NCBI GenBank assembly: GCA_964017185.1
Contig: OZ024869.1
Span: forward strand, 69,472,315-69,536,314
Reading direction: 5' to 3'
Source of the DNA: Rugalucina vietnamica
Lineage: Eukaryota > Mollusca > Bivalvia > Lucinida > Lucinidae
Length of the DNA stretch: 64,000 nucleotides
Made by a program: the position numbers and the translations under genes. The notes beneath the pieces were generated by a model. That model was not told the DNA's origin and ran no database searches. It was given only the letters and a program-made list of their open reading frames with translations. Below are positions 1 to 64,000 of the stretch, piece by piece; position 1 is the first letter of the stretch; every line of letters begins with the position of its first letter.

Positions 1-289
1 TGTCATCATGGATTGATCAGTGTCGCATTAATGTAAGATTAAGTCTGCAGAATAATATTTACATGTATTTAACACTTTTTCGTGTAACAATGTCTCGAGC
101 ACACCAAGTTCGTTATTGTGGGCGCCTAGGCGCCCACATTCTCTATTAGTCATATGTACGCTGGAGCACTTACACAATTTTGACCATACCTGGGAGTGTT
201 TGTTTATACTTTATTCCGGTCTACCCTTACGGTTCAACTATTTACCGCTGTCTTGTCATTAGTAGCGCACCACAAGTTGGGGTCACCTC

Positions 290-1680
290 AGTATTACAAC
301 GTATACTGAATACTCTGAAACAGCTGGGCCAATCAAAGCCAAACTTCATGTGGAGCATCCTTAGGATGGGGGAAACGAAAGTTTGTATAAATGGTCCAGG
401 TCACATGACCAAGGTGGCCACCAGGGCTATAAATAGTAAAAACCTTAAAGAATCTTCTTCTCTGGAACCGGTGGACCGATTTCAATGAAACTTGGTATGA
501 ATCATAGGGGACGCCTACCCACCATAGTTTGTATAAATCATGACGTTCGGTTGACCTTGACCTATTTTTTCGCAAGGTCAATTTTGGTCACATATGCTCT
601 TCAATTGAAAAAAGTGAAAGCATTGAATTTTCAGGAAATTTTGAAACCTGTGACCTGAAAGTTGGTAGATACAGACAACTTATTGATTTAATGAAGTGTT
701 GTGAGTATTCAAGGTCAAGGTCATTTCTTTACCTTGGCCAAAGGTCATTCACTTATTGAATTTAAAACTTAATTTTCTCAGAAACCACTAGACTAATCAA
801 AGCCTAACTTCAAGTGAAGCATTCTTAGGAATGAGGAACCAAAGTTTGAGTTAATGGTCCAGGTCACATGACCAAGATGGCTGCCAGGACTATAGATAGC
901 AAAAACCTTTAAAAATCTTCTTCTGTGGCTCCGGTAGACCGATTTCAATGAAACTTGGTATGTAGCATTGCGGACGCCTGCCCATCATAATTTGTATAAA
1001 ACATGACCTTGGGTTGACCTTGGCCTATTTTACCGCAAGGTCAATTTTGGTCACACTGGCTCTTCAATGAAAAAAAAAGTGAAGGCATTGAATTTTTCAG
1101 AAAGTTTCAAAGCATATGACCTGAAAGTTGGAAGATACAGACAACTAATTGATTTAATGAAGTGATGTGAGTATTCAAGGTCAAGGTCAGTTCTTGACTT
1201 GAGCCAAATGTCGTTTACATCTAAAGCTTAATTTTCTCAGAAACCACTTTACTAATCAAAGCCAAACTTCATGTGGAGCATACTTAGGAATGGAAAATCA
1301 AAGTTTGTATAAATGGCCCAGGTCACATGACCAAGACGGCCGCCAGGGCTATAAATAGCAAAAACCTAAAACAAATCTTCTTCTCTGGAACCGATGGATC
1401 GATTTCAATGAAACATACTATGTAGCATCAGGGGCTCTGGCCCATCACAGTTTATATAAATCATGACCTTGGTTGACCTTGACCTAATTTACAGCAAGAT
1501 CAAATTTGGTCACATAGGCTTGTTTAATGGAAAAAGTGAAAACATGATTTTCAGAATGTTTTAAATAAAACCTGTAACCTGTAAGTAGGTAGATACAGAC
1601 AACTTCTAGAGTTAATGAAGTTATTTAAGGTCAAGGTCAATTAGGTCATTTTTCAATCAAAGTCTGTTTCAATTGCTTGA
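290..1680. repeat. Three tandem ~460-bp repeat units rich in AGGTCA
   Basis: Three diverged direct copies can be followed by shared landmarks: a block beginning AACTTCATGTGGAGCA near 343, 806 and 1264; GGTCACATGACCAAG near 400, 860 and 1322; and GATTTCAATGAAAC near 478, 942 and 1402. Each unit carries several AGGTCA or TGACCT half-sites, often as TCAAGGTCA. Short ORFs here are not conserved between units, so the block looks non-coding. Confidence 0.8.
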
Positions 1681-1699
1681 AGATTTCGCGCCAAGCAAA

Positions 1700-2745
1700 A
1701 ACCATTGACTGAAAAAAAAATCATAAAACTTTGTGAATTTAACTCGCAGGAGTCAAACAATGCCAAGAATCATGTATTATCAAAATAACTGTTGCAGAGT
1801 GTCCGACACAAACAACATTCCACAGACCCAAATGGGCATAAATTACAGTATCTGCTCAAACTCAGTAGACCTCATGCCCTCCCCTTGGCACTATGATTTT
1901 CGGGATGGCATTTGTGTCAATATAATTGACTATGGGTGATATCAGGTAAAGTGTCTGGGATCTGATACAAAAGTTACAGGTCAATGTAAAAGTGAGCATT
2001 GAGCTCCCTGTCATAACCAGGCACCATCATGATATTTCAGATAATGTTGACAACAACGTTAAACTCAACAAAGTATCTACTCACAACACTGCAAGTCTGT
2101 TCACACCGAAATTTAGCTAAACGCCCACCAGCTTTTTAGAAAAGCTAATACTTGGTTCGTCACCTATCATGTATTCAATATAGGGATCAACCATGGTTTT
2201 CAGTGTTTTAACACAAGACCGAAGGCAGAAACAAAACAGGGTTGATCGTTTTTCTTGCATTTTGACACTAATTCTTCTTCAAAATAACATTAACAACGTA
2301 AAACCTCACCAAAAACCGCGGAGCTTCTTCAACGTCGGCCATTTTGTTTCTGCGGAACACAGTGACGTCACGTCGCATTGACCAATGAAATTGGCCAAAA
2401 ACCCATGTTCAAACGGCACGTGTATTTAATGATTTATACATGGGTTTCGCTGTTTGAACACGGTTTTCAACCCAATTAATATTCTATTATCTATGCAAGA
2501 ATATGTCATTGAAGCTGACATGCTGCTCAATGATTCTGTGCCCATCGTCGTTATGCGGGTGACGGGTAGAAAATATTAAGTTTTAATGATGTTTTGGATA
2601 ATGCTTGCCGGACTGCTATCTTGACGGAGAAGAGCTAGTCATCTTGGTCTCCATGCGTGTCATCCAGGTGTGTTGTTTTATGTTATGTGATGTCCTGACT
2701 GTGTGTTTTTAAATTCATGTGTACCAATTCTTGTACTTTCTATAT
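1700..2745. other. Unannotated intergenic stretch
   Basis: No convincing gene is visible; the short open frames lack recognisable domains. A small inverted pair, TGTTCAAACGG near 2408 and CTGTTTGAACACGG near 2450, is the only structure I see. Confidence 0.5.
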
Positions 2746-2748
2746 CAG

Positions 2749-3208
2749 TGTCGGGAAACAAAGTCCGTGTATGCTATCGTTTGTGTATAAGTCATACGAC
2801 AGCGCGCGCGTTCGCACTGCCGTTACTTAATTTCGGAAATCGCGCGAAGCCATTTTCATATTAAAGAAAAATGTTTAACACATATCCTATCATATGCGGC
2901 ATTTTATAAACACTAATTAGCAATATTTTCATTCTTTGAAACAATTGTCAACATTTAGAACACTTCGGAACTTAAAAGTTTCCGAAGTGTTCTCAGTGAC
3001 CAGATGGTGAATTGTGAAAGTTTTTACGGTTATACAACCAAAACTGTGTGCGTCATATGATAGGATATTTAAAATATTTCACAAATAACTTACGTGAACG
3101 GTACCACAAATTTTCTGAATTTGGGTTTAGTTCGAACTGCTAAAATTCTCTGTGACGTCACCGTTATGTGTGCAAATGATAGCTTACATGGAGTTTGTTT
3201 CCCGACAG
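2749..3208. mobile_element. Inverted-repeat element (MITE-like) with internal hairpin
   Basis: The left end reads TGTCGGGAAACAAAGTCC and the right end is the inverse complement of TGTCGGGAAACAAACTCC; similarity continues about 40 bp inward. A perfect hairpin built on AGAACACTTCGGAA lies near the centre (2957-2995). There is no coding capacity, so this looks like a non-autonomous DNA element. The transposase family is unknown. Confidence 0.7.
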
Positions 3209-3426
3209 TTTATATTCTTACTTGCACAGGAGCAGTTAGTTGTATGATATTCTAAAAGACAACATTTGAAATTCCTGCTATCTCTGTAGCAGACAATTAT
3301 TCAGTAAATCAAACAGTCATTTAAAGTTGAACTTATACATCAACCTCCAGACTTTTTAAACGTTTCAATTACTTGATATAATGCTTCATGGATTGTATTT
3401 ATGGCGACTGCCTTTAGACATCTGCA

Positions 3427-3666
3427 TGTGAGCTGCATCATGAGAAAACCAACATTTTCCATATACGAAAACAAAGGCGCTGAGGAGCTTCGTAGTAACT
3501 GCGAAGCCGATCAGCGCATTTGTTTTCGCTACACGAATAGTGCATTTCTGTTACTCTCTAAATTCAAAATTTCCAGCCTCTAACCATTTTCAGTGCTTGT
3601 ACAGCTAGGATTGTGCCGGACCTGTTCGGAAATCACATTGTTGATTTTCTTGTGTCACGGCTCATG
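3427..3666 (-). mobile_element. Inverted-repeat element family D, copy 1
   Basis: The ends resemble TGAGCCGCNTCATGAGAAAA and its complement. The core is an imperfect hairpin, with CGAAAACAAAGGCGCTGA facing CAGCGCATTTGTTTTCG (3465-3530). The asymmetric spacer lies on the opposite side compared with copies at 12589, 31151 and 38814, so this copy is inverted. Confidence 0.7.
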
Positions 3667-3669
3667 TCT

Positions 3670-4148
3670 TGATTGTTCATAGTTTGAGCGAGACACGCGG
3701 TCATGAGAAAGTCTGACAGTGTATTGTATGATTTTGGGTCAAATTGCACAAAAAGATCAGAAAAGACGACACTAGGAAAAGTCCACTTGCAATGTGGTTC
3801 CTAAAGATCCGAGATCCGATCTTTGTTGATGTTGTCAAAAATTTCTTTCACAAGTGTGCAAAATAATGTTTCCTATAACGAGGCTAAAGTAGAAAATATT
3901 GTTTCCCAGCGCCATTTGTTTGGTTACAAATTGAATCTAGCATGTTTTCTGTTTATTGTTTACAATAAAATATAAAAGTTTGAACTTTTGGAAGCAGTGA
4001 AAACGTGCAAAGTAGGTAGTATTGACCAAAACTGTTTAAGGGTGTGTTCCCATGAAGCATTTGTTTTTAGTATCAACGCATATCTGAATAACTTTACAAT
4101 GTGCATGCGCATATGCCTGGTTGTAGTCCGGAAACCGAACCGAACGGA
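3670..4148. other. Unannotated intergenic stretch
   Basis: I see no supported gene or repeat boundary in this interval. Confidence 0.4.
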
Positions 4149-4149
4149 T

Positions 4150-4205
4150 CATTACGAAAACATGCCCATGCAATATACATTTCACGGACATGTTTTCCCG
4201 ATGGT
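4150..4205. mobile_element. Minimal deletion derivative of repeat family B
   Basis: Only the two ends of family B are present: ATTACGAAAACATGCCCATG and the inverted ACGGACATGTTTTCC block, directly joined. Full copies at 40 kb and 55 kb carry about 250 bp between these ends. Confidence 0.55.
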
Positions 4206-4356
4206 CACGTGAGATTTGAGAATGACTTTTTTCTTTAGGTACAAAATAATCGTCGTTCAGTTAATCTCATGACGTTTGATTAGGGTTCACATTGTTATTA
4301 TTATTTTCAACATGATATTTTTGAACACATTCAGTTTAATGCGAAACAAAATTTTC

Positions 4357-4357
<1 letters not shown>

Positions 4358-4399
<42 letters not shown>
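4358..4399 (+). repeat. Poly(A) run of about 42 bases
   Basis: This is an uninterrupted A homopolymer followed by GGGAGAAAAAAAAA. It may be the tail of a retroposed copy, but no upstream body is recognised. Confidence 0.9.
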
Positions 4400-4402
<3 letters not shown>

Positions 4403-4429
4403 AGAAAAAAAAAAGTTGATGCCAAGCAA

Positions 4430-6260
4430 TTTTTGTCAAGTGTGAACACATCTTTGATTTGGAATAAGTTGATCCTAAATTACTTTTTGCGGATCAACTT
4501 TTTATTGAGTATAGACGCATTAGTTTGGTTACCGTACAAGTTATAACTAAATATAAAGTTGATCCAGAACATAATGTTAAGCACCCGAAATTGTGAATAG
4601 TAATCTAGAAAAGAGGACATGATTTCGAACATAGCACACAAGTTAGAATTCAATAAACCTTTTTTCCATGTGTTTATTCATTTTCGTTGCTATATTTGTA
4701 AAAACCCAAATGGAAGATTGTAGACACATTATTCATTAGTCTTGCATGTGAATGATTTTTATAATTAGGTATGGCTGTCCATATCTCAACGGATTAAAGC
4801 CAGTCTATTCCAAAAAATAAGATATTGAATTTCTTTGACATTGGTTTGTAAAGCATTTGTCATGTGCTGTAGATAGCCATACACTCTCAAAGAGATATTC
4901 GTTTTAGTACAAAGCTCTTACATAATTCTCAACTCATTGTCCATGTCTAGAATTTAGAATGCGATTTTATTAATTCATTAAATGCGTCTCTTAGAGGAGT
5001 AGGAACGCATGAGAACAGGAAGTACTATATAAAAATTAGATCCTTTGGAAGCAGTGAAAACGTTCAAAGAGAGATAGTATGGACCACATTGCGCAATGTG
5101 TAATGAACTCTCATTAGGAACCCTTCAAAAACCGGCGACGACAGCCAGAAAAAATATACTGCAATTTCTAAAATTTACTGAAGGGAGGTCTAAATCAAAG
5201 ACATATGTCTGAACGGGGTCAAATAATCAAAACATTGTTTAGAAGACGAAGATGACTCTAAACGAACATTTTAAATACTCTGATTTCTCTCAGTCATCCC
5301 AAAAGAAAAATATGCAGACCATTTCAAAATATCTGTATACGAGGATCGGCCAAATATACTTCTCCTAAAAAAAATTCCGGTCACCCAATTGGTTGTCAAC
5401 CACCCAACAAATAAAAATATTTTTTTTTCTTTTGTCAGTTAAATTATTCTTGACAAAATCAAATGTATAAAGTGTATATGCATACAGTGTTGTATGCATA
5501 CAGTGTACGTCTATTGCTCTTTCTCGAACGCCAATATTCTATGGAAGATAGGGTACAAATGGGTGGGGTATCTAGTAGGTCATTCCATTCTTATGCCTCG
5601 CCCATGCTTGCTGCCTCCAGATAAAAATGCAGTGTAGACTCCTCTGTATTGTAAACACAAAGCTACACGCCTTGTATTCAGGGGTCGTGGATTTGATCTA
5701 GGGTCTCTACAGGTTTTTGGAAGAAGGATCAAGCATGCTCTATCTCAGTACGACAGTATCTGTTTGTAGGCTGTAAATCCATCCAATTGATTTGGAATAA
5801 AGTTTTGAAGGGCATGGCCATAGTAAGCAAGTCAATAGAAAAATATGAAGGATGCTAACAAGTGTTACAATTCTTACAACTTTAGGTGACCGGATTTTTT
5901 TTGAAGAAGAGTATAGTTCTGCCATAGGTGTGATAAAGTGTTAATAGTCATGATAGGCTGTTGTATTATACATTGATTTAAAGGGCTATATTTATTCCTT
6001 ATGACGATATCAAAATCATGTGACAAAAGAAGTAAATCGTTCGAATTTTTCGCGGTGAAACACATGGGATGTTACTACTCCCATGCATTTGTGAATCTAG
6101 TTGTATGTGTTTCATGTATTATATATTTATAACTACTCATCGCATTTTCTTCAACTTTATTGTGATACATAATGTTATATTAAGAAAAGCAGTTTACCAG
6201 AAATTCTCGTCATCAATGCGCTGCTGAATGTATAACAAGGCGGTATTATAAATAAAAATT
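4430..6260. other. Unannotated intergenic stretch
   Basis: AT-rich DNA with scattered short open frames lacking domains. The short direct repeat TGTATGCATACAGTGT occurs at 5475-5505. No gene is supported. Confidence 0.5.
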
Positions 6261-6336
6261 AAACAAGGCGGTATTATAAATAAAAATTAAAACTGAAATC
6301 CTTTAAGAGCAGTGAATATATTAATAATAAAGGGCT

Positions 6337-6380
6337 GGGTCATATCGCGGTTTCGGCTACTCAAGCCTCATCAGTGACCC
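6337..6380 (-). ncRNA. Hammerhead ribozyme motif, array copy 1
   Basis: On the minus strand: stem I GGGUCA pairs with UGACCC; core CUGAUGA; stem II GGCU/AGCC closed over UGAGU; core GAAA; then CCGCGA, and cleavage dinucleotide UA. All catalytic core positions match the type I consensus. The short stem III segment differs by one base from the self-complementary CCGCGG of copy 3. Confidence 0.8.
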
Positions 6381-6709
6381 TTTAGATTTGGCAACATGGA
6401 GCCAAAGGGAATAACTGTAAATTTGATACTTTCAAGAGGGTAGTCAACACAAAGACAAGTATTATCCAAATGGGGCCAAATACATTAAAACGTTGGTTAC
6501 AAAATGAATCTAAACTGATAATTTCTGATTCCTCAGAATATCTTCGCTAATCTCAAAGGACCAAAAGGAAAATATAACCTGCACTATGGATGATGTACGG
6601 GGAGACTTTTTAGGGTCGCCACACGGCACAACACCAGCTGCAGTAATAGCAAATAAAAATTAAAACTGAGATCATTTAAGAGCAGTGAAAATATCAATGA
6701 GAAAAGGTT

Positions 6710-6753
6710 GGGTCATAACGCGGTTTCGGCTACTCAAGTATCATCAGTGACCC
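6710..6753 (-). ncRNA. Hammerhead motif, array copy 2 (stem II damaged)
   Basis: Stem I GGGUCA/UGACCC and both core blocks (CUGAUGA, GAAA) are present. The 5' strand of stem II reads AUACU instead of GGCU, so stem II cannot form fully, and the segment before the cleavage site is altered (CCGCGUUA). Probably inactive. Confidence 0.65.
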
Positions 6754-7071
6754 TTTAGATTTGGCAACATGGAGCAAAAGAGAATAACTGCTAATTTGAT
6801 ACTTTCAAAAGGTTAGTCAACACAAAGACTAGTATTATCCAAATGGGACCAAATACATTAGAAAATGAATCTAAACGGATACATTTCTGATTCCTCAGAA
6901 TATCTTCACTGAACTCAAAGGACCAAAAGGAAATTATAATCTGCACTATGGATGATGTACGGGGAGAGGTTTTAGGGCCGCCGCACGGCACAACATCAGC
7001 TGCAGTAATAGCAAATAAAAATTAAAACTGAGGTCAATTCAGAGCAGCGAATGTATTAATGAGAAAGGTCT

Positions 7072-7115
7072 GGGTCATACCGCGGTTTCGGCTACTCAAG
7101 CCTCATCAGTGACCC
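7072..7115 (-). ncRNA. Hammerhead ribozyme motif, array copy 3 (canonical)
   Basis: This is the best copy. Stem I is GGGUCA with UGACCC (6 bp); core CUGAUGA; stem II GGCU/AGCC over UGAGU; core GAAA; self-complementary CCGCGG serving as a very short stem III; then UA, giving the cleavage triplet GUA (predicted cut between plus positions 7078 and 7077). A self-complementary stem III is typical of minimal hammerheads thought to act as dimers. Activity is a prediction. Confidence 0.85.
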
Positions 7116-7441
7116 TGTAGATTTGGCAACATGGAGCCAAAAGGAATAACTGTAAAGATACTTTCAAGGGGGTAGTCCACACAAAGACTAGTATTATCCA
7201 AATGGGGGCAAATAAATTAAAACGTTGGTTAGAAAATGAAACTAAACTGATAAATTTCTGATTCCTCAGAATATCTTCGCTGATCTCAAAGGACCAAAAG
7301 GAAAATATAACCTGCACTATGGATGCTGTACGGGGAGACGTTTTAGGGCCACCGCACGGCACAACACCAGCTGCAGTAATAGCAAATAAAAATAAAACTG
7401 AGATCCTTTAAGAGCAGTGAATATATTAATGAGAAAGGGCT

Positions 7442-7485
7442 GGGTCATACCGCGGTTTAGGCTACTCAAACCGCATCAGTGACCC
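7442..7485 (-). ncRNA. Hammerhead motif, array copy 4 (core mutated)
   Basis: Stem I is retained, but the core reads CUGAUGC instead of CUGAUGA and the second core block reads UAAA instead of GAAA. Essential residues are lost, so this copy should not cleave. Confidence 0.6.
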
Positions 7486-7815
7486 TTTAGATTTGGCAAC
7501 ATGGAGCAAAAGGGAATAACTGTAGATTTGATAATTTCAAAATAGTAGTCAACAAAAAGACTAGTATTATCCAAACGGGGCCAAATACATTAAAACGTTG
7601 GTTACAAAATGAATCTAAACTGATAAATTTCTAATTCCTCAGAATATCTTCGCTGATCTCAAAGGTCATTAAGGAAAATATAACCTGCACTATGGATGAT
7701 ATACGGGGAGACTTTTTAGGGCCGCTACACGGCACAACACCAGCTGCAGCAATAGCAAATAAAAATTAAAACTGAGGTCATTTCAGAGCAGTGAATATAT
7801 TAATGAGAAAGGGCT

Positions 7816-7859
7816 GGGTCATACCGCGGTTTCGGCTACTCAAGCCTCACCAGTGACCC
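7816..7859 (-). ncRNA. Hammerhead motif, array copy 5 (core A6 changed)
   Basis: Stem I, stem II and the CCGCGG segment are intact. The core reads CUGGUGA where CUGANGA is required, so the conserved A is a G. Predicted inactive or strongly impaired. Confidence 0.65.
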
Positions 7860-7944
7860 TTTAAATTTGGCCACATGGAGCCAAAGGGAATAACTGTATA
7901 TTTGATACTTTCAAGAAAGTAGTCAACGCAGTTACTATCTATTA

Positions 7945-8175
7945 CAGGAAACTGGCGTAAATAAGTCGAAATTTCGAGATAGTAAGTCGCAATTTCGCGT
8001 TACTAAGTCTACATTTCGAGATAATAAGTCGAAATGTCGAGAGTAAGTCGAAATTTCGAGATAATAAGTCGAACTTTCGAGATAGTCAAGTCGAAATTAC
8101 GAGTTACTAAGTCGAAATTTCGAGTTACTAAGTCGAAATTTTGAGTTACTAAGTCGAAATTTCGACTCGAAATTT
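7945..8175. repeat. Tandem ~20-bp repeat built on CGAAATTTCG
   Basis: About eleven units of AAGTCGAAATTTCGAG followed by ATAAT or TTACT are present. The core CGAAATTTCG is palindromic. The block lies in an insertion that interrupts the last unit of the hammerhead array. No coding potential is seen. Confidence 0.85.
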
Positions 8176-8683
8176 CAAAATTTAAAAAAAAAAAAAATTA
8201 CCTGGCCCTCAGTCACGCGCTACTGTGTGACTGCTAAAGCGAGTTAAGGGAACAAATTAATTTTTATTCGTCCAAAATCTTCAGCTGTTGAGATTTTTCA
8301 TACGCTTGGCGCGCGTTTGGGTTATACGCTATAGTGTGACTGCTTAGAAAATGAATCTAAACTGATAAATTTCTGATTTCTCAGAATGTCTTCGCTGATC
8401 TCAAAGGACCAAAAGGACAATATAACCTGTACTATGAATGATGTACGGGAAGACTTTAATATTTTATAAAGAAGGTTGACCATTTCTATTTACAAATGCC
8501 TATGGTTTTTGGAAAAACAAAACGCTAGCCATCTGTCTTCTTATGTACAGGTAAACTTCCCTGAATTATGCACTATTGGATAATAGAATTTGTTTTCCAT
8601 GTCCCGTGCCACAGGATCTGAATTTGGGGCTAAAACAGTCAAGTTTTGTATTAAATATATAGTAAATATGAAAATGTTTTATA

Positions 8684-8796
8684 GAGTATCGTCCCCCCCC
8701 CTGAGAACCAACAAAAGCTTTAGCATGTATATGTGTTGCCATGTATTGCACAATATATGAAAATGTCGTGTTGGTTCTTTGGGGGGAACGATACTG
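8684..8796. mobile_element. Short inverted-repeat element (~113 bp)
   Basis: The ends GAGTATCGTCCCCCCCC...GAGAACCAACA and TGTTGGTTCTTTGGGGGG...CGATACTGT are inverse complements over roughly 30 bp around a small AT-rich centre. This is probably a MITE; the family is unknown. Confidence 0.6.
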
Positions 8797-8849
8797 TAGA
8801 GCCCAAAAACCAGAGCCCAAATATGAAAAATGGTTATAGCTACTCATTC

Positions 8850-9925
8850 AGGCAAAGCTTACATATATAAAGTAATGGAAAATGAAATAGTTTAGCTTGG
8901 TCATAATATACATTAGTCGAAACGTTATTAACTTGAAACTGGATGCTGCAGAATCAACTGTCATCATTTGGGACACGGGCATTTATGGTGCCCATCATTT
9001 TGTGTTACAAAATTTTGGAGGCATTCTGTACAAATATTTCCTTGTTTTTTGCACGGCCTCTAATCTATAACAAAATCTATCTCTGTTTTATTATTTCCAT
9101 ACTGTGAGGACAGGTCTTCAGATCTGATTATACTAGTTCCTGGTTTTTGCTCAATAAATGGGTTTGGCTGGCATATAATAAGTGCAGCCCAGTTTATCTA
9201 CTTTTGGTGACTTTGATATTTGGTATTTTTGAAGATTCATTTCATAGTTGAATTATGGAGATAGGTAGCCGTGTAAGTATAGCCGGTGTATATGTCTGTT
9301 ATGCTACATTGGCTATGACAAACAATATAGAATTTATCATACACATTTGGCTACAATAATTCAATTGTACATGATGAATATCAAACAAATTTGTTGCAAT
9401 AACATACTTATCAAGCCGCATAGAGTTTTTACTTCTTAAAGAGTTTTTACTGATTCAAGACTGGAAACTCGGCACTTTTTGCAACTGTTATTTATATGGT
9501 ATATATGGTAATCTAATATTGTATAGGCAGAAATGCTATACAGGTACCTCCTAAAAGTTTTCCTAACAATATTTCATACTGCAGATATTTAAACATTTTC
9601 GGTACATTTTTACACGATTCTTGCATGTTTCTGTCGACTAAATGCTCTAAAATACAAACATTAGAAACAACAATCGCCACCATGCAAGAAAAATACAAAT
9701 TTTCTACCATTTAGTATTCATGAAATTTAGACCCCCAACCCCACTGAAACTTCAAATTCTACCAAATGATGACAGATTATGTAAATATATGAACATGTAT
9801 CTCTTTATAAGACATGGAACTATTGTCTTCAGTATAAAGGATCAGCATCAGGAGCTTGATAACAGTTTTCTGGGTCGCTAAAGTATAGGCATAAACAGGC
9901 TATATAGTCAACGGTCCTTTATATT
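8850..9925. other. Unannotated intergenic stretch
   Basis: AT-rich sequence with no supported gene, RNA or repeat boundary. Confidence 0.4.
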
Positions 9926-10194
9926 ATTGATTGTTCCAAGGCGATACTTCTGTGGTGGTTCTTATTGAAATCTATCTTGGTGTTGAATTTTTGTGCTGTT
10001 TGCACCTTATGTATGTTTTCATATTTCAGTTAAGTTTGTGCCTATTGGGAAATAGCTGCTCATTCGGCTTACGACATGTTTTCTTAGTATAAGTATCTGA
10101 TTGTTAATTTCGTTTTTCCCATCTCGGTTTTTGGAGTAGGAATTTCATTCCGATTGCACAATTTCCTGATCATTGCCTACATTTACCTTTTGCT
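9926..10194 (+). mobile_element. Repeat family A, copy 1 (retroelement 3' end)
   Basis: Shares ordered blocks with the 3' part of the Penelope-like insertion at 15700-17375: GTTCCAAGGCGATACTTCTG, GCTGCTCATTCGGCTTACGA, then CTGATCATTGCCTAC and an end at ACCTTTT. It is diverged and 5' truncated, as expected of a dead retroelement copy. Confidence 0.75.
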
Positions 10195-10554
10195 ATAGCA
10201 AAATGTTGCATAAAATATCCTATAACACAGGCGACTTTCTCCAATTTGACTTATCTAGTGCTCTACAATTCTCTGCAAGAGTGTTTTGATAAACTGGTCA
10301 TATATCATGAAATCCGCAGTTATTTGTTTATATGTAACTACATGATAGTAAAAGAGTGATGTTAAAAGCAGCAGACTGGCTGTAATACTACCTGTCTTAT
10401 AAGTAGATTTAAACTGAAGGTAATTAAACTGCAAGAGCTGTTGAGATAAAACAAAATCAGAGAGATTTGAGAACCCAAAAATTGGGGGAGATTTGTGGAG
10501 AAAGTCGCCAGCGTGATTATGATGTATCACAAGAAAACTTATTGCCTTAGGGCC

Positions 10555-11095
10555 GGGTCACACTAGCACTTACGCATGCTGCGGATAGTTGCGGAAACTA
10601 TACATAGCAATTCGCCAAAATTTAACTGATCCTAATAAATTTATATAATGAAATTACCTATAAATGCGAATGAATATAGCCTAAGGATAGTTATGGATAT
10701 ATTCGGATGCATATGGATAATATACTTGACAACATACCTTTCGATACCATTTGTAACAGTTACGTTTAGATAGGACAGATAAGAAATGTTACGCTCTCTT
10801 GCGTATAAAACGGTGCAATGTGTTGTAAGCAACCGCTGTTTATTAGAATATTTCCGTTTTGAAAAAGTGTCATAAACGTGTCTACCGTGTAACCGAACGC
10901 ATCTGGGCCCACCACCAAGCATCAGCTCTGCATCTGCACGTGAAGAAATTATAGAACATAACATGCTTTGATTGACTGATTGATTGATCGATCGGTATAT
11001 TTGTTGCTCGATCGCGATCGATTTCTCGTTCGATCGATCGAGTGATTCATCGATGATCGATCGATTGGTCTATTGAGTGGACTATTGATTGATAC
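10555..11095 (+). mobile_element. Inverted-repeat family F copy ending in GATC-rich DNA
   Basis: It begins GGTCACACTAGCACTTACG, as do the family F ends at 33140 and 35160. It shares internal text with the inverse complement of 34700-35160, including GAAATTATAGAACATAA and ATACCTTTCGATACCATTTG. It then runs into a GATCGATC/GATTGATT simple repeat at about 10970-11095, the same junction seen inverted at 34430-34735. Confidence 0.65.
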
Positions 11096-11340
11096 ACTGT
11101 TGACCCACACGCGCATAACATGATCTAAAAACAACTCTGATCTTGACTCAGCCGACAGTGGTATAATGTAATTCTTTCAGTCTTGTTTACTATAATAGAT
11201 TCGCATTATTGAAAACATACTCTTGAAGCAGTAAGCAACAAATCATATGAATATCAAAGGTAAATCGGCGGGGTGAAAACATCAGACTATAACCTGTCAA
11301 TACAAAAAATGGTAATTTACAAAAAAAGCCCCATCACTTA

Positions 11341-11590
11341 TTATCCATCAGGAAAACATGTCCATGAAAAGTATACCCCTTCATATCCGACCTTTATATA
11401 GTAAAACTGGCGATTAAAGGGGTATACATATTTTTCATATCTTTGATCCAAAACATAGACTGTGGGTACTCGCTAGAACCCACAAATAAGATTTCGAGCA
11501 AAACTATTAAAATATCAAAATTTTTCCAATAAAATTTTCAATTTTTACAGCTGAAAAATTCTCTGAATGGCCAAGTTGTCGTAATGTGTG
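11341..11590 (+). mobile_element. Repeat family B, copy 1
   Basis: Contains GGAAAACATGTCCATG, the GGGGTATAC block, CAAAACATAGACTGTGGGTA and the distal AAAATTCTCTG end in the same order as family B copies near 40.3 kb and 55.2 kb. The central GAACCGCC hairpin is deleted here. Confidence 0.6.
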
Positions 11591-11639
11591 AACTACAGTA
11601 CCTACCTTACAGTGTGGAACGCCATAATAAGATATATTC

Positions 11640-12588
11640 CCTTTCCAGAATTCATTTCTTGGAGATTCACTTGAACGTCACGACTCGTAAACGAGTTTCT
11701 TGGTAATAAAAGGTCTTCATCGAAATACAACCGAGCATTGTCAGATAACAGTCTGTTCTTAGATATTTATGAGCATTTGCGCTATTGTGCCATAATTTTC
11801 CTCATATTTATTTCGAATAATAACGATTATATCATGTAAACAGTATTGCTCTTAAAAGACTTTTATATCGGATAATGAGATCGACACTGTATGCAAGCAC
11901 AAGCTGACCAGCGACTTCGCTTCTCGAATATGACACCAATAAAGCTTGTTCAAGTCGTGCCTCGAATGATTTATATTACTTTCATCATTAACAAACAAAT
12001 TTTCTGTCTGTGCTTGCTGATTGCAAAATTTCTGCACAAATCTTTATAATGCTTGTCAGTTTAATTCAATAGAATCCACATGAGCTTGGTCGTGTAAACA
12101 TGTATTATTCCCTTAACCAATATATCACTGGCACGCGACTGTTTTGCGAATTGAGTCACGAAAATATCGTGCAACCTTCGTGCGGGTGTCGCTAAGATTC
12201 GCATGTGTCGCGAACGGCTCGCGAAAGTAGTAATAAGTTTTGAATACATTCAGATTTTTTTACGCGACAAAAAATTCGCGAACCCTTCGCAAAGTCATTG
12301 CAAACATGTCGCGAATCCTTCGTAATTCTGTCTCCGAAAAGCTTTGGTAAATTTATACAAAGCGATTTCATAAATCTGCGACACTCGCGCGAATGTCGTT
12401 CAGGTTTTCCTGCATATATTTAACTTTTGTTTATTTGTGTTTGCTTTCGAAATGTTTGCGAAAAATTTAATGCTATTCGTTCGACGCAAAAGCAGATGGT
12501 ATACACTCTATATATTAATAGAAAAGAAAAGCCCATCAGGGCGTGCGGCCTTCCCTACACCATATGGACTGTTTCTTCGTTATAGTCA
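11640..12588. other. Unannotated stretch with TTCGCGA-rich segment
   Basis: No gene is supported. Between 12130 and 12480 the motifs TCGCGAA, TTCGCGA and related words recur irregularly, including GTCGCGAACGG and GTCGCGAATCCTTCG. I cannot define a repeat unit. Confidence 0.4.
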
Positions 12589-12828
12589 TTGAGCCACATC
12601 ATGAGAAAACAAACAATATGGCTTCCGAACAGGTCCGTCAAAAACCGGGCTATGCAGCCACAGAAGCAGGCTAGAGGCTGGATGTTTTTAGATTCAGAAA
12701 GTAGAGGAATTGAACTATCCGTGTAGCGAAAACAAAGGCGCTGATCATCTTTGCAGTTACTGCAAAGCTGATCTGCGCCTTTGTTTTTGCTTTTTCAAAA
12801 TGTTTGTTTTCTCATTATGCGGCTCATT
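12589..12828 (+). mobile_element. Inverted-repeat element family D, copy 2
   Basis: The ends are TGAGCCACATCATGAGAAAA and the inverse TTTTCTCATTATGCGGCTCA. Inside, CGAAAACAAAGGCGCTGATC pairs with GATCTGCGCCTTTGTTTTTG around a short loop (12728-12790). A spacer containing GAACAGGTCCG is shared with the other copies. Confidence 0.8.
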
Positions 12829-12829
12829 T

Positions 12830-13600
12830 CTCGTCAATAAAAACCTTCTGATGAGATTACTAATTCGATTCCTTTGAAATGCATTGACAAAGATATATGG
12901 CTTCTATCGGCACTAAGAATTCATGAATAGACGATGTTTGCAGTTTTGAGTTATTATTCAATAGAGAAATGCAGCAAAGTTCTTGAAATGATATGAGGTA
13001 TCGTAAACGCCAAAGGCTTTTATACATTGCATATTGAAATAAGTCGTTTCAAAGCTGTTGGTAATTGAAATTGGACATTTCAAAGTACTGCAGTCGGAGT
13101 ACTGCAGTCGGATTGAAATTTGACATTTCAAATGATAAATTAAAACCTTTAAAATTAACTCATCCATCCTCTAGTCAGTAGGGTGAATTAGATATTAAGA
13201 TGTACATATATCAATCAGAATCCGCGCACATCTATCCTATATCCTGTCCTTTCAATTTCGCGTTGCCTAATTTCAAATATGGTGTGAAGCGTGTACGACA
13301 AAACGCAATGTAAACTGTTACGTTTTTTTTTACTCCCCTGAAGTATACTTATAATGTAAAGGTATTCTAAATACGTATATATTTAATAGGAAAAACAACA
13401 AGACAAAACCAACAAGACAATACCCTGTCAACCGGAAGTTCCAAACCAATGGAACTCAAATATGCCTGCTCACTTGGACCATTTTACAACACAGTTTAGG
13501 TCACAGTTTATATGCATAAAAAGAAAACATTTATCAACCTGGAGCCAGTAGTTCAAAACTTTGTTAGGTTAACGTTATCGTTGAGACCTCAACTCTTTAA
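12830..13600. other. Unannotated intergenic stretch
   Basis: A tandem pair of AGTACTGCAGTCGG occurs at 13083-13110. Nothing else is supported. Confidence 0.4.
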
Positions 13601-13619
13601 GTAAATGCCGACTACATAA

Positions 13620-13741
13620 GCAAATACCCTGTTGTTTGTTGATAAAATGTGAGAATCCTTTGCATTAAAAAGAATTTATTAGCATCCTTTGCATTGCAAA
13701 TGGTTCTTACATTTTATCAGCAAAAAATAACAGTGTATTTG
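13620..13741. mobile_element. Short inverted repeat (~120 bp)
   Basis: AAATACCCTGTTGTTTGTTG with GATAAAATGTGAGAATCCTT is followed, after a short centre, by its imperfect inverse complement (CTTACATTTTATCAGC, AACAGTGTATTT). Probably a foldback MITE. Confidence 0.55.
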
Positions 13742-13744
13742 TAA

Positions 13745-14585
13745 TATTCATGTTTGAAATTTTAACTAATCGTTAACGATGTCGTTAATTTTGAACAACT
13801 GGGCCCTGGGGTGCTATTACGCAAACTATATATTACACTACGTAACACGACGAAGGATTGTTTTGAAATAATGCATTATTTGCAAGATACGTTTCTAATC
13901 AATTTTACGAAGCTGCACCGGATTTTCATGCAGTCTAAAGACGCTGATTAAATTAAATAGCATCTCGAAGGAAATATCCTAGACATAACCCCCGGCAATG
14001 CGAACTGACTTCCTTATCATTTTTCGCATATAATTCAGATGTTGGTATTAAGGCGACACCGTGGCCTGATGAACAATATTGATATTTCGGACTGCAAAAT
14101 AGAAAACAGATTCAGAAGACTTGGGGATTGTAGTGTGTATATGGTGGGTTTTCAGACCATATTACTGAGTATATTTACGTGAAAAACATCAAAAACAGCC
14201 ATCGTGTTTCCAGAACAGGTGCTAGCCGTAATGGTTGTAACGGTGTACGCTGAGTATCGTTAGTACTTCAAAGATGTCTCTTTAACGTACCAAGAGAAGT
14301 AACATGGACGATTCTTCAATAGAAGTACCAGGGAAGTTCTATCCCATGGTGGATTTAGACAATTACAGGCTAGACTATTCATTACTATATGCCATGTCAA
14401 AAACCATTGAAAAGTATAAGATTTATGTTTTATATTATGATTCATAAAAATCAGATTTACTTGAAGGAGGGAAGGAGGGAAACGTACTTACTCGGACAAA
14501 TAGAAAAAAAGTTTATTTTTCCAAGAAAATAGTGACTTTCAATGGTTTCATTTTTGTCGCGAATAGAAAACCCCGTATTTAAAAC

Positions 14586-14587
<2 letters not shown>
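13745..14587. other. Unannotated intergenic stretch
   Basis: No supported gene or element boundary is seen. Confidence 0.4.

Positions 14588-14619
<32 letters not shown>
14588..14619. repeat. (CT)n microsatellite
   Basis: About sixteen uninterrupted CT units. Confidence 0.95.
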
Positions 14620-14622
<3 letters not shown>

Positions 14623-14637
14623 GTTAAACTGGGCTTC

Positions 14638-14765
14638 ACAGGGGTATACCTAGTTTTCTTATTTTCAAATCGATTTTTGGGTACTCGTTAGAATCCTCTA
14701 GGTGAGGCGCGTCTAACGTGTAACCGCGTAATCAGGTTTGATTTTTTTTCTCAATATTTACAGCT
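14638..14765 (+). mobile_element. Repeat family B, partial copy 2
   Basis: Shows the order ACAGGGGTATACCTA, GGGTACTCGTTAGAA, a decayed hairpin around CTCTAGGTGAGGCG, and CTAACGTGTA, matching the centre of family B. Both ends are missing. Confidence 0.5.
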
Positions 14766-15309
14766 GCAAACAGGGGCCAGTTTATTTAACGCTACAGTAA
14801 GTGTTTGTTTCCAGTTTCTGTTCAATATAACGATATGGACATGTCTTGTTCGTTGAAAGGAAAGACTCCTCAAATTGAAAAAACAAGCAATTCATTCAAC
14901 TTGTTACATAGACATTTTCTGCATGTAGACATGATCATACATGATGTGCATAATACAATAGTAAATATACATAAGTGATGTCATTACATTTTATTTTATG
15001 TTTTCATTTCATGTATGTTATGATCCTATATATACTATTGGCATAAAGTTAATCATATTCCATTTGTGAATTTCGCTTGAGATTTTGGAACGCTTACAAT
15101 AAAATCTTTTGAAACATTTCAGATTTTTTTTTTTATAAATTGTGACAAAAACAATACACTGTATACCAGCAATTTAATGAAGAAAAGATAAGCAATGCAC
15201 AAGTTAGCAAAGGGCTGTAATTCCACAAAGAAAAATACTCATAAAATTGAAAAAAAATCAATAGGAAAATTCCGGAGGCCAAAGGTGAGCACAACTTCTT
15301 AGAAAACAC

Positions 15310-15421
15310 TTAGGCAGCAAATAAAATTTAAACTGAGATCCTTTAAGAGCAGTGAACATATTAATGAGAAAAGGGATGGGCCATACCGCGGTTTCGACTA
15401 TTTAAGTCTCGTCAGAATTTT
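15310..15421 (-). ncRNA. Isolated hammerhead-array fragment with covarying stem II
   Basis: 15310-15377 matches the AT-rich linker of the 6.3-8.5 kb array. At 15378-15421 (minus) the core CUGACGA and GAAA are present, followed by CCGCGG and UA. Stem II is GACU/AGUC instead of GGCU/AGCC, a compensated base-pair change. The 5' strand of stem I is replaced at the truncation point, so this copy is a relic. Confidence 0.65.
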
Positions 15422-15489
15422 TCTAAAGATTTAGTTTTAAGCATCCAGTTTTAGAATATGCTTAAACTACAGAAAACTCGACCACTTCC

Positions 15490-15693
15490 GGTAAACATTG
15501 CATGTATCTTCACCTCTGTCGAATAACAACTTGGCGCCTGCTGATCATGGAAATCACTAGTTCCATGCACCTTTCACCTGGTACACTGTCCCACTTCTCC
15601 AATAGAGCTAGGTAAAGCTCGTGAACAATGGACACGACTGGTTCCCGGTCTCAAACTCGTCGGCCGAGCTCGTCCCACAAGTGTAAGATGGGG
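15490..15693 (-). pseudogene. Tc1/mariner-type transposase fossil, C-terminal part
   Basis: The minus-strand translation gives LNPILHLWDELGRRV followed by a stop and LYLALLEKWDSVP. These correspond to the Tc1-family NPIEHLWDxLGRR block that includes the last acidic catalytic region, and to the C-terminal EEW-type segment. It continues the reading interrupted at 17382: the two parts flank a retroelement and share the duplicated TTCAAA. In-frame stops show it is dead. The family level (Tc1-like) is well supported by motif order; the exact clade is not determined. Confidence 0.7.
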
Positions 15694-15719
15694 TTCAAAT
15701 ATAGTTACTGGAAATTTAA

Positions 15720-16918
15720 AATATAGTTACTGGAAATTTAAAAATAATTTCGGATTCTAGAATTCGCAAAATTGTTTCTAAAGGTCCGAAATATAGATTC
15801 CCTTCCTACATTAATTTCGACAAATGTAGAGAGGAGATTGCATCTGCATTAAATGATTTCGGTAATCGATGGTGTAAACGAGAGGGTGTTGAGGATAATG
15901 CTCTTAAAGAATGGAAAAGAAGTATCTTCACTATCGTGGATAAACGTATTAAGTTTTATTCACAAAATACTAATCTTTTACCTCCTAAACCCAAATCGTC
16001 ATTTAGGCATTTGAAGCAGGGTATCCAAGAATTTCATAGAAAGTATGTCTTGGTTCCGGCAGACAAAGCCGCAAACAATGTTGTTGTCGTTTGTAGGCTT
16101 CACTACGTTAACACCTTAAAACAGGAGCTTGATGGTACCAGAGCTTATCTGGAGACAGATACTGATGAAGTGTCTGTAGTTAATGCCCACTTAAACGATT
16201 TACCTGTTAAGTTTTCTGTTTGTGTCAATGAAGGCCAAGACAAACTTCCTACGATGTATTGGTTACCTAAGCTTCACAAAAGACCATACAAAGCTAGATT
16301 TATTGCAAATTCTAGCTCTTGTACTACCACTGAACTTTCTAAATTATTAACTTCCTGTCTTACTGCTATCAAATCTCATGTTATAAGATACTGTGAGACA
16401 GTGTATGAAACTTCAAATAAAAATTGGTTTTGGTCAATAAAAAGTTCTGGTGAGGTGCTCAGTAAATTGAAGTGTAGAGGGTTCCGTGCGACAAGCTTGT
16501 CCACGTATGATTTGTTTACTCTGTATACAACATTACCACATAATCTAATAAAAGAAAAACTTCTGGATTTGATAGAGTGGACCTTCAAAAGGGCATTAAA
16601 AAACTATGGTTCACTTTATTTGGCATGTAATGACAGAAAGGCTTTTTTTTCACTTCCTCTGACCAAAGTCGGTATACACTTTGGTCATGTCAGAATGTGT
16701 GCGACGCCTTGTCCTATCTCCTTGATAATATTTATATTAGATTTGGGACCAAGTTATACAGACAAATTGTTGGAATTCCGATGGGTACAAATTGCGCACC
16801 TCTCGTAGCTGATTTATTTTTATACTGCTACGAAAGAGATTTCATGGATTCTCTTAACCATGATAATCAAGCTGATGTTATCGAGGCTTTTATCGAGGCT
16901 GTGAGTCCTTGTTTTTGA
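15720..16918 (+). pseudogene. Reverse transcriptase (Penelope-like), frameshifted and truncated
   Basis: The frame is open from just after the stop at 15717 with no ATG; the segment has lost its true start. Recognisable blocks are VPADKAANNVVVV (the DK-type N-terminal motif seen in Penelope-like RTs), YWLPKLHKRPYKARFI (RT motif 2), LSTYDLFTLYTTLP (motif A region, with the expected D) and IVGIPMGTNCAPLVADLFLY (motif B). A one-base change in the T-run at about 16642-16650 shifts the frame between motifs A and B. The reading then ends a few residues after ADVIEAF, before the catalytic YxDD of motif C. No GIY-YIG endonuclease is present. Penelope-like assignment is by motif style; confirmation needs a tree. 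Confidence 0.75.
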
Positions 16919-17375
16919 TTCATCAGGATGTTTATCATGATTTATTTGTTTGTTCTTGATGATTCATTGACTAGTTAGAGATTCACCACGAGGACCGAAG
17001 AACTTTCTAAATGTTATGAACCACTGCAGAAGCTGAGGGTGAGGTTAGGATCCTGTAAAACCGGTTTAAGCCCGCCAGTAACTTTGTGTTACTGATCGTT
17101 CCAAGGCGATACTTCTGTGGTGGTTCTTTTTGTTTTATGTCTTGGTGTTTAAAAAAATTTTTGTGCTGTTGGCGCCTTATGTATGTTTTCATATTTTTAA
17201 TTAAGTTAAGGTAACTGAGTGGCCACCTATTGGGAAAATAGCTGCTCATTCGGCTTACGATATGTTTCATGGTATAAGAGCCTGATTGTTACTTTGGTTT
17301 TTTCCCACCTCGGTTTTTGGAGTGGGAATCTCTTTCTGATTGCGCCTTTTCCTGATCTTTGCCTACTTGTACCTT
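16910..17375 (+). repeat. Repeat family A, copy 2 (3' end of RT element)
   Basis: Non-coding 3' region of the insertion, with GTGAGTCC, GATTCATTGACTAGTTAGAG, GTAAAACCGGTTTAAGCCC, TTGGCGCCTTATGTATG and a terminal CCTACTTGTACCTT. The other copies lie at 9.9, 19.8, 29.2, 39.3, 49.4, 52.0, 53.0 and 63.0 kb. Confidence 0.85.
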
Positions 17376-17381
17376 TTCAAA

Positions 17382-17960
17382 GTCTGGCGACGAGCTCGGC
17401 CATGGAAGAGTAGGAATGTGGTGCTGATTTTTGTATTCCTCCGTGGTGTCTGCACGGTGTAGCTTTGCATTTTCATCTTAAAATACCATATGCTGGTCGT
17501 TAATGGAGTTAAGGAAGGGCCTAACGACGGGCTCAAGCATCTTGTTTTGTCACTTTTGGGAATTCAAAGTACCGTTCAACACTTTTAAATTATGAATGCG
17601 TTCGGAAGAGAACGCAGCCCACACCACCTTCCCCAGCCACAGTTCCTTGCACACAGGGCACAATTAAGCGTTCACCAGGGAGGCGTCGACCATATGTATG
17701 AAACAGACAGAAACGGCTCTCGTCTGACCAAAGAACTTTCTGTCAGTTACGTAGTCACTTCTTAACAGCCTCTCTCTCATGCCGTCAAAACACAATTTTA
17801 ACCTTCACATTTCTTTCTTCGTGCATGTTTTGTCATAAAAAATGTTTTGAAGACTTGTAAATTACCAAAAGTGCAAAGAAGAATCATGCTTGTTTAACAA
17901 CTCGTAAACAGTGCTGTCACTCGAGCTTCTCACTCGTGATCAATGTTGCAATAAGTGAAT
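17382..17960 (-). pseudogene. Tc1/mariner-type transposase fossil, N-terminal and middle part
   Basis: On the minus strand, pieces in shifting frames read FFGQTRAVS (family SDESRF region), VVWAAFSSERIHNLKVLNGT, ENAKLHRADTTEEYKNQHHI and LPWPSSSPDF. This is the order expected for a Tc1 transposase DDE domain (WAAF, NGT, DNAxxH, WPxxSPDxNP). Stops and frameshifts interrupt it. It joins the fragment at 15490-15693 once the TTCAAA-flanked insertion is taken out. Confidence 0.7.
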
Positions 17961-17964
17961 CGAA

Positions 17965-18335
17965 TTTACCGAAGTTTCATCCCTTAAACACTGATTCACA
18001 TACAGAATAAAAATCAAAACTGAAATTTTATTTTATGACTTTGAAATTCGAGGTCGCATAAAAATATGCTTAACTTTATGCCAATAGTGTATATGTTTTG
18101 GATTATTTGCAGATTAAACCACTCAATCTCAAAACTTCGTCATAAATGTGCAGAGCCTTACATAGACCCCTGTGGTACATTTATGCATTCCAGGGGCACA
18201 TTACATTCACCGCACGCTACAAACAGATGACGACATATCACAAACATACCTACCAGTGGGTCAGATATAATTAAATTTTGAATCTTTGCAGTTGAACTTT
18301 GTCGCATTTCCTAAATCGATCGAACTTTGGTACAT
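17965..18335. other. Unannotated intergenic stretch
   Basis: No supported feature; AT-rich DNA between the Tc1 fossil and the first Rab-like copy. Confidence 0.4.
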
Positions 18336-18339
18336 GAAT

Positions 18340-18509
18340 TAGTTTGATCAATTATTCGTTAATTCTGCTTTTCATTTTCAATAATCGATCTTTTTTCTAT
18401 GCTTGTATTCATATAAATTATTATTTATTCAATATAATACATGTATGAGATTATCTTAAAACTGAATTTGCCTGATTTGTGGAAATAATACACAGTTCAA
18501 TCAAGCAAT
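18340..18509 (+). promoter_or_regulatory. Upstream block conserved between the two Rab-like copies
   Basis: GATCAATTATTCGT, CAATAATCGATC and a TGATTTGTG...CAAT(A)ATGG end recur in the same order upstream of the second copy (30305-30473). The block probably contains the 5' UTR and proximal promoter duplicated with the gene. No TATA box can be fixed with confidence. Confidence 0.45.
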
Positions 18510-19408
18510 ATGGCACAAAACTCTACAGGAATATCCACTGAACAGCAACAGTCGAAAGAATACTTATTCAAAGTTATAATTACAGGAGACAAAGCGACGG
18601 GGAAAACGTGTTTGCTCCGTAGTTTCGTGCGGGACGAGTTTTCGGAAAAATATGTTACCACCACTGGGGTAGACTTCATGGCTAAGGAAATTACTAAGGA
18701 GGATAAAACAGTTAAACTGCAGATTTGGGACAGAGGGGGGGCAGGAGCGGTAAGATTATTTTACGAATACATAAAGGTTAAAATAGTTTATTGCCTTTTC
18801 ATACATATATCTACAGCAATGTGGTCTGGTCACATGTTTTCTCGACATTAGTTACGGCCCTTCCCCTATAAGTACTAGTATAAAGCTTGTGCTATTTTGT
18901 ATGCTCTAAAGAATAGTAAATTAGAACAATCATACATACAATACATAAAAAGAAAGGGGACTCACCCAAATTATAATGATGATGGTAGACAAGTCTATTC
19001 AGTACACATGCATATTAGTTAATTAAGTCCATGAGATTTATACGAGTTAAATAATATCTTTTCAGGCCTAGTAAAGTTACAAACGCATACTATAGGGGAG
19101 CAGCTGGTGTAATTATTGTATTTGACGTTACGAACAGAGACACATTCACGAACGTCGAGACCTGGTTTGATTCTGTGTCCAAATATAGTACAGAGTCCCT
19201 TAGCGTTGTCCTTGTTGGGAACAAAACTGACCTTACTGAGAGACAAGTCACTCAGCAGGAAGCACAGTGTGTAGCGGAGAAACACGGAGCCCCCTATACA
19301 GAAGTGAGCGTGAGTGATAAAATCAATATCAACGAACCGTTTGTCAAACTGACTGAGAAACTTTTGCAACCGAAGGGACCAAACATACCATGGTGGAAGA
19401 AAACTTAA
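18510..19408 (+). pseudogene. Rab-like small GTPase copy 1, frameshifted at the G3 motif
   Basis: Exon 1 (18510-18749) encodes a start MAQNS, P-loop GDKATGKTCLL (GxxxxGKT), switch I TTTGVDF and then WDRGGAGA before the donor GTAAGA. Exon 2 starts at 19066 after TTTTCAG and encodes NAYYRGAAGVIIVFDVT, NKTDL (G4) and a C-terminal PWWKKT. Compared with copy 2, one extra G in the seven-G run at 18735-18741 changes the frame: with six Gs the exon would read WDRGGQE and join exon 2 in phase, whereas as written the splice product hits TAG at once. So it is either a pseudogene or a homopolymer error in the assembly. The DTAGQE motif is also altered at DT to DR. The full reading would be about 193 aa. 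No C-terminal cysteines. Confidence 0.75.
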
Positions 19409-19409
19409 C

Positions 19410-19842
19410 TTTGCTATCTAATAACTTTATAATATTGCTTACATGACCATTTTATTGTTGACTCTATTATGTAGGATAATTAACTATTTTCACTCAGATG
19501 ATGTCGAACATTCGGACTTTTTATTATAATGCTGTGTAACACGACGTATTTAGTAGACGTTGTCTAATACTACGTACACAATATATATGTACTCATTAGT
19601 TTCGTTGAAATGTCGTACGTCGGCACTTCCTGGAAACTGAGGTGGTTCTAACATTTACACATACATACATGGAGACACATACCACATTTTCGCATTTTCA
19701 CATTGTACCAGTATGCCTTGGACTCCCATAGCCACATATATGTGTTCATAGTGAAGACAGCTAGGATGTACCCGTCGGTTTTCTGTGACATATCTCTAGT
19801 GGAGCGAGATCGTGAAATATAACATATTGCGGCTTAGAGATT
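19410..19842. other. Unannotated 3' flank of Rab-like copy 1
   Basis: No clear poly(A) signal close to the stop and no recognised repeat. Confidence 0.35.
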
Positions 19843-19889
19843 CTCTTTCTGATTGCGCCTTTTCCTGATCGTTGCCTACATGTACCGTT
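19843..19889 (+). mobile_element. Repeat family A, copy 3 (short 3' fragment)
   Basis: Only the terminal block is present: TCTGATTGCGCCTTTTCCTG, GTTGCCTAC and GTACCGTTTT. It is a strongly 5'-truncated copy. Confidence 0.6.
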
Positions 19890-22600
19890 TTAGCTAGCTG
19901 ATCTGTTCATATTGATGTAAACAATATTTCAAAACAGAGAAAACGTAGGAACTTATACTAAGAGACACATACACCGCGTAACAGGATTCCCGACCAGTTC
20001 CGTCATGTACAGTCACGAAAGAAAGCATTTATAACGACGCTGTCAGGCACTAACGGTTTACAAAGCAAAATGCAAGTTTAGTCAGAATGTACTAAACACT
20101 ACCAATAGAAACGCGTCAAGTTAGTTATCAATGATTCTAACACAACACAACGTTATCGTTATACCCACATGCGGAAATGTCAGTGTGTGTGAACTGTAAA
20201 TGAAAGTTCGCGCGTGATATTGCGTTTTGGGGGATTTTAATAAGCATTTCTTTATTAGTCATGTTAGGACGATAAACACCCGACGCTGTCGGACAGATGC
20301 GATTAATATATTCCAGCTATACCGTCGTGGATCTATGCATCGCAATCAGCCCCGAGCCCTACAACATCCCGCGTTCATCGCGATAATACATATAGAAAAG
20401 AAAACACTTCTTAAATAATGAAACAACACAATTATCTCAACACATTATATTCTTTAAAATAAATAAACATATTTCATATTTTATGTCCTCTTATTTTGTG
20501 ATGCATCATAAAACATCGCCCACTTCGGACAAGTTTTAATTATAGTTTTTCTCCTATGCTTTGAGAAATTGAATCTATTGCAATCTTGTCCGATTTATCT
20601 TTTTTTCATACATGTAGCTATACAATCCTTGTACGTTAAGACTCTTTTCTGCGTTATTATAGATTAAGTATATGTAAATGTTAGCATTTGATAATGTTTT
20701 TTTTTTCGCTGGTATTTAGCAACTGTTTCGGTGTAGATTAAATATTTTCTTGGTATATATAATCGAGAAAAAAAGTTTGATAATCGGTTGACAAATTAAA
20801 TGTTCTGGTCAAAACATTTTTGAATATAGATTTTAAAAATCTCAAGTAAGGGAGATAAATATTTTTATCGCAAAAATTCTAAATTCATAATATTTCATTA
20901 TAATTGCCCAAAGTCATTATAAAATCACACAGATGACTTACCTGAGACCAAATCTTCCTGATCAAGTATTTTTTGTTTTCGAAAATTTTGCATTTTACAT
21001 GATCATCGATTACCTCTCTTGCCAATGCAAAATCCATATTCAAAATTCATTTTGGTCATAAAAATATCAGGTGACCGATTTTTAAATGTTTTGCAAGTTC
21101 GATTAGGACAAACAAAGATCAAAAAGTTTTGCATACAAATAACCTGCTTGCAACTTCACACTCAATATCAATATTTTTTCATATGGAGGAAGGGAGTCCG
21201 TTTTAACTAGTATACTCATAGTCGACCACATGTGAGTAATTAACGTTGGAAACATTGAAAACCTTCTGTGAACGCGAGTTTTGATTTTTCCGACGGATAA
21301 GATTGATCTTTACGAACGCGTACTCATGCAAACGCGTTCTTACGAACACAACCAATGCTCTACAACGTAAATAAACGAATGGAACGAATGTTCAGTGCTG
21401 AACTTCTGTTTGCAATAAATCGCGATTCCATGTCGAGGGACTTTCGCGAATATGTGACAAGGCCTTGAAATATATGATACTAGCTCTTTTCGGTGTCGAC
21501 TATATCTCAAATTCGTATCATATTAAAATAAATAAATAAACGGACAGATTCAGCCAGGTTAACGTGGATTGATATATTTACAAAGTCCCTAAACCCCCCT
21601 AAACTTTGAACATGTTTTTCTCAGTCTTGGGGTACAGATCATACATGATATTACATCTCCTGAAAGGGCAATGAATGACAAACTTTATCCTAGTAATAAA
21701 ACCAGAATTTGTATTTGCATTTTCGTGCATGTTGGTCGTGAAATGCACTGTTAGTCTGAAAACTGCTTTTATTTTTCTTGTATTGTTTTACGCTTAAATA
21801 AGAAATATTGTGGAATGAGTGTTGGCACGTAGTTTGTAAGTCAAAAAAATCTATCAAATAGTATCATTTTTGTTGTGTTTGAAACGATTCTTATCGAAAT
21901 ATCTGCAGTTCAAAAGACTGTTTTTGAGACTTATCGAGGTCAGAATGACAAAAGTTTGAAAAGTTCATCACCCTATTTTGACCACTATGTAAACGCAGTT
22001 CGCAACAATTGTTGAATGGCGGTTCTATTGAAAGACGTAGAATATTCAATAATGAAGCGGATGGGACGACTCGGATGTTCATCAGTCTATTAATAGCAAC
22101 GCAAAATTTGATCGATTTTACAAGAATACACAACTACGTCATACACCAAAAATCTAGCTCTTCTAATATCAATGCGCCGTAATGGCATGTCGCTAAAACA
22201 AAGCATATATGTGTATATTTATAGGATTACCGAGCATATTTATGATAGTGAACACATGCAGTCATTGAAAGTTTACTTTGTGTTGTGTTTCTGCCTTAAA
22301 TTATGATGGTTTGTCATAACCACATGGGATCTACTTAAATCGGATGTTTATCCGGATAATATTTATTCGGCGTTCTTCGGCCAAACACATTCCCAAAACT
22401 CTGGTGAAATCTGCTGTTACAGACGCAGGAGGCATAAAAGAGAGCAGAATTCGGACTAGCAGGTAAAAGGCATGGGTGGGGTGCGAACTGCAACATTTTT
22501 GCATTGCGATCATTTCATTTATGTATCGTATTTCCATGTTTCAAACCACCTGTGAGTTTCTGTTTATGTTTTTCAATTTGTTTTCTATGAGGACATAAGA
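19890..22600. other. Unannotated intergenic stretch
   Basis: AT-rich, with many short frames on both strands, none with recognised domains or splice-compatible context. No repeats were identified by eye. Confidence 0.4.
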
Positions 22601-25600
22601 GGGTCAACACATGTTGGAACGATAATCGGTGTCCCAGGAAGAGTGGTTCATCTTCATTATACTACTGTTTATTGTGCCTACCTCTTTGTCGAACTCGCAC
22701 CCTTTCGTTCTTGAAACACCTTGTTGGGAAAGAGCTAATCATTCTGCACTTCAAATGTTTTGTTGGAAAATGTTTTGTTGTGTTTTATGTATTTTCTTTC
22801 CCACCCGCTGTCTATGTTGGGATTTTAAGTTTAATTGCATCGATTCCTGGTCCCTCTATTCTTACTTCATTATCAGTTCAACAAACAAACTTTGTAAACG
22901 TTTAGAAAACCAAAAATATGGGTTATAAACGTACATATAGACCACAGGTGTTTGGAGTTATAGATCTATCCATAAACAAAATAATTCACTTGTAGTGTAG
23001 ACCTACTCGACGATTTGGTATTGCTGGTGGTAGACGAAAATCACAAGGTCACGGAAAGAAATCATATCTGTATAAATGTAAAAGACAGGAAAACAATACA
23101 GTTACAATCCAGAAAAGGCAAAGAAATCGAAAGCGAAAGAGCTGGAGTAGCTAAAAGATTCTTCTACTAGTCATATTTTTCTTGTGGTGTTTCAGAAAAG
23201 TGAGATTTTGAAAAATGCAGTTTCTGAAAGATGATGTGCACTGTGCAGACAGTAGTTGTATAGATCCCCTTACACATGTAGCTGGGAAAGCATGAATTAT
23301 ATATTAAATCACTTGAGAGACTAAATTTTCTATTGATAAATACTTGTTTGTTTTAGGGAACAGTAACAATCACCAGGGTCCAAGCTATCCTCAAAATTTT
23401 GGGAGAAATTTCTTCTCCAAGGTAAACAGGGAGAAGTTTTCGGCAAAATTTCATGTTCACCTATATATTCTATACATTTTGACTTCTCCCTCACCTGAAA
23501 GTAGAGAGAAGTTTGACCATAGACGTGTATTCCCATACAGCTTAGCCAGGAAGTTAACTGGTTCTATTGGAGTTGACCCGGAATCTTCTAAAGTTACAGT
23601 TGCTGTTGTAAATTACTGTAGCCGTTGCAGTTGTGCCTATAGATTGTCTGAATATAGATTGAGTTATGCTGATTTAGTAACACGTTTTTACTCTTATTAA
23701 AGCGAAGGAATAATAAACTGGTTTTGTTGATATCCTAACCTTGTGGCGCTTAGTGAGCTTACTGATAAAAAGTAAGGATCAGAGGTTGATCGGCTTAGTT
23801 TAGACACACACATAATATTGCTAACTCCTGATGCTTGACAAAATTCAATGACACACATGACGGTCACTGACCCATGCCCATGGATCAATATTGGCTTGTC
23901 CAATCATGCACAAATGGTCAGTCACAATCAGTGCATATCGTTCACCTAGTCCCGTTGCTGGGGCAACATAGATAGTGTCTCAAAACTGTACTCATGTATA
24001 ACAGGCTCAGGTATATAATAATGGTTACCTGTAAATACAGCATCTTGCAATATAATAATTATTGAAAACATTAGTCTCTCGAGTGTTAAAAGTTAACCGT
24101 ATCTATAATTTATAGGATTATTGTAAAAATTACGTATCCAAAACTTATATATACATGTAAATTGAAATTAGAAAAAAAAATCAATCTTGAACATGTTGAT
24201 ACAATACCAAAATCTTTCTTCATTACAGTAATTACCACATTTGTGCAACAAAACACATATTGAACCCATTTCCGAGATTTCGCATATTATTAGGGTGTTA
24301 TATAAAAATGTCACCCTGTAAGTTCCCTTGATGGATCAAAAGTGGATCCTTTAATCATCATCTCTCCTATTGCTCAGTGCCTCAGATTTGGTTGATCCTT
24401 ACTTGTCTATTTTCAGTTCTATTGTCTTATCCTGTGTATCCTGTTGTGTTGGTCTCATGTTTTCTTTTATGGCTTTTCTTCTCTTTTGGTTTCTCTCAAG
24501 CCAGAAACTCCTCTAGTGTCTCGGTGGCTGTTTCTCGACAGTACCATCTACCTTGGACCTGTGTTGTACATGTAGGATGATTTTTTCGGTCTCTTGCTGC
24601 ATGTGTAGAGAACATTTTCCCTGCACTTTTTGTTTTCACGTAGGTGTTGTCCTGCAGCCTTTTTCTTTTCTTTCTGTTTTTGGTACCATTCTGTGTTTCT
24701 GGCTTTTTGTTCTCAATGTCTGTCTTAAAATACGCATGCCTAGCCCCTTAGTGGGGCTTCTAAGGGGCTATAAGTTATTTTATAAAATCTGAAGTCTGAA
24801 GCATCTACTTGATCCATATTGCATTAGCAAAAAGCAAAGCTTTTGATCAGACTGTGCAGATGCCTTAGATCATGTGAACCTTTGCTCTTTTGCATATGCT
24901 TATAGGGTTACATGTATTTTCTTTTAGAGGCTTATTTATGAAAGTTTATCAACTTTCTGTCACAGCAATTTAGATCAGATTTCAATATCTGTTCATTACC
25001 TATTATTTTTAAATTTTTCCAAATGTCATTAAACAATGATGAGCTGTACACTTGATATACAGTAAGAGTTATCTTTTTAACCTGGCCTAAATTATTTCTA
25101 TTGAATAAGAAAGGCCTAGCTATATAGTCAGGTGAGCTTCTTGGTCCATGGATATATTTTTCGTCAAATCTATTTCAGCAATAATCAATAACATATTTTT
25201 TTTTATAAAATATATCAGATGAACTGAATATTTGACAATTTTTCTTCATAATTTTCAGACTCTCCAAGAAGAGATCCATAGCGAGCATCTATCCTTGTCT
25301 GACAGTTGGAGCAGGCGAAATAACAAGCTCCCTCTCTGGTGTGGCTCATCCGTAACTATAAAAGGGTTTAATTTCTTCAGTGGGTCCCGAGTTTAAAAGG
25401 ATTAGAATGCATGAACATGTGACGACAAAGTGATCTAATTTACTGTTGATACAAGGAAAAGACAAAATATGCCCATGTCTAGGCAGGACTTTTTCACAAG
25501 ACTTCTTGAATGTGGAGTGTATAAAAAAAACAAACGTTAAACATTTGTACTGAAATCAATTAAAAGAGGACCAAAACAATTGGATGAAAGGAATGGGTTG

Positions 25601-26060
25601 AAAAGTAACTATTAATGAATTGGGTGAGCAATTATATATGGTTAAAACTGTAATGATGCCAAGGCAGTGCTCAGTATTGACTGATATGATGAGTTGTGGC
25701 TCTTGATTAGAGTCGTGACCAATTTCCTAAAAGTGGACAAGTAAATAATAAAAAAAACAATGATAATGTATGGGAAATCCTAACTAAAACAAAGGTACAT
25801 GTACTAAAGCTACATGTAAATTGAAAAGTCTCCAGACAAAGAAGATAGGGTAATCTTGCTTCTGTTATTGGCGTTAGATGGTGTGTGGCATCCTGAGAGA
25901 GAAGCTTTAGCAGTAGTCATCAGGTACTGTTACCCATTTTGTGACATTTATAAGTTCATTGACTTTTAATAAATACAGAAATCTTTGCATCTGATTGGTC
26001 AAAATTGAAGGTGTGCTTCTGGATATGTTGAGACAACAGCATTCTTGAAATGTGCAAAAA
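22600..26060. other. Unannotated stretch with unrecognised open frames
   Basis: Overlapping open frames at 22629-22928, 23344-23700 and 24377-24792 are hydrophobic or low in domain signal and have no homologue I recognise. They could be decayed mobile-element or exon remnants. None is called as a gene. Confidence 0.35.
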
Positions 26061-26063
26061 TAA

Positions 26064-26378
26064 TACCGTATTCGTTCTAATTAACGCACATGCTCCAATA
26101 AGCGCACACTCGGTCTTTTCCGAAAAACACGTGCATAAGCGAACACTGCTCGAATTTCATATTGGTATTTTACACCAATTCCACACATTGATACCGCATT
26201 AGCACATTAAATAACTTAAATAACATAACCATTGGCAGATTTGACATGCTTACTTCAGCATTTTTGTGTGATATTTTTGTTCTTAGTGTGCGCTAATTAG
26301 AACGATATTTTTTTACCATAACTTTTAGTTATTTTGAAAAATTAAGCGCACTGTGCGCTAATTAGAACGAATACGGTA
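26064..26378. mobile_element. Inverted-repeat element (315 bp), TACCGTATTCG ends
   Basis: The left end is TACCGTATTCGTTCTAATTA followed by ACGCACA; the right end GTGCGCTAATTAGAACGA then ATACGGTA is its inverse complement, about 26 bp. The flanking dinucleotides are TA-rich, compatible with a TA target. There is no transposase, so it is a MITE. Confidence 0.8.
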
Positions 26379-26564
26379 AATAAAAAAAACATAATTGTGT
26401 TTAGGGTTAAACAGTATCAATATAAGGTTACAGTGGTCAAAGCTTTAGAGCAATATTGAGCTGATGTCACGTTTATGAACAAAGAGCCATCACCATTATA
26501 TGACAGAGAAAAATACTTTGTAAGTCATAGCCATGTCAATTGCAGGTTGTTTTTTTTTCCTCAG

Positions 26565-27585
26565 GTGATGGCCGATCAGCAATGTCTGGTAACTACTGAA
26601 GCACCGGTGGATCCTACCAGTCCTAAACGATTGTCCCCTCATCAACCGAGGATATTTCCTCTTGTTCCTTCCTGGCAGTCAACTACATCGGCAGACAGTC
26701 TTGGGGAAAGTACTTACTGCCTGTCAGGGACTTACTACCCTATACCGTGTGAAGGGGGCTGGTACTGTGGCTAGATAGGGTTGTCTGCCTCTGAGGGTGA
26801 ATGTGACCTAGGTAATTTTGAAATTAGTTTTGATGTAGAAAAAGGACCTCATGCTAATTGGAAAGTTTGTACTGTCATAATTCAATGTCCAGAGGTTATA
26901 AATCATAAGAACATTCTCGATTCCAAAAATAAAGCACCCTCATTGATTGATCGATACCAGGCACCTAATCATTGTGATTTAGATTTTTTATTTGATTGAA
27001 ACCAAGGTAAAAAGTTTTGCATCCGTCAATGCCACTCCAGTAGAATAAAATATTGTGTTACAGTGTAGTCATGCTACTAAAATAGTTTAATCTGTCCATG
27101 AACTTTCTGTGGTACTAAATATTTAACATAAATGAGCCTCAATGCGAGAAAACAGCCCAAGTAGCCTATGCGGAAAGCAAAGGTTCAGGTAAGCCTGCAC
27201 ATCCCCACAGTCTCACTAGAACCTTTGCTTTTCGCTCAAGTAATCTGTGGACTAAGCAGAATTTTCAGCCTAACACAGGAGCTTGTAGCCCCATTTTAGG
27301 AATTGGGCAAGCACATTTGAAGATTGATATTACAGAGACTCCGAAAGGAAAGTTTTCCTGCGTTGAGGCACAAATGTAATTTATTTCAGGCTACTTCTGT
27401 ATAAGTGGTGCTTTATTACCCAATGATACGATTTGTCCAGAACCACTGTTGCCCCCCAGGGGTCCACATCCTCGACAGCATGTCCACTTGTCTCATTCTC
27501 AGACAAAGAAGGCAACATCGCTGTTGACAACTGTGACATGTGTCCATCAGGAAACTACTATGGGGATGTCATTTTTTCAACGTAA
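26565..27585 (+). pseudogene. Two-exon remnant of a GCC2/GCC3-like cysteine-rich protein
   Basis: Exon a begins after TTTTTCCTCAG (26565) and ends at 26811 before GGTAATT's GT. Exon b starts at 27390 after TTATTTCAG. Across this junction the frame is kept and gives GECDLG then YFCISGALLPNDTICP, a cysteine/glycine repeat style (CxxGYxC) typical of GCC2/GCC3 (ephrin-receptor-like) modules. Further on, another frame gives ACPLVSFSDKEG and NCDMCPSGNYYGD. An in-frame TAG at 26772 after GGWYCG and frameshifts near 26640 and in the C-run around 27450 break it. The intron (26812-27389) holds a mobile repeat. The original protein was probably a large extracellular Cys-rich molecule; which one is unknown. 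Confidence 0.5.
27131..27310 (+). mobile_element. Repeat family E, copy 1
   Basis: Starts ATGAGCCTCAATGCGAGAAA, resembling family D ends. It has a hairpin GCAAAGGTTC...GAACCTTTGC, then GGAGCTTGTAGCCCCATTTTA. A second copy is at 28186-28378 with the same order of blocks. The element lies inside the intron of the Cys-rich pseudogene. Confidence 0.5.
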
Positions 27586-27589
27586 ATGT

Positions 27590-28185
27590 GATATGGAAAT
27601 GTGTTTTCAAATTTTGCCATGAGTACAGTACTCCATTGTTCATCAAAACCCTAATCTTCATGGACAACCATTCAGTTATAATTGTGCTCATATCAGTGCC
27701 ATGAAGATCCTTAACCTTTCCTTTTGTTGACATGAAAAAAAAAAACTACCAAAAAACTGATGGTATGTCAATTTAATATGAACTTTTGCGATCAAACTTG
27801 AAAAATACAGAAATTACTTTTTCCAGTTCTAAGTTAATGGAAACAACATGTGCATTGTATATGTACTTATGATTTCAAGATTCATTGTTCTTACTGGCAA
27901 AATTAGAGCATGTGCAGGCGCATGTACACAGACCAGATTTTGCACCTTGTGAGGTGCGATCAGTGAATATGATGTTTCTATCTCACACAGAGACACAGTC
28001 AGTGATTTGGTGTCCAATACTTACATGCCAAAGACAAGCCTATAAGCTTGCATGATGCTGTGTACATTGTTTTAAATGTAATGTCTTAAAAATTACTTTA
28101 GTTACTTTAGTTTTGCCATTTTTTTGTCAATTTAGGTCGATAAGGAAAATAACTTGCACGTGTAAACGCACCTGATTTTGTGTAT
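27590..28185. other. Unannotated intergenic stretch
   Basis: No supported gene or repeat. Confidence 0.35.
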
Positions 28186-28378
28186 ATGAGCTTCAGTGAG
28201 AGAAGGTAGCCCTAATAGCTAATGCAAAAGCAGTTTCAAACAAGCCAGTGCATCCACACATTTTCACCAGAACCTTTGCCTTTCTGTCTAGTGATATGTG
28301 GCCTAAGAAGAAGCTTTGAACAGCCAAAGAAAGGCTTGTAGTAATGCCATTAAGTGTCGACATATGGGTAATTGAAGA
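28186..28378 (+). mobile_element. Repeat family E, copy 2
   Basis: ATGAGCTTCAGTGAGAGAA, AGCCAGTGCATCCACACA, TTCACCAGAACCTTTGC and GGCTTGTAGTAATGCCATT follow the order of the copy at 27131. It is more decayed. Confidence 0.5.
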
Positions 28379-28763
28379 TTGGTTTTGAAGGTTTGGGCTG
28401 ATATACTTTCTATTGTTTTCATGACAGCAGCTAGATTTGTTGTTCAAAATGTTATTAACATCATGTTATGTATGTATGTGATACATCAGGTGCCTGGGAG
28501 CATCTCCACACCTTCGGATGACGCTTTAAAGCTAGGTCCCGTCTCTGTATGGCCTTCACTGTTGCTGAGGTGTTGATCACGACATGAACTCACTCCCCTA
28601 ATTTTAAAATGGCTGATTTTAGCCTTCAAGTACCAACACATGTAGATTATATTTTATAATGATAAAGTGAAAATTATGCTTTTTTTATGCTGATAAACTC
28701 TGTATTACATGTGTGTATAGAAATATACAATTGTCTGTTGTATAGAAATTGAAAATTGTCTTT

Positions 28764-28943
28764 CATGCGCGGATCCAGAAATTTTCATGAGAGGGGGACC
28801 AACAAAAATGGTAATTTTTAATCACAAACCAGGAGGGGTCCAACCCCCCCAAAATCCCGAAATTACTTTTTTTTTAGGTAAAATTTTCAAATTCCAGGGG
28901 GGGGGTCCGGACCCCCGGTCCCCCCCCTCTGGATCCGTGCATG
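28764..28943. mobile_element. Inverted-repeat element (180 bp), GGATCCAGA ends
   Basis: CATGCGCGGATCCAGA at the left and TCTGGATCCGTGCATG at the right are inverse complements with one mismatch. The interior is G- and C-run rich with a GGGTCCGGACCC palindrome. This is a non-autonomous DNA element. Confidence 0.75.
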
Positions 28944-29159
28944 TCTTTTAATATCTGTAGATTTTTATTACATGTAGATTTTTATCTTGTTTATATGTAC
29001 AGTATTTAGAAAGAGTATTTTAAACTGACAGATATATTGTAAATTAATAAAATAATCCCATAACTTTGGACACTATAAAAGGGTTATTATTGAAAAAATA
29101 CAAGTTTGTGAAGTAATTTAACTGTTTGTTTTTTATAGAAACTTAAGATTTATATGCAA

Positions 29160-29343
29160 AAAGGTACAAGTAGGCAAAGATCAGGAAAAGGCGCAATCAG
29201 AAAAAGATTCCCACTCCAAAAACCGAGGTGGGAAAAAACCAAACTAACAATCAGGTACTTATACCATGAAACATATCGTAAGCCGTATGAGCAGCTATTT
29301 CCCAATAGGTGGCCACTCAGTTACCTTAACTAAAAATATGAAA
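29160..29343 (-). mobile_element. Repeat family A, copy 4
   Basis: The minus strand shows GGTAACTGAGTGGCCACCTA, GCTGCTCATACGGCTTACGA and the terminal CCTACTTGTACCTTTTT. It is 5' truncated. Confidence 0.8.
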
Positions 29344-29344
29344 A

Positions 29345-30300
29345 CATGCTACATTTTAAATGGAAAGATTGATTACCAAGATCTGACTTATCATCTGTGA
29401 TCAAAATTCTTATGGGCAAACTGCTGTAGCAGCAATCTGATGTGGATCTCATCAGTTTGCGGATAAGAAATTTTATTACGTTTTCATGTACATGTATTTC
29501 AATGCTGTTTTGTATATAACACAATTTATCACATTAAGTGTTTCAACAGGCCATATAAACACTGAGATAAACACATTTTCATTACATCAGATGTCAATTT
29601 GTTTTTCTTGTCTGTTACAAATGTGCCACCATACATTTTGAAAAAGTAGTTCTGTAGTCTGGGTTCTCTCCCCTGCTGAAGAAAACAAAAAACAAAAATA
29701 AATTTCTGTCACTTTTGAAAATTGTTTATTTCTCATTCATATCAGATTTTTTAAGCTTGCAAATTAGTTGGAGAACGTTATTTAGACCTTCACAAAGGTT
29801 TCTATCAATTAAAGTCACAAATTTATTTTAAAGGGAGATTTATGGAAATTGATTAGAAAAACAAGTATTTTCAATAAAAACTTCTATTAGAATGGCTTCC
29901 CTTTGGAACACATTATCATTCATAAGAAAGTTTAAGGTTCAGGGATTATTCTGGTATATAACATGCCACATTTTTTTTTTAAATCTATGAAATATTTATG
30001 AACAAAAAACACTATTATTAAAGTAATAAGGAACCTTAACGTGATGTTTAATTTCTTAATCTGTTGATTACCATTTGTTCATGGTCAAAAAACGTTTGAT
30101 AAGTTAAAACATCTCAGACTTCAGCGATGTTGCTCCCGGAAATTCCCTTAACATCGGTCTAAATAGCGATCTTGGTGAAATCGCGGTATTCCGCCAGTTT
30201 CCATGACTCAGGGAGTTTTCCGCATATGTTCAATATTGAAACATATACATGTATTTGAATTATGTCGTACTACAAATAGATCAAACTCGGGTATATAAAT
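29345..30300. other. Unannotated intergenic stretch
   Basis: No supported gene or element. Confidence 0.4.
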
Positions 30301-30304
30301 TCTT

Positions 30305-30473
30305 ATGTAGATCAATTATTTGTAAGTTCTATTTTGATTTCCAATAATCGATCAGTTTATTTCCCCGTGCTAGTATTCAGATTATATACGTCAATTGATA
30401 TTTAGTCACTTTCATAGATGTATGCAGCTATTTTAAAAGCTGGATTCGTCTAATTTGTGTTAAATCAAATAAT
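30305..30473 (+). promoter_or_regulatory. Upstream block conserved with Rab-like copy 1
   Basis: GATCAATTATTTGT, CAATAATCGATC and the ATAATATGG start context match 18340-18509. It is a putative 5' UTR or proximal promoter retained after gene duplication. Confidence 0.45.
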
Positions 30474-30712
30474 ATGGCACAAGACTCTTCAAAAATAACC
30501 ACCGAACAGCAACAGTCATACGACTACTTGTTCAAACTTCTAATAATAGGAGACAAAGCGACGGGTAAATCATGCTTACTCCGTCGTTTCGCACAGGACG
30601 TGTTTTCGGAAGAATATGTTGCGACTATTGGTATAGACTTCATGATTAAGGAAGTGACTATAGCGGGGAAAACGGTGAAACTGCAGATGTGGGACACAGC
30701 GGGACAGGAACG
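30474..30712 (+). CDS. Rab-like small GTPase copy 2, exon 1
   Basis: Encodes residues 1-79 plus two bases of codon 80. MAQDSSK starts the frame in the same context as copy 1. The P-loop is [14 protein letters not shown] (Rab-type GDxxxGKS, residues ~23-36), the switch I/G2 region [10 protein letters not shown], and the G3 motif WDTAGQER, with the intron after the second base of the Arg codon (donor GTACGA). The frame continues open past the donor into a TCTG microsatellite, which is intronic. GTP-binding motifs are intact, so a GTPase switch in membrane traffic or signalling is likely, but the partner is unknown. Closest in style to Rab8/10/1-type proteins; the subfamily is not determined. 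Confidence 0.85.
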
Positions 30713-30728
30713 GTACGATTTTTCTGTT

Positions 30729-30755
30729 TATCTGTCTGTCTGTCTGTCTGTCTCT
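30729..30755 (+). repeat. (TCTG)n microsatellite next to splice donor
   Basis: About six TCTG/TCTC units begin 16 bases after the intron 5' end of Rab-like copy 2. Confidence 0.8.
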
Positions 30756-30925
30756 CTCTGGCCTCCCGCTCCCTCATTCTCTCTGTCAGTATCTCTGTTA
30801 CAACTATCGGCTAAAAGGAAACTACAGATTTGTAAAGTTATTCTTTTATTATTCTAATTTTGATGAGCTGCTGAAATTCAGTTTCAGCTGAGAGTAGTAC
30901 AAGATTATTGTAAAACAATTACTCG

Positions 30926-30928
30926 TAT

Positions 30929-30963
<35 letters not shown>

Positions 30964-30966
30964 TTT
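30926..30966 (+). repeat. (ATTT)n microsatellite
   Basis: About ten ATTT units within the intron of Rab-like copy 2. Confidence 0.95.
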
Positions 30967-31150
30967 TCTGTCCTGCATATATATGTACAAAATGCATTTC
31001 TAAGCTTTAAGAATAATAAATTATTATCTGATGTCAACGGCAGTTCCAAAAGGCATTTGTCTTCTTTGTAAGACATATACAAACACTAAAGCTCAGGACC
31101 AGACGTTACACGTCGTTCCATTTTGACTATTTTGTTTGCGTTGAAGAATT

Positions 31151-31392
31151 ATATGAGCCGCGACGCGAGAAAACCGGTCTTCGGGTTTTCCGACCAGGTC
31201 CGACACAAACCGGCCTGTACAAGCTCAGAAAAGAGCTAGAAGCTTGAAATTTTGGATTTAGAAAGAAGAGGAATTGTTCTATCCGAGTAGCGAAAACAAA
31301 GGCGCTGATCAGCTTCGCGGTTACCGCGAAGCTGATCTGCGCCTTTGTTTTCGCCTAGGCAAAAATCCGGTTTTCTCATGACGCGGCTCATA
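31151..31392 (+). mobile_element. Inverted-repeat element family D, copy 3, in Rab intron
   Basis: The ends are ATATGAGCCGCGACGCGAGA and the inverse of ATATGAGCCGCGTCATGAGA, immediately bounded by AT. The core hairpin pairs CAAAGGCGCTGATCAGCTTC with GAAGCTGATCTGCGCCTTTG around CGGTTACCG (31298-31352). This is a well-preserved copy and explains about a third of the intron length. Confidence 0.85.
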
Positions 31393-31501
31393 TAAAAATG
31401 AAACAAAGTTTAACTCAAAACCTTAAAATGAAAGTACACTCACCCAAGCTAAAGATGTGCAAGTTTTTATTCATTACATGCGAGTAAATATTTTTTTTCA
31501 G

Positions 31502-31853
31502 GTTTAGAAACATTACGAACGCATACTACAGAGGCGCAGCTGGCGTGATTATCGTGTTTGACGTTACTGACAGAGACACGTTGAAGAACGTCGAGACCTG
31601 GTTTGATTCCGTGTCAAGATACTGCACAGAAACAACGATCGCGGTCCTTGTTGGGAACAAAGCAGACCTTACGGAGAGACAAGTCAGCCATGAGGAGGCA
31701 CAGGCAATAGCTGAGAAGCACGGGGTCCCTTATGTAGAAGTTAGCGTGAGGGATAACAGCAATGTCAACGAACCTTTCATGCAACTGACTAAGAAAATGT
31801 TACAATGTAAGGGAACGAACTTACCTTGGTGGAAGAAAACGAACTTTGAATAA
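31502..31853 (+). CDS. Rab-like small GTPase copy 2, exon 2
   Basis: The acceptor TTTTTTTTCAG precedes G-TTT-AGA, completing the Arg codon and giving ERFRNITNAYYRGAAGVI, the Rab switch II. FDVTDRD, NKADL (G4, NKxD) and VEVSV (G5-like, weaker than the usual ETSAK) follow. Total length with exon 1 is 196 aa, normal for the family. The C-terminus PWWKKTNFE has no cysteine pair or CAAX box, so prenylation is not expected; this is shared with copy 1 (PWWKKT). Membrane attachment, if any, must occur differently, or the protein is cytosolic. AATAAA overlaps the stop (31849-31854) and occurs again at 31952. Confidence 0.85.
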
Positions 31854-31858
31854 AGCTA

Positions 31859-32071
31859 AGTTTCCACGGACAATTTTTCTTTCACAAAGTAGGTTTGTCG
31901 CAGAAAATTATGCTAGTGTAAACTCAATTCTGTGGTGAACTGCCATTGTCAAATAAATGTATCTCTGACAAAGATGAGCGAGCTAAGTAATGTAAGTAAT
32001 CTTTGCTCAACTCATTGGCAAATTTTCTGTGACAAATAACCTTCGCCAAAGAAACATTGTCCGTGGACACG
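31859..32071. mobile_element. Inverted-repeat element abutting the Rab-like stop codon
   Basis: GTTTCCACGGACAAT at the left and ATTGTCCGTGGACAC at the right are inverse complements. Similarity extends about 60 bp (TTTCTTTNNCAAAG, TTTGTC-CAGAAAAT). The left end begins five bases after the stop codon, so the 3' UTR of the gene is made of this element. Confidence 0.75.
31952..31957 (+). terminator. Candidate poly(A) signal AATAAA for Rab-like copy 2
   Basis: AATAAA lies about 100 bases after the stop codon, inside the inverted-repeat element that forms the 3' flank. Use is unproven. Confidence 0.35.
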
Positions 32072-32487
32072 CCGTATTGAGTGTAGAAATAATGTAGGAC
32101 ATACTAAAGCCTGTGTTTCACATATATGAAATTAAAGGGTAGATCAGCTTTGCAGTTACTGCGCGGCTGATAAAAGTGACTTTTTTCGAACACGTACAGT
32201 ACTATACAGGATGTTTTCGTAGGTTGCTGAGCGAGATCACGAAATGTACGAAAGTGAAGGTAGCTAGCTGACATAGCTTAGTACAATCCCTTCTATTCTT
32301 TTAAATCCTCAATGTGAAGTTTCTAGCTTTCTTGTTTGACTGTTCAGACAGGTTTATTTTTGGCGTTGCCGGCGATGTGGCTCACATGTTTTCATTAGTT
32401 CCGCTCTAATACTCGGTATACATTGGGGTAGCTGTAGCTAGAACCAAAGTTTAGTGCTTGCTAAAACGACGAATAACACATTTCAGG

Positions 32488-32672
32488 TGGGGTATGCGAT
32501 GACCTAGTGGTTTGATCGTCGGACGTCCGGATCGGGAGGTAGGAAGTTTGATGTCTACTGGCGCCGGATTGTCAACTTGAGCAACACAAGTTAACTTGCC
32601 ATAGTAACGATTAATGCCCCGGAAGTATTGGCTGAATTTGTAAACTTGGACGTTAAACTAAAAAAAAGTAAA
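32488..32672 (+). mobile_element. tRNA-derived SINE candidate
   Basis: TGACCTAGTGGTTTGATCG resembles a polymerase III A box within a tRNA-like head. GAAGTTTGATGTC lies at B-box distance but is a weak match. The tail is GACGTTAAACTAAAAAAAAG. A related truncated copy lies at 32991-33065 with the same GTTAAAC end. Confidence 0.45.
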
Positions 32673-32990
32673 CGAACAAAACAAAATCCCTATAGGATTG
32701 TGTTCGGATGACTTTTACATCAGCAAACAACAGAGCTATCTTCGTACAGTGTATAGAGACACGTCGAGTAGTTATAACGAACCACTAAATCCGCAAACCT
32801 GATTAGTCAATAGGAAGGCTAGAAACCTGAAACGTCGGATTTAAGAAGAGGAGAATTTATATATGAATGTAACAGTTAATGTGTATAAAAGATGAGTCTT
32901 AATTTGTTTACGCATGTTGTACAAAGCAGGGTTTCTCATGAAGAGGATCAAACATAGTACCGTTAATATTTATTCGCAAGTCGCAGCAGA

Positions 32991-33065
32991 AGCCTCCGTG
33001 GCGCAGTGGTAATGTCACATGACCTTAGCTGTTGGTGGAACGTTAAACCCAAAATCAAACAAGCA
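32991..33065 (+). mobile_element. Truncated tRNA-like SINE candidate
   Basis: CCTCCGTGGCGCAGTGGTAA is tRNA-head-like (A-box style) and is followed shortly by GGAACGTTAAAC, the tail motif of the neighbouring SINE candidate. The middle is deleted. Confidence 0.4.
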
Positions 33066-33138
33066 ACCAACAAATCGCAGTAAAATCGACACAATTATTT
33101 GAGATATTATTTACGTAGGTACCGAAATCTAGCATTAA

Positions 33139-33360
33139 TACCTAGGTCACACTAGCACTTACGGTCGCTGCGGCTAGGGCTTCCGTATTTGTCAGTCCTG
33201 TCCGTAACGCTTCGTATCATATCCGTAAAGTCCGTATCTGTACGTGCATTATTTACAGGGCCCGGAAGATCCGCAGCCAAGCTTTGATAATTGTCAAAAA
33301 ACAGGCACGGATGAAAAACCCATAACTGTCCGTATCTAATCGGTATCGAACGAACGAACG
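33139..33360 (+). mobile_element. Family F inverted-repeat end
   Basis: CTAGGTCACACTAGCACTTA opens a segment with repeated CCGTA/CGTATC words, GCACGGATGAAAAACCC and an (ACGA)n tract at 33345-33365. It matches the inverse complement of 38200-38388. The partner end is not obvious. Confidence 0.55.
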
Positions 33361-33369
33361 AACGAACAT

Positions 33370-34425
33370 AACTTTTATTAACATCTCAGACCATACTACA
33401 TGATGATGTAAGAGGTAGTAGCATAATACGAAGTGGTTTGTCAGGGCATCTGTAATAAATTTTGAATCCAAAAATGTTTTGAAGTGAACCGGCAGTGTGG
33501 ATTTATATTACATTAGATTTCCTTGCAGTAATGTGTATCAAAAATAACATGTTCAGCGTTCTGCCCTCGATATCAAATATTGAGGGGGGGGGGGGGGGGG
33601 TCAGAGATGCCGTGACAAGTTAAACACATTGAATGACAGAGCATTAACATTATGTATATAAATGACACTCACTAAACAAAAGTGTAAACATTGGAGAGCC
33701 AATTCTTAGGTCAATTTGCTGATATGTGTTAGTTTTGTGATTTAACGTCCTATTCAGCAGTTTTCAGACATGCTGTCGATTCATTATATCAAACAGGTTC
33801 ATCAGTGATAATCGAGATCATTGTCTTTTAGCAGTTTCGAAAGAATTCGTTAAATCGTGACAAATCTAAATTATTCTTAAGAAAGGCGAACATTACGTAT
33901 TCATTATTTACACAAATTTGACAATTTAAGTTTCATTCACTATAAAAAGTGTTAAACAAACAGTCGCTTCCTTTTCATACATTTCTACACCTATTAATTC
34001 TAATTGACATCAATAATAATTTGTTCTCACCCACTTTAAAATTTACTGGCTGTGCACAAAAAGCGTATCTATTCCGTAAGTAAACGTATCTTGTCGTAAG
34101 CATTTGTTGTGGATCGATACTGTTTCATATGTGCTGTTTCGTTCGGTTACGGTCTTTGTCGGCGGACAGTTTATGCAGTGAAGAGTATACCGCTTACTCA
34201 CTGAATCGCCCGTGCGTCCAATGCTCACAAATTGCACGTGCTTTCAATGCATTCCTTTCGCCAGTATGAATAATATGGAATCCGCAGAAGGAGATTTTGA
34301 ATTGTTTTTACTAGCGGAGAAGCAGGCTGCAATATCTAAGAAAATAGGAGAACCAACAAACGAATAAGCATATACACAAATGTTACTAAAATTATAGTAT
34401 ATAAGAAGTTATTTCCCTTGCTGAA
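33370..34425. other. Unannotated stretch; poly(G) at 33584-33600
   Basis: Contains a 17-base G run and a short family-F-like segment at about 34045-34160 (GTAAGTAAACGTATC, TTGTGGATCGATACTG). No gene is supported. Confidence 0.45.
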
Positions 34426-34429
34426 CGAC

Positions 34430-35165
34430 TATCACTCGATTGATCAATCACTCGATCCATCCGTCAAGATATCAATCAATCGATCGATCACAATCGATCA
34501 ATCACTCGATAGATCGATCGAAAGAACGATCACTCAATCGATCAATCAACCGATCGGTCTTGATCGATCACTCGAACTTTCGATCAGTTAATCACTCGAT
34601 AAATCATTTGATAAATTAATCGATCATCGATCAATGAGTCTATCGATCGACCGAGAAATCGATCGCTATCGAGCAATCAATCTACCGATTAATCGATCAA
34701 TCAATCAAAGCATATTATGTTCTATAATTTCTTCAAGTGCTGATACGGATGTTTCGTCCGTATCGAAATTATGACTTTTTCCAAAATTTGGGCGCGGATT
34801 CTACGGACCCTGCGGATACAACACGTACAGCTACGGTCATATACGTATACGATACGAATTGTTACGGATATAACGGATAGATACGTAAGACTTGTCCGTA
34901 GCGTCCGTCGCATCCGTATGTGACTGTACTTTGACAATAAACAGCGGTTACTTACATCTTATTGCAGCGTTTTAAACGCAAGAGAGCGTAACAAATGCGT
35001 ATCTGAACGTACATGTTCGTGTCTAAACGTAATAAATGGTATTGAAAGGTATGTAGACAAGTTACTTTCCGTATATATCCGAATATATCCGTAACTATAC
35101 CGTATGTATTCGTATGTATAGGTAATTGTAATTACGTAAATTCATTAGGAACAGTTATGCCTAGG
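34430..35165 (-). mobile_element. Family F copy in reverse, with GATC simple repeat
   Basis: 34430-34705 is a long irregular GATCGATCAATC tract. It is followed by CATATTATGTTCTATAATTT, then sequence inverse-complementary to the family F copy at 10555-10965 up to its CATTAGGAAC...CCTAGGTCAC boundary. The pairing of the simple repeat with the same element boundary at two distant loci shows that it is part of the element. Confidence 0.6.
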
Positions 35166-35792
35166 TCACACTAGCGCTTACGGATGCCGCGGATAGTTGC
35201 GAATACTATACGTAGCGATACGCAGAATTTTGTGGGCGGGGCTAACAGTTCTTAATGAATTTATTACCTTTAAATACGAATAAATACGGGTAGTTCAGGA
35301 AAGATACGGATACGTTCGAAGATAGTTACGGATAAATTCGAATACATACGGTTAAGATACTTGACTACATACCTTTCGATACCATCTGTTACCTTTAGAT
35401 ACAGACATACACCTTCAGATACGTAATGTTGCGTTTTCTTGCGTATATAACGGTGAAATTTGATGCAAGAAAACGCAGGTTTTAGTCAAACTACAGTCAC
35501 ACTAGCACATCCGGATGCTGCGGACGCTTCGGACTGACCTTTCGTATCTATCCGTCATATCCGTAACAATTCGTATCTTTTCCGTATATGTTCGTATCTT
35601 AACGTATTGTATATGCAAGTCCGATTCCATCCGCGCCCAAATTTTGAAAAAAGTCAAAAATTGGGCACGGATGAAACATCCGTAATAGTACGTAATGACA
35701 TGTAAATGAAGGCGTTGATTCGAATCTTTCCGTATCTAAACCGTAACACAAACATATCTACACCGTAAATGAACGCATCAACCAACAATCAT

Positions 35793-37153
35793 ATGGGGTG
35801 CCGTTTTACTATTTATTCCCTTTTTATGGATATCCATAATTCATTTTGGATATCCAAAATTCATTTCTGGATACTTAAAATCGATTTATGGATATCCTTA
35901 ATTCGTCTGACTATTGGATATCCATAAATTGATTTTAGGATATCCTAAAATCGAACTATGGATATCCTAAAATACAATCCTATTTTTGGATATCCATAAT
36001 TCGATTTAAGGATATTATAAAATCGGGCTAATATTGGATATCCATAATTCGATTTATGGATATCCATAAATGAGTTATTGATGTACTTCAATAGAACTGT
36101 ATTTTAGGATATCCATAATTTAAGGATATCCTTAAATCACAAAAAATGATGTACGTGCCTATGGGTGCCATTTTACTATTTTTTCCCTATTTTTGGATAT
36201 CCATAATTCATTTATGGATATCTTTTATTCATTTATGGATATCCTTAAATAATTAAGGATATCCATTAACATTTCTGGATATCCTAAAATGAATTATGGA
36301 TATCCATAAATCAATTATGGATATCCATAATAATTATGGATATCCTGAAATGAATTATGGATATCCTGAAATGAATTATGGATATCCTTATTTTTGTTCG
36401 ATATCCAAAATTTATTTTTGGACATCCACAATTCTTTTTTGGATATCCATAATTCATTTTGGATATCCTAAAATCAATTTAAAGATATCCTAAATTCGTC
36501 TGAATATTGGATATCCATAAATAGATTTAGCATATCCTAAAACCGAACTAAGGATATCCTAAAATACAATCCTATTTTTGGATATCCATAATATTGGATA
36601 TCCATAATTCGATTTATGGATATCCATAAATGAGTTATGGATTTCCTTCAATAGGACTGTATTTAAGGATATCCATAATTCATTTAAGGATATCCTTAAA
36701 TCACAAAAAAATGATGTACGTGCCTATGGAGTGCCGTTTTACTATTTATTCCCTATTTTTGGATATCCATAATTTATTTAAGGATATTCATAATGTTTTT
36801 ATGGATATCCTTAATTCATTTATGGATATCCTACAATAATTAAGGATAAATCGAATTATGGATATCCAATATTAGCCCGATTTTAGGATATCCTTAAATC
36901 GAATTATGGATATCCAAAAATAGGATTGTATTTAAGGATATCCATAATTCGATTATAGGATATCCTAAAATCAATTTATGGATATCCAATATTCAGCCGA
37001 ATTAAGGATATCCATAAACCAATTTAGGATATCCAAAAAAGAATTATGGGTATCCAAAAATATATTATGGATATCCAAAAATGAATTTTGGACATCCAAA
37101 AATGAATTATGGATATCCATAAATAGGAAATAAATAGTAAAACGGCACCCCAT
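35793..37153. repeat. GGATATCC palindromic satellite block with inverted ends
   Basis: Dozens of copies of the palindrome GGATATCC recur about every 20-24 bp, usually as TATGGATATCCATAATTC or AAGGATATCCTTAAAT. The block is bounded by ATGGGGTGCCGTTTTACTAT at the left and its inverse complement at 37134-37153. Two internal copies of TGCCNTTTTACTATTT (36166 and 36731), each after GATGTACGTGCCTATGG, mark a higher-order period of about 0.56 kb. Open frames here (runs of MDIHNSF-like residues) are a by-product of the repeat. Confidence 0.9.
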
Positions 37154-37289
37154 ACGTGCCTACGGGATATAATGATTTCTCCCTAGTCATCCGGTGTGGT
37201 TGAATTTACGTTGGCTTCCGTTTCGTTCAGTTTAAGTTAGCGCATGCGTATTACACGGAAAAAATCATTATGGAAAAGAAATATTTTTG

Positions 37290-37770
37290 AAAATGAATTA
37301 TGGATATCCTAAAATCGAATTATGGATATCCTTAAATCAGATCATTATGGATATCCAAAAAAAGAATCATGAATATCCAAAAATCGAATTATGGATATCC
37401 TAAATTCAAGCTTATTTTTGGATATCTTAAAACACATTTAAGGATATCCTTAAATGAGCTGATTTAAGGATATCCATAATTCGACTTTTGGATATCCAAA
37501 AATCGAATTATGGATATCCATAATTCATCATGATTTTTGGATATCCAAAAATTTATTTCAGGATATCCATAATTCAATTACGGATATCCATAATTCATTT
37601 AAGGATATCCATAATTCATTTATGGATATCCATAATTCATTTTAGGATATCCAAAAATATTGATGGATATCTTTAATTATTTTAGGATATCCATAAATGA
37701 ATTAAGGATATCCATAAATAAATTATGGATATCCATAAATGAATTATGGATATCCTTAAATAAATAAATT
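37290..37770. repeat. GGATATCC satellite block 2
   Basis: Continues the same GGATATCC units at ~21-bp spacing after about 135 bp of unique DNA. It lacks the TGCCGTTTTACT boundary motif on its right side. Confidence 0.9.
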
Positions 37771-38388
37771 ACCTGTATAATAGAAAAATGACGGACATTT
37801 TTGTCAAGGAGACTATATATTCCAGAAACGTTCTTGTATGATTCATTCAAGCATTGGATACAGATTATGTTATGCCCAAACACTCAGCTCTAGAGGGCTC
37901 AGCCACACGCTTATTCGCATTGTTCAAGTTGCATCCTGGTTTGATTCCGTTTTCATACGTGTGGCATGCTGTGTAAACTTTAGGAAAACCGTAACATTAC
38001 GTGTTCGTATCTGAACGTATTAAATTGTATCGAAAAGGGTGTATAAACGACAAAGACCGCAACAGAAAGAAACAACACGTATGTAACAGTATCGATCCGC
38101 AACAAATGCTTGATCGCGGAATGATACGTTTAGATGCGATTAGATACGGACAGATTCGAATAAATGCCTTCAGTTACGTACCATTGCCTACCATTACCGA
38201 TCGTCCATCCGTGCATGCATTTTGACAGTTATGAAAATTTGCCCGCGGATCTACCGCGCCCTGAGGATACGATACGTACAGTTACGGACATTACGGATGA
38301 GATACGAATCGTTACGGATAGGACGGACAGATACGGAACACCTATCCGCAGCGTCCGCAGCGTACGTAAGCCCTAGTGTGACCTAGGC

Positions 38389-38467
38389 ATTAGCCCCGCC
38401 CACTAATTTCTGCGGATTGCTACGTTTAGTATCCGCAAATATCCGCAGCGTACGTAATTAGGCATTA
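38389..38467 (-). mobile_element. Family F end fragment
   Basis: TAGCCCCGCCCACTAATTTC, TATCCGCAAATATCCGCAGC and GTAATTAGGCATTAGG resemble the inverse of 35159-35245 (ATTTTGTGGGCGGGGCTAAC), so this is a second partial F end directly after the composite. Confidence 0.5.
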
Positions 38468-38813
38468 GGTTATCAAAAATTAATAAAACACAATTAAAAC
38501 TCACCACATTTTAATTTTAAAAGAAACTAGTCATATAGCATACTTGTTATTTCCTCCTATTTTGTTATATAGTATATACCCCACTTATCAACTATGGACA
38601 AGCTTCAATCTTCACTTTTGTTCCTATTATGTTGCTTCGAGGATCCGAATCAAACACATGAATGTTACGTTACAAATGTTTCAGTTACTCATTTTAGTTG
38701 TCTTATTCTATTGAACCCGCTTGAACGATACATATGACAATTTTTACTGCGGATAACTTTAAGCACACGAAGTTAGCATATTTCTAGGCTTTGATAATGA
38801 GGGTATTATTAAC

Positions 38814-39024
38814 ATATGAGCCGCCTCGTGGGAAAACCAACAATGTGGTTTCCGAACAGGTCCGACACAAACCGGCCTGTACACGCACTGAAAAGAGCTA
38901 GAGGAATTGTACTATCCGAGTAGCGAAAACAAAGGCGCTGATCAGCTTCGCGGTTACCGCGAAGCTGATCTGCGTCTTTGTTTTCGCCTATGCAGATTGT
39001 TGTTTCCTATGAGGCGGCTCATAT
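38814..39024 (+). mobile_element. Inverted-repeat element family D, copy 4
   Basis: ATATGAGCCGCCTCGTGGGA at the left and the inverse TCCTATGAGGCGGCTCATAT at the right. The core hairpin arms CAAAGGCGCTGATCAGCTTC / GAAGCTGATCTGCGTCTTTG are near perfect. The spacer GAACAGGTCCGACACAAACC is shared with the copy at 31151. Confidence 0.85.
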
Positions 39025-39285
39025 ATACATGTACTTGTATCATGTAATTTTGCACCATTCAATTACCCATCTAAATGTCTCTATCTGAAGTTTTAGACGA
39101 CTATATTCAGTATGGATAATTAATGTCCAGCATCACGACCATGACCAACATCACGAAAAGTATGTCTTCCCTCGTCAGTCGGCGGTTTGATAAATCTCCC
39201 TATCAAATATATTTTGTTGTGTAGAAAATTGTTTTAACCTTCAGTATGTTAAGTTTGGCAGGATGGCGTAAAGAAAGAAAAATGT

Positions 39286-39528
39286 TTATTATTGGTGTTA
39301 AATATTTTTGTGCTGTTGGCGCCTTATGTATGTTATCATATTTTTGGTTAGGTTGGGGTAACTGATTGGCCATCTGTTGGGAAAATAGCTGCCCATTCGG
39401 CTTACGAAATGTTTTCATGGTATAGGTACCTTATTGTTAGTTTGGTTTTTTCCCACCTCGGGTTTTTGGAGTGGGAATCTTTTGCTGATTGCGCCTTTTC
39501 CTGATCATTGCCTACTTGTACCCTTTTT
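39286..39528 (+). mobile_element. Repeat family A, copy 5, with empty site in copy C2
   Basis: In C2 the site reads AAGTTTATTACGAAGG (54123). Here TTTATT is found on both sides of the A element, as TGTTTATT at its left and CCTTTTTATT at its right, a probable ~6-bp target duplication. The 3' end GTACCC(T)n is as in the other copies. Confidence 0.8.
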
Positions 39529-40076
39529 ATTACGAAGGTATTTAGGGCAAGCATTTAGAAAGTTTCAAGTTGTTTATGTATTCATATGAATAATAAAACA
39601 ACACAATAAAAGATCACAAAGTTTTATCTAATTTTCTTATTTCATTCATATATCTTGATTTTTTGTAATATATATAAACGCAAAACTCTACTATGAACAC
39701 CCTTCATTCACAAGTTTTGTTTCAAACTTATGCTGAGAAAACGTTTCGTAAGATTTGTCAATATACATGTACATGATATCATCAAAACACTGATGCACGG
39801 CTTCATAAGAGAAAAACAAAAACAAAAGTGAAAGAAAATCCGACTATATACTTGTACATTAAAGGACAAATTATGTTTTTGCTTGAAAAAGGTCTATAAC
39901 AGTTCCTAAAGTATAATACATATAATACATGACAAAAACTGATTCCATTAAACGGTCTGGTGCCAAACATACAGGCTAGCGATGAAAGATTTAGTTCCCT
40001 TGTTATCATTTTCATAAGCCGGTTCAGCTTGAGCCATCACTATATCAGTGGCAGTAAAAACAATAAGTCTTCACAT

Positions 40077-40285
40077 TACGAAAAATTGCCCATGCAATAT
40101 ACAGAGATTTTTTTTGCTTTAAAAATTGAAAATTTTTAGCTGAAAATTTTTGATATTTTCTTATTTTTGCTCAAAACATAGACTGTGGGTACACGTTAGA
40201 ACCGCCTCGCCGAGGCGGTTCTAACGAGTACACACAATCTATGTTTTGGAGCAAAAATAAGAAAAATAGGTATCATCAGGAAAAC
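40077..40285 (-). mobile_element. Repeat family B, copy 3, with GAACCGCC hairpin
   Basis: TTACGAAAAATTGCCCATGC end, AACATAGACTGTGGGTACAC, a hairpin of GAACCGCCTCG with CGAGGCGGTTC (40201-40223), and the GGAAAACATGTCCGTG end. It is inverted relative to the adjacent copy. Confidence 0.7.
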
Positions 40286-40625
40286 ATGTCCGTGTAATGA
40301 ATACCCCCTTAAACCCCACTTTTATATAGTAAAACTGGGGTATGCAGGGGTATACCTATTTTTCTTTTTTTTGCTCCAAAACATAGACTGTGGGTACTCG
40401 TTAGAACCGCCTCGGCGAGGCGGTTCTAACGTGTACCCACAATCTATGTTTTGAGCAAAAATAAGAAAAATATCAAACATTTTCCTCTGAAAATTATCGA
40501 TTTTTGACCAGAAAAAATTACTGTATATCATATGGGCATGTTTTCGTAATGACCCCTGCATACCCCAGTTTAGCTATACAAAAGTGGGGTTCAAGGGGGT
40601 ATATTTAGCACGGACATGTTTTCGT
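40266..40625 (+). mobile_element. Repeat family B, copy 4, with GAACCGCC hairpin
   Basis: ACATGTCCGTGTAATG end, GGGGTATACCTATTTTTC, a hairpin GAACCGCCTCG/CGAGGCGGTTC (40405-40427) flanked by inverted GGGTACTCGTTA and AACGTGTACCC, then CATGGGCATGTTTTCGTAAT-like distal end. It overlaps copy 3 at a shared end, making a head-to-head pair. Confidence 0.7.
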
Positions 40626-40880
40626 GATGAATAAGTATTCAAGATTCAAAGAGAAAAAAAAAACAAACCTGCAAAGTGGATCTCTTCGAAAAAGAAAAGA
40701 AATGGTAACGGTAGATTGTGAAATTTTCAATAACAAAATCGAAGAAGATATTCAATTTGTTTCAATTTGTCTGAACTATCATAGACTGGAATCATGTAGA
40801 CAACAATCTTGTGCGCGCTGAAACAGTTGACAGGAAGCCTGTCCAACATTAGGATTAAATATTCTTCCAGCTCTCTCCCC

Positions 40881-41230
40881 TAGCAGGGCGGATATGTGAA
40901 ATGATTGTGCACTTTTTGATAAAAGCATGAAACTTGGTACATGACTTTATCTATAATTATAAGAATTTTTGAGGGTCAGTGCCACGTGAAATTCGCCCTG
41001 TGACGGCCGCCATCTTGAATTTCAAAATGGCGGCTTTTTCCCATATACAGCCTTTACAGTTAGTTATCAGTTTACAGTGTTGCTTTCTTTAAAAGTTTTA
41101 AAACCCCCAAATTCAATAAATGAAAATTTCAAGATATCAAATTATGAAAATAAACTCGTAATTTTCAAAGATGGCGGCTATTTTCAAAATGGCCGCCATT
41201 AAATTACCTGAAATTTAGTACACACAGTAC
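40881..41230 (+). repeat. Left terminal inverted repeat of the 5.7 kb element
   Basis: Pairs with 46255-46600. It contains GGCCGCCATCTTGAATTTCA and AAAATGGCGGC words in self-complementary pairs, so each arm can also fold on itself. Confidence 0.75.
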
Positions 41231-41234
41231 TGAA

Positions 41235-43160
41235 AGTGTGATAAAACATGCTGTTTTGATCAGAATGAAGGATTTGCATTGATGAAATGTTCTCAAGCAC
41301 ATAACACCACAAATGCAAGTTACATTTTAGTTTGTATTAGGCAAATTATCTTTTTAGACGTTACGCACAATAATGGTGACCCCTAACGTTACAATTGTTA
41401 CGTTACGGCCGTAGATTTTAACAAATGGAATTATGCTTTTGTCATCAACATGCCAAACGTGAACATGAACAGTACATTCATTTCATGAATTTTGTTTCAC
41501 TAAAGATTTAAATATGCTCTGACAAGATTTCCTGTATATGAATTAGGAATTCGCACCGTTAAGATGCGATTTTACAGAGACGATGTAATGACGGTGGTAA
41601 ACTGTGGCAAATACTTGCGGAGTTCTACTATGCTAACAAATAATACATATGAACATTCTGATTTTGTACCACTTGTTATGCCGGGATATGTTAAATTTAA
41701 ATCATTGCAGGCATCCTTGATGACCTTGATGCAAAATAAAGTGATTCATAAGCGATTTCATTACGAGTGTAACTACATAATGCTAGCGAATGATACGACT
41801 TTCATGTCTGCAAATATCTTGCCGTCGATAAGAATGGATAACAACTTTTATTTGGGAAATAAATAAAAAGAAAATATAAAATATAAAATAAAAACATAAT
41901 AATAATAGAATAAAAAATGGTAGCATGCTCCTCATTTTCGCAACTATCACAAAAATGACGAGAATGTAGTCATACATGTATAGATCTATATGCTTGCGAA
42001 CATTAACATATGTCAAGCGCACACCAAGCAATCATTGCGAATTTGCGACGAATCGCATTCGCATTCGTAAGCTCATTCTCGTTTACATGAAAACACTTTT
42101 ATGGAGAACTAGAACCGGTTGAAGTAAGCACGGCTAAGAATCCCTTTTTAAATCGATCATTTTGCCCCGACAAAAGATTTATATACATGACGTCAAAATC
42201 TGAAAAAATCGCGAGTGGGACATTTTGGGAGACATTTGTATTTTCAAAAATAAAGAAAACGGCACGGCGTAGTGTAACAAAATTTACATCACCGTAATCA
42301 GTAAAGAAAACGTATTTTCATATATTTTTATTATTTTGATTTGATTGATATAACCTGTTCAAAAACGTCTTCAAAATTACGTTTTGTTAGAAAACAACGT
42401 CAACTTTAGGCTTTGGGACATTTTAGGAGACAATTGCTTTTTCAATTCGCTTTTCAACATGACCTCAAACCCATAAAATAATTGCATCTATCGAATCTAT
42501 GCAAAAAACGTATTTTTCAGCAGGAAAATTATTGCAATGACTTGACTAGGAAAGATACTGCTTTTACAATAAAGCGCTTCTACTTGTTTTGTCGCCGAGA
42601 TGGGACATCGCTTTTGTCTTTAATCCCACGCCCGGTATTTCTAAAGTTTTACGATTTCATCGGAATAAATTTGACAGCAAAACAGAAAATGATGTCTCTT
42701 TCCTACTATGAAACCCATGCACGGTTTATACCGCCAGATAAATCTTACCGGCGATGCAACTACCGCGGCATGCAGTTAAATGTAACGTGGGACACGCCGT
42801 CTTTTCATTGTTTTCGACAAATTTGAATTAATCACTCTTAATTGATCAGAGTTATTAAATTTATTTCTTATCCATCGTTTAAATAATTATTTGCTGAAAA
42901 TTTTAGTGTAAAAAGTTATAAAATACGCCCACAAATAAGCATTTTATCGGTTTTACAAGCAAGCAAAGCAAGCGTTTTCACAAAGTGTCACCAGTTTCTT
43001 GCGTAACGTCTTACTGATTAATGATGACATCCAAAATGGCTACCAAAGTAGGAAAGTATTAACATATTCTTTTATTTTTCTTTCATTTTTACATGTTGTT
43101 TTTCACAGTTCTTATGATTAAAATTATTTAACATGTATTTGTTTAGTGTATCTAAGTTTT
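41235..43160. other. Interior of 5.7 kb element, left half, unrecognised
   Basis: Two unrecognised plus-strand open frames (41564-41866, with CGKYL and HYECNYIML; 42482-42826, with Cys/Arg-rich FCRRDGTSLLSLIPRP) have no domain I can name. Either could be a decayed piece of the element's own gene. Confidence 0.35.
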
Positions 43161-43164
43161 AGTC

Positions 43165-43165
<1 letters not shown>

Positions 43166-43228
<63 letters not shown>

Positions 43229-43231
43229 AGC
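43166..43231. repeat. (ATC)n then (AGC)n microsatellite
   Basis: About seventeen ATC units followed by five AGC units. Confidence 0.95.
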
Positions 43232-43344
43232 ATGTCCATTTTTGTCGTCTTTTGTCCTCTACCGAGAATTGTACTTGGCTGACAAGTTATCTTCCTAGAC
43301 GACTTCTACACTATGAATGATTCTGAAGATCAGCATTGCATGAA

Positions 43345-43612
43345 GAAAACATGAACATGAAAAGTATACACCCTCATACCCCACTTTTATAAAGCAAAAC
43401 TGGGGTTTACAGGGGTATACCTATTTTTCTTTTCTTTTCTTTGTTCCAAAACAAAGATTGTGGAACCACCTCGGCGAGGCGGTTTTAATGTGTACCCACA
43501 ATAAATGTTTTGAGCAAACATTTTAAAATTATCAAAACTCTTCCAATGTTTTTTTTAATATTTAATGCTGACAAAATTCTCTGTATATTGTATGGACAAG
43601 TTTTCGTAATGG
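43345..43612 (+). mobile_element. Repeat family B, copy 5
   Basis: GAAAACATGAACATGAAAAG end, CCCCACTTTTATAAAGCAAA, hairpin remnant ACCTCGGCGAGGCGGTT, AATGTGTACCCACAAT and the distal GTTTTCGTAATG end. Confidence 0.65.
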
Positions 43613-43767
43613 CCCTTTCCAAGCTCCATTCTCATATCAAACAACATTTTATCCCATGGTTTCGTCACCAGTCTCTTTTGTGCAACTACGTTTAGCTTGT
43701 TTAGCAATCTGGCCATTGTTGTGCTCTACATGCTGCATTTAGCATTATACGTGTAATCAAATTCATT

Positions 43768-44990
43768 TTACCGTTTGTCAGAAGCAGCAGAAAATGTTGG
43801 TGAAGAGGGTAAGCATTTGGCAAAATTTGCCAAAAGCTTATTGTAACAGCCAGTAATGACAAATGAGTCATATTCACAACAAGCAGAAAAGATGTCTACT
43901 AGATAACAGACTTCTGGAACTACTTCAATAATTTCATTATCAACTTCAAGCTTCTTCACCATTCGTCCATCAATAGGACGTTTCTTTCCTAGACATCAGG
44001 CCCCTAGATATAACCTCTAGCAAAATGATGCAGCGTGCTATTGGCAGAGCCCTTGTGAACATCCACTAAGACACCAAAGTCCTCAGTGTACCCAATACTA
44101 ACTCTAACCTTGCTTCTCACATCCCAATACATGTACATGGATTGGACAAGAGGCACTAGCCTCTCATCATTTCCTAGTTTTCACAGTGTCTATCAGATGA
44201 AATCCAATTTGACGCAATTAAATGTTTTCTGCAGGTCAAATGAGGCCATGCAGAGAAGCTTATTATCAGCCGAGTGATTCTCTAAAAATAAAACCTGCAT
44301 CTGTAGAACCTCAACCTGACATCAAATCACAATGCATCTCATCAAGCTCAGATCTTTTCCCTTTATGCTCCAACACCTTCACCACTTGTTCAATCAGCAT
44401 CAAGCCCTTGTTGCCTCTGTTCAGAATGTGCCCCTTTCCCTTAAACTGGTGGACAATGAAACTCTAGTGCCAGTCACTTGAAATGCAACTGTCTGTGGTG
44501 ATGTCAACAAGATCAGGCACTTTGGGTGTTCCAGTTTTCTCGAGTGACTTCAGAATTTTAGTGATGGTACCTGAAGGCCCCGCTGCTTTGCCAGATGCTA
44601 TATTGCAGATAGCCTTTGTGTTCGACTCATTTCGGTTTTCGACATAGGTTTTCTCAGACTGGTCCTCCAGATTCCAAGGAAATTCAACAGGAGATTTTCA
44701 TAATGCTCTTTTTCTGCTTTCTGGTTTAGCAACAGTTGGTCTTCATTATTCCTGACAGGTTTATCTACCAAGATATCCTGATTGCCACATCATATTTACT
44801 TGGTAAAACAAAATACATTTTCTGTATTAGGATATAAAGCCCCCACCCCATTATATTCTACTGGATGAACTCTTACCAGTTGTATGCAGTTTGCCTGACA
44901 CCTGCCTTTCATAGTTTGAAGGACCTGACCTCCTCCCTTACTGCTTCCTCTACCAGCGTGTTAAACTACCATTTCTGCTTTCTCCCTGGT
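43768..44990 (-). pseudogene. Non-LTR retrotransposon (LINE) reverse transcriptase fossil
   Basis: Read on the minus strand from about 44500: FIVHQFKGKGHILNRGNKGL (family INxYKGKGD..NYRGI block), MASFDLQKTFNCV (motif A, FVDLEKAFDRV type), VQSMYMYWDVRSKVRV followed by LVDVHKGSA (motif B, GLHQGS type), and MVKKLEVDNEIIEVVPEVCYL, the post-palm segment preceding the FCYLG motif. Stops interrupt it, and the YADD segment between motif B and MVKK is missing. Clade RTE/CR1-like by motif style only. It lies within the 5.7 kb inverted-repeat element. Confidence 0.65.
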
Positions 44991-44999
44991 TAATTTGCA

Positions 45000-46250
45000 T
45001 ACTTCTTTTACAGCATGCAGAAGGTTGTACTTAGAGAAGACATTTGCTCATTTACTGTGCTTTTCTGTTGCAGCTCAATGTCTTATGACATAGGAAGTAA
45101 ATTACTTCAGAAAGTGGAACTCTGCTTGTTTCTCTTGACCATTCAGCTCCTGCAGTTTGATGTGTGGCACAAAATCGCACTTGAGCTTGTAGGGATAGAA
45201 ATTTTGAAGTCTCCAGCCATCACCCTGTGCAATGGGAAGTCCTAACGTAGATGTCATTGATGCCAAAAACTCATTGAAAGGTTGCAATTAGTATGGCACT
45301 TGCCAGAAAGCAGGCATGAGATGACTTGTTACTCTAGTAATAAATGTAGGCGGATTCAGATATTGATTCGGATATGTAGAATCACTGACCTTTAGAGGAA
45401 TATATATATTTTTGCTAAATTTGTTTCAATGATAGCTTGTTTGCTGGATGTATGCACATATCTTTACAGGATTTAGTAAAATCTTAAACGTGGAATAGTT
45501 TGCATCAAGGATTTGAATGTGCTACAAGACTGGCAGTAATGTCTATTACAAAAATCACAACTGATGACCATATATGATTCTGACAGCCATTTTGAATGTC
45601 AAATACAATGTCATTACTTCTATTCAAGGATAGTTAACATCAACATACTAGAAAATTAATAAGATCTTCAGCCGTTCAAACTATTCAATCAACATTTTCC
45701 TAAAATATTATTTTTTTTCTGTTTGTCCTTTGGCAGCCATCTTGAATACCATTCTGATTTAAATATGCAACTGAAACAATACAGATAGGTAAGATTTTTG
45801 TGAAAGTAGAATGTTTCTATTCATTAGGACAGATTAAGAGATTCCCATCCAAAATCATAATTTATAGTATCCATATGTAACATACCAATATACGCTGTTC
45901 AAGAAGCTAAATATGGCAACCATTTTGAGAATTAGCATCATTCTTGATATTTCTAATCAGCAGTATGAGTTTAAGGTGTATGAGAATGTTTATGACAGCA
46001 ATTTATGTAACATTATTCGAAGAAAGTATGATTTCGGCAATTATATATTAAATGTCACATTGATAAAGAAGCTGCAAATAGGTGGCCACTTTGCAAAAAA
46101 TAATAATTTTCGGCCATTACAGGACATTTGTGGCACTAAATCTATTTTTGTTTTGATATTATGTACTTGTAACTTGTATTTGTGGCATGTGGTGTGCTTG
46201 AAACATTTTATAATGAATAATTCTTCTTTTTATTAATTGTGTCATATTTT
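45000..46250. other. Interior of 5.7 kb element, right half
   Basis: A minus open frame at 45102-45287 (60 aa, PYKLKCDFVPHIKLQELNG) is unrecognised. Repeated words CAGCCATTTTGAAT and CAGCCATCTTGAAT near 45590 and 45735 echo the terminal repeats. No gene is called. Confidence 0.35.
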
Positions 46251-46254
46251 CGTC

Positions 46255-46600
46255 TCGCTAACTTGATTTTTAGTAAATTAATGGCGGCCATCTTTGAAAA
46301 TAGTCACCACTTTAAGGTAAAAATGCATTAAAATATATCTTGAAATGGATAAGCAATAGAACTTTGGCTTTTGATACTTTTTACGAAAGCAGCAGTGGAA
46401 ACTGATATCAATCTGTATAATGCTTTTAAGGAAAATGCCGCCATCTTGAATTTCAAAATGGCGGCCGTCACAGGCCAAATTTCACGTGGCACTGACCCTC
46501 AAAAATTCTTATAATTATAAGTCTACACCTGTGCCAAGTTTCATGCTTTTATCAAAAAGTGCACAATCCACCAAAAAATTGTTACATATCCGCCCTGCTA
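46255..46600 (-). repeat. Right terminal inverted repeat of the 5.7 kb element
   Basis: Inverse complement of 40881-41230, with a few small indels; the outermost 17 bp match exactly. Confidence 0.75.
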
Positions 46601-46800
46601 CCGTTGTATCAATGCAATGTATTTCATCAGAATCAGAAGAACAAACAATGACATTTCGAGCTTTTTTTGAGCCCGTAACAATTAAAATTGTCTTCATCGT
46701 AAGTATCGAGATTCATTATGTCGATTAGGTTGAAGAATGACTGTTTGGGGATCACAAAAATGCTGGAAACAGCAAATTCTCCGAGAGATTGGAGGATGCC
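46601..46800 (+). repeat. Long repeat family C, copy 1, right part
   Basis: CCGTTGTATCAATGCAATGT, CATCAGAATCAGAAGAACAA, AAAATTGTCTTCATCGTAAG and GGTTGAAGAATGACTGTT continue family C exactly where copies at 55495 and 63712 run uninterrupted. Confidence 0.75.
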
Positions 46801-46804
46801 TCGG

Positions 46805-47600
46805 TTGAAGTCAAATTAATGCAAGCCGATTACAAATAAATGTATTTTGTGTGTTTTGAAAACTCATTGCATGCTTGTAAGAAAATTAAACATTTCTATT
46901 CTCACTACATATCCGTTTTCGGAGCTATTGGGCCTAAAATAAAATTTTGTTTGTTTGCAATTGCCTACCTACCCACTATTTTTCCTCCTACCCAAAAATT
47001 TTTTTGTTTTCTGGCGTTTTTCTTTTAATGAATCTGCGCTTTGCAGCCCTGCTAAGGGCGATTTAGTAATATAATAAATAAATTTCAGTCAACTTTTATA
47101 GGCACTGTTTAAATTGATTAAAATTCCTGCTGGACTTAGGCACTGGGTTGCTTAATTACATTATAACATGTATATTAAACAAAATATACACTGCATATTT
47201 CCACGTGACAAAAAAAAAATCTGACCTACCTACCCACACCTTCAAACCCCGGGTAGGCAATTGCAAACAAACACTTTTTAGGATGGCCTTGTGTATAATA
47301 TATCCTCGGGATAAAAATAACATTATAAGTATCGCAAACCAAGACAATGCAGTCCGATGACGTCTAATCGACAGAACTGAAGGGTGTGAAAAAAGATTTC
47401 GAGTATCGTAATTTAAAGACTTATTACTCTACCGGTGTAGAATTTGAAGGTACAGTGTATAGAATACAATCATTACAGTTGATTAGTAAGAAATTACCCA
47501 AACAATATTTATGGGATTAAAATATTGAAAAATCATTTTGACTTACTGCAAAATATCCGCTTCGAGAGACATCTGATTTGAATTCAATTATTATTTTTTA
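46805..47600. other. 3' flank of the receptor gene, unannotated
   Basis: No supported gene. AATAAA on the minus strand lies directly after the receptor stop (47597-47602), too close to be a convincing sole poly(A) signal. Confidence 0.35.
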
Positions 47601-47602
47601 TT

Positions 47603-49183
47603 TCACATCATGCTTATTTCATTCGCGGTGAAGTTATGCGATATGCGTCGACAGATAATGATAAGGCTAACAGATAAAAAGATACACAGGATTGAATTGA
47701 ACACAATGAAAACGACCAAAGATGTTCCTGTGTCGTAGCCAAAGTATTCAGATAACCATGTAATCAGATTGAGAAAACAGAAACATAAATACATTGGTTT
47801 ATACTCTTTGTTTTTGGGGCTATCGTGGTTATCTTGATTGTGTCTTTTCTCTTTTCCATAAAAGCTCGTAATCACACTGTACACGGTGACAACAGAAGCG
47901 ATCCCAAGCGGAACAAGGAAAGAAATAATACGGTGAAAATCATCAGCAATAAAACACATTGTCTTCCAAGATCCATGACCAAGTTCACCAACATTACTAT
48001 AATGAACAGAGAAACATGCTGACATTGCAACTAGTGCAGAGGCAATGAGATGTGGCTTCAGAATTGACATGATAATGTTTCGCCAATAAACGACGGGTAT
48101 CGTGAAAGTAGGTGACGGCGATGAAAGTTTTACCGGCATACTGGCAATAAATTGAACAGATAGAGATAGAAAATGGACACACAATCCTACAACAGAGCAA
48201 GCCGCTCCTGATACAGAGAGGATTATAGAAATCAGAAGTAAAATCTGAATCAGTTGAAGATTGATAACCAGCTGAAGATTTTTAATTTTTACCGCCTTTG
48301 GAAGTTCTTTACAAAGACACAGTGCTACAATCGCTGATGTTAGAAATGATACATCTACAAACAAACCTAGAAATGACGTACCTTTGGTTAGACTTATCTG
48401 ATTCTTATTTCCTTCTTTGAAATCTGTGGAAGATTTTTGATCTTTTGTTGCTGAACTTGCCTCAAGTTGAATAAAGTCGTCAACGCAAATGCGAACATTG
48501 TTATCAATATCAACGATAAAGTCATATAAATACTTCCCCCTAGATATGACCAAAATTCTGCTACCGTCTGCGGTGTTTTCAGGGATGATTTCACTGCGTT
48601 CAAGTATGACCTGTTCACAAAATGTGACTTTACTGATGTGAACATCATACGTAGTGGGACAGATACTTAATACATCTGATTGAGGTTTAAATACGGTATG
48701 AGAGGTCGGCATTTTCGCGATATGATTCGGAAACTTATAAACCAGATACAATTGGTCATCTAGTGCTGAGTGATAAAGCACTAAACAGACATCCAATTTC
48801 TGCCCCTTTACGCTTATTGCTATAGGAACGTGCATCAGGTTCCGCATAAGCTCATAGAATTTGTCGGTTAAAATGTCGTGAAGCTGAATATTTGCTGTAT
48901 ACAATGCAATAACCGGAGTTGATTTTGCATCGTTAACATACTGTATATAATGCTGTCCGAAGCACCAATACAGTCCGTTGTCTTTCATTTTAGTCTTCAT
49001 CATGTCAAAGAGATTGTCAACCTCTGTTTTGTTTTGAAGATCAACCAGGTCGCCATTGTCCACCGATCGAAGCTGGAAGACTACCTGCATGGTTACTTTA
49101 TTCATGATCTTGACGAATTGCACACAGTGACCTTTTGCGTCTCTGTATGACCCGATAGGACACAGAATGTTCTCACACAAGCC
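47603..49183 (-). CDS. 7TM receptor (adhesion/secretin-like), exon 2
   Basis: The acceptor TTTGTCCATTTCAG precedes GGC at 49183, and exon 1 ends on a full codon, so the two join in phase 0 (NTK then GLCEN). The exon encodes 526 residues: CENILCPIGSYRD and further extracellular sequence with paired cysteines to about exon residue 260, then seven hydrophobic segments near 270-292, 303-325, 327-347, 368-390, 414-440, 463-482 and 487-510. Conserved-looking pieces are KNLQLVINLQ (TM2), CSVVGLCVHFLSLSVQF (TM3) and HGSWKTMCFI before TM5. The arrangement matches class B/adhesion-like receptors of molluscs, which often lack a canonical GPS; I see no clear HL/T cleavage site. Ligand unknown. An internal Met in the adjacent intron would extend the frame upstream but is not needed. 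Confidence 0.85.
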   Translation of the reverse strand, partial: GLCENILCPIGSYRDAKGHCVQFVKIMNKVTMQVVFQLRSVDNGDLVDLQNKTEVDNLFDMMKTKMKDNGLYWCFGQHYIQYVNDAKSTPVIALYTANIQLHDILTDKFYELMRNLMHVPIAISVKGQKLDVCLVLYHSALDDQLYLVYKFPNHIAKMPTSHTVFKPQSDVLSICPTTYDVHISKVTFCEQVILERSEIIPENTADGSRILVISRGKYLYDFIVDIDNNVRICVDDFIQLEASSATKDQKSSTDFKEGNKNQISLTKGTSFLGLFVDVSFLTSAIVALCLCKELPKAVKIKNLQLVINLQLIQILLLISIILSVSGAACSVVGLCVHFLSLSVQFIASMPVKLSSPSPTFTIPVVYWRNIIMSILKPHLIASALVAMSACFSVHYSNVGELGHGSWKTMCFIADDFHRIISFLVPLGIASVVTVYSVITSFYGKEKRHNQDNHDSPKNKEYKPMYLCFCFLNLITWLSEYFGYDTGTSLVVFIVFNSILCIFLSVSLIIICRRISHNFTANEISMM

Positions 49184-50316
49184 CTGAAATGGACAAAGAA
49201 TCAGAAGAAATATCAATGAAGTGACTCACACACCAATGCAGGATTTTATACAACTGATATCCGTGTTTATTTCTATCTGTACATGTAGTATTTAAAGTAT
49301 CATTATACGTTAAATCGTATAGGATATAACTTAAATCTAATGCGATAGTCTGCATGCTTAATTTTTAACCCAGTCATGGTTGGTAACTATGCTTCCTTCT
49401 TTAATTGCACGGCGGTGGGTCGGGCGTCAGACCCTATGATGACACCGACTTAAAGCTATTCACTTTAGTTGATTGGGGTCGGAGCTTCTTGTCTGTTGCT
49501 TGGCCCACCGGGGTTCAACGTTTTTTTTGGATCCAGTTTTACAAAAACTTGTTTAGCGGCCAGGGATTTCCGTCGCCGGACAACTTACTGTATCTGTGAG
49601 TCCTCGTTTTTGATTCATCATAATTTATTTGTTTTTCCTTTTTATTTATTTTTTTTGATTCATTGACTCATTGACCATTCAGAGATTCACCACAAGGATT
49701 GGACAACTAACTAAAATGTGAACCACTGCAGAAACTAAGGATGATGTTAGGCGCCTGTAAAACTGGTTTAAGCCCTCCAGTATTTTTATATTACTGATCG
49801 TGCCAATTTCTGTATTGGTTCTTATTTATGTTTTGGTTTAATTTATTTTTGTCCCACATTGGGTTTTGGAGTGGCAATTTCTTTTCTTATTGCGACATTT
49901 CCTGATCACTGCCTACTTTTTCTTTTACAGATGGATCCCGGATTGTTTTGTATTCTGAGTAGACCATCCATACACGAGAAGTACAGTAATGCCAATTGAA
50001 ATTCTCAATAAGATTTTTCAATGGTTGTTATGCACGTCGATAATGATTTAGAAAGCTTAGTTAATAATGGTTTTGAGTTTGATTTGTCTTTTCATAAAAT
50101 TATTGAAATGCTTATTTACATCATGTTTATATAGCAAAAATAAACTATTGAAAATAAATTAACAAGAAAGTTCAATGACAATGTTCGTTTGCTTTGTGTT
50201 TTACGTGTTTGGGACGGATATTTCTGTTAGTAAGAACACAAGCTTAAATCAGACAATATTGTAGGTTTGCTTTGCTTTGTTTTCCTTGCAAATGAATAGA
50301 AAACTTAGTCATTTAC
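49184..50316 (-). other. Receptor intron with repeat A insertion
   Basis: GT (GTAAAT on the minus strand at 50316) to AG (at 49184), 1133 bp. Nearly half is repeat family A copy 6, inserted antisense to the gene. Confidence 0.8.
49407..49945 (+). mobile_element. Repeat family A, copy 6, inside receptor intron
   Basis: This long version includes the 5' segment GGTCGGAGCTTCTTGTCTGT, TTGGCCCACCGGGGTTCAAC, then CTGTGAGTCC, GTAAAACTGGTTTAAGCCC and the usual 3' end CCTACTTTTTCTTTT. The middle TTGGCGCC...CGGCTTACG segment is deleted. Confidence 0.75.
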
Positions 50317-51918
50317 CTTCGTATTATCCAGAATCTGATAGTCACCACATGTGCTATCGTTCCCCTCTAGTGACCTGGTCATCTCTGAGACGGGCGTTAT
50401 CGCGTCTTCATCTGTATAAGAGAGCATTGTGGTAAAGCTATCTAAGAACTGGCCAATTTCTGTGCAGAACTCCGGTACAGCAGTGTTCCGTTTACTGTTG
50501 CAAAGGTAACAAAATACATTTGCAAATACTGTTGGCTTCCTGTGCTTGTCAAATATATGTTTTTCGATGTAAGGGAATCTAAGTTCTTTACAACCCTGTT
50601 CTATCTGTTCATCATAAAAGTCCCATTCTCCAGCTATATTGCACGCATCAACATCGATCTTATAGCATTCTTGAATAAGGTCTCGATATTGCGCTGGCGG
50701 TTTGTATACAGTGTCACAATGACCATTTTGAATAGTGTCATGTATGTCCTCGTATGTTTGACCCACAAAGCCGCCACAATATTCGATGCGATCCCAATGA
50801 ACAAAATCGACGTCGGACTCATCATTGCATTCGGCGTATTTCGAGTTATAGTATGTAATATTCGTGGCTTTCGAGAAAACAGGAGATAGCTTATACTTCC
50901 AAGAATCATCCTTAGGCTTGCTGTTTTGCATCATAGGAAGAGGCCCAAATAAGGCAAATTCTGGAATTTGACATGTCCTTACAATTTTGTAAGTTTTGTG
51001 GTTTGACACCTGTTTTCCCGGCAATTCTCGTTGCACATGTAAACATTCCGGTCTACTCCCAACATAATTTGCTTTAGTTCCGTTTCTGAAACAACAATTA
51101 TCACCACAATCATGTGCACAGGAGCATGCCCTACAGCATGTGTTTTCTTGAGTGGACTTTTCGCAAATGTTCGTATAAGGGCATACATTTGTTAATCGCG
51201 ACAAATAGCCAATCGATTGTGAGACGGTCGCACTTTCAGAATCATTTACCTGTGCAAGAATATCACCATTCGGCGTTCTTAAACTTGTCACTTCTCTCGA
51301 CACATTAGGATTCAAGTCAGATTTATGGCATTTGGGTTGCCCGTCTACGGCATTTTCTGTTGTCCAACACTGAAAGCTGTTGGAAGTGATTGCTACACTG
51401 TGTTCATTATTTAAATCTCCACTAAAGGATTGTTCTGAAGTGTTCGCATCATTGGTGAATCGAACTTTATTTGGATTTTCGGTAATTGAGAGTTCTGCTG
51501 GAAAATGACTGTTTAGGAATCGAACGTTCTCGTCAGTTTTGACGCTGGGCAAAGTTGTTTGGCTATTCACTTTTGACCCTTCTGTGTACAGTCTGGCTAG
51601 TGTTGAATGTTCTGTCAACGCTATTTTCTCGGTAGCTTTGGTGTTAGGTATATTCAACTTACTTCCCTGTGGATCAACTTTTGTGACGTCGGTAAGAATC
51701 ACAGAGTCAGTGGCTATGGTTGAAGGTAGCCCGTCTTTGGTTGCTGAATAAGTACCGGACAGAGTAACTGTTGTGCTTGTGGTCATACTCTTTTGAGTTA
51801 TTTGCGCACCTGTTCTCGGTGTCGTGTGGGCCTTTGGCCATATTATTTGAACGGTACACAATACAACAGTGAAACGCCAGACAAACGACAAACTAGAAAC
51901 CCGCTTTCTCGGTGACAT
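50317..51918 (-). CDS. 7TM receptor, exon 1: extracellular Ser/Thr- and Cys-rich region
   Basis: 534 codons from ATG at 51918 to AAG before GTAAAT. The N-terminus (MSPRKRVSS, then FVWRFTVVLCTVQIIW) looks like a signal peptide. Residues ~30-240 are Thr/Ser-rich and low-complexity, suggesting a glycosylated stalk. Residues 245-277 hold a dense cysteine cluster, CPYTNIC...CCRACSCAHDCGDNCC, like a somatomedin-B-type module. Residues 360-490 have further paired cysteines, with VFANVFCYLCNS, a YCxxCN-type motif common in this receptor style. The gene is thus a secreted-ectodomain receptor joined to a 7TM domain in exon 2 (total 1060 aa). The upstream 180 bp and first ~40 codons are duplicated at 55712-55900. 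Confidence 0.85.
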
Positions 51919-52029
51919 ATCTGAAATACAAGATCACGTAACATCGAGTTTCGGAAAACGTTGCTTATATTATCTTCGGTTTGAAATATTTAAGAAGATT
52001 TCTCAATATGTATGTTTTTATATTTTTAA

Positions 52030-52652
52030 TTAAAAAGGTACAAGTAGGCAAATATCAGGAAAAGGCGCAATCAGAAAAAGATTCCCACTCCAAAAACCGA
52101 GGTGGGAAAAGAACCAAACTAACAATCAGGTACTTATACAATGAAACATATCGCAAGCCGAATGAGCAGCTATTTTCCCAACAGGTGGCCACTCAGTTAC
52201 CTTAACTTAACTAAAAATATGAAAACACACATAAGGCGCCAACAGCACAAAAAAAAATTAAACACCAAGACATAAAACAAAAAGAACCACCACAGAAGTA
52301 TCGACTTGGAACGATCAGTAACACAAAGTTACTGGCGGGCTTAAACCGGTTTTACAGGTACCTAACCTCACCCTCAGCTTTTGCAGTTGTTCATAACATT
52401 TAGTTAGTTCTTCGGTCCTCGTGGTGAATCTCTAACTAGTCAATGAATCATCAAGAACAAACAAATAAATCATGATAAACATCCTGATGAATCAAAAACC
52501 AAGACTCACAGATTGAGTAAGCTGCCCGACGATGGAGATCCCTTAGCGCCGAATAACCTACTAACTCCGGAGCAAAAGAAAAACACCAGTTGGACCCCGG
52601 TGGGCCAAGCAACAGACAAGAAGCTCCGGCCCCAACCAACTAAAATGAATAG
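52030..52652 (-). mobile_element. Repeat family A, copy 7 (longest)
   Basis: The minus strand runs TTGGTTGGGGCCGGAGCTTC, GCCCACCGGGGTCCAAC, CTGTGAGTCTTGG, GATTCATTGACTAGTTAGAG, GTAAAACCGGTTTAAGCCC, TTGGCGCCTTATGTGTG, GCTGCTCATTCGGCTTGCGA and the terminal CCTACTTGTACCTTTTT. It is the most complete copy of the 3' module, lying just upstream of the receptor gene. Confidence 0.85.
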
Positions 52653-52980
52653 CTAGAGATAGGAAAATACAAACTGATTGCAAGCAATCCTTGAAGATCG
52701 GAAAAATAAGAGCATTAAATGGATGTACGGGGAGACTTTTTAGGGCCGCCACTCGGCACAACCACAAAAACTCTGATATATAAAGATAGAGATAGGAAAA
52801 TACAAACTGATTGCAAGCAATCCCTGAGGATTGGAAAAATAAGAGCATTAAATGGATGTACGGGGAGAGTTTTTAGGGCCGCCACATGGCACAACCACAA
52901 AAACTCTGATAAAATACAAACTGATTGCAAGCAATCCCTGAGGATTGGAAAAATAAGAGCATTAAATGGATGTTACTGAG
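52653..52980 (-). repeat. Tandem ~135-bp repeat sharing a block with the hammerhead array
   Basis: Two and a half units of GATAGGAAAATACAAACTGA, GCAAGCAATCC and AATAAGAGCATTAAATGGAT, then GTACGGGGAGAC/GTTTTTTAGGGCCGCC. The last block also occurs in every unit of the 6.3-8.5 kb array, in the same orientation relative to the hammerhead and repeat A sense strand. Confidence 0.75.
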
Positions 52981-53152
52981 TTTAGGTAACTGAGTGGCCA
53001 CCTATTGGGAAAATAGCTGCTCATTCGGCTTACGGTATGTTTTCATGGTATAAGTACCTGATTGTTAGTTTGTTTTTTCCCACTTCGTTTTTGGAGTGGG
53101 AATCTTTTTTCTGATTGCGCCTTTTCCTGATCTTTGCCTACTTGTACCTTTT
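52981..53152 (+). mobile_element. Repeat family A, copy 8
   Basis: GGTAACTGAGTGGCCACCTA, GCTGCTCATTCGGCTTACGG and the terminal CCTACTTGTACCTTTTT. Inverted relative to copy 7. Confidence 0.8.
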
Positions 53153-53159
53153 TGCATTT

Positions 53160-53930
53160 TCTTGTTACATGTTAATATTTTCTAGTTACTCTACACAATT
53201 TATGTTGTATAAGATTGCATTTAAGAAAAATGGCGAAACTACATAATTAAGCCATGCGTTATTATCGTTATCAAGAGTTACAAAAAGTGATACAAGGTTT
53301 TCACCAAAATGACTTCGCTTTCTTTGCCATGGACACAGAGAAATGAAAATGATTTTAATTTTAAATTTTTAATTTTGCCCACTGATCAACAGTCCGGTAT
53401 AAAAATATTCATATTTAAGGAAACTAAATTGATGATGTCGTAATTTTTGTTAGAAAACAAATATATGGTGTTTGCAACTTGGCTAAATAAAATCCATAGA
53501 TACATGTAGATATACAAATCACCTACTCTATATTTTAGGCTTCTATATCTCTCTATATTCTAACTTGTCTAGTTTCCGTTTGTCAAGGAAACTTTCGTCA
53601 AGCTGATTAAATACCGATTCCAATTAGAGGATAGTTAATCAGCTGTTACTTTGTACTGATATATGAATTTCATAGACATAAAATATGTGAATTTATTGTG
53701 TCTGCGTTGCAAAGAGACAACCTTGTGGTGTAGGAAAACTGCAATGGTCAGTACATCTACGTATAATAAACCAATTACGCTACAAAAAGAAAGCGTAGAT
53801 CTGATTTGTTGCGACCAACTACGTAGGTTTCCTTTCTAGAAATACTAAATAATTACATTCGTTCTATTCACAGCCTTCGTATTTTCATAGCCATTATACA
53901 TCGTTGAATAATACGGGGACCTTTAATCAT
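53160..53930. other. Unannotated intergenic stretch
   Basis: No gene. GATATATGAATTTCATAGACATAAA near 53655 weakly resembles 60150-60180, hinting at an old duplication of the family C surroundings. Confidence 0.35.
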
Positions 53931-54464
53931 AAACACGTTTTTATAGAAAATTACATGACCGGCATCACGAAAATATGTCTTCCGTCGTCAGCCGGTGATT
54001 TGGTAAAAACCCCCTTCAAATATATTTCATACATATTGTTGTGTAGAAAAATGTTTTGTTTTTTTTTCCTTCGCTCAGTATGTAAAGTTTTGACTTGTTT
54101 CTTTAACGTAAAGAAAGAAAATAAGTTTATTACGAAGGCATTTAGAGCAAGCATTTAATTAGTAAGCTTCAAGTTGTTTATTAATATGAATAATGAAACA
54201 ACACAATAATGAAACCAAACAATATATTAACACCAAATTTTAACCCTACACTAATTTTCTTATACCATTCATATCTTGATTTTTTGGAATATATACAAAC
54301 ACACATGAAACCCTACCATGAATACCATTCATTTTCAAGTTTTGTTTCAATCAAAGTTATGCTAATTTTCAATATATATACATGTATATGTCAATATGCA
54401 TGATATCATCAAAACACTGATACACGGTCACACAAAATAAAAACAAAATTGAAAGAAATCCCGG

Positions 54465-54756
54465 TCATTACAAAAACTTGTCCATGCAATAAACAAAGAT
54501 TTTTTGAGCTTTAAAAATTGACAATTTTCAGCTGAAAAAAAATTGATATTTTTCTTATTTTTGCTCAAAACATAGATTGTGGGTACACAATATGTTTTGA
54601 GCAAAAATAAGAAAAATATCAAAATTTTTGTACCCACAATCTATGTTTTGGAGCAAAAATAAGAAATATAGGTATACCCCTGCAAACCCCAGTTTTTCTA
54701 TATAAAAGTGGGGTATAATGGGGTATATTTTACACGGACATGTTTTCCTGATGTAT
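54465..54756 (-). mobile_element. Repeat family B, copy 6
   Basis: CATTACAAAAACTTGTCCATG end, ACATAGATTGTGGGTACACA, then an inverted ATATGTTTTGAGCAAAAATA and ACCCACAATCTATGTTTTGG, and the ACACGGACATGTTTTCC end. The GAACCGCC hairpin is replaced by a short rearranged inverted repeat. Confidence 0.6.
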
Positions 54757-55094
54757 AAACTCGTACATCAAAAGTACATGCTAGAAAATGTCTATTACAA
54801 TTCCTAAAGTATAATATTTGACAAAAAAAAAACTGATTCCATTAAACGGACTGGGTGTCAAACATACAGACTAGCGATGAAAGATATAGTTCCCTTGTTA
54901 TCACTTTCACATAGGCCGGGTTCGACTTTAGCCATCGTGCTAGCAGAGATGGCATTAAAAAAACAAGAAATTTTCAAGAATGGAAGAGTGAAAAAAAAAA
55001 TCTTCGAAGCGGATCTCTCCAAACAGATAAAAGTGGTAAAGGCAGAAGTTGTGAACTTTTTCATTTGCAAAATCAGAGAAAACATTCAATTTTC

Positions 55095-55385
55095 CATTAC
55101 GAAAACACGCCCATGCAATATACAGAAATTTTTAAAGTTGTGAAAAAAGAAAATTTTCATTAGAAAAATTTTGATATTTTTCTTATTTTTACTCAAAACA
55201 TAGAATGTGGGTACACGTTAGAACCGCCTCGACGAGGCGGTTCTAACGAGTACCCACAATCTATGTTTTAGAGAGCAAAAAAAAGAAAAATAGGTATACC
55301 CCTGCATACCCCAATTTTACTTTATATAATAAAAGTGGGACATAAGGGAGTATACATTACACGGACATGTTTTCCTGATGTTTAA
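55095..55385 (-). mobile_element. Repeat family B, copy 7, with GAACCGCC hairpin
   Basis: ATTACGAAAACACGCCCATG end, hairpin GAACCGCCTCG/CGAGGCGGTTC (55221-55243) within inverted GGGTACACGTTA and AACGAGTACCC, and the ACACGGACATGTTTTCCTGA end. Confidence 0.75.
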
Positions 55386-55711
55386 ACTTGTTTGGACTAT
55401 CATCTGGACGGCGATAGTTTGCGCGCTGAGACAGTTGACAGCTCAATGAACTCTGTCTATCATTGGGAATAACTATTCTCCCTGCTGTCTCCTCGTTGCA
55501 TCAGAATCAGAATAAGAAGGGCAAAGCGACGACATTTCGTGAGCTCGTTACAATAAAAATTGTCTTTAATGTAAGTATTGAGATTCGTTAAGTCGATTAG
55601 GTTGAAGAATGACTGTTCCGGGGGGGGGGGGGGGGGTCACAAAAAGCTAGAAACAGCAAATTCTCCCAGAGATTGTTCGATAAAGTTTTGCTTGTTGCCA
55701 TAATATATTTT

Positions 55712-55900
55712 GGCGTTATTTGTGCACCTGTTCGCGCTGTCGTGTGGGCATTTGGTCATATTATTTGAACGGTACATAATACAACAGTGAAACGCCAGGC
55801 AAACAGCAAACTAGGCGTACGCTTTCTCGATGACGTATCTGTAATATGGGATCACGTCACATCGAATGTCTGCGAGGTCCGGGAAACGTCGTTTAGTATA
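55712..55900 (-). pseudogene. Duplicated fragment of receptor exon 1 and upstream DNA
   Basis: On the minus strand the sequence matches 51975-51797 closely, for example CTGGCGTTTCACTGTTGTAT and CGTTCAAATAATATG. It covers the upstream flank, the start codon region and the first ~40 codons. The start ATG is ACG here and the codon for Trp27 is TGA, so it cannot encode the receptor N-terminus. It ends next to repeat C copy 2. Confidence 0.75.
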
Positions 55901-55904
55901 GGAA

Positions 55905-56255
55905 TGGATCTTATTTCTGTGGATTATATCAATGTGTAAACTCGGGCGGATCACCCACAGACTAGATAATGCGCGAAGGGCTTTATGTAAATATTTGTCA
56001 TTCTTCCGAGTTTACATATCGATAAAATCCATAAAAATAATAGTTCATTTCTTAAAATTATAATCTGTGTTCATAAAAACGCATTTGTCAACACTGATTT
56101 GAATTGGCATAGCCAGCGGAAAGAAAACTGAGCAGGCGAATAATTCGTGAGGTATCCATCGTGAAATTTTCCTAACGATAGAAAGGCATTTCGCAATAAA
56201 TACAAGCAATAAATGGTTTGCTACAGGCAGACTAAAAAGCGGGATAAAACATCTC
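55905..56255. other. Unannotated stretch
   Basis: No supported feature. Confidence 0.35.
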
Positions 56256-56261
56256 CTCTAC

Positions 56262-56405
56262 ATTCGAATTTGTAGAAAGAAGAGGGATTGCACTATTCGA
56301 GTAGCGAAAACAAATGCGCGGATCAGCTTCGCAGTTACAACGAAGCTGATCTGCGCCTTTGTTTTTGCATAGGCAAAAGTCCGGTTTTATCATGGCGCGG
56401 CACAT
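56262..56405 (+). mobile_element. Inverted-repeat element family D, copy 5 (5' truncated)
   Basis: Retains CGAGTAGCGAAAACAAATGC, the hairpin GATCAGCTTCG/CGAAGCTGATC and the right end CGGTTTTATCATGGCGCGGC. The left inverted end is missing. Confidence 0.7.
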
Positions 56406-56533
56406 TTTAGAAAATTATCGAACCTTCATAATTCAGCAATCCATTATTATCTTTATCAAAAGATACAAAAAGTAATACATATATAATATATATATGTGGA
56501 GATTTTATCATTAACGGTGCAAAATTTTATTTG

Positions 56534-56573
56534 TGCCTGAGCTAGCTTTCGCCTTTCGGCTTCATCAGAGGCA
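56534..56573 (-). ncRNA. Hammerhead motif, palindrome 1 left arm
   Basis: Minus strand: stem I UGCCU/AGGCA; core CUGAUGA; one unpaired A, then stem II GCC/GGC over GAAA; core GAAA; self-complementary GCUAGC as stem III; cleavage dinucleotide UC. The three-bp stem II and extra A are unusual, but all core residues are present. Confidence 0.7.
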
Positions 56574-57166
56574 TACTGATTAGTGCAAGTTTACAGAAAA
56601 ATAGAAGGTGAGACGGCGAAAATGGCCGTCCTCGATTTTTGAGATAAGCAAATACAGGTAAAAAATCACATTGTACTCAATTGGAGAACACATGAGCAAC
56701 AGAAATTTGATGTAATTTGATTAAAATCCCGAAAATAAAACTCAAACAAGAAGAGGGGGGGTGGGGGTGGAAATAAAAAAAGAAAAAGAAGGTAGAAGTA
56801 AACAAACAAGACCGTTCACTTCGAAGGTTGCAAAACTACTGAAGGTGGGCTATGCAAAGTCTGCCTTTAAACACACCGCTACAAACGCTGGTCATTTTTA
56901 TGGTTATGTAAACAGCTGCGGGCGAGGTTTTCCTAAATAATCTTTTTTTCTTTTTTTTTATTTCCACCCCCCCCCCCCCCCACACCCCTCTTCTTGTTTG
57001 AGTTTTATTTTCGGGATTTTAATCAAATTACATCAAATTTCTTATGCTCATGTGTTCTCCAATTGAGTACAATGTGATTTTTTACCTGTATTTGCTTATC
57101 TCAAAAATCGAGGACGGCCATTTTCGCCGTCTCACCTATTTTTCTGTAAACTTGCACTAATCAGTA

Positions 57167-57206
57167 TGCCTCTGATGAAGCCGAAAGGCGAAAGCTAGCT
57201 CAGGCA
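57167..57206 (+). ncRNA. Hammerhead motif, palindrome 1 right arm
   Basis: Inverse copy of the motif at 56534-56573, identical in core, stem I (UGCCU/AGGCA), stem II (GCC/GGC) and GCUAGC stem III. The predicted cut is after C57201. Confidence 0.7.
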
Positions 57207-57389
57207 CAAATAAAATTTTGCACCGTTAATGATAAAATCTCCACATATACTTAAAGCATATCATTCAAGCATCCATTTATGGATCCGGTGCTACCGACAG
57301 GTTTGTCTGTTTGATGTATATTACCCAAATCTCATACTATATATATATATATAAAGATTTTATCATCAACAGTGCAAAATCCTATTTGT

Positions 57390-57427
57390 GCCTGAGCGCG
57401 CTTTCGCCTTTCGGCTTCTTCAGAGGC
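57390..57427 (-). ncRNA. Hammerhead motif, palindrome 2 left arm
   Basis: Minus strand: stem I GCCU/AGGC; core CUGAAGA (fits CUGANGA); stem II GCC/GGC over GAAA with a preceding unpaired A; core GAAA; self-complementary GCGCGC; UC. Confidence 0.65.
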
Positions 57428-58014
57428 TTACTAAATACTACATAATAAGAGTGTGGTATCTACATCTGCCTGTCATAGGCAGTCCAGAACTAGGAGACAA
57501 AATATAATCTAAAAATTCTACATACTACTCATAACATTGTAAAACCTTATATAACTACAAATAAATAAACACACCGCTACAAACTAGAAAGATGTAACTA
57601 CAGCAAAATGGCTACGGAATTTTGAAAATGAAGAAATTTGGAAAATTAAACAGAAATTTAACAAAATTCTGATTATTCTGATTTTTGTGGGCTAATACAT
57701 CTTGGAGAGGTTGGAAACAGTGTTAGAACACTGTTTCCAACCTCTCCAAGATGTATTAGCCCACAAAAATCAGAATTTTGTTAAATTTCTGTTTAATTTT
57801 CCAAATTTCTTCATTTTCAAAATTCCGTAGCCATTTTGCTGTAGTTACATCTTTCTAGTTTGTAGCGGTGTGTTTATTTATTTGTAGTTATATAAGGTTT
57901 TACAATGTTATGAGTAGTATGTAGAATTTTTAGATTATATTTTGTCTCCTAGTTCTGGACTGCCCATGACAGGCAGATGTAGATACCACACTCTTATTAT
58001 GTAGTATTTAGTAA

Positions 58015-58052
58015 GCCTCTGAAGAAGCCGAAAGGCGAAAGCGCGCTCAGGC
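58015..58052 (+). ncRNA. Hammerhead motif, palindrome 2 right arm
   Basis: Inverse copy of 57390-57427 with identical core and stems; its 3' side again faces the outer end. Confidence 0.65.
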
Positions 58053-58180
58053 ACAAATAGGATTTTGCACTGTTGATGATAAAATCTCCATATATACTTA
58101 CCGCATATCATTTTAGCATCCAAATTGGATCCAGTGCTACCGACAGGGTTTGATTGTTTGATGTATATTACCTAAATCTC

Positions 58181-58181
<1 letters not shown>

Positions 58182-58239
<58 letters not shown>
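58182..58239. repeat. (TA)n microsatellite
   Basis: About 28 TA units between palindromes 2 and 3. Confidence 0.95.
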
Positions 58240-58242
<3 letters not shown>

Positions 58243-58366
58243 GAGAAATAGGACAAACATCAAACAAAAATCTTCCCGGTGGCACTGGATCCTAAGAAAG
58301 GATTCGAAAATGATTGAAATAAGTATATAGGGGGATTAAACCATTAACAGTGCAAGAATAAATCAA

Positions 58367-58402
58367 ACTAAGCGCGCTTTCGGCTTTCGCCTTCTTCAGA
58401 GT
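58367..58402 (-). ncRNA. Hammerhead motif, palindrome 3 left arm
   Basis: Minus strand: stem I ACU/AGU, extended by a G-U pair; core CUGAAGA; stem II GGC/GCC over GAAA, the reverse of the GCC/GGC in palindromes 1 and 2 (compensated); core GAAA; GCGCGC; UU at the cleavage site. Confidence 0.6.
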
Positions 58403-58658
58403 CAATATGTATTTACAGGTAAAAACTGGAAAAAAAAATGAAAATAGGTAAATAAACAAAAAAAAAAAAATTAAATGAAAAACAATGCAAAAATACACAA
58501 ATACACAAAAATCACATGAAATGGTGTCAACTTTGTCACATTTCATGTGATTTTTGTGTATTTGTGTATTTTTGCATTGTTTTTCATTTAATTTTTTTTT
58601 TTTGTTTATTTACCTATTTTCATTTTTTTTTCCAGTTTTTACCTGTAAATACATATTG

Positions 58659-58694
58659 ACTCTGAAGAAGGCGAAAGCCGAAAGCGCGCTTAGT
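58659..58694 (+). ncRNA. Hammerhead motif, palindrome 3 right arm
   Basis: Inverse copy of 58367-58402, identical core and stems. Confidence 0.6.
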
Positions 58695-58728
58695 TTGATT
58701 TATTCTTGCACTGTTAATGGTTTAATCC

Positions 58729-58831
<103 letters not shown>

Positions 58832-58889
58832 TTTTCATTTTATTTTATTTTATTTTTTTTTTATTTTATTTTATTTTTTTTTTCAAAAT

Positions 58890-61800
58890 CATTTTCGCTT
58901 TCACATTATATTTATTAAACTTTGCCGAAGACCCACACTCCGGTCTAAAATCATTTAAATGCTTTCTCGGGTGGTTTTGATATGTCTTTATTTTCACAAT
59001 TTTGAAAATTTAAAAAATACATGTTTGAAACTTAGCTCAAGTGAAATCAATAGGTAATATACGTGGCTTGTCCCAAAAGTCCTGTTACAAATCCTTTTTA
59101 TTCTGAACACATAGTAGGAACCAATCAAAGTTTCTCATGCAGAATCATTGGCCATATTTGAACTTATTTTACTGTACAACATGTCACTCACATCAATGAC
59201 CTCACTGCTACAGTTACCTTGGTAACCATGAGTAGGCATGACCGGAGCAAGTCAAATTATGCAAAATGTTTTTGGAGCTTCCATTTTTCGCAAACTGCTA
59301 AATCAATATAGGTGTAAAGTGATCATTTCAAAAATATACCAGCATTACTATCATTCTATGCACATCATTTAGTGATGATCATATGAAAGTTGATGACAAT
59401 TTAATAGTTTGGGAGAAAAATAAAGCAGCCTATCTATAAAATTTCAACGACCAAATTATGACGTCGGTAAATAACATGCGGAACAAAGTAACAGGGTCAT
59501 TATGTTTAAACATCTAAAATATATTATTTAATGGAAACCTTGCAATTGTTTAGATTCATATAAGTTGGGGACTTCAATACTATTACACAAGATATATTTT
59601 CAAAACGATATTTCAACCAACAGTAACATAACTTGACCTACTGAAAGATGGGAAGTGATTAACAGTGGATAACATTAGTTAGTTATTCTTATTTTGCATT
59701 ACTGATATTTATAGTACTATTCTGATAATTTGCTTATAATTATTATACTTAAATTTCCAAATATATGCTACAGCATCAATAAGCTAAATATAAATATAGT
59801 TTTCAAATAGATTTCTTGTATGTAGCATATTTGTCCCAACTGCAAAATATGAAGAAAAAATCACAATTGACGGCAACGTCTTTAGACCTGCTCTGCTGCA
59901 GTAGGGGTACAAGTGTTCAAAACCCCACTGCATTTTAACAGATGCAAGCAGTCAAAACAACAATTTACCCTAAAAGCCCTTAGATATAATACTTGATGAC
60001 CATAATCAACCCTCGTAGGTATGAAATGAGCTGTACGAATATGTTTGGTGTCTATATCTCTCAAACTTCTTTCCTGTAAAGTAACTGAAGAGAACCTGTT
60101 AAGATACCTGCTCAAATTAGAGAAAAGATAATAAGTTGCCATTGCGAGTTGATATATGAATATCACAGACATAAACACTGTAAATTGGTGGTGTCTGTCC
60201 TTCTAAGAGTCTAACGTCTGGTACAGAAAAGCTACAATTATCGTAAATATATCTGCATCCGTCTCTATATTGAATAACAACCAATAAATGTACAAGTAAA
60301 ATCATAGACTCACTGTACATCGTAGAATCAGTGATAGAAACAATACCAGTTATTGAACGCATTTTGACAAACTTTGCGAGATAGTGGTAAGTATTTTGCA
60401 TGTTTTCTTGTTATCAGATTTCTTTCTGTGCCATATTTTTCAATTGATCAACTTGACACACGTTCTTGTGCTATCTTATGGTCGACAAACCGCAAAAGGT
60501 TTTCCTGGTCGGAAGGCATTCGTTTTGGATGACAGTTGTATTAGAAGCTTAAAGTCGCTGCACTTTCTCCTCTAGTTCTAAAATCGAATAATTTTGAGAA
60601 AATAAAATACACAACAGAAAGAAATACTTCGGATTCCCTTCAATATGAAAAAGCACGTGCTGACCTGCTTCGTCGATTTCGAAATATACATATATAACGA
60701 CATAGGACTGTATGTTCGAATTTTAGTCCAAGGAACTACTGTCCCAGTCAAAGAGGGGTATTGTACGAAGAAAGCCACGATTTATCTTAATTAGGAAGTG
60801 CAGACTAGGTACTTGAAAAACATCACAGAAACATCTCCATATGGAAGCTACCCCAGATTTGCACTTTACATATAGTAAAAATGGGGAAATCAGGGGTTGA
60901 TATGCAAGTATAAATTTTCAATATTAATCCGCCAAATTATATATTGTGGGTGTCTGTTGGAATAATCTCAATAAATGACCATAACGGATACTCGAAATGC
61001 ACGGTTTTATGGAGAACATGTATATTTAATGCAAAAAATTATCAAAATCAGCTTTATTATAAAACCTTTTGTGCAAATGGAGATCTTTCTGAAATGTGTG
61101 CAATCGTGTATTTTATCCATACCAGATGGTGTTAAATGATACACTTTGAAATGTTTTGTAATAACAAATACATGTCATTTTCTTTCTAAACTTATTTTGA
61201 TTTCCTCTATATTAATAGATTAGCATCATATTCTATGTAAAACTGTCTCCACGCCAGTTATCTATAGGAGTGTGTCTCCAACACGTGTCCGAGCATAATG
61301 CATGCAAAGCGGTCGATGTAACTTAATCTACATGCGAGTTTTCTGTGCTTTCATTAAAAGCATAAAATTGGCATTTTCCCACCAAATCAAAGGTAGGCAA
61401 GATTTGAACACACTGTGCCAAGGACCACTTATTGTCCTTCAAAAATACTGCCAGACATTTTCGCTCCAACATTTGGTTAGATGTTTGCAGGCTGTTAAAA
61501 TTGCTTTGCGTCGAAATTAACTCCCTTTAAAATAAACCAATAGTAAGCTTAAACCATTTCTGAAAGTTTTTCCTTTAATCGTATCACATTTTTGCACTGC
61601 AAATCGTTGAGGCCTCAACTGAAATTTGTTGCAAAAAATCCCATTGGTTCGAAAGAAAAACGGCAAACAATTTGTAATGGGATTCCAGTTTGTTGTTTGA
61701 GCAGGAACATTGAAGCTAATTTGTGGCGGCATTCTGTCATTAAAAACCTTAAACTTTCGCCTACCTAATGTGTAATTGATCGGACTTCAATACATATCAA

Positions 61801-62695
61801 ACACTTTATAAATATTACACACATTTACCCGAAAAATCTATCTACAAAAACAGTGTAAAGTTACTTTTGGTATTTGAGTATATATTTAAAAGTTGTGTTT
61901 AAGTACCATTTTTGCTTATATATTATTATCGTATTATCGATTCTTCCTCTCACAATACAAGATGTTTTTAGAAAAAAATGTTGTTTTTTTTTCGAATTGG
62001 AAATCACAATCAGCTTAACTTCAATACTAAAAACGAAATGTTAGAGTCCGTGATTAACGTCATACAATATGGTTTCAAGCGTTACCCAAACTTCAACAAA
62101 AACAAACTGCGTAATAGGTCAGTGGGGACGAAAATATTTCTGGACAGAAACATCAAAACCCAAACGAACGTCGTTGCTTGGTTTTTATTTGCATCAATCG
62201 TGGTAATACGTCAGTTTAACCTTTATCAAGAAAACACATTTTGCAAATTGGTACAAATTCAAAATTGAGTTAATGCTTAACTTTCCAGTCAACAGCTATG
62301 GTCATGTCGGGGCCTTTTCTCCGTTTTATGGGACTTGTACCCAAAATTAAAGACGTCATGACATCGAAAAAGTGCTTAAAATATAACCAGACGACTAAGG
62401 TCAAATTAGCCCCCCCGGGGTACTAAGTAACAGGAACTTTCCTCATTTTAATGTTTAGCATACAAGTACTGTTAAACGGTGCCATGGTATACATTTTTTT
62501 TACTTTTACTGTCTGTCTCTATCTCTCTGTCCATTGGGTCAATACATTTTTTATGGATCTTGGTCATTGGGAGAATACATTTTTTTCATGGTCCTCTACC
62601 ATGGGGCGAGTGCAGTTTTGTTCGCTGTTGGCCATAAGACGCCGACATTTTTGCGCGACTTTTCAAATGCACCGGCTCCATGGCCATGATTACTC
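58890..62695. other. Unannotated intergenic stretch
   Basis: No supported gene. GGCTTGTCCCAAAAGTCCTG at 59064 resembles a mariner-type end, but no partner is found. 60835-60960 has decayed family-B-like words (AGTAAAAATGGGGAAAT, ATTGTGGGTGTC). Confidence 0.4.
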
Positions 62696-62699
62696 GGTC

Positions 62700-63800
62700 C
62701 CTAAAGCAAGTTTATTGCGAAGGTATTTAGAGCCAGTATTTTGAAAGCTCTTACTTAAAGTTGTTTATTTATATGAATAATAAACCAACACAATATAAGA
62801 TCACCACATTTTAATCTAAAATAAGGTTTTGCAATAAATAGTTTGATGTTTTGTTATATGAAGTATATAAACACAAAGCCATACAACGAACATCCTTCAT
62901 TCTCACGTTTTGGTCTAAAATTATGTTGAGCAAGCGGTTCGTTTGATTTGTCACTATATTATATGATCTGGCGCGCAGTTTTACTGATCGTGTTACTGAT
63001 CGTTCCAAGTCGATACTTCTGTAGTGGTTCTTTTTGTTTTATGTCTTGGTGTTTAAAATTTTTTGTGCTGTTGGCGCCTTATGTATGTTTTCATATTTTT
63101 AGTTAAGTTAAGGTAACTGAGTGGCCACCTATTGGGAAAATAGCTGCTCATTCGGCTTACGATATGTTTCATGGTATAAGTACCTGATTGTTAGTTTGTT
63201 TTTTTCCCACCTCGGTTTTTGGAGTGGGAATCTTTTTCTGATTGCGCCTTTTCCTGATCTTTGCCTACTTGTACCTTTTTATAATATTGGAACAAAATTG
63301 AAAGAAATCCCGACTTTAAACTCGGTCATTTAAGGAGACATGTTTTTTTTTGCTGGTAAGAAAATGTCTATTACATATCCCTAAGTACATATAATCATAT
63401 GTGACAGAAACTGATTTCATTAAACGGACTGGTACCAAACGTACAGCGATGAAAGATTTAGTTCCATTGTTATCCCTTTCGACGAGCCATCGTGATAGAA
63501 GAGATACATTATATCATGGGCAGTAAAAACAAGAAGTTTACAAGAATTGAAGGGTAAAAACAAATCTGCAAAGCGATACTTTCCAAACAGATAAAAGTGA
63601 TAAAGATAGTTGTGAACTTTTTCATTAGCAAAATTCAATTGTATTTCAACTTGTCTGGACTATCCAGGAACGATATCCATTACTGGGATTATCTATTCTT
63701 CTAACTCTCTCCTCGTTGCAATCAATCAATGTATTGCATCAGAATCAGAAGAACAAAGCAACGACAGTTCGTGTATAACATTGTATTGTTGTATCTTAAC
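62700..63800 (+). repeat. Long repeat family C, copy 3
   Basis: TTGCGAAGGTATTTAGAGC, AATAATAAACCAACACAAT, AAATTGAAAGAAATCCCGAC, TTAAACGGACTGG and CTCTCTCCTCGTTGC in C order. The last segment (63690-63740) is the empty site corresponding to the 5.7 kb insertion. Repeat A copy 9 is inserted in it. Confidence 0.7.
62985..63284 (+). mobile_element. Repeat family A, copy 9
   Basis: TACTGATCGTTCCAAGTCGA, TTGGCGCCTTATGTATG, GGTAACTGAGTGGCCACCTA, GCTGCTCATTCGGCTTACGA and the terminal CCTACTTGTACCTTTTT. Very close to copy 2 (17080-17375), suggesting recent activity. Confidence 0.85.
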
Positions 63801-64000
63801 ATGATAAAAATATTTATTCATAAAGATTTGTTTAATGAATTATTTGCTACATGTACATGTTGTAATTCTGTTTTCTTGAGACGTAATGTTTTCTGAAGAA
63901 AACCTTAGGACGGCTACAAAATAGGCTTTCATTTGTGAAAACAAACCATCTCCGGTGAATGTTACAATTTTGAAAACAAGACAAAAGCAAACTAAAATGG

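Follow-up and report, generated by a model that had tools for sequence, protein, structure and literature searches.

The closest described relatives of the locus reported here are the retrozymes of the mussel Mytilus galloprovincialis, which, according to the accessible text of their description, are built as tandem units of 350-390 bp with type I hammerhead ribozymes (HHRs), of which about 5000 were counted (PMC7229834). The same text describes circles of the mussel retrozyme, leaves the mobilizing enzyme open and regards Penelope-like elements (PLEs) as strong candidates (PMC7229834). One PLE, PAc of Anolis, has been studied in vitro, where reverse transcription initiates at an internal site and depends on RNA located 3' of it; the genomic ends of PAc match the start sites of its reverse transcriptase (RT), and the PLE studied prefers AT-rich DNA (PMC11167929).

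The sequence analyzed here, referred to as the window, is a stretch of 64,000 nucleotides from the lucinid bivalve Rugalucina vietnamica. It contains a tandem array that is an ordinary member of this known kind, namely one old, decayed and mostly dead insertion. What deserves work is the evidence pointing to a particular PLE as the copier of this family, by way of a signal that both carry, and the new part concerns how the copies were made, with a fixed internal 3' end and a sequence module that is common to a PLE. We put the probability of this main reading, in which a co-resident tandem PLE would copy the retrozyme by means of a shared 41-nt module located 3' of the RT start and the array in the window would be a decayed insertion, at roughly 70%.

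Units of about 370 bp occupy positions 6278-7930 on the minus strand, as delimited by TRF and unit matches, and their RNA-sense 3' terminus is 6278 (TRF, 6278-7927: period 373, 4.5 copies, 88% matches). A detached piece of a unit at 8341-8457, also on the minus strand (91% over 117 bp), forms the RNA-sense 5' end, and the two parts are separated by a stretch unrelated to the unit (7931-8340), which holds a 21-bp minisatellite at 7962-8165. The initial annotation had drawn one array from 6266 to 8460; unit sequence was recovered in the two parts just named, and 7931-8340 has no unit match. Its five minus-strand motifs with spacings of 373, 362, 370 and 374 bp were all found again, at the coordinates given below. 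A single 5'-truncated retrozyme copy, identified by unit match and devoid of the 5' arm of helix I, lies at 15323-15415 on the minus strand. Animal non-LTR retrozymes are recognized by type I HHRs in tandem repeats of 150-450 bp and by a GC content under 45-50%; the array and its family show the former, and the GC content at 6001-8000 is 0.377. Further traits of this class are circular RNA of unit length and, where target-site duplications occur, a length of these above 4 bp. TRF also reports a 28-bp tandem duplication at 6234-6291 that straddles the junction at which the array ends in RNA sense (3').

Elsewhere in the window there is a 463-bp tandem repeat at 331-1621 (2.8 copies, 82% matches), a long array of short repeats at 35822-37765 built on the palindrome ATGGATATCCAT, and two related Ras/Rab-like genes at 18489-19408 and 30399-31853, each in two exon-like pieces. 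Two long open frames on the minus strand, 47603-49225 and 50305-51933 (540 and 542 codons), have no Pfam match, and by eye the first of them resembles a membrane receptor.

The five HHR motifs, all on the minus strand, are preserved to different degrees. Copy 3 (7072-7115) is intact, with the predicted cut between 7078 and 7077; it fits a full type I descriptor that had no match in 150 Markov-1 sequences of 64 kb with the same dinucleotide make-up, and it thereby bears out the full hammerhead consensus claimed for it, as the only intact copy of the five. Copy 1 (6337-6380) had been credited with an intact core, and its nine core bases are indeed kept, but one helix III pair is lost by a C.A in place of C-G and the triplet is AUA. 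That the other three copies are damaged was confirmed: copy 2 (6710-6753) lacks two pairs of helix II as well as one of helix III, copy 4 (7442-7485) has two core changes and copy 5 (7816-7859) has one. With only one of five HHRs intact, no unit is flanked by functional ribozymes on both sides, and release of unit-length RNA is not expected from this array.

Covariance models gave a different picture. Rfam returned no hammerhead at gathering level for the whole window or for nine further loci of the family, and a search of 5900-8700 at E<=10 returned no hammerhead and 14 other families, each under its gathering score. This covariance search, which the initial annotation had named as a check on copies 1 and 3, hence went against it, although such a model may or may not detect animal HHRs with so short a helix III. 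We therefore call the motif hammerhead-like by its core and helices, not by Rfam, and its self-cleavage is a prediction from sequence.

At the level of the genome the motif belongs to a large dispersed family. The HHR pattern has 12,184 matches (6031 + 6153) with at most two mismatches in the 1.09-Gb assembly of 47 contigs, and the reversed control has none. Among 100 listed places, all exact matches and all on contig C1, the helix II pair that the pattern leaves free was judged by eye as Watson-Crick in 96, G.U in 2 and mismatched in 2. Two samples of loci were drawn from this family. Sample 1 was obtained with a whole-unit query and comprises 39 further loci and the window (40 of 6411 candidates scored), from which three loci with shared flanks (L012, L034, L022) were dropped to leave 37 insertions; sample 2, for which a 116-nt query yielded 2508 candidates and 40 of these were scored, comprises 20 loci. 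RNA positions are given as q numbers, where q1 is the first base past the predicted HHR cut, on a 370-nt unit for sample 1 and on a 373-nt consensus for sample 2, so that the two scales differ by about 1 nt toward the end.

The type I features, that is a CUGANGA and GAA core with three helices and an open helix I, were found in copy 3 and, by the rule for intactness used here, in 60 of the 82 junctions of the 37 sample-1 loci. Covariation was assessed on 37 distinct gap-free variants, after 11 of 48 with gaps had been dropped. In these, 95.6% of the pair cells were standard, compared with at most 46.2% when the partners were slid, and 12 cells were changed on both sides, compared with 4.3 after shuffling; neither the count of pairs with changes on both sides (2) nor that of further pair types (7) exceeded the shuffles. 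One helix II pair is GC in 23 of the 37 variants and AU in 11, but the AU form is one subfamily, so that few events stand behind the covariation. The truncated copy at 15323-15415 provides a compensated change within the window, with GACU/AGUC instead of GGCU/AGCC in helix II. Taken together, the intact junctions and the covariation indicate that the HHR of the family is probably under constraint. Six minimal HHR-like motifs were also seen in the window at 56545-58685, in three inverted pairs (56545 minus/57172 plus; 57400 minus/58019 plus; 58376 minus/58662 plus); four of them have GCC/GGC as helix II and the other two GGC/GCC, which makes the swap a compensated one, and we take these motifs to resemble the minimal HHRs of PLEs.

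The family fits the animal retrozyme class, and the retrozyme reading is well supported. That reading had been given for the array alone, where it is weaker with one of five HHRs intact; it stands for the family, on the basis of the dispersed HHR units, the helix II compensation and the retro-type ends.

It is these ends that speak most directly about the mode of copying. In sample 1 the last main piece stops at q60-67 in all 40 loci and at q63-65 in 35 of them, the elements ending at ...ATTTTTATT(T) and the DNA beyond being unrelated between loci. In sample 2 a terminal unit is present in 17 of the 20 loci and ends at q61-73, at q61-68 in 15 of the 17. Pooled over the 37 + 17 insertions, all 3' ends lie 60-73 nt past the HHR cut and 52 of 54 lie at 60-68; exceptions are an upstream piece of L031 that ends at q82, a separate piece of L063 that ends at q53 and a 74% piece that follows the end in L032. 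The 5' ends, on the other hand, scatter over the unit in both samples. One 3' end with scattered 5' ends means that reverse transcription started from a single internal site, some 64 nt past the HHR cut. A satellite propagated by unequal exchange and by copying at the DNA level, reverse transcription playing no part, would account for the tandem organization, and shared flanks do identify some loci as DNA-level duplicates (L011/L012/L034; L018/L022). However, the same 3' end is found at unrelated flanks on many contigs, the 5' ends are scattered and there are single units with an overlap, so that a simple satellite was rejected and we consider this explanation very improbable.

Some clustering of the 5' ends was noted, with 14 of 37 in q1-50 in sample 1 (scan p 0.010) and 6 of 17 in q106-140 in sample 2 (scan p 0.08), and with a pooled scan p of 0.195 it is only suggestive. 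This count leaves out the flank duplicates L012, L034 and L022 as well as L061, L068 and L077, which extend beyond the fragment; L031 and L079 were counted by their second piece and L072 by its first, and the extra pieces of L031, L032, L042 and L063 were omitted. A consistent target-site duplication was rejected, since a repeat of at least 4 bp was present in 15 of 40 loci and in 627 of 1560 (40%) mismatched-pair controls; one clear 9-bp repeat was seen at L015. An AT-rich target was likewise rejected (0.654 vs 0.635). By eye, one retrozyme copy (L014) has flanks that read as an RT open frame of the PLE family, that is, it would lie inside the presumed helper.

The link to a PLE came from a unit match near 52.7 kb of the window, where a module of 41 nt, corresponding to q83-123 of the retrozyme unit, was first met. 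In the array, this module is found on the minus strand at 6592-6632, 6954-6994, 7325-7365 and 7698-7738 (1, 3, 4 and 2 differences from the reference, respectively), and in PLE-derived sequence it is found, again on the minus strand, at 52722-52762 and 52855-52895 (1 and 2 differences). The latter two are part of 133-bp repeats of PLE origin at 52.65-52.91 kb, around which the PLE 3' region is arranged in two orientations (52030-53152, with 52030-52511 minus and 52979-53152 plus). The match between PLE and retrozyme covers 39 bp in the same sense, with E 2.5e-10, and the module is present once per PLE tandem unit (L058) in the retrozyme RNA sense. In both elements it lies 3' of the end, at a distance of 18-19 nt in the retrozyme and 17-18 nt in the PLE.

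In a comparison of 27 loci, each represented by one unit, the module diverged by 3.3%, against 7.2% overall, and 8 of 373 windows along the unit had an equal or lower value; the HHR half was conserved below average (rank 288), because two subfamilies differ there. The module has 8,939 matches in the genome with at most three mismatches, and none in the reversed control. In a non-random sample of 15 inspected places, which are exact matches from one end of contig C1, the module is continued by retrozyme sequence at 14, some of it divergent, and by PLE sequence at one. A specially stable module hairpin was rejected, as the isolated module folds no better than shuffles in four module-holding stretches (z -0.05 to -0.90).

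Both elements end in or just past a T-run, and the 3' end of the RNA could be formed by termination there, through Pol III or otherwise, with another RT such as that of a LINE priming at the end and the module being an inherited promoter or remnant. In multi-unit arrays, transcription would then have to pass these same T-runs unit after unit, and the retrozyme ends, which in most loci are at q63-65, lie beyond the T4 and T5 runs. Moreover, priming at the end does not explain that the elements share a module 17-19 nt beyond the end and not the end sequence itself. We think that such termination is unlikely to be the source of the fixed ends, and prefer an internal start set by the shared module.

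The PLE is present in the window as a fragment on the plus strand at 15720-17377, with a partial RT open frame (to 16808, beyond it in another frame) followed by the 3' untranslated end and the 3' terminus at 17377. All 72 PLE copies scored, of 34,210 candidates, were at 99% identity, and a 640-aa open frame is present in 70. Tandem copies occur at four places with a period of 4223-4227 bp (unit 4226 bp). For the last 201 nt, 68 BLAST matches in the examined loci, not all of them independent, were followed: 54 leave the element at its fixed 3' end, 8 stop earlier or are cut, and 6 read through, all of these in tandem copies and partly overlapping.

In the copy L060 the frame at 822-4124 reads through if three in-frame UGAs are taken as selenocysteine, and a SECIS element scores 37.4 bits against a gathering threshold of 35 at the end of this frame (4102-4169), so that the element may be a retroelement encoding a selenoprotein. 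A GIY-YIG domain (PF01541) scores 17.8 bits against a cut-off of 22.6 on the N-terminal piece of 292 aa and is absent from the result for the complete UGA-read frame. PLEs are characterized by a telomerase-like RT and a GIY-YIG endonuclease. The YLDD motif and the motif A residues are nearly invariant in 38 RT relatives. Pfam RVT_1 had no hit on the PLE open frame, and among further RT relatives nothing was above cut-off except an RVT_1 elsewhere in P0155. Sequence searches of the PDB with the RT gave one chance-level hit (E 0.041) and, in a second search, none; an NCBIfam search led nowhere. After a first structure model of the RT had been discarded for a pLDDT of 32.5, a model with pLDDT 62.1 had telomerase as all of its top 12 PDB matches, the best at E 3.4e-3 and none at E<=0.001. 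Minimal HHRs have been reported for PLE repeats, and the HHR descriptor had no match in the PLE copies L060 and L055. A sub-threshold twister-P1 was seen in the PLE untranslated region at L060 209-273 and 4435-4499 (20.8 bits, gathering 67.2, E 0.72). Naiad-type PLEs have an N-terminal endonuclease and contain selenocysteine. The PLE found here may belong to this group, which it would fit by its N-terminal GIY-YIG segment, three UGAs and SECIS. With no HHR match in its repeats, we call the putative partner Penelope-like in a broad sense.

A mechanism can be proposed on this basis. Live members of the retrozyme family would make multimeric RNA that is cut by the HHR into units of about 370 nt, which are probably closed into circles. 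The PLE RT would recognize the 41-nt module in this RNA and start copying 18-19 nt upstream of it, at the U-rich site about 64 nt past the HHR cut that is read from the insertion ends. From there it would run toward the 5' side, often beyond one unit, and leave tandem copies with scattered 5' ends, and the PLE itself would be inserted in the same way. Because copying begins 5' of the signal, every insertion ends in a unit without the module, and consequently a lone linear unit would not be copied again, as only circular or tandem RNA supplies the signal. The PLE would escape this loss by tandem transcription and the retrozyme by HHR-made circles, the missing signal being supplied anew by tandem RNA in the former and by circular or multimeric RNA in the latter.

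An alternative concerns the circle in this scheme. The PLE could copy the retrozyme from a linear multimeric transcript, with the HHR playing no part in mobility, and indeed HHR mutants leave insertion unaffected in vitro in the one PLE studied (PMC11167929). Also four arrays with young units (L033, L041, L044, L047) each have a unit elsewhere at a distance of 1.1-1.3%, so that young arrays are not separated from the rest, as a linear template would permit. Against this stand the conservation and compensation of the HHR and, in the accessible text on the mussel, circles as the main form (PMC7229834). At L016 four units are 1.8% apart, whereas the nearest unit elsewhere, among the units compared, is at 6.5%, as expected from one recopied circle, but local duplication fits equally. 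The nearest neighbor was within the own array for 22 of 32 units, which does not prove a circle, and five units folded as circles exceeded the stability of their shuffles, 40 per unit (z -1.8 to -3.7). Scans of viral contigs for the HHR, the 41-nt module and the RT gave no match. The data presented here fit both templates; we regard the linear one as the less probable and retain HHR-made circles as the more probable.

Compared with the known systems, the retrozyme described here is like that of M. galloprovincialis, as far as the accessible text of that study goes, in its tandem units with type I HHR, low GC content and thousands of copies, in the lack of any coding sequence found and in the presence of PLEs in the same genome (PMC7229834). 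It differs by description in that neither a fixed internal 3' end nor a module shared with a PLE is given in that text (PMC7229834); the accessible portions of PMC7229834 and PMC7761336 and related titles and abstract openings hold neither feature, which may be published elsewhere. PAc of Anolis is alike in its tandem arrangement, the internal RT start, the requirement for 3' RNA and the genomic ends at the start (PMC11167929). PAc, however, has a C-terminal GIY-YIG domain and an HHR (PMC11167929), whereas the PLE here has a weak N-terminal GIY-YIG segment and no HHR was found in it, and the putative signal here is short and common to a non-autonomous element.

There is also a parallel among other retroelements. 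SINEs share the 3' end of a LINE, and here too a non-autonomous element seems to rely on an RT signal taken from an autonomous one. The difference is that the signal shared by SINE and LINE is within the inserted 3' end, whereas the module described here is beyond it.

In more general terms, retrozymes could be parasites of tandem, probably selenoprotein-coding PLEs by way of a module 3' of the RT start, with both elements needing to travel as multiple units, a generalization for which we see even odds. If true, it would explain jointly why the PLE and the retrozyme are both tandem and why the retrozyme keeps its ribozyme. A shared module at matched distance from both RT starts points to one definite mobilizing partner. 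The module also defines an RNA for tests with purified RT, and it suggests why the ribozyme persists.
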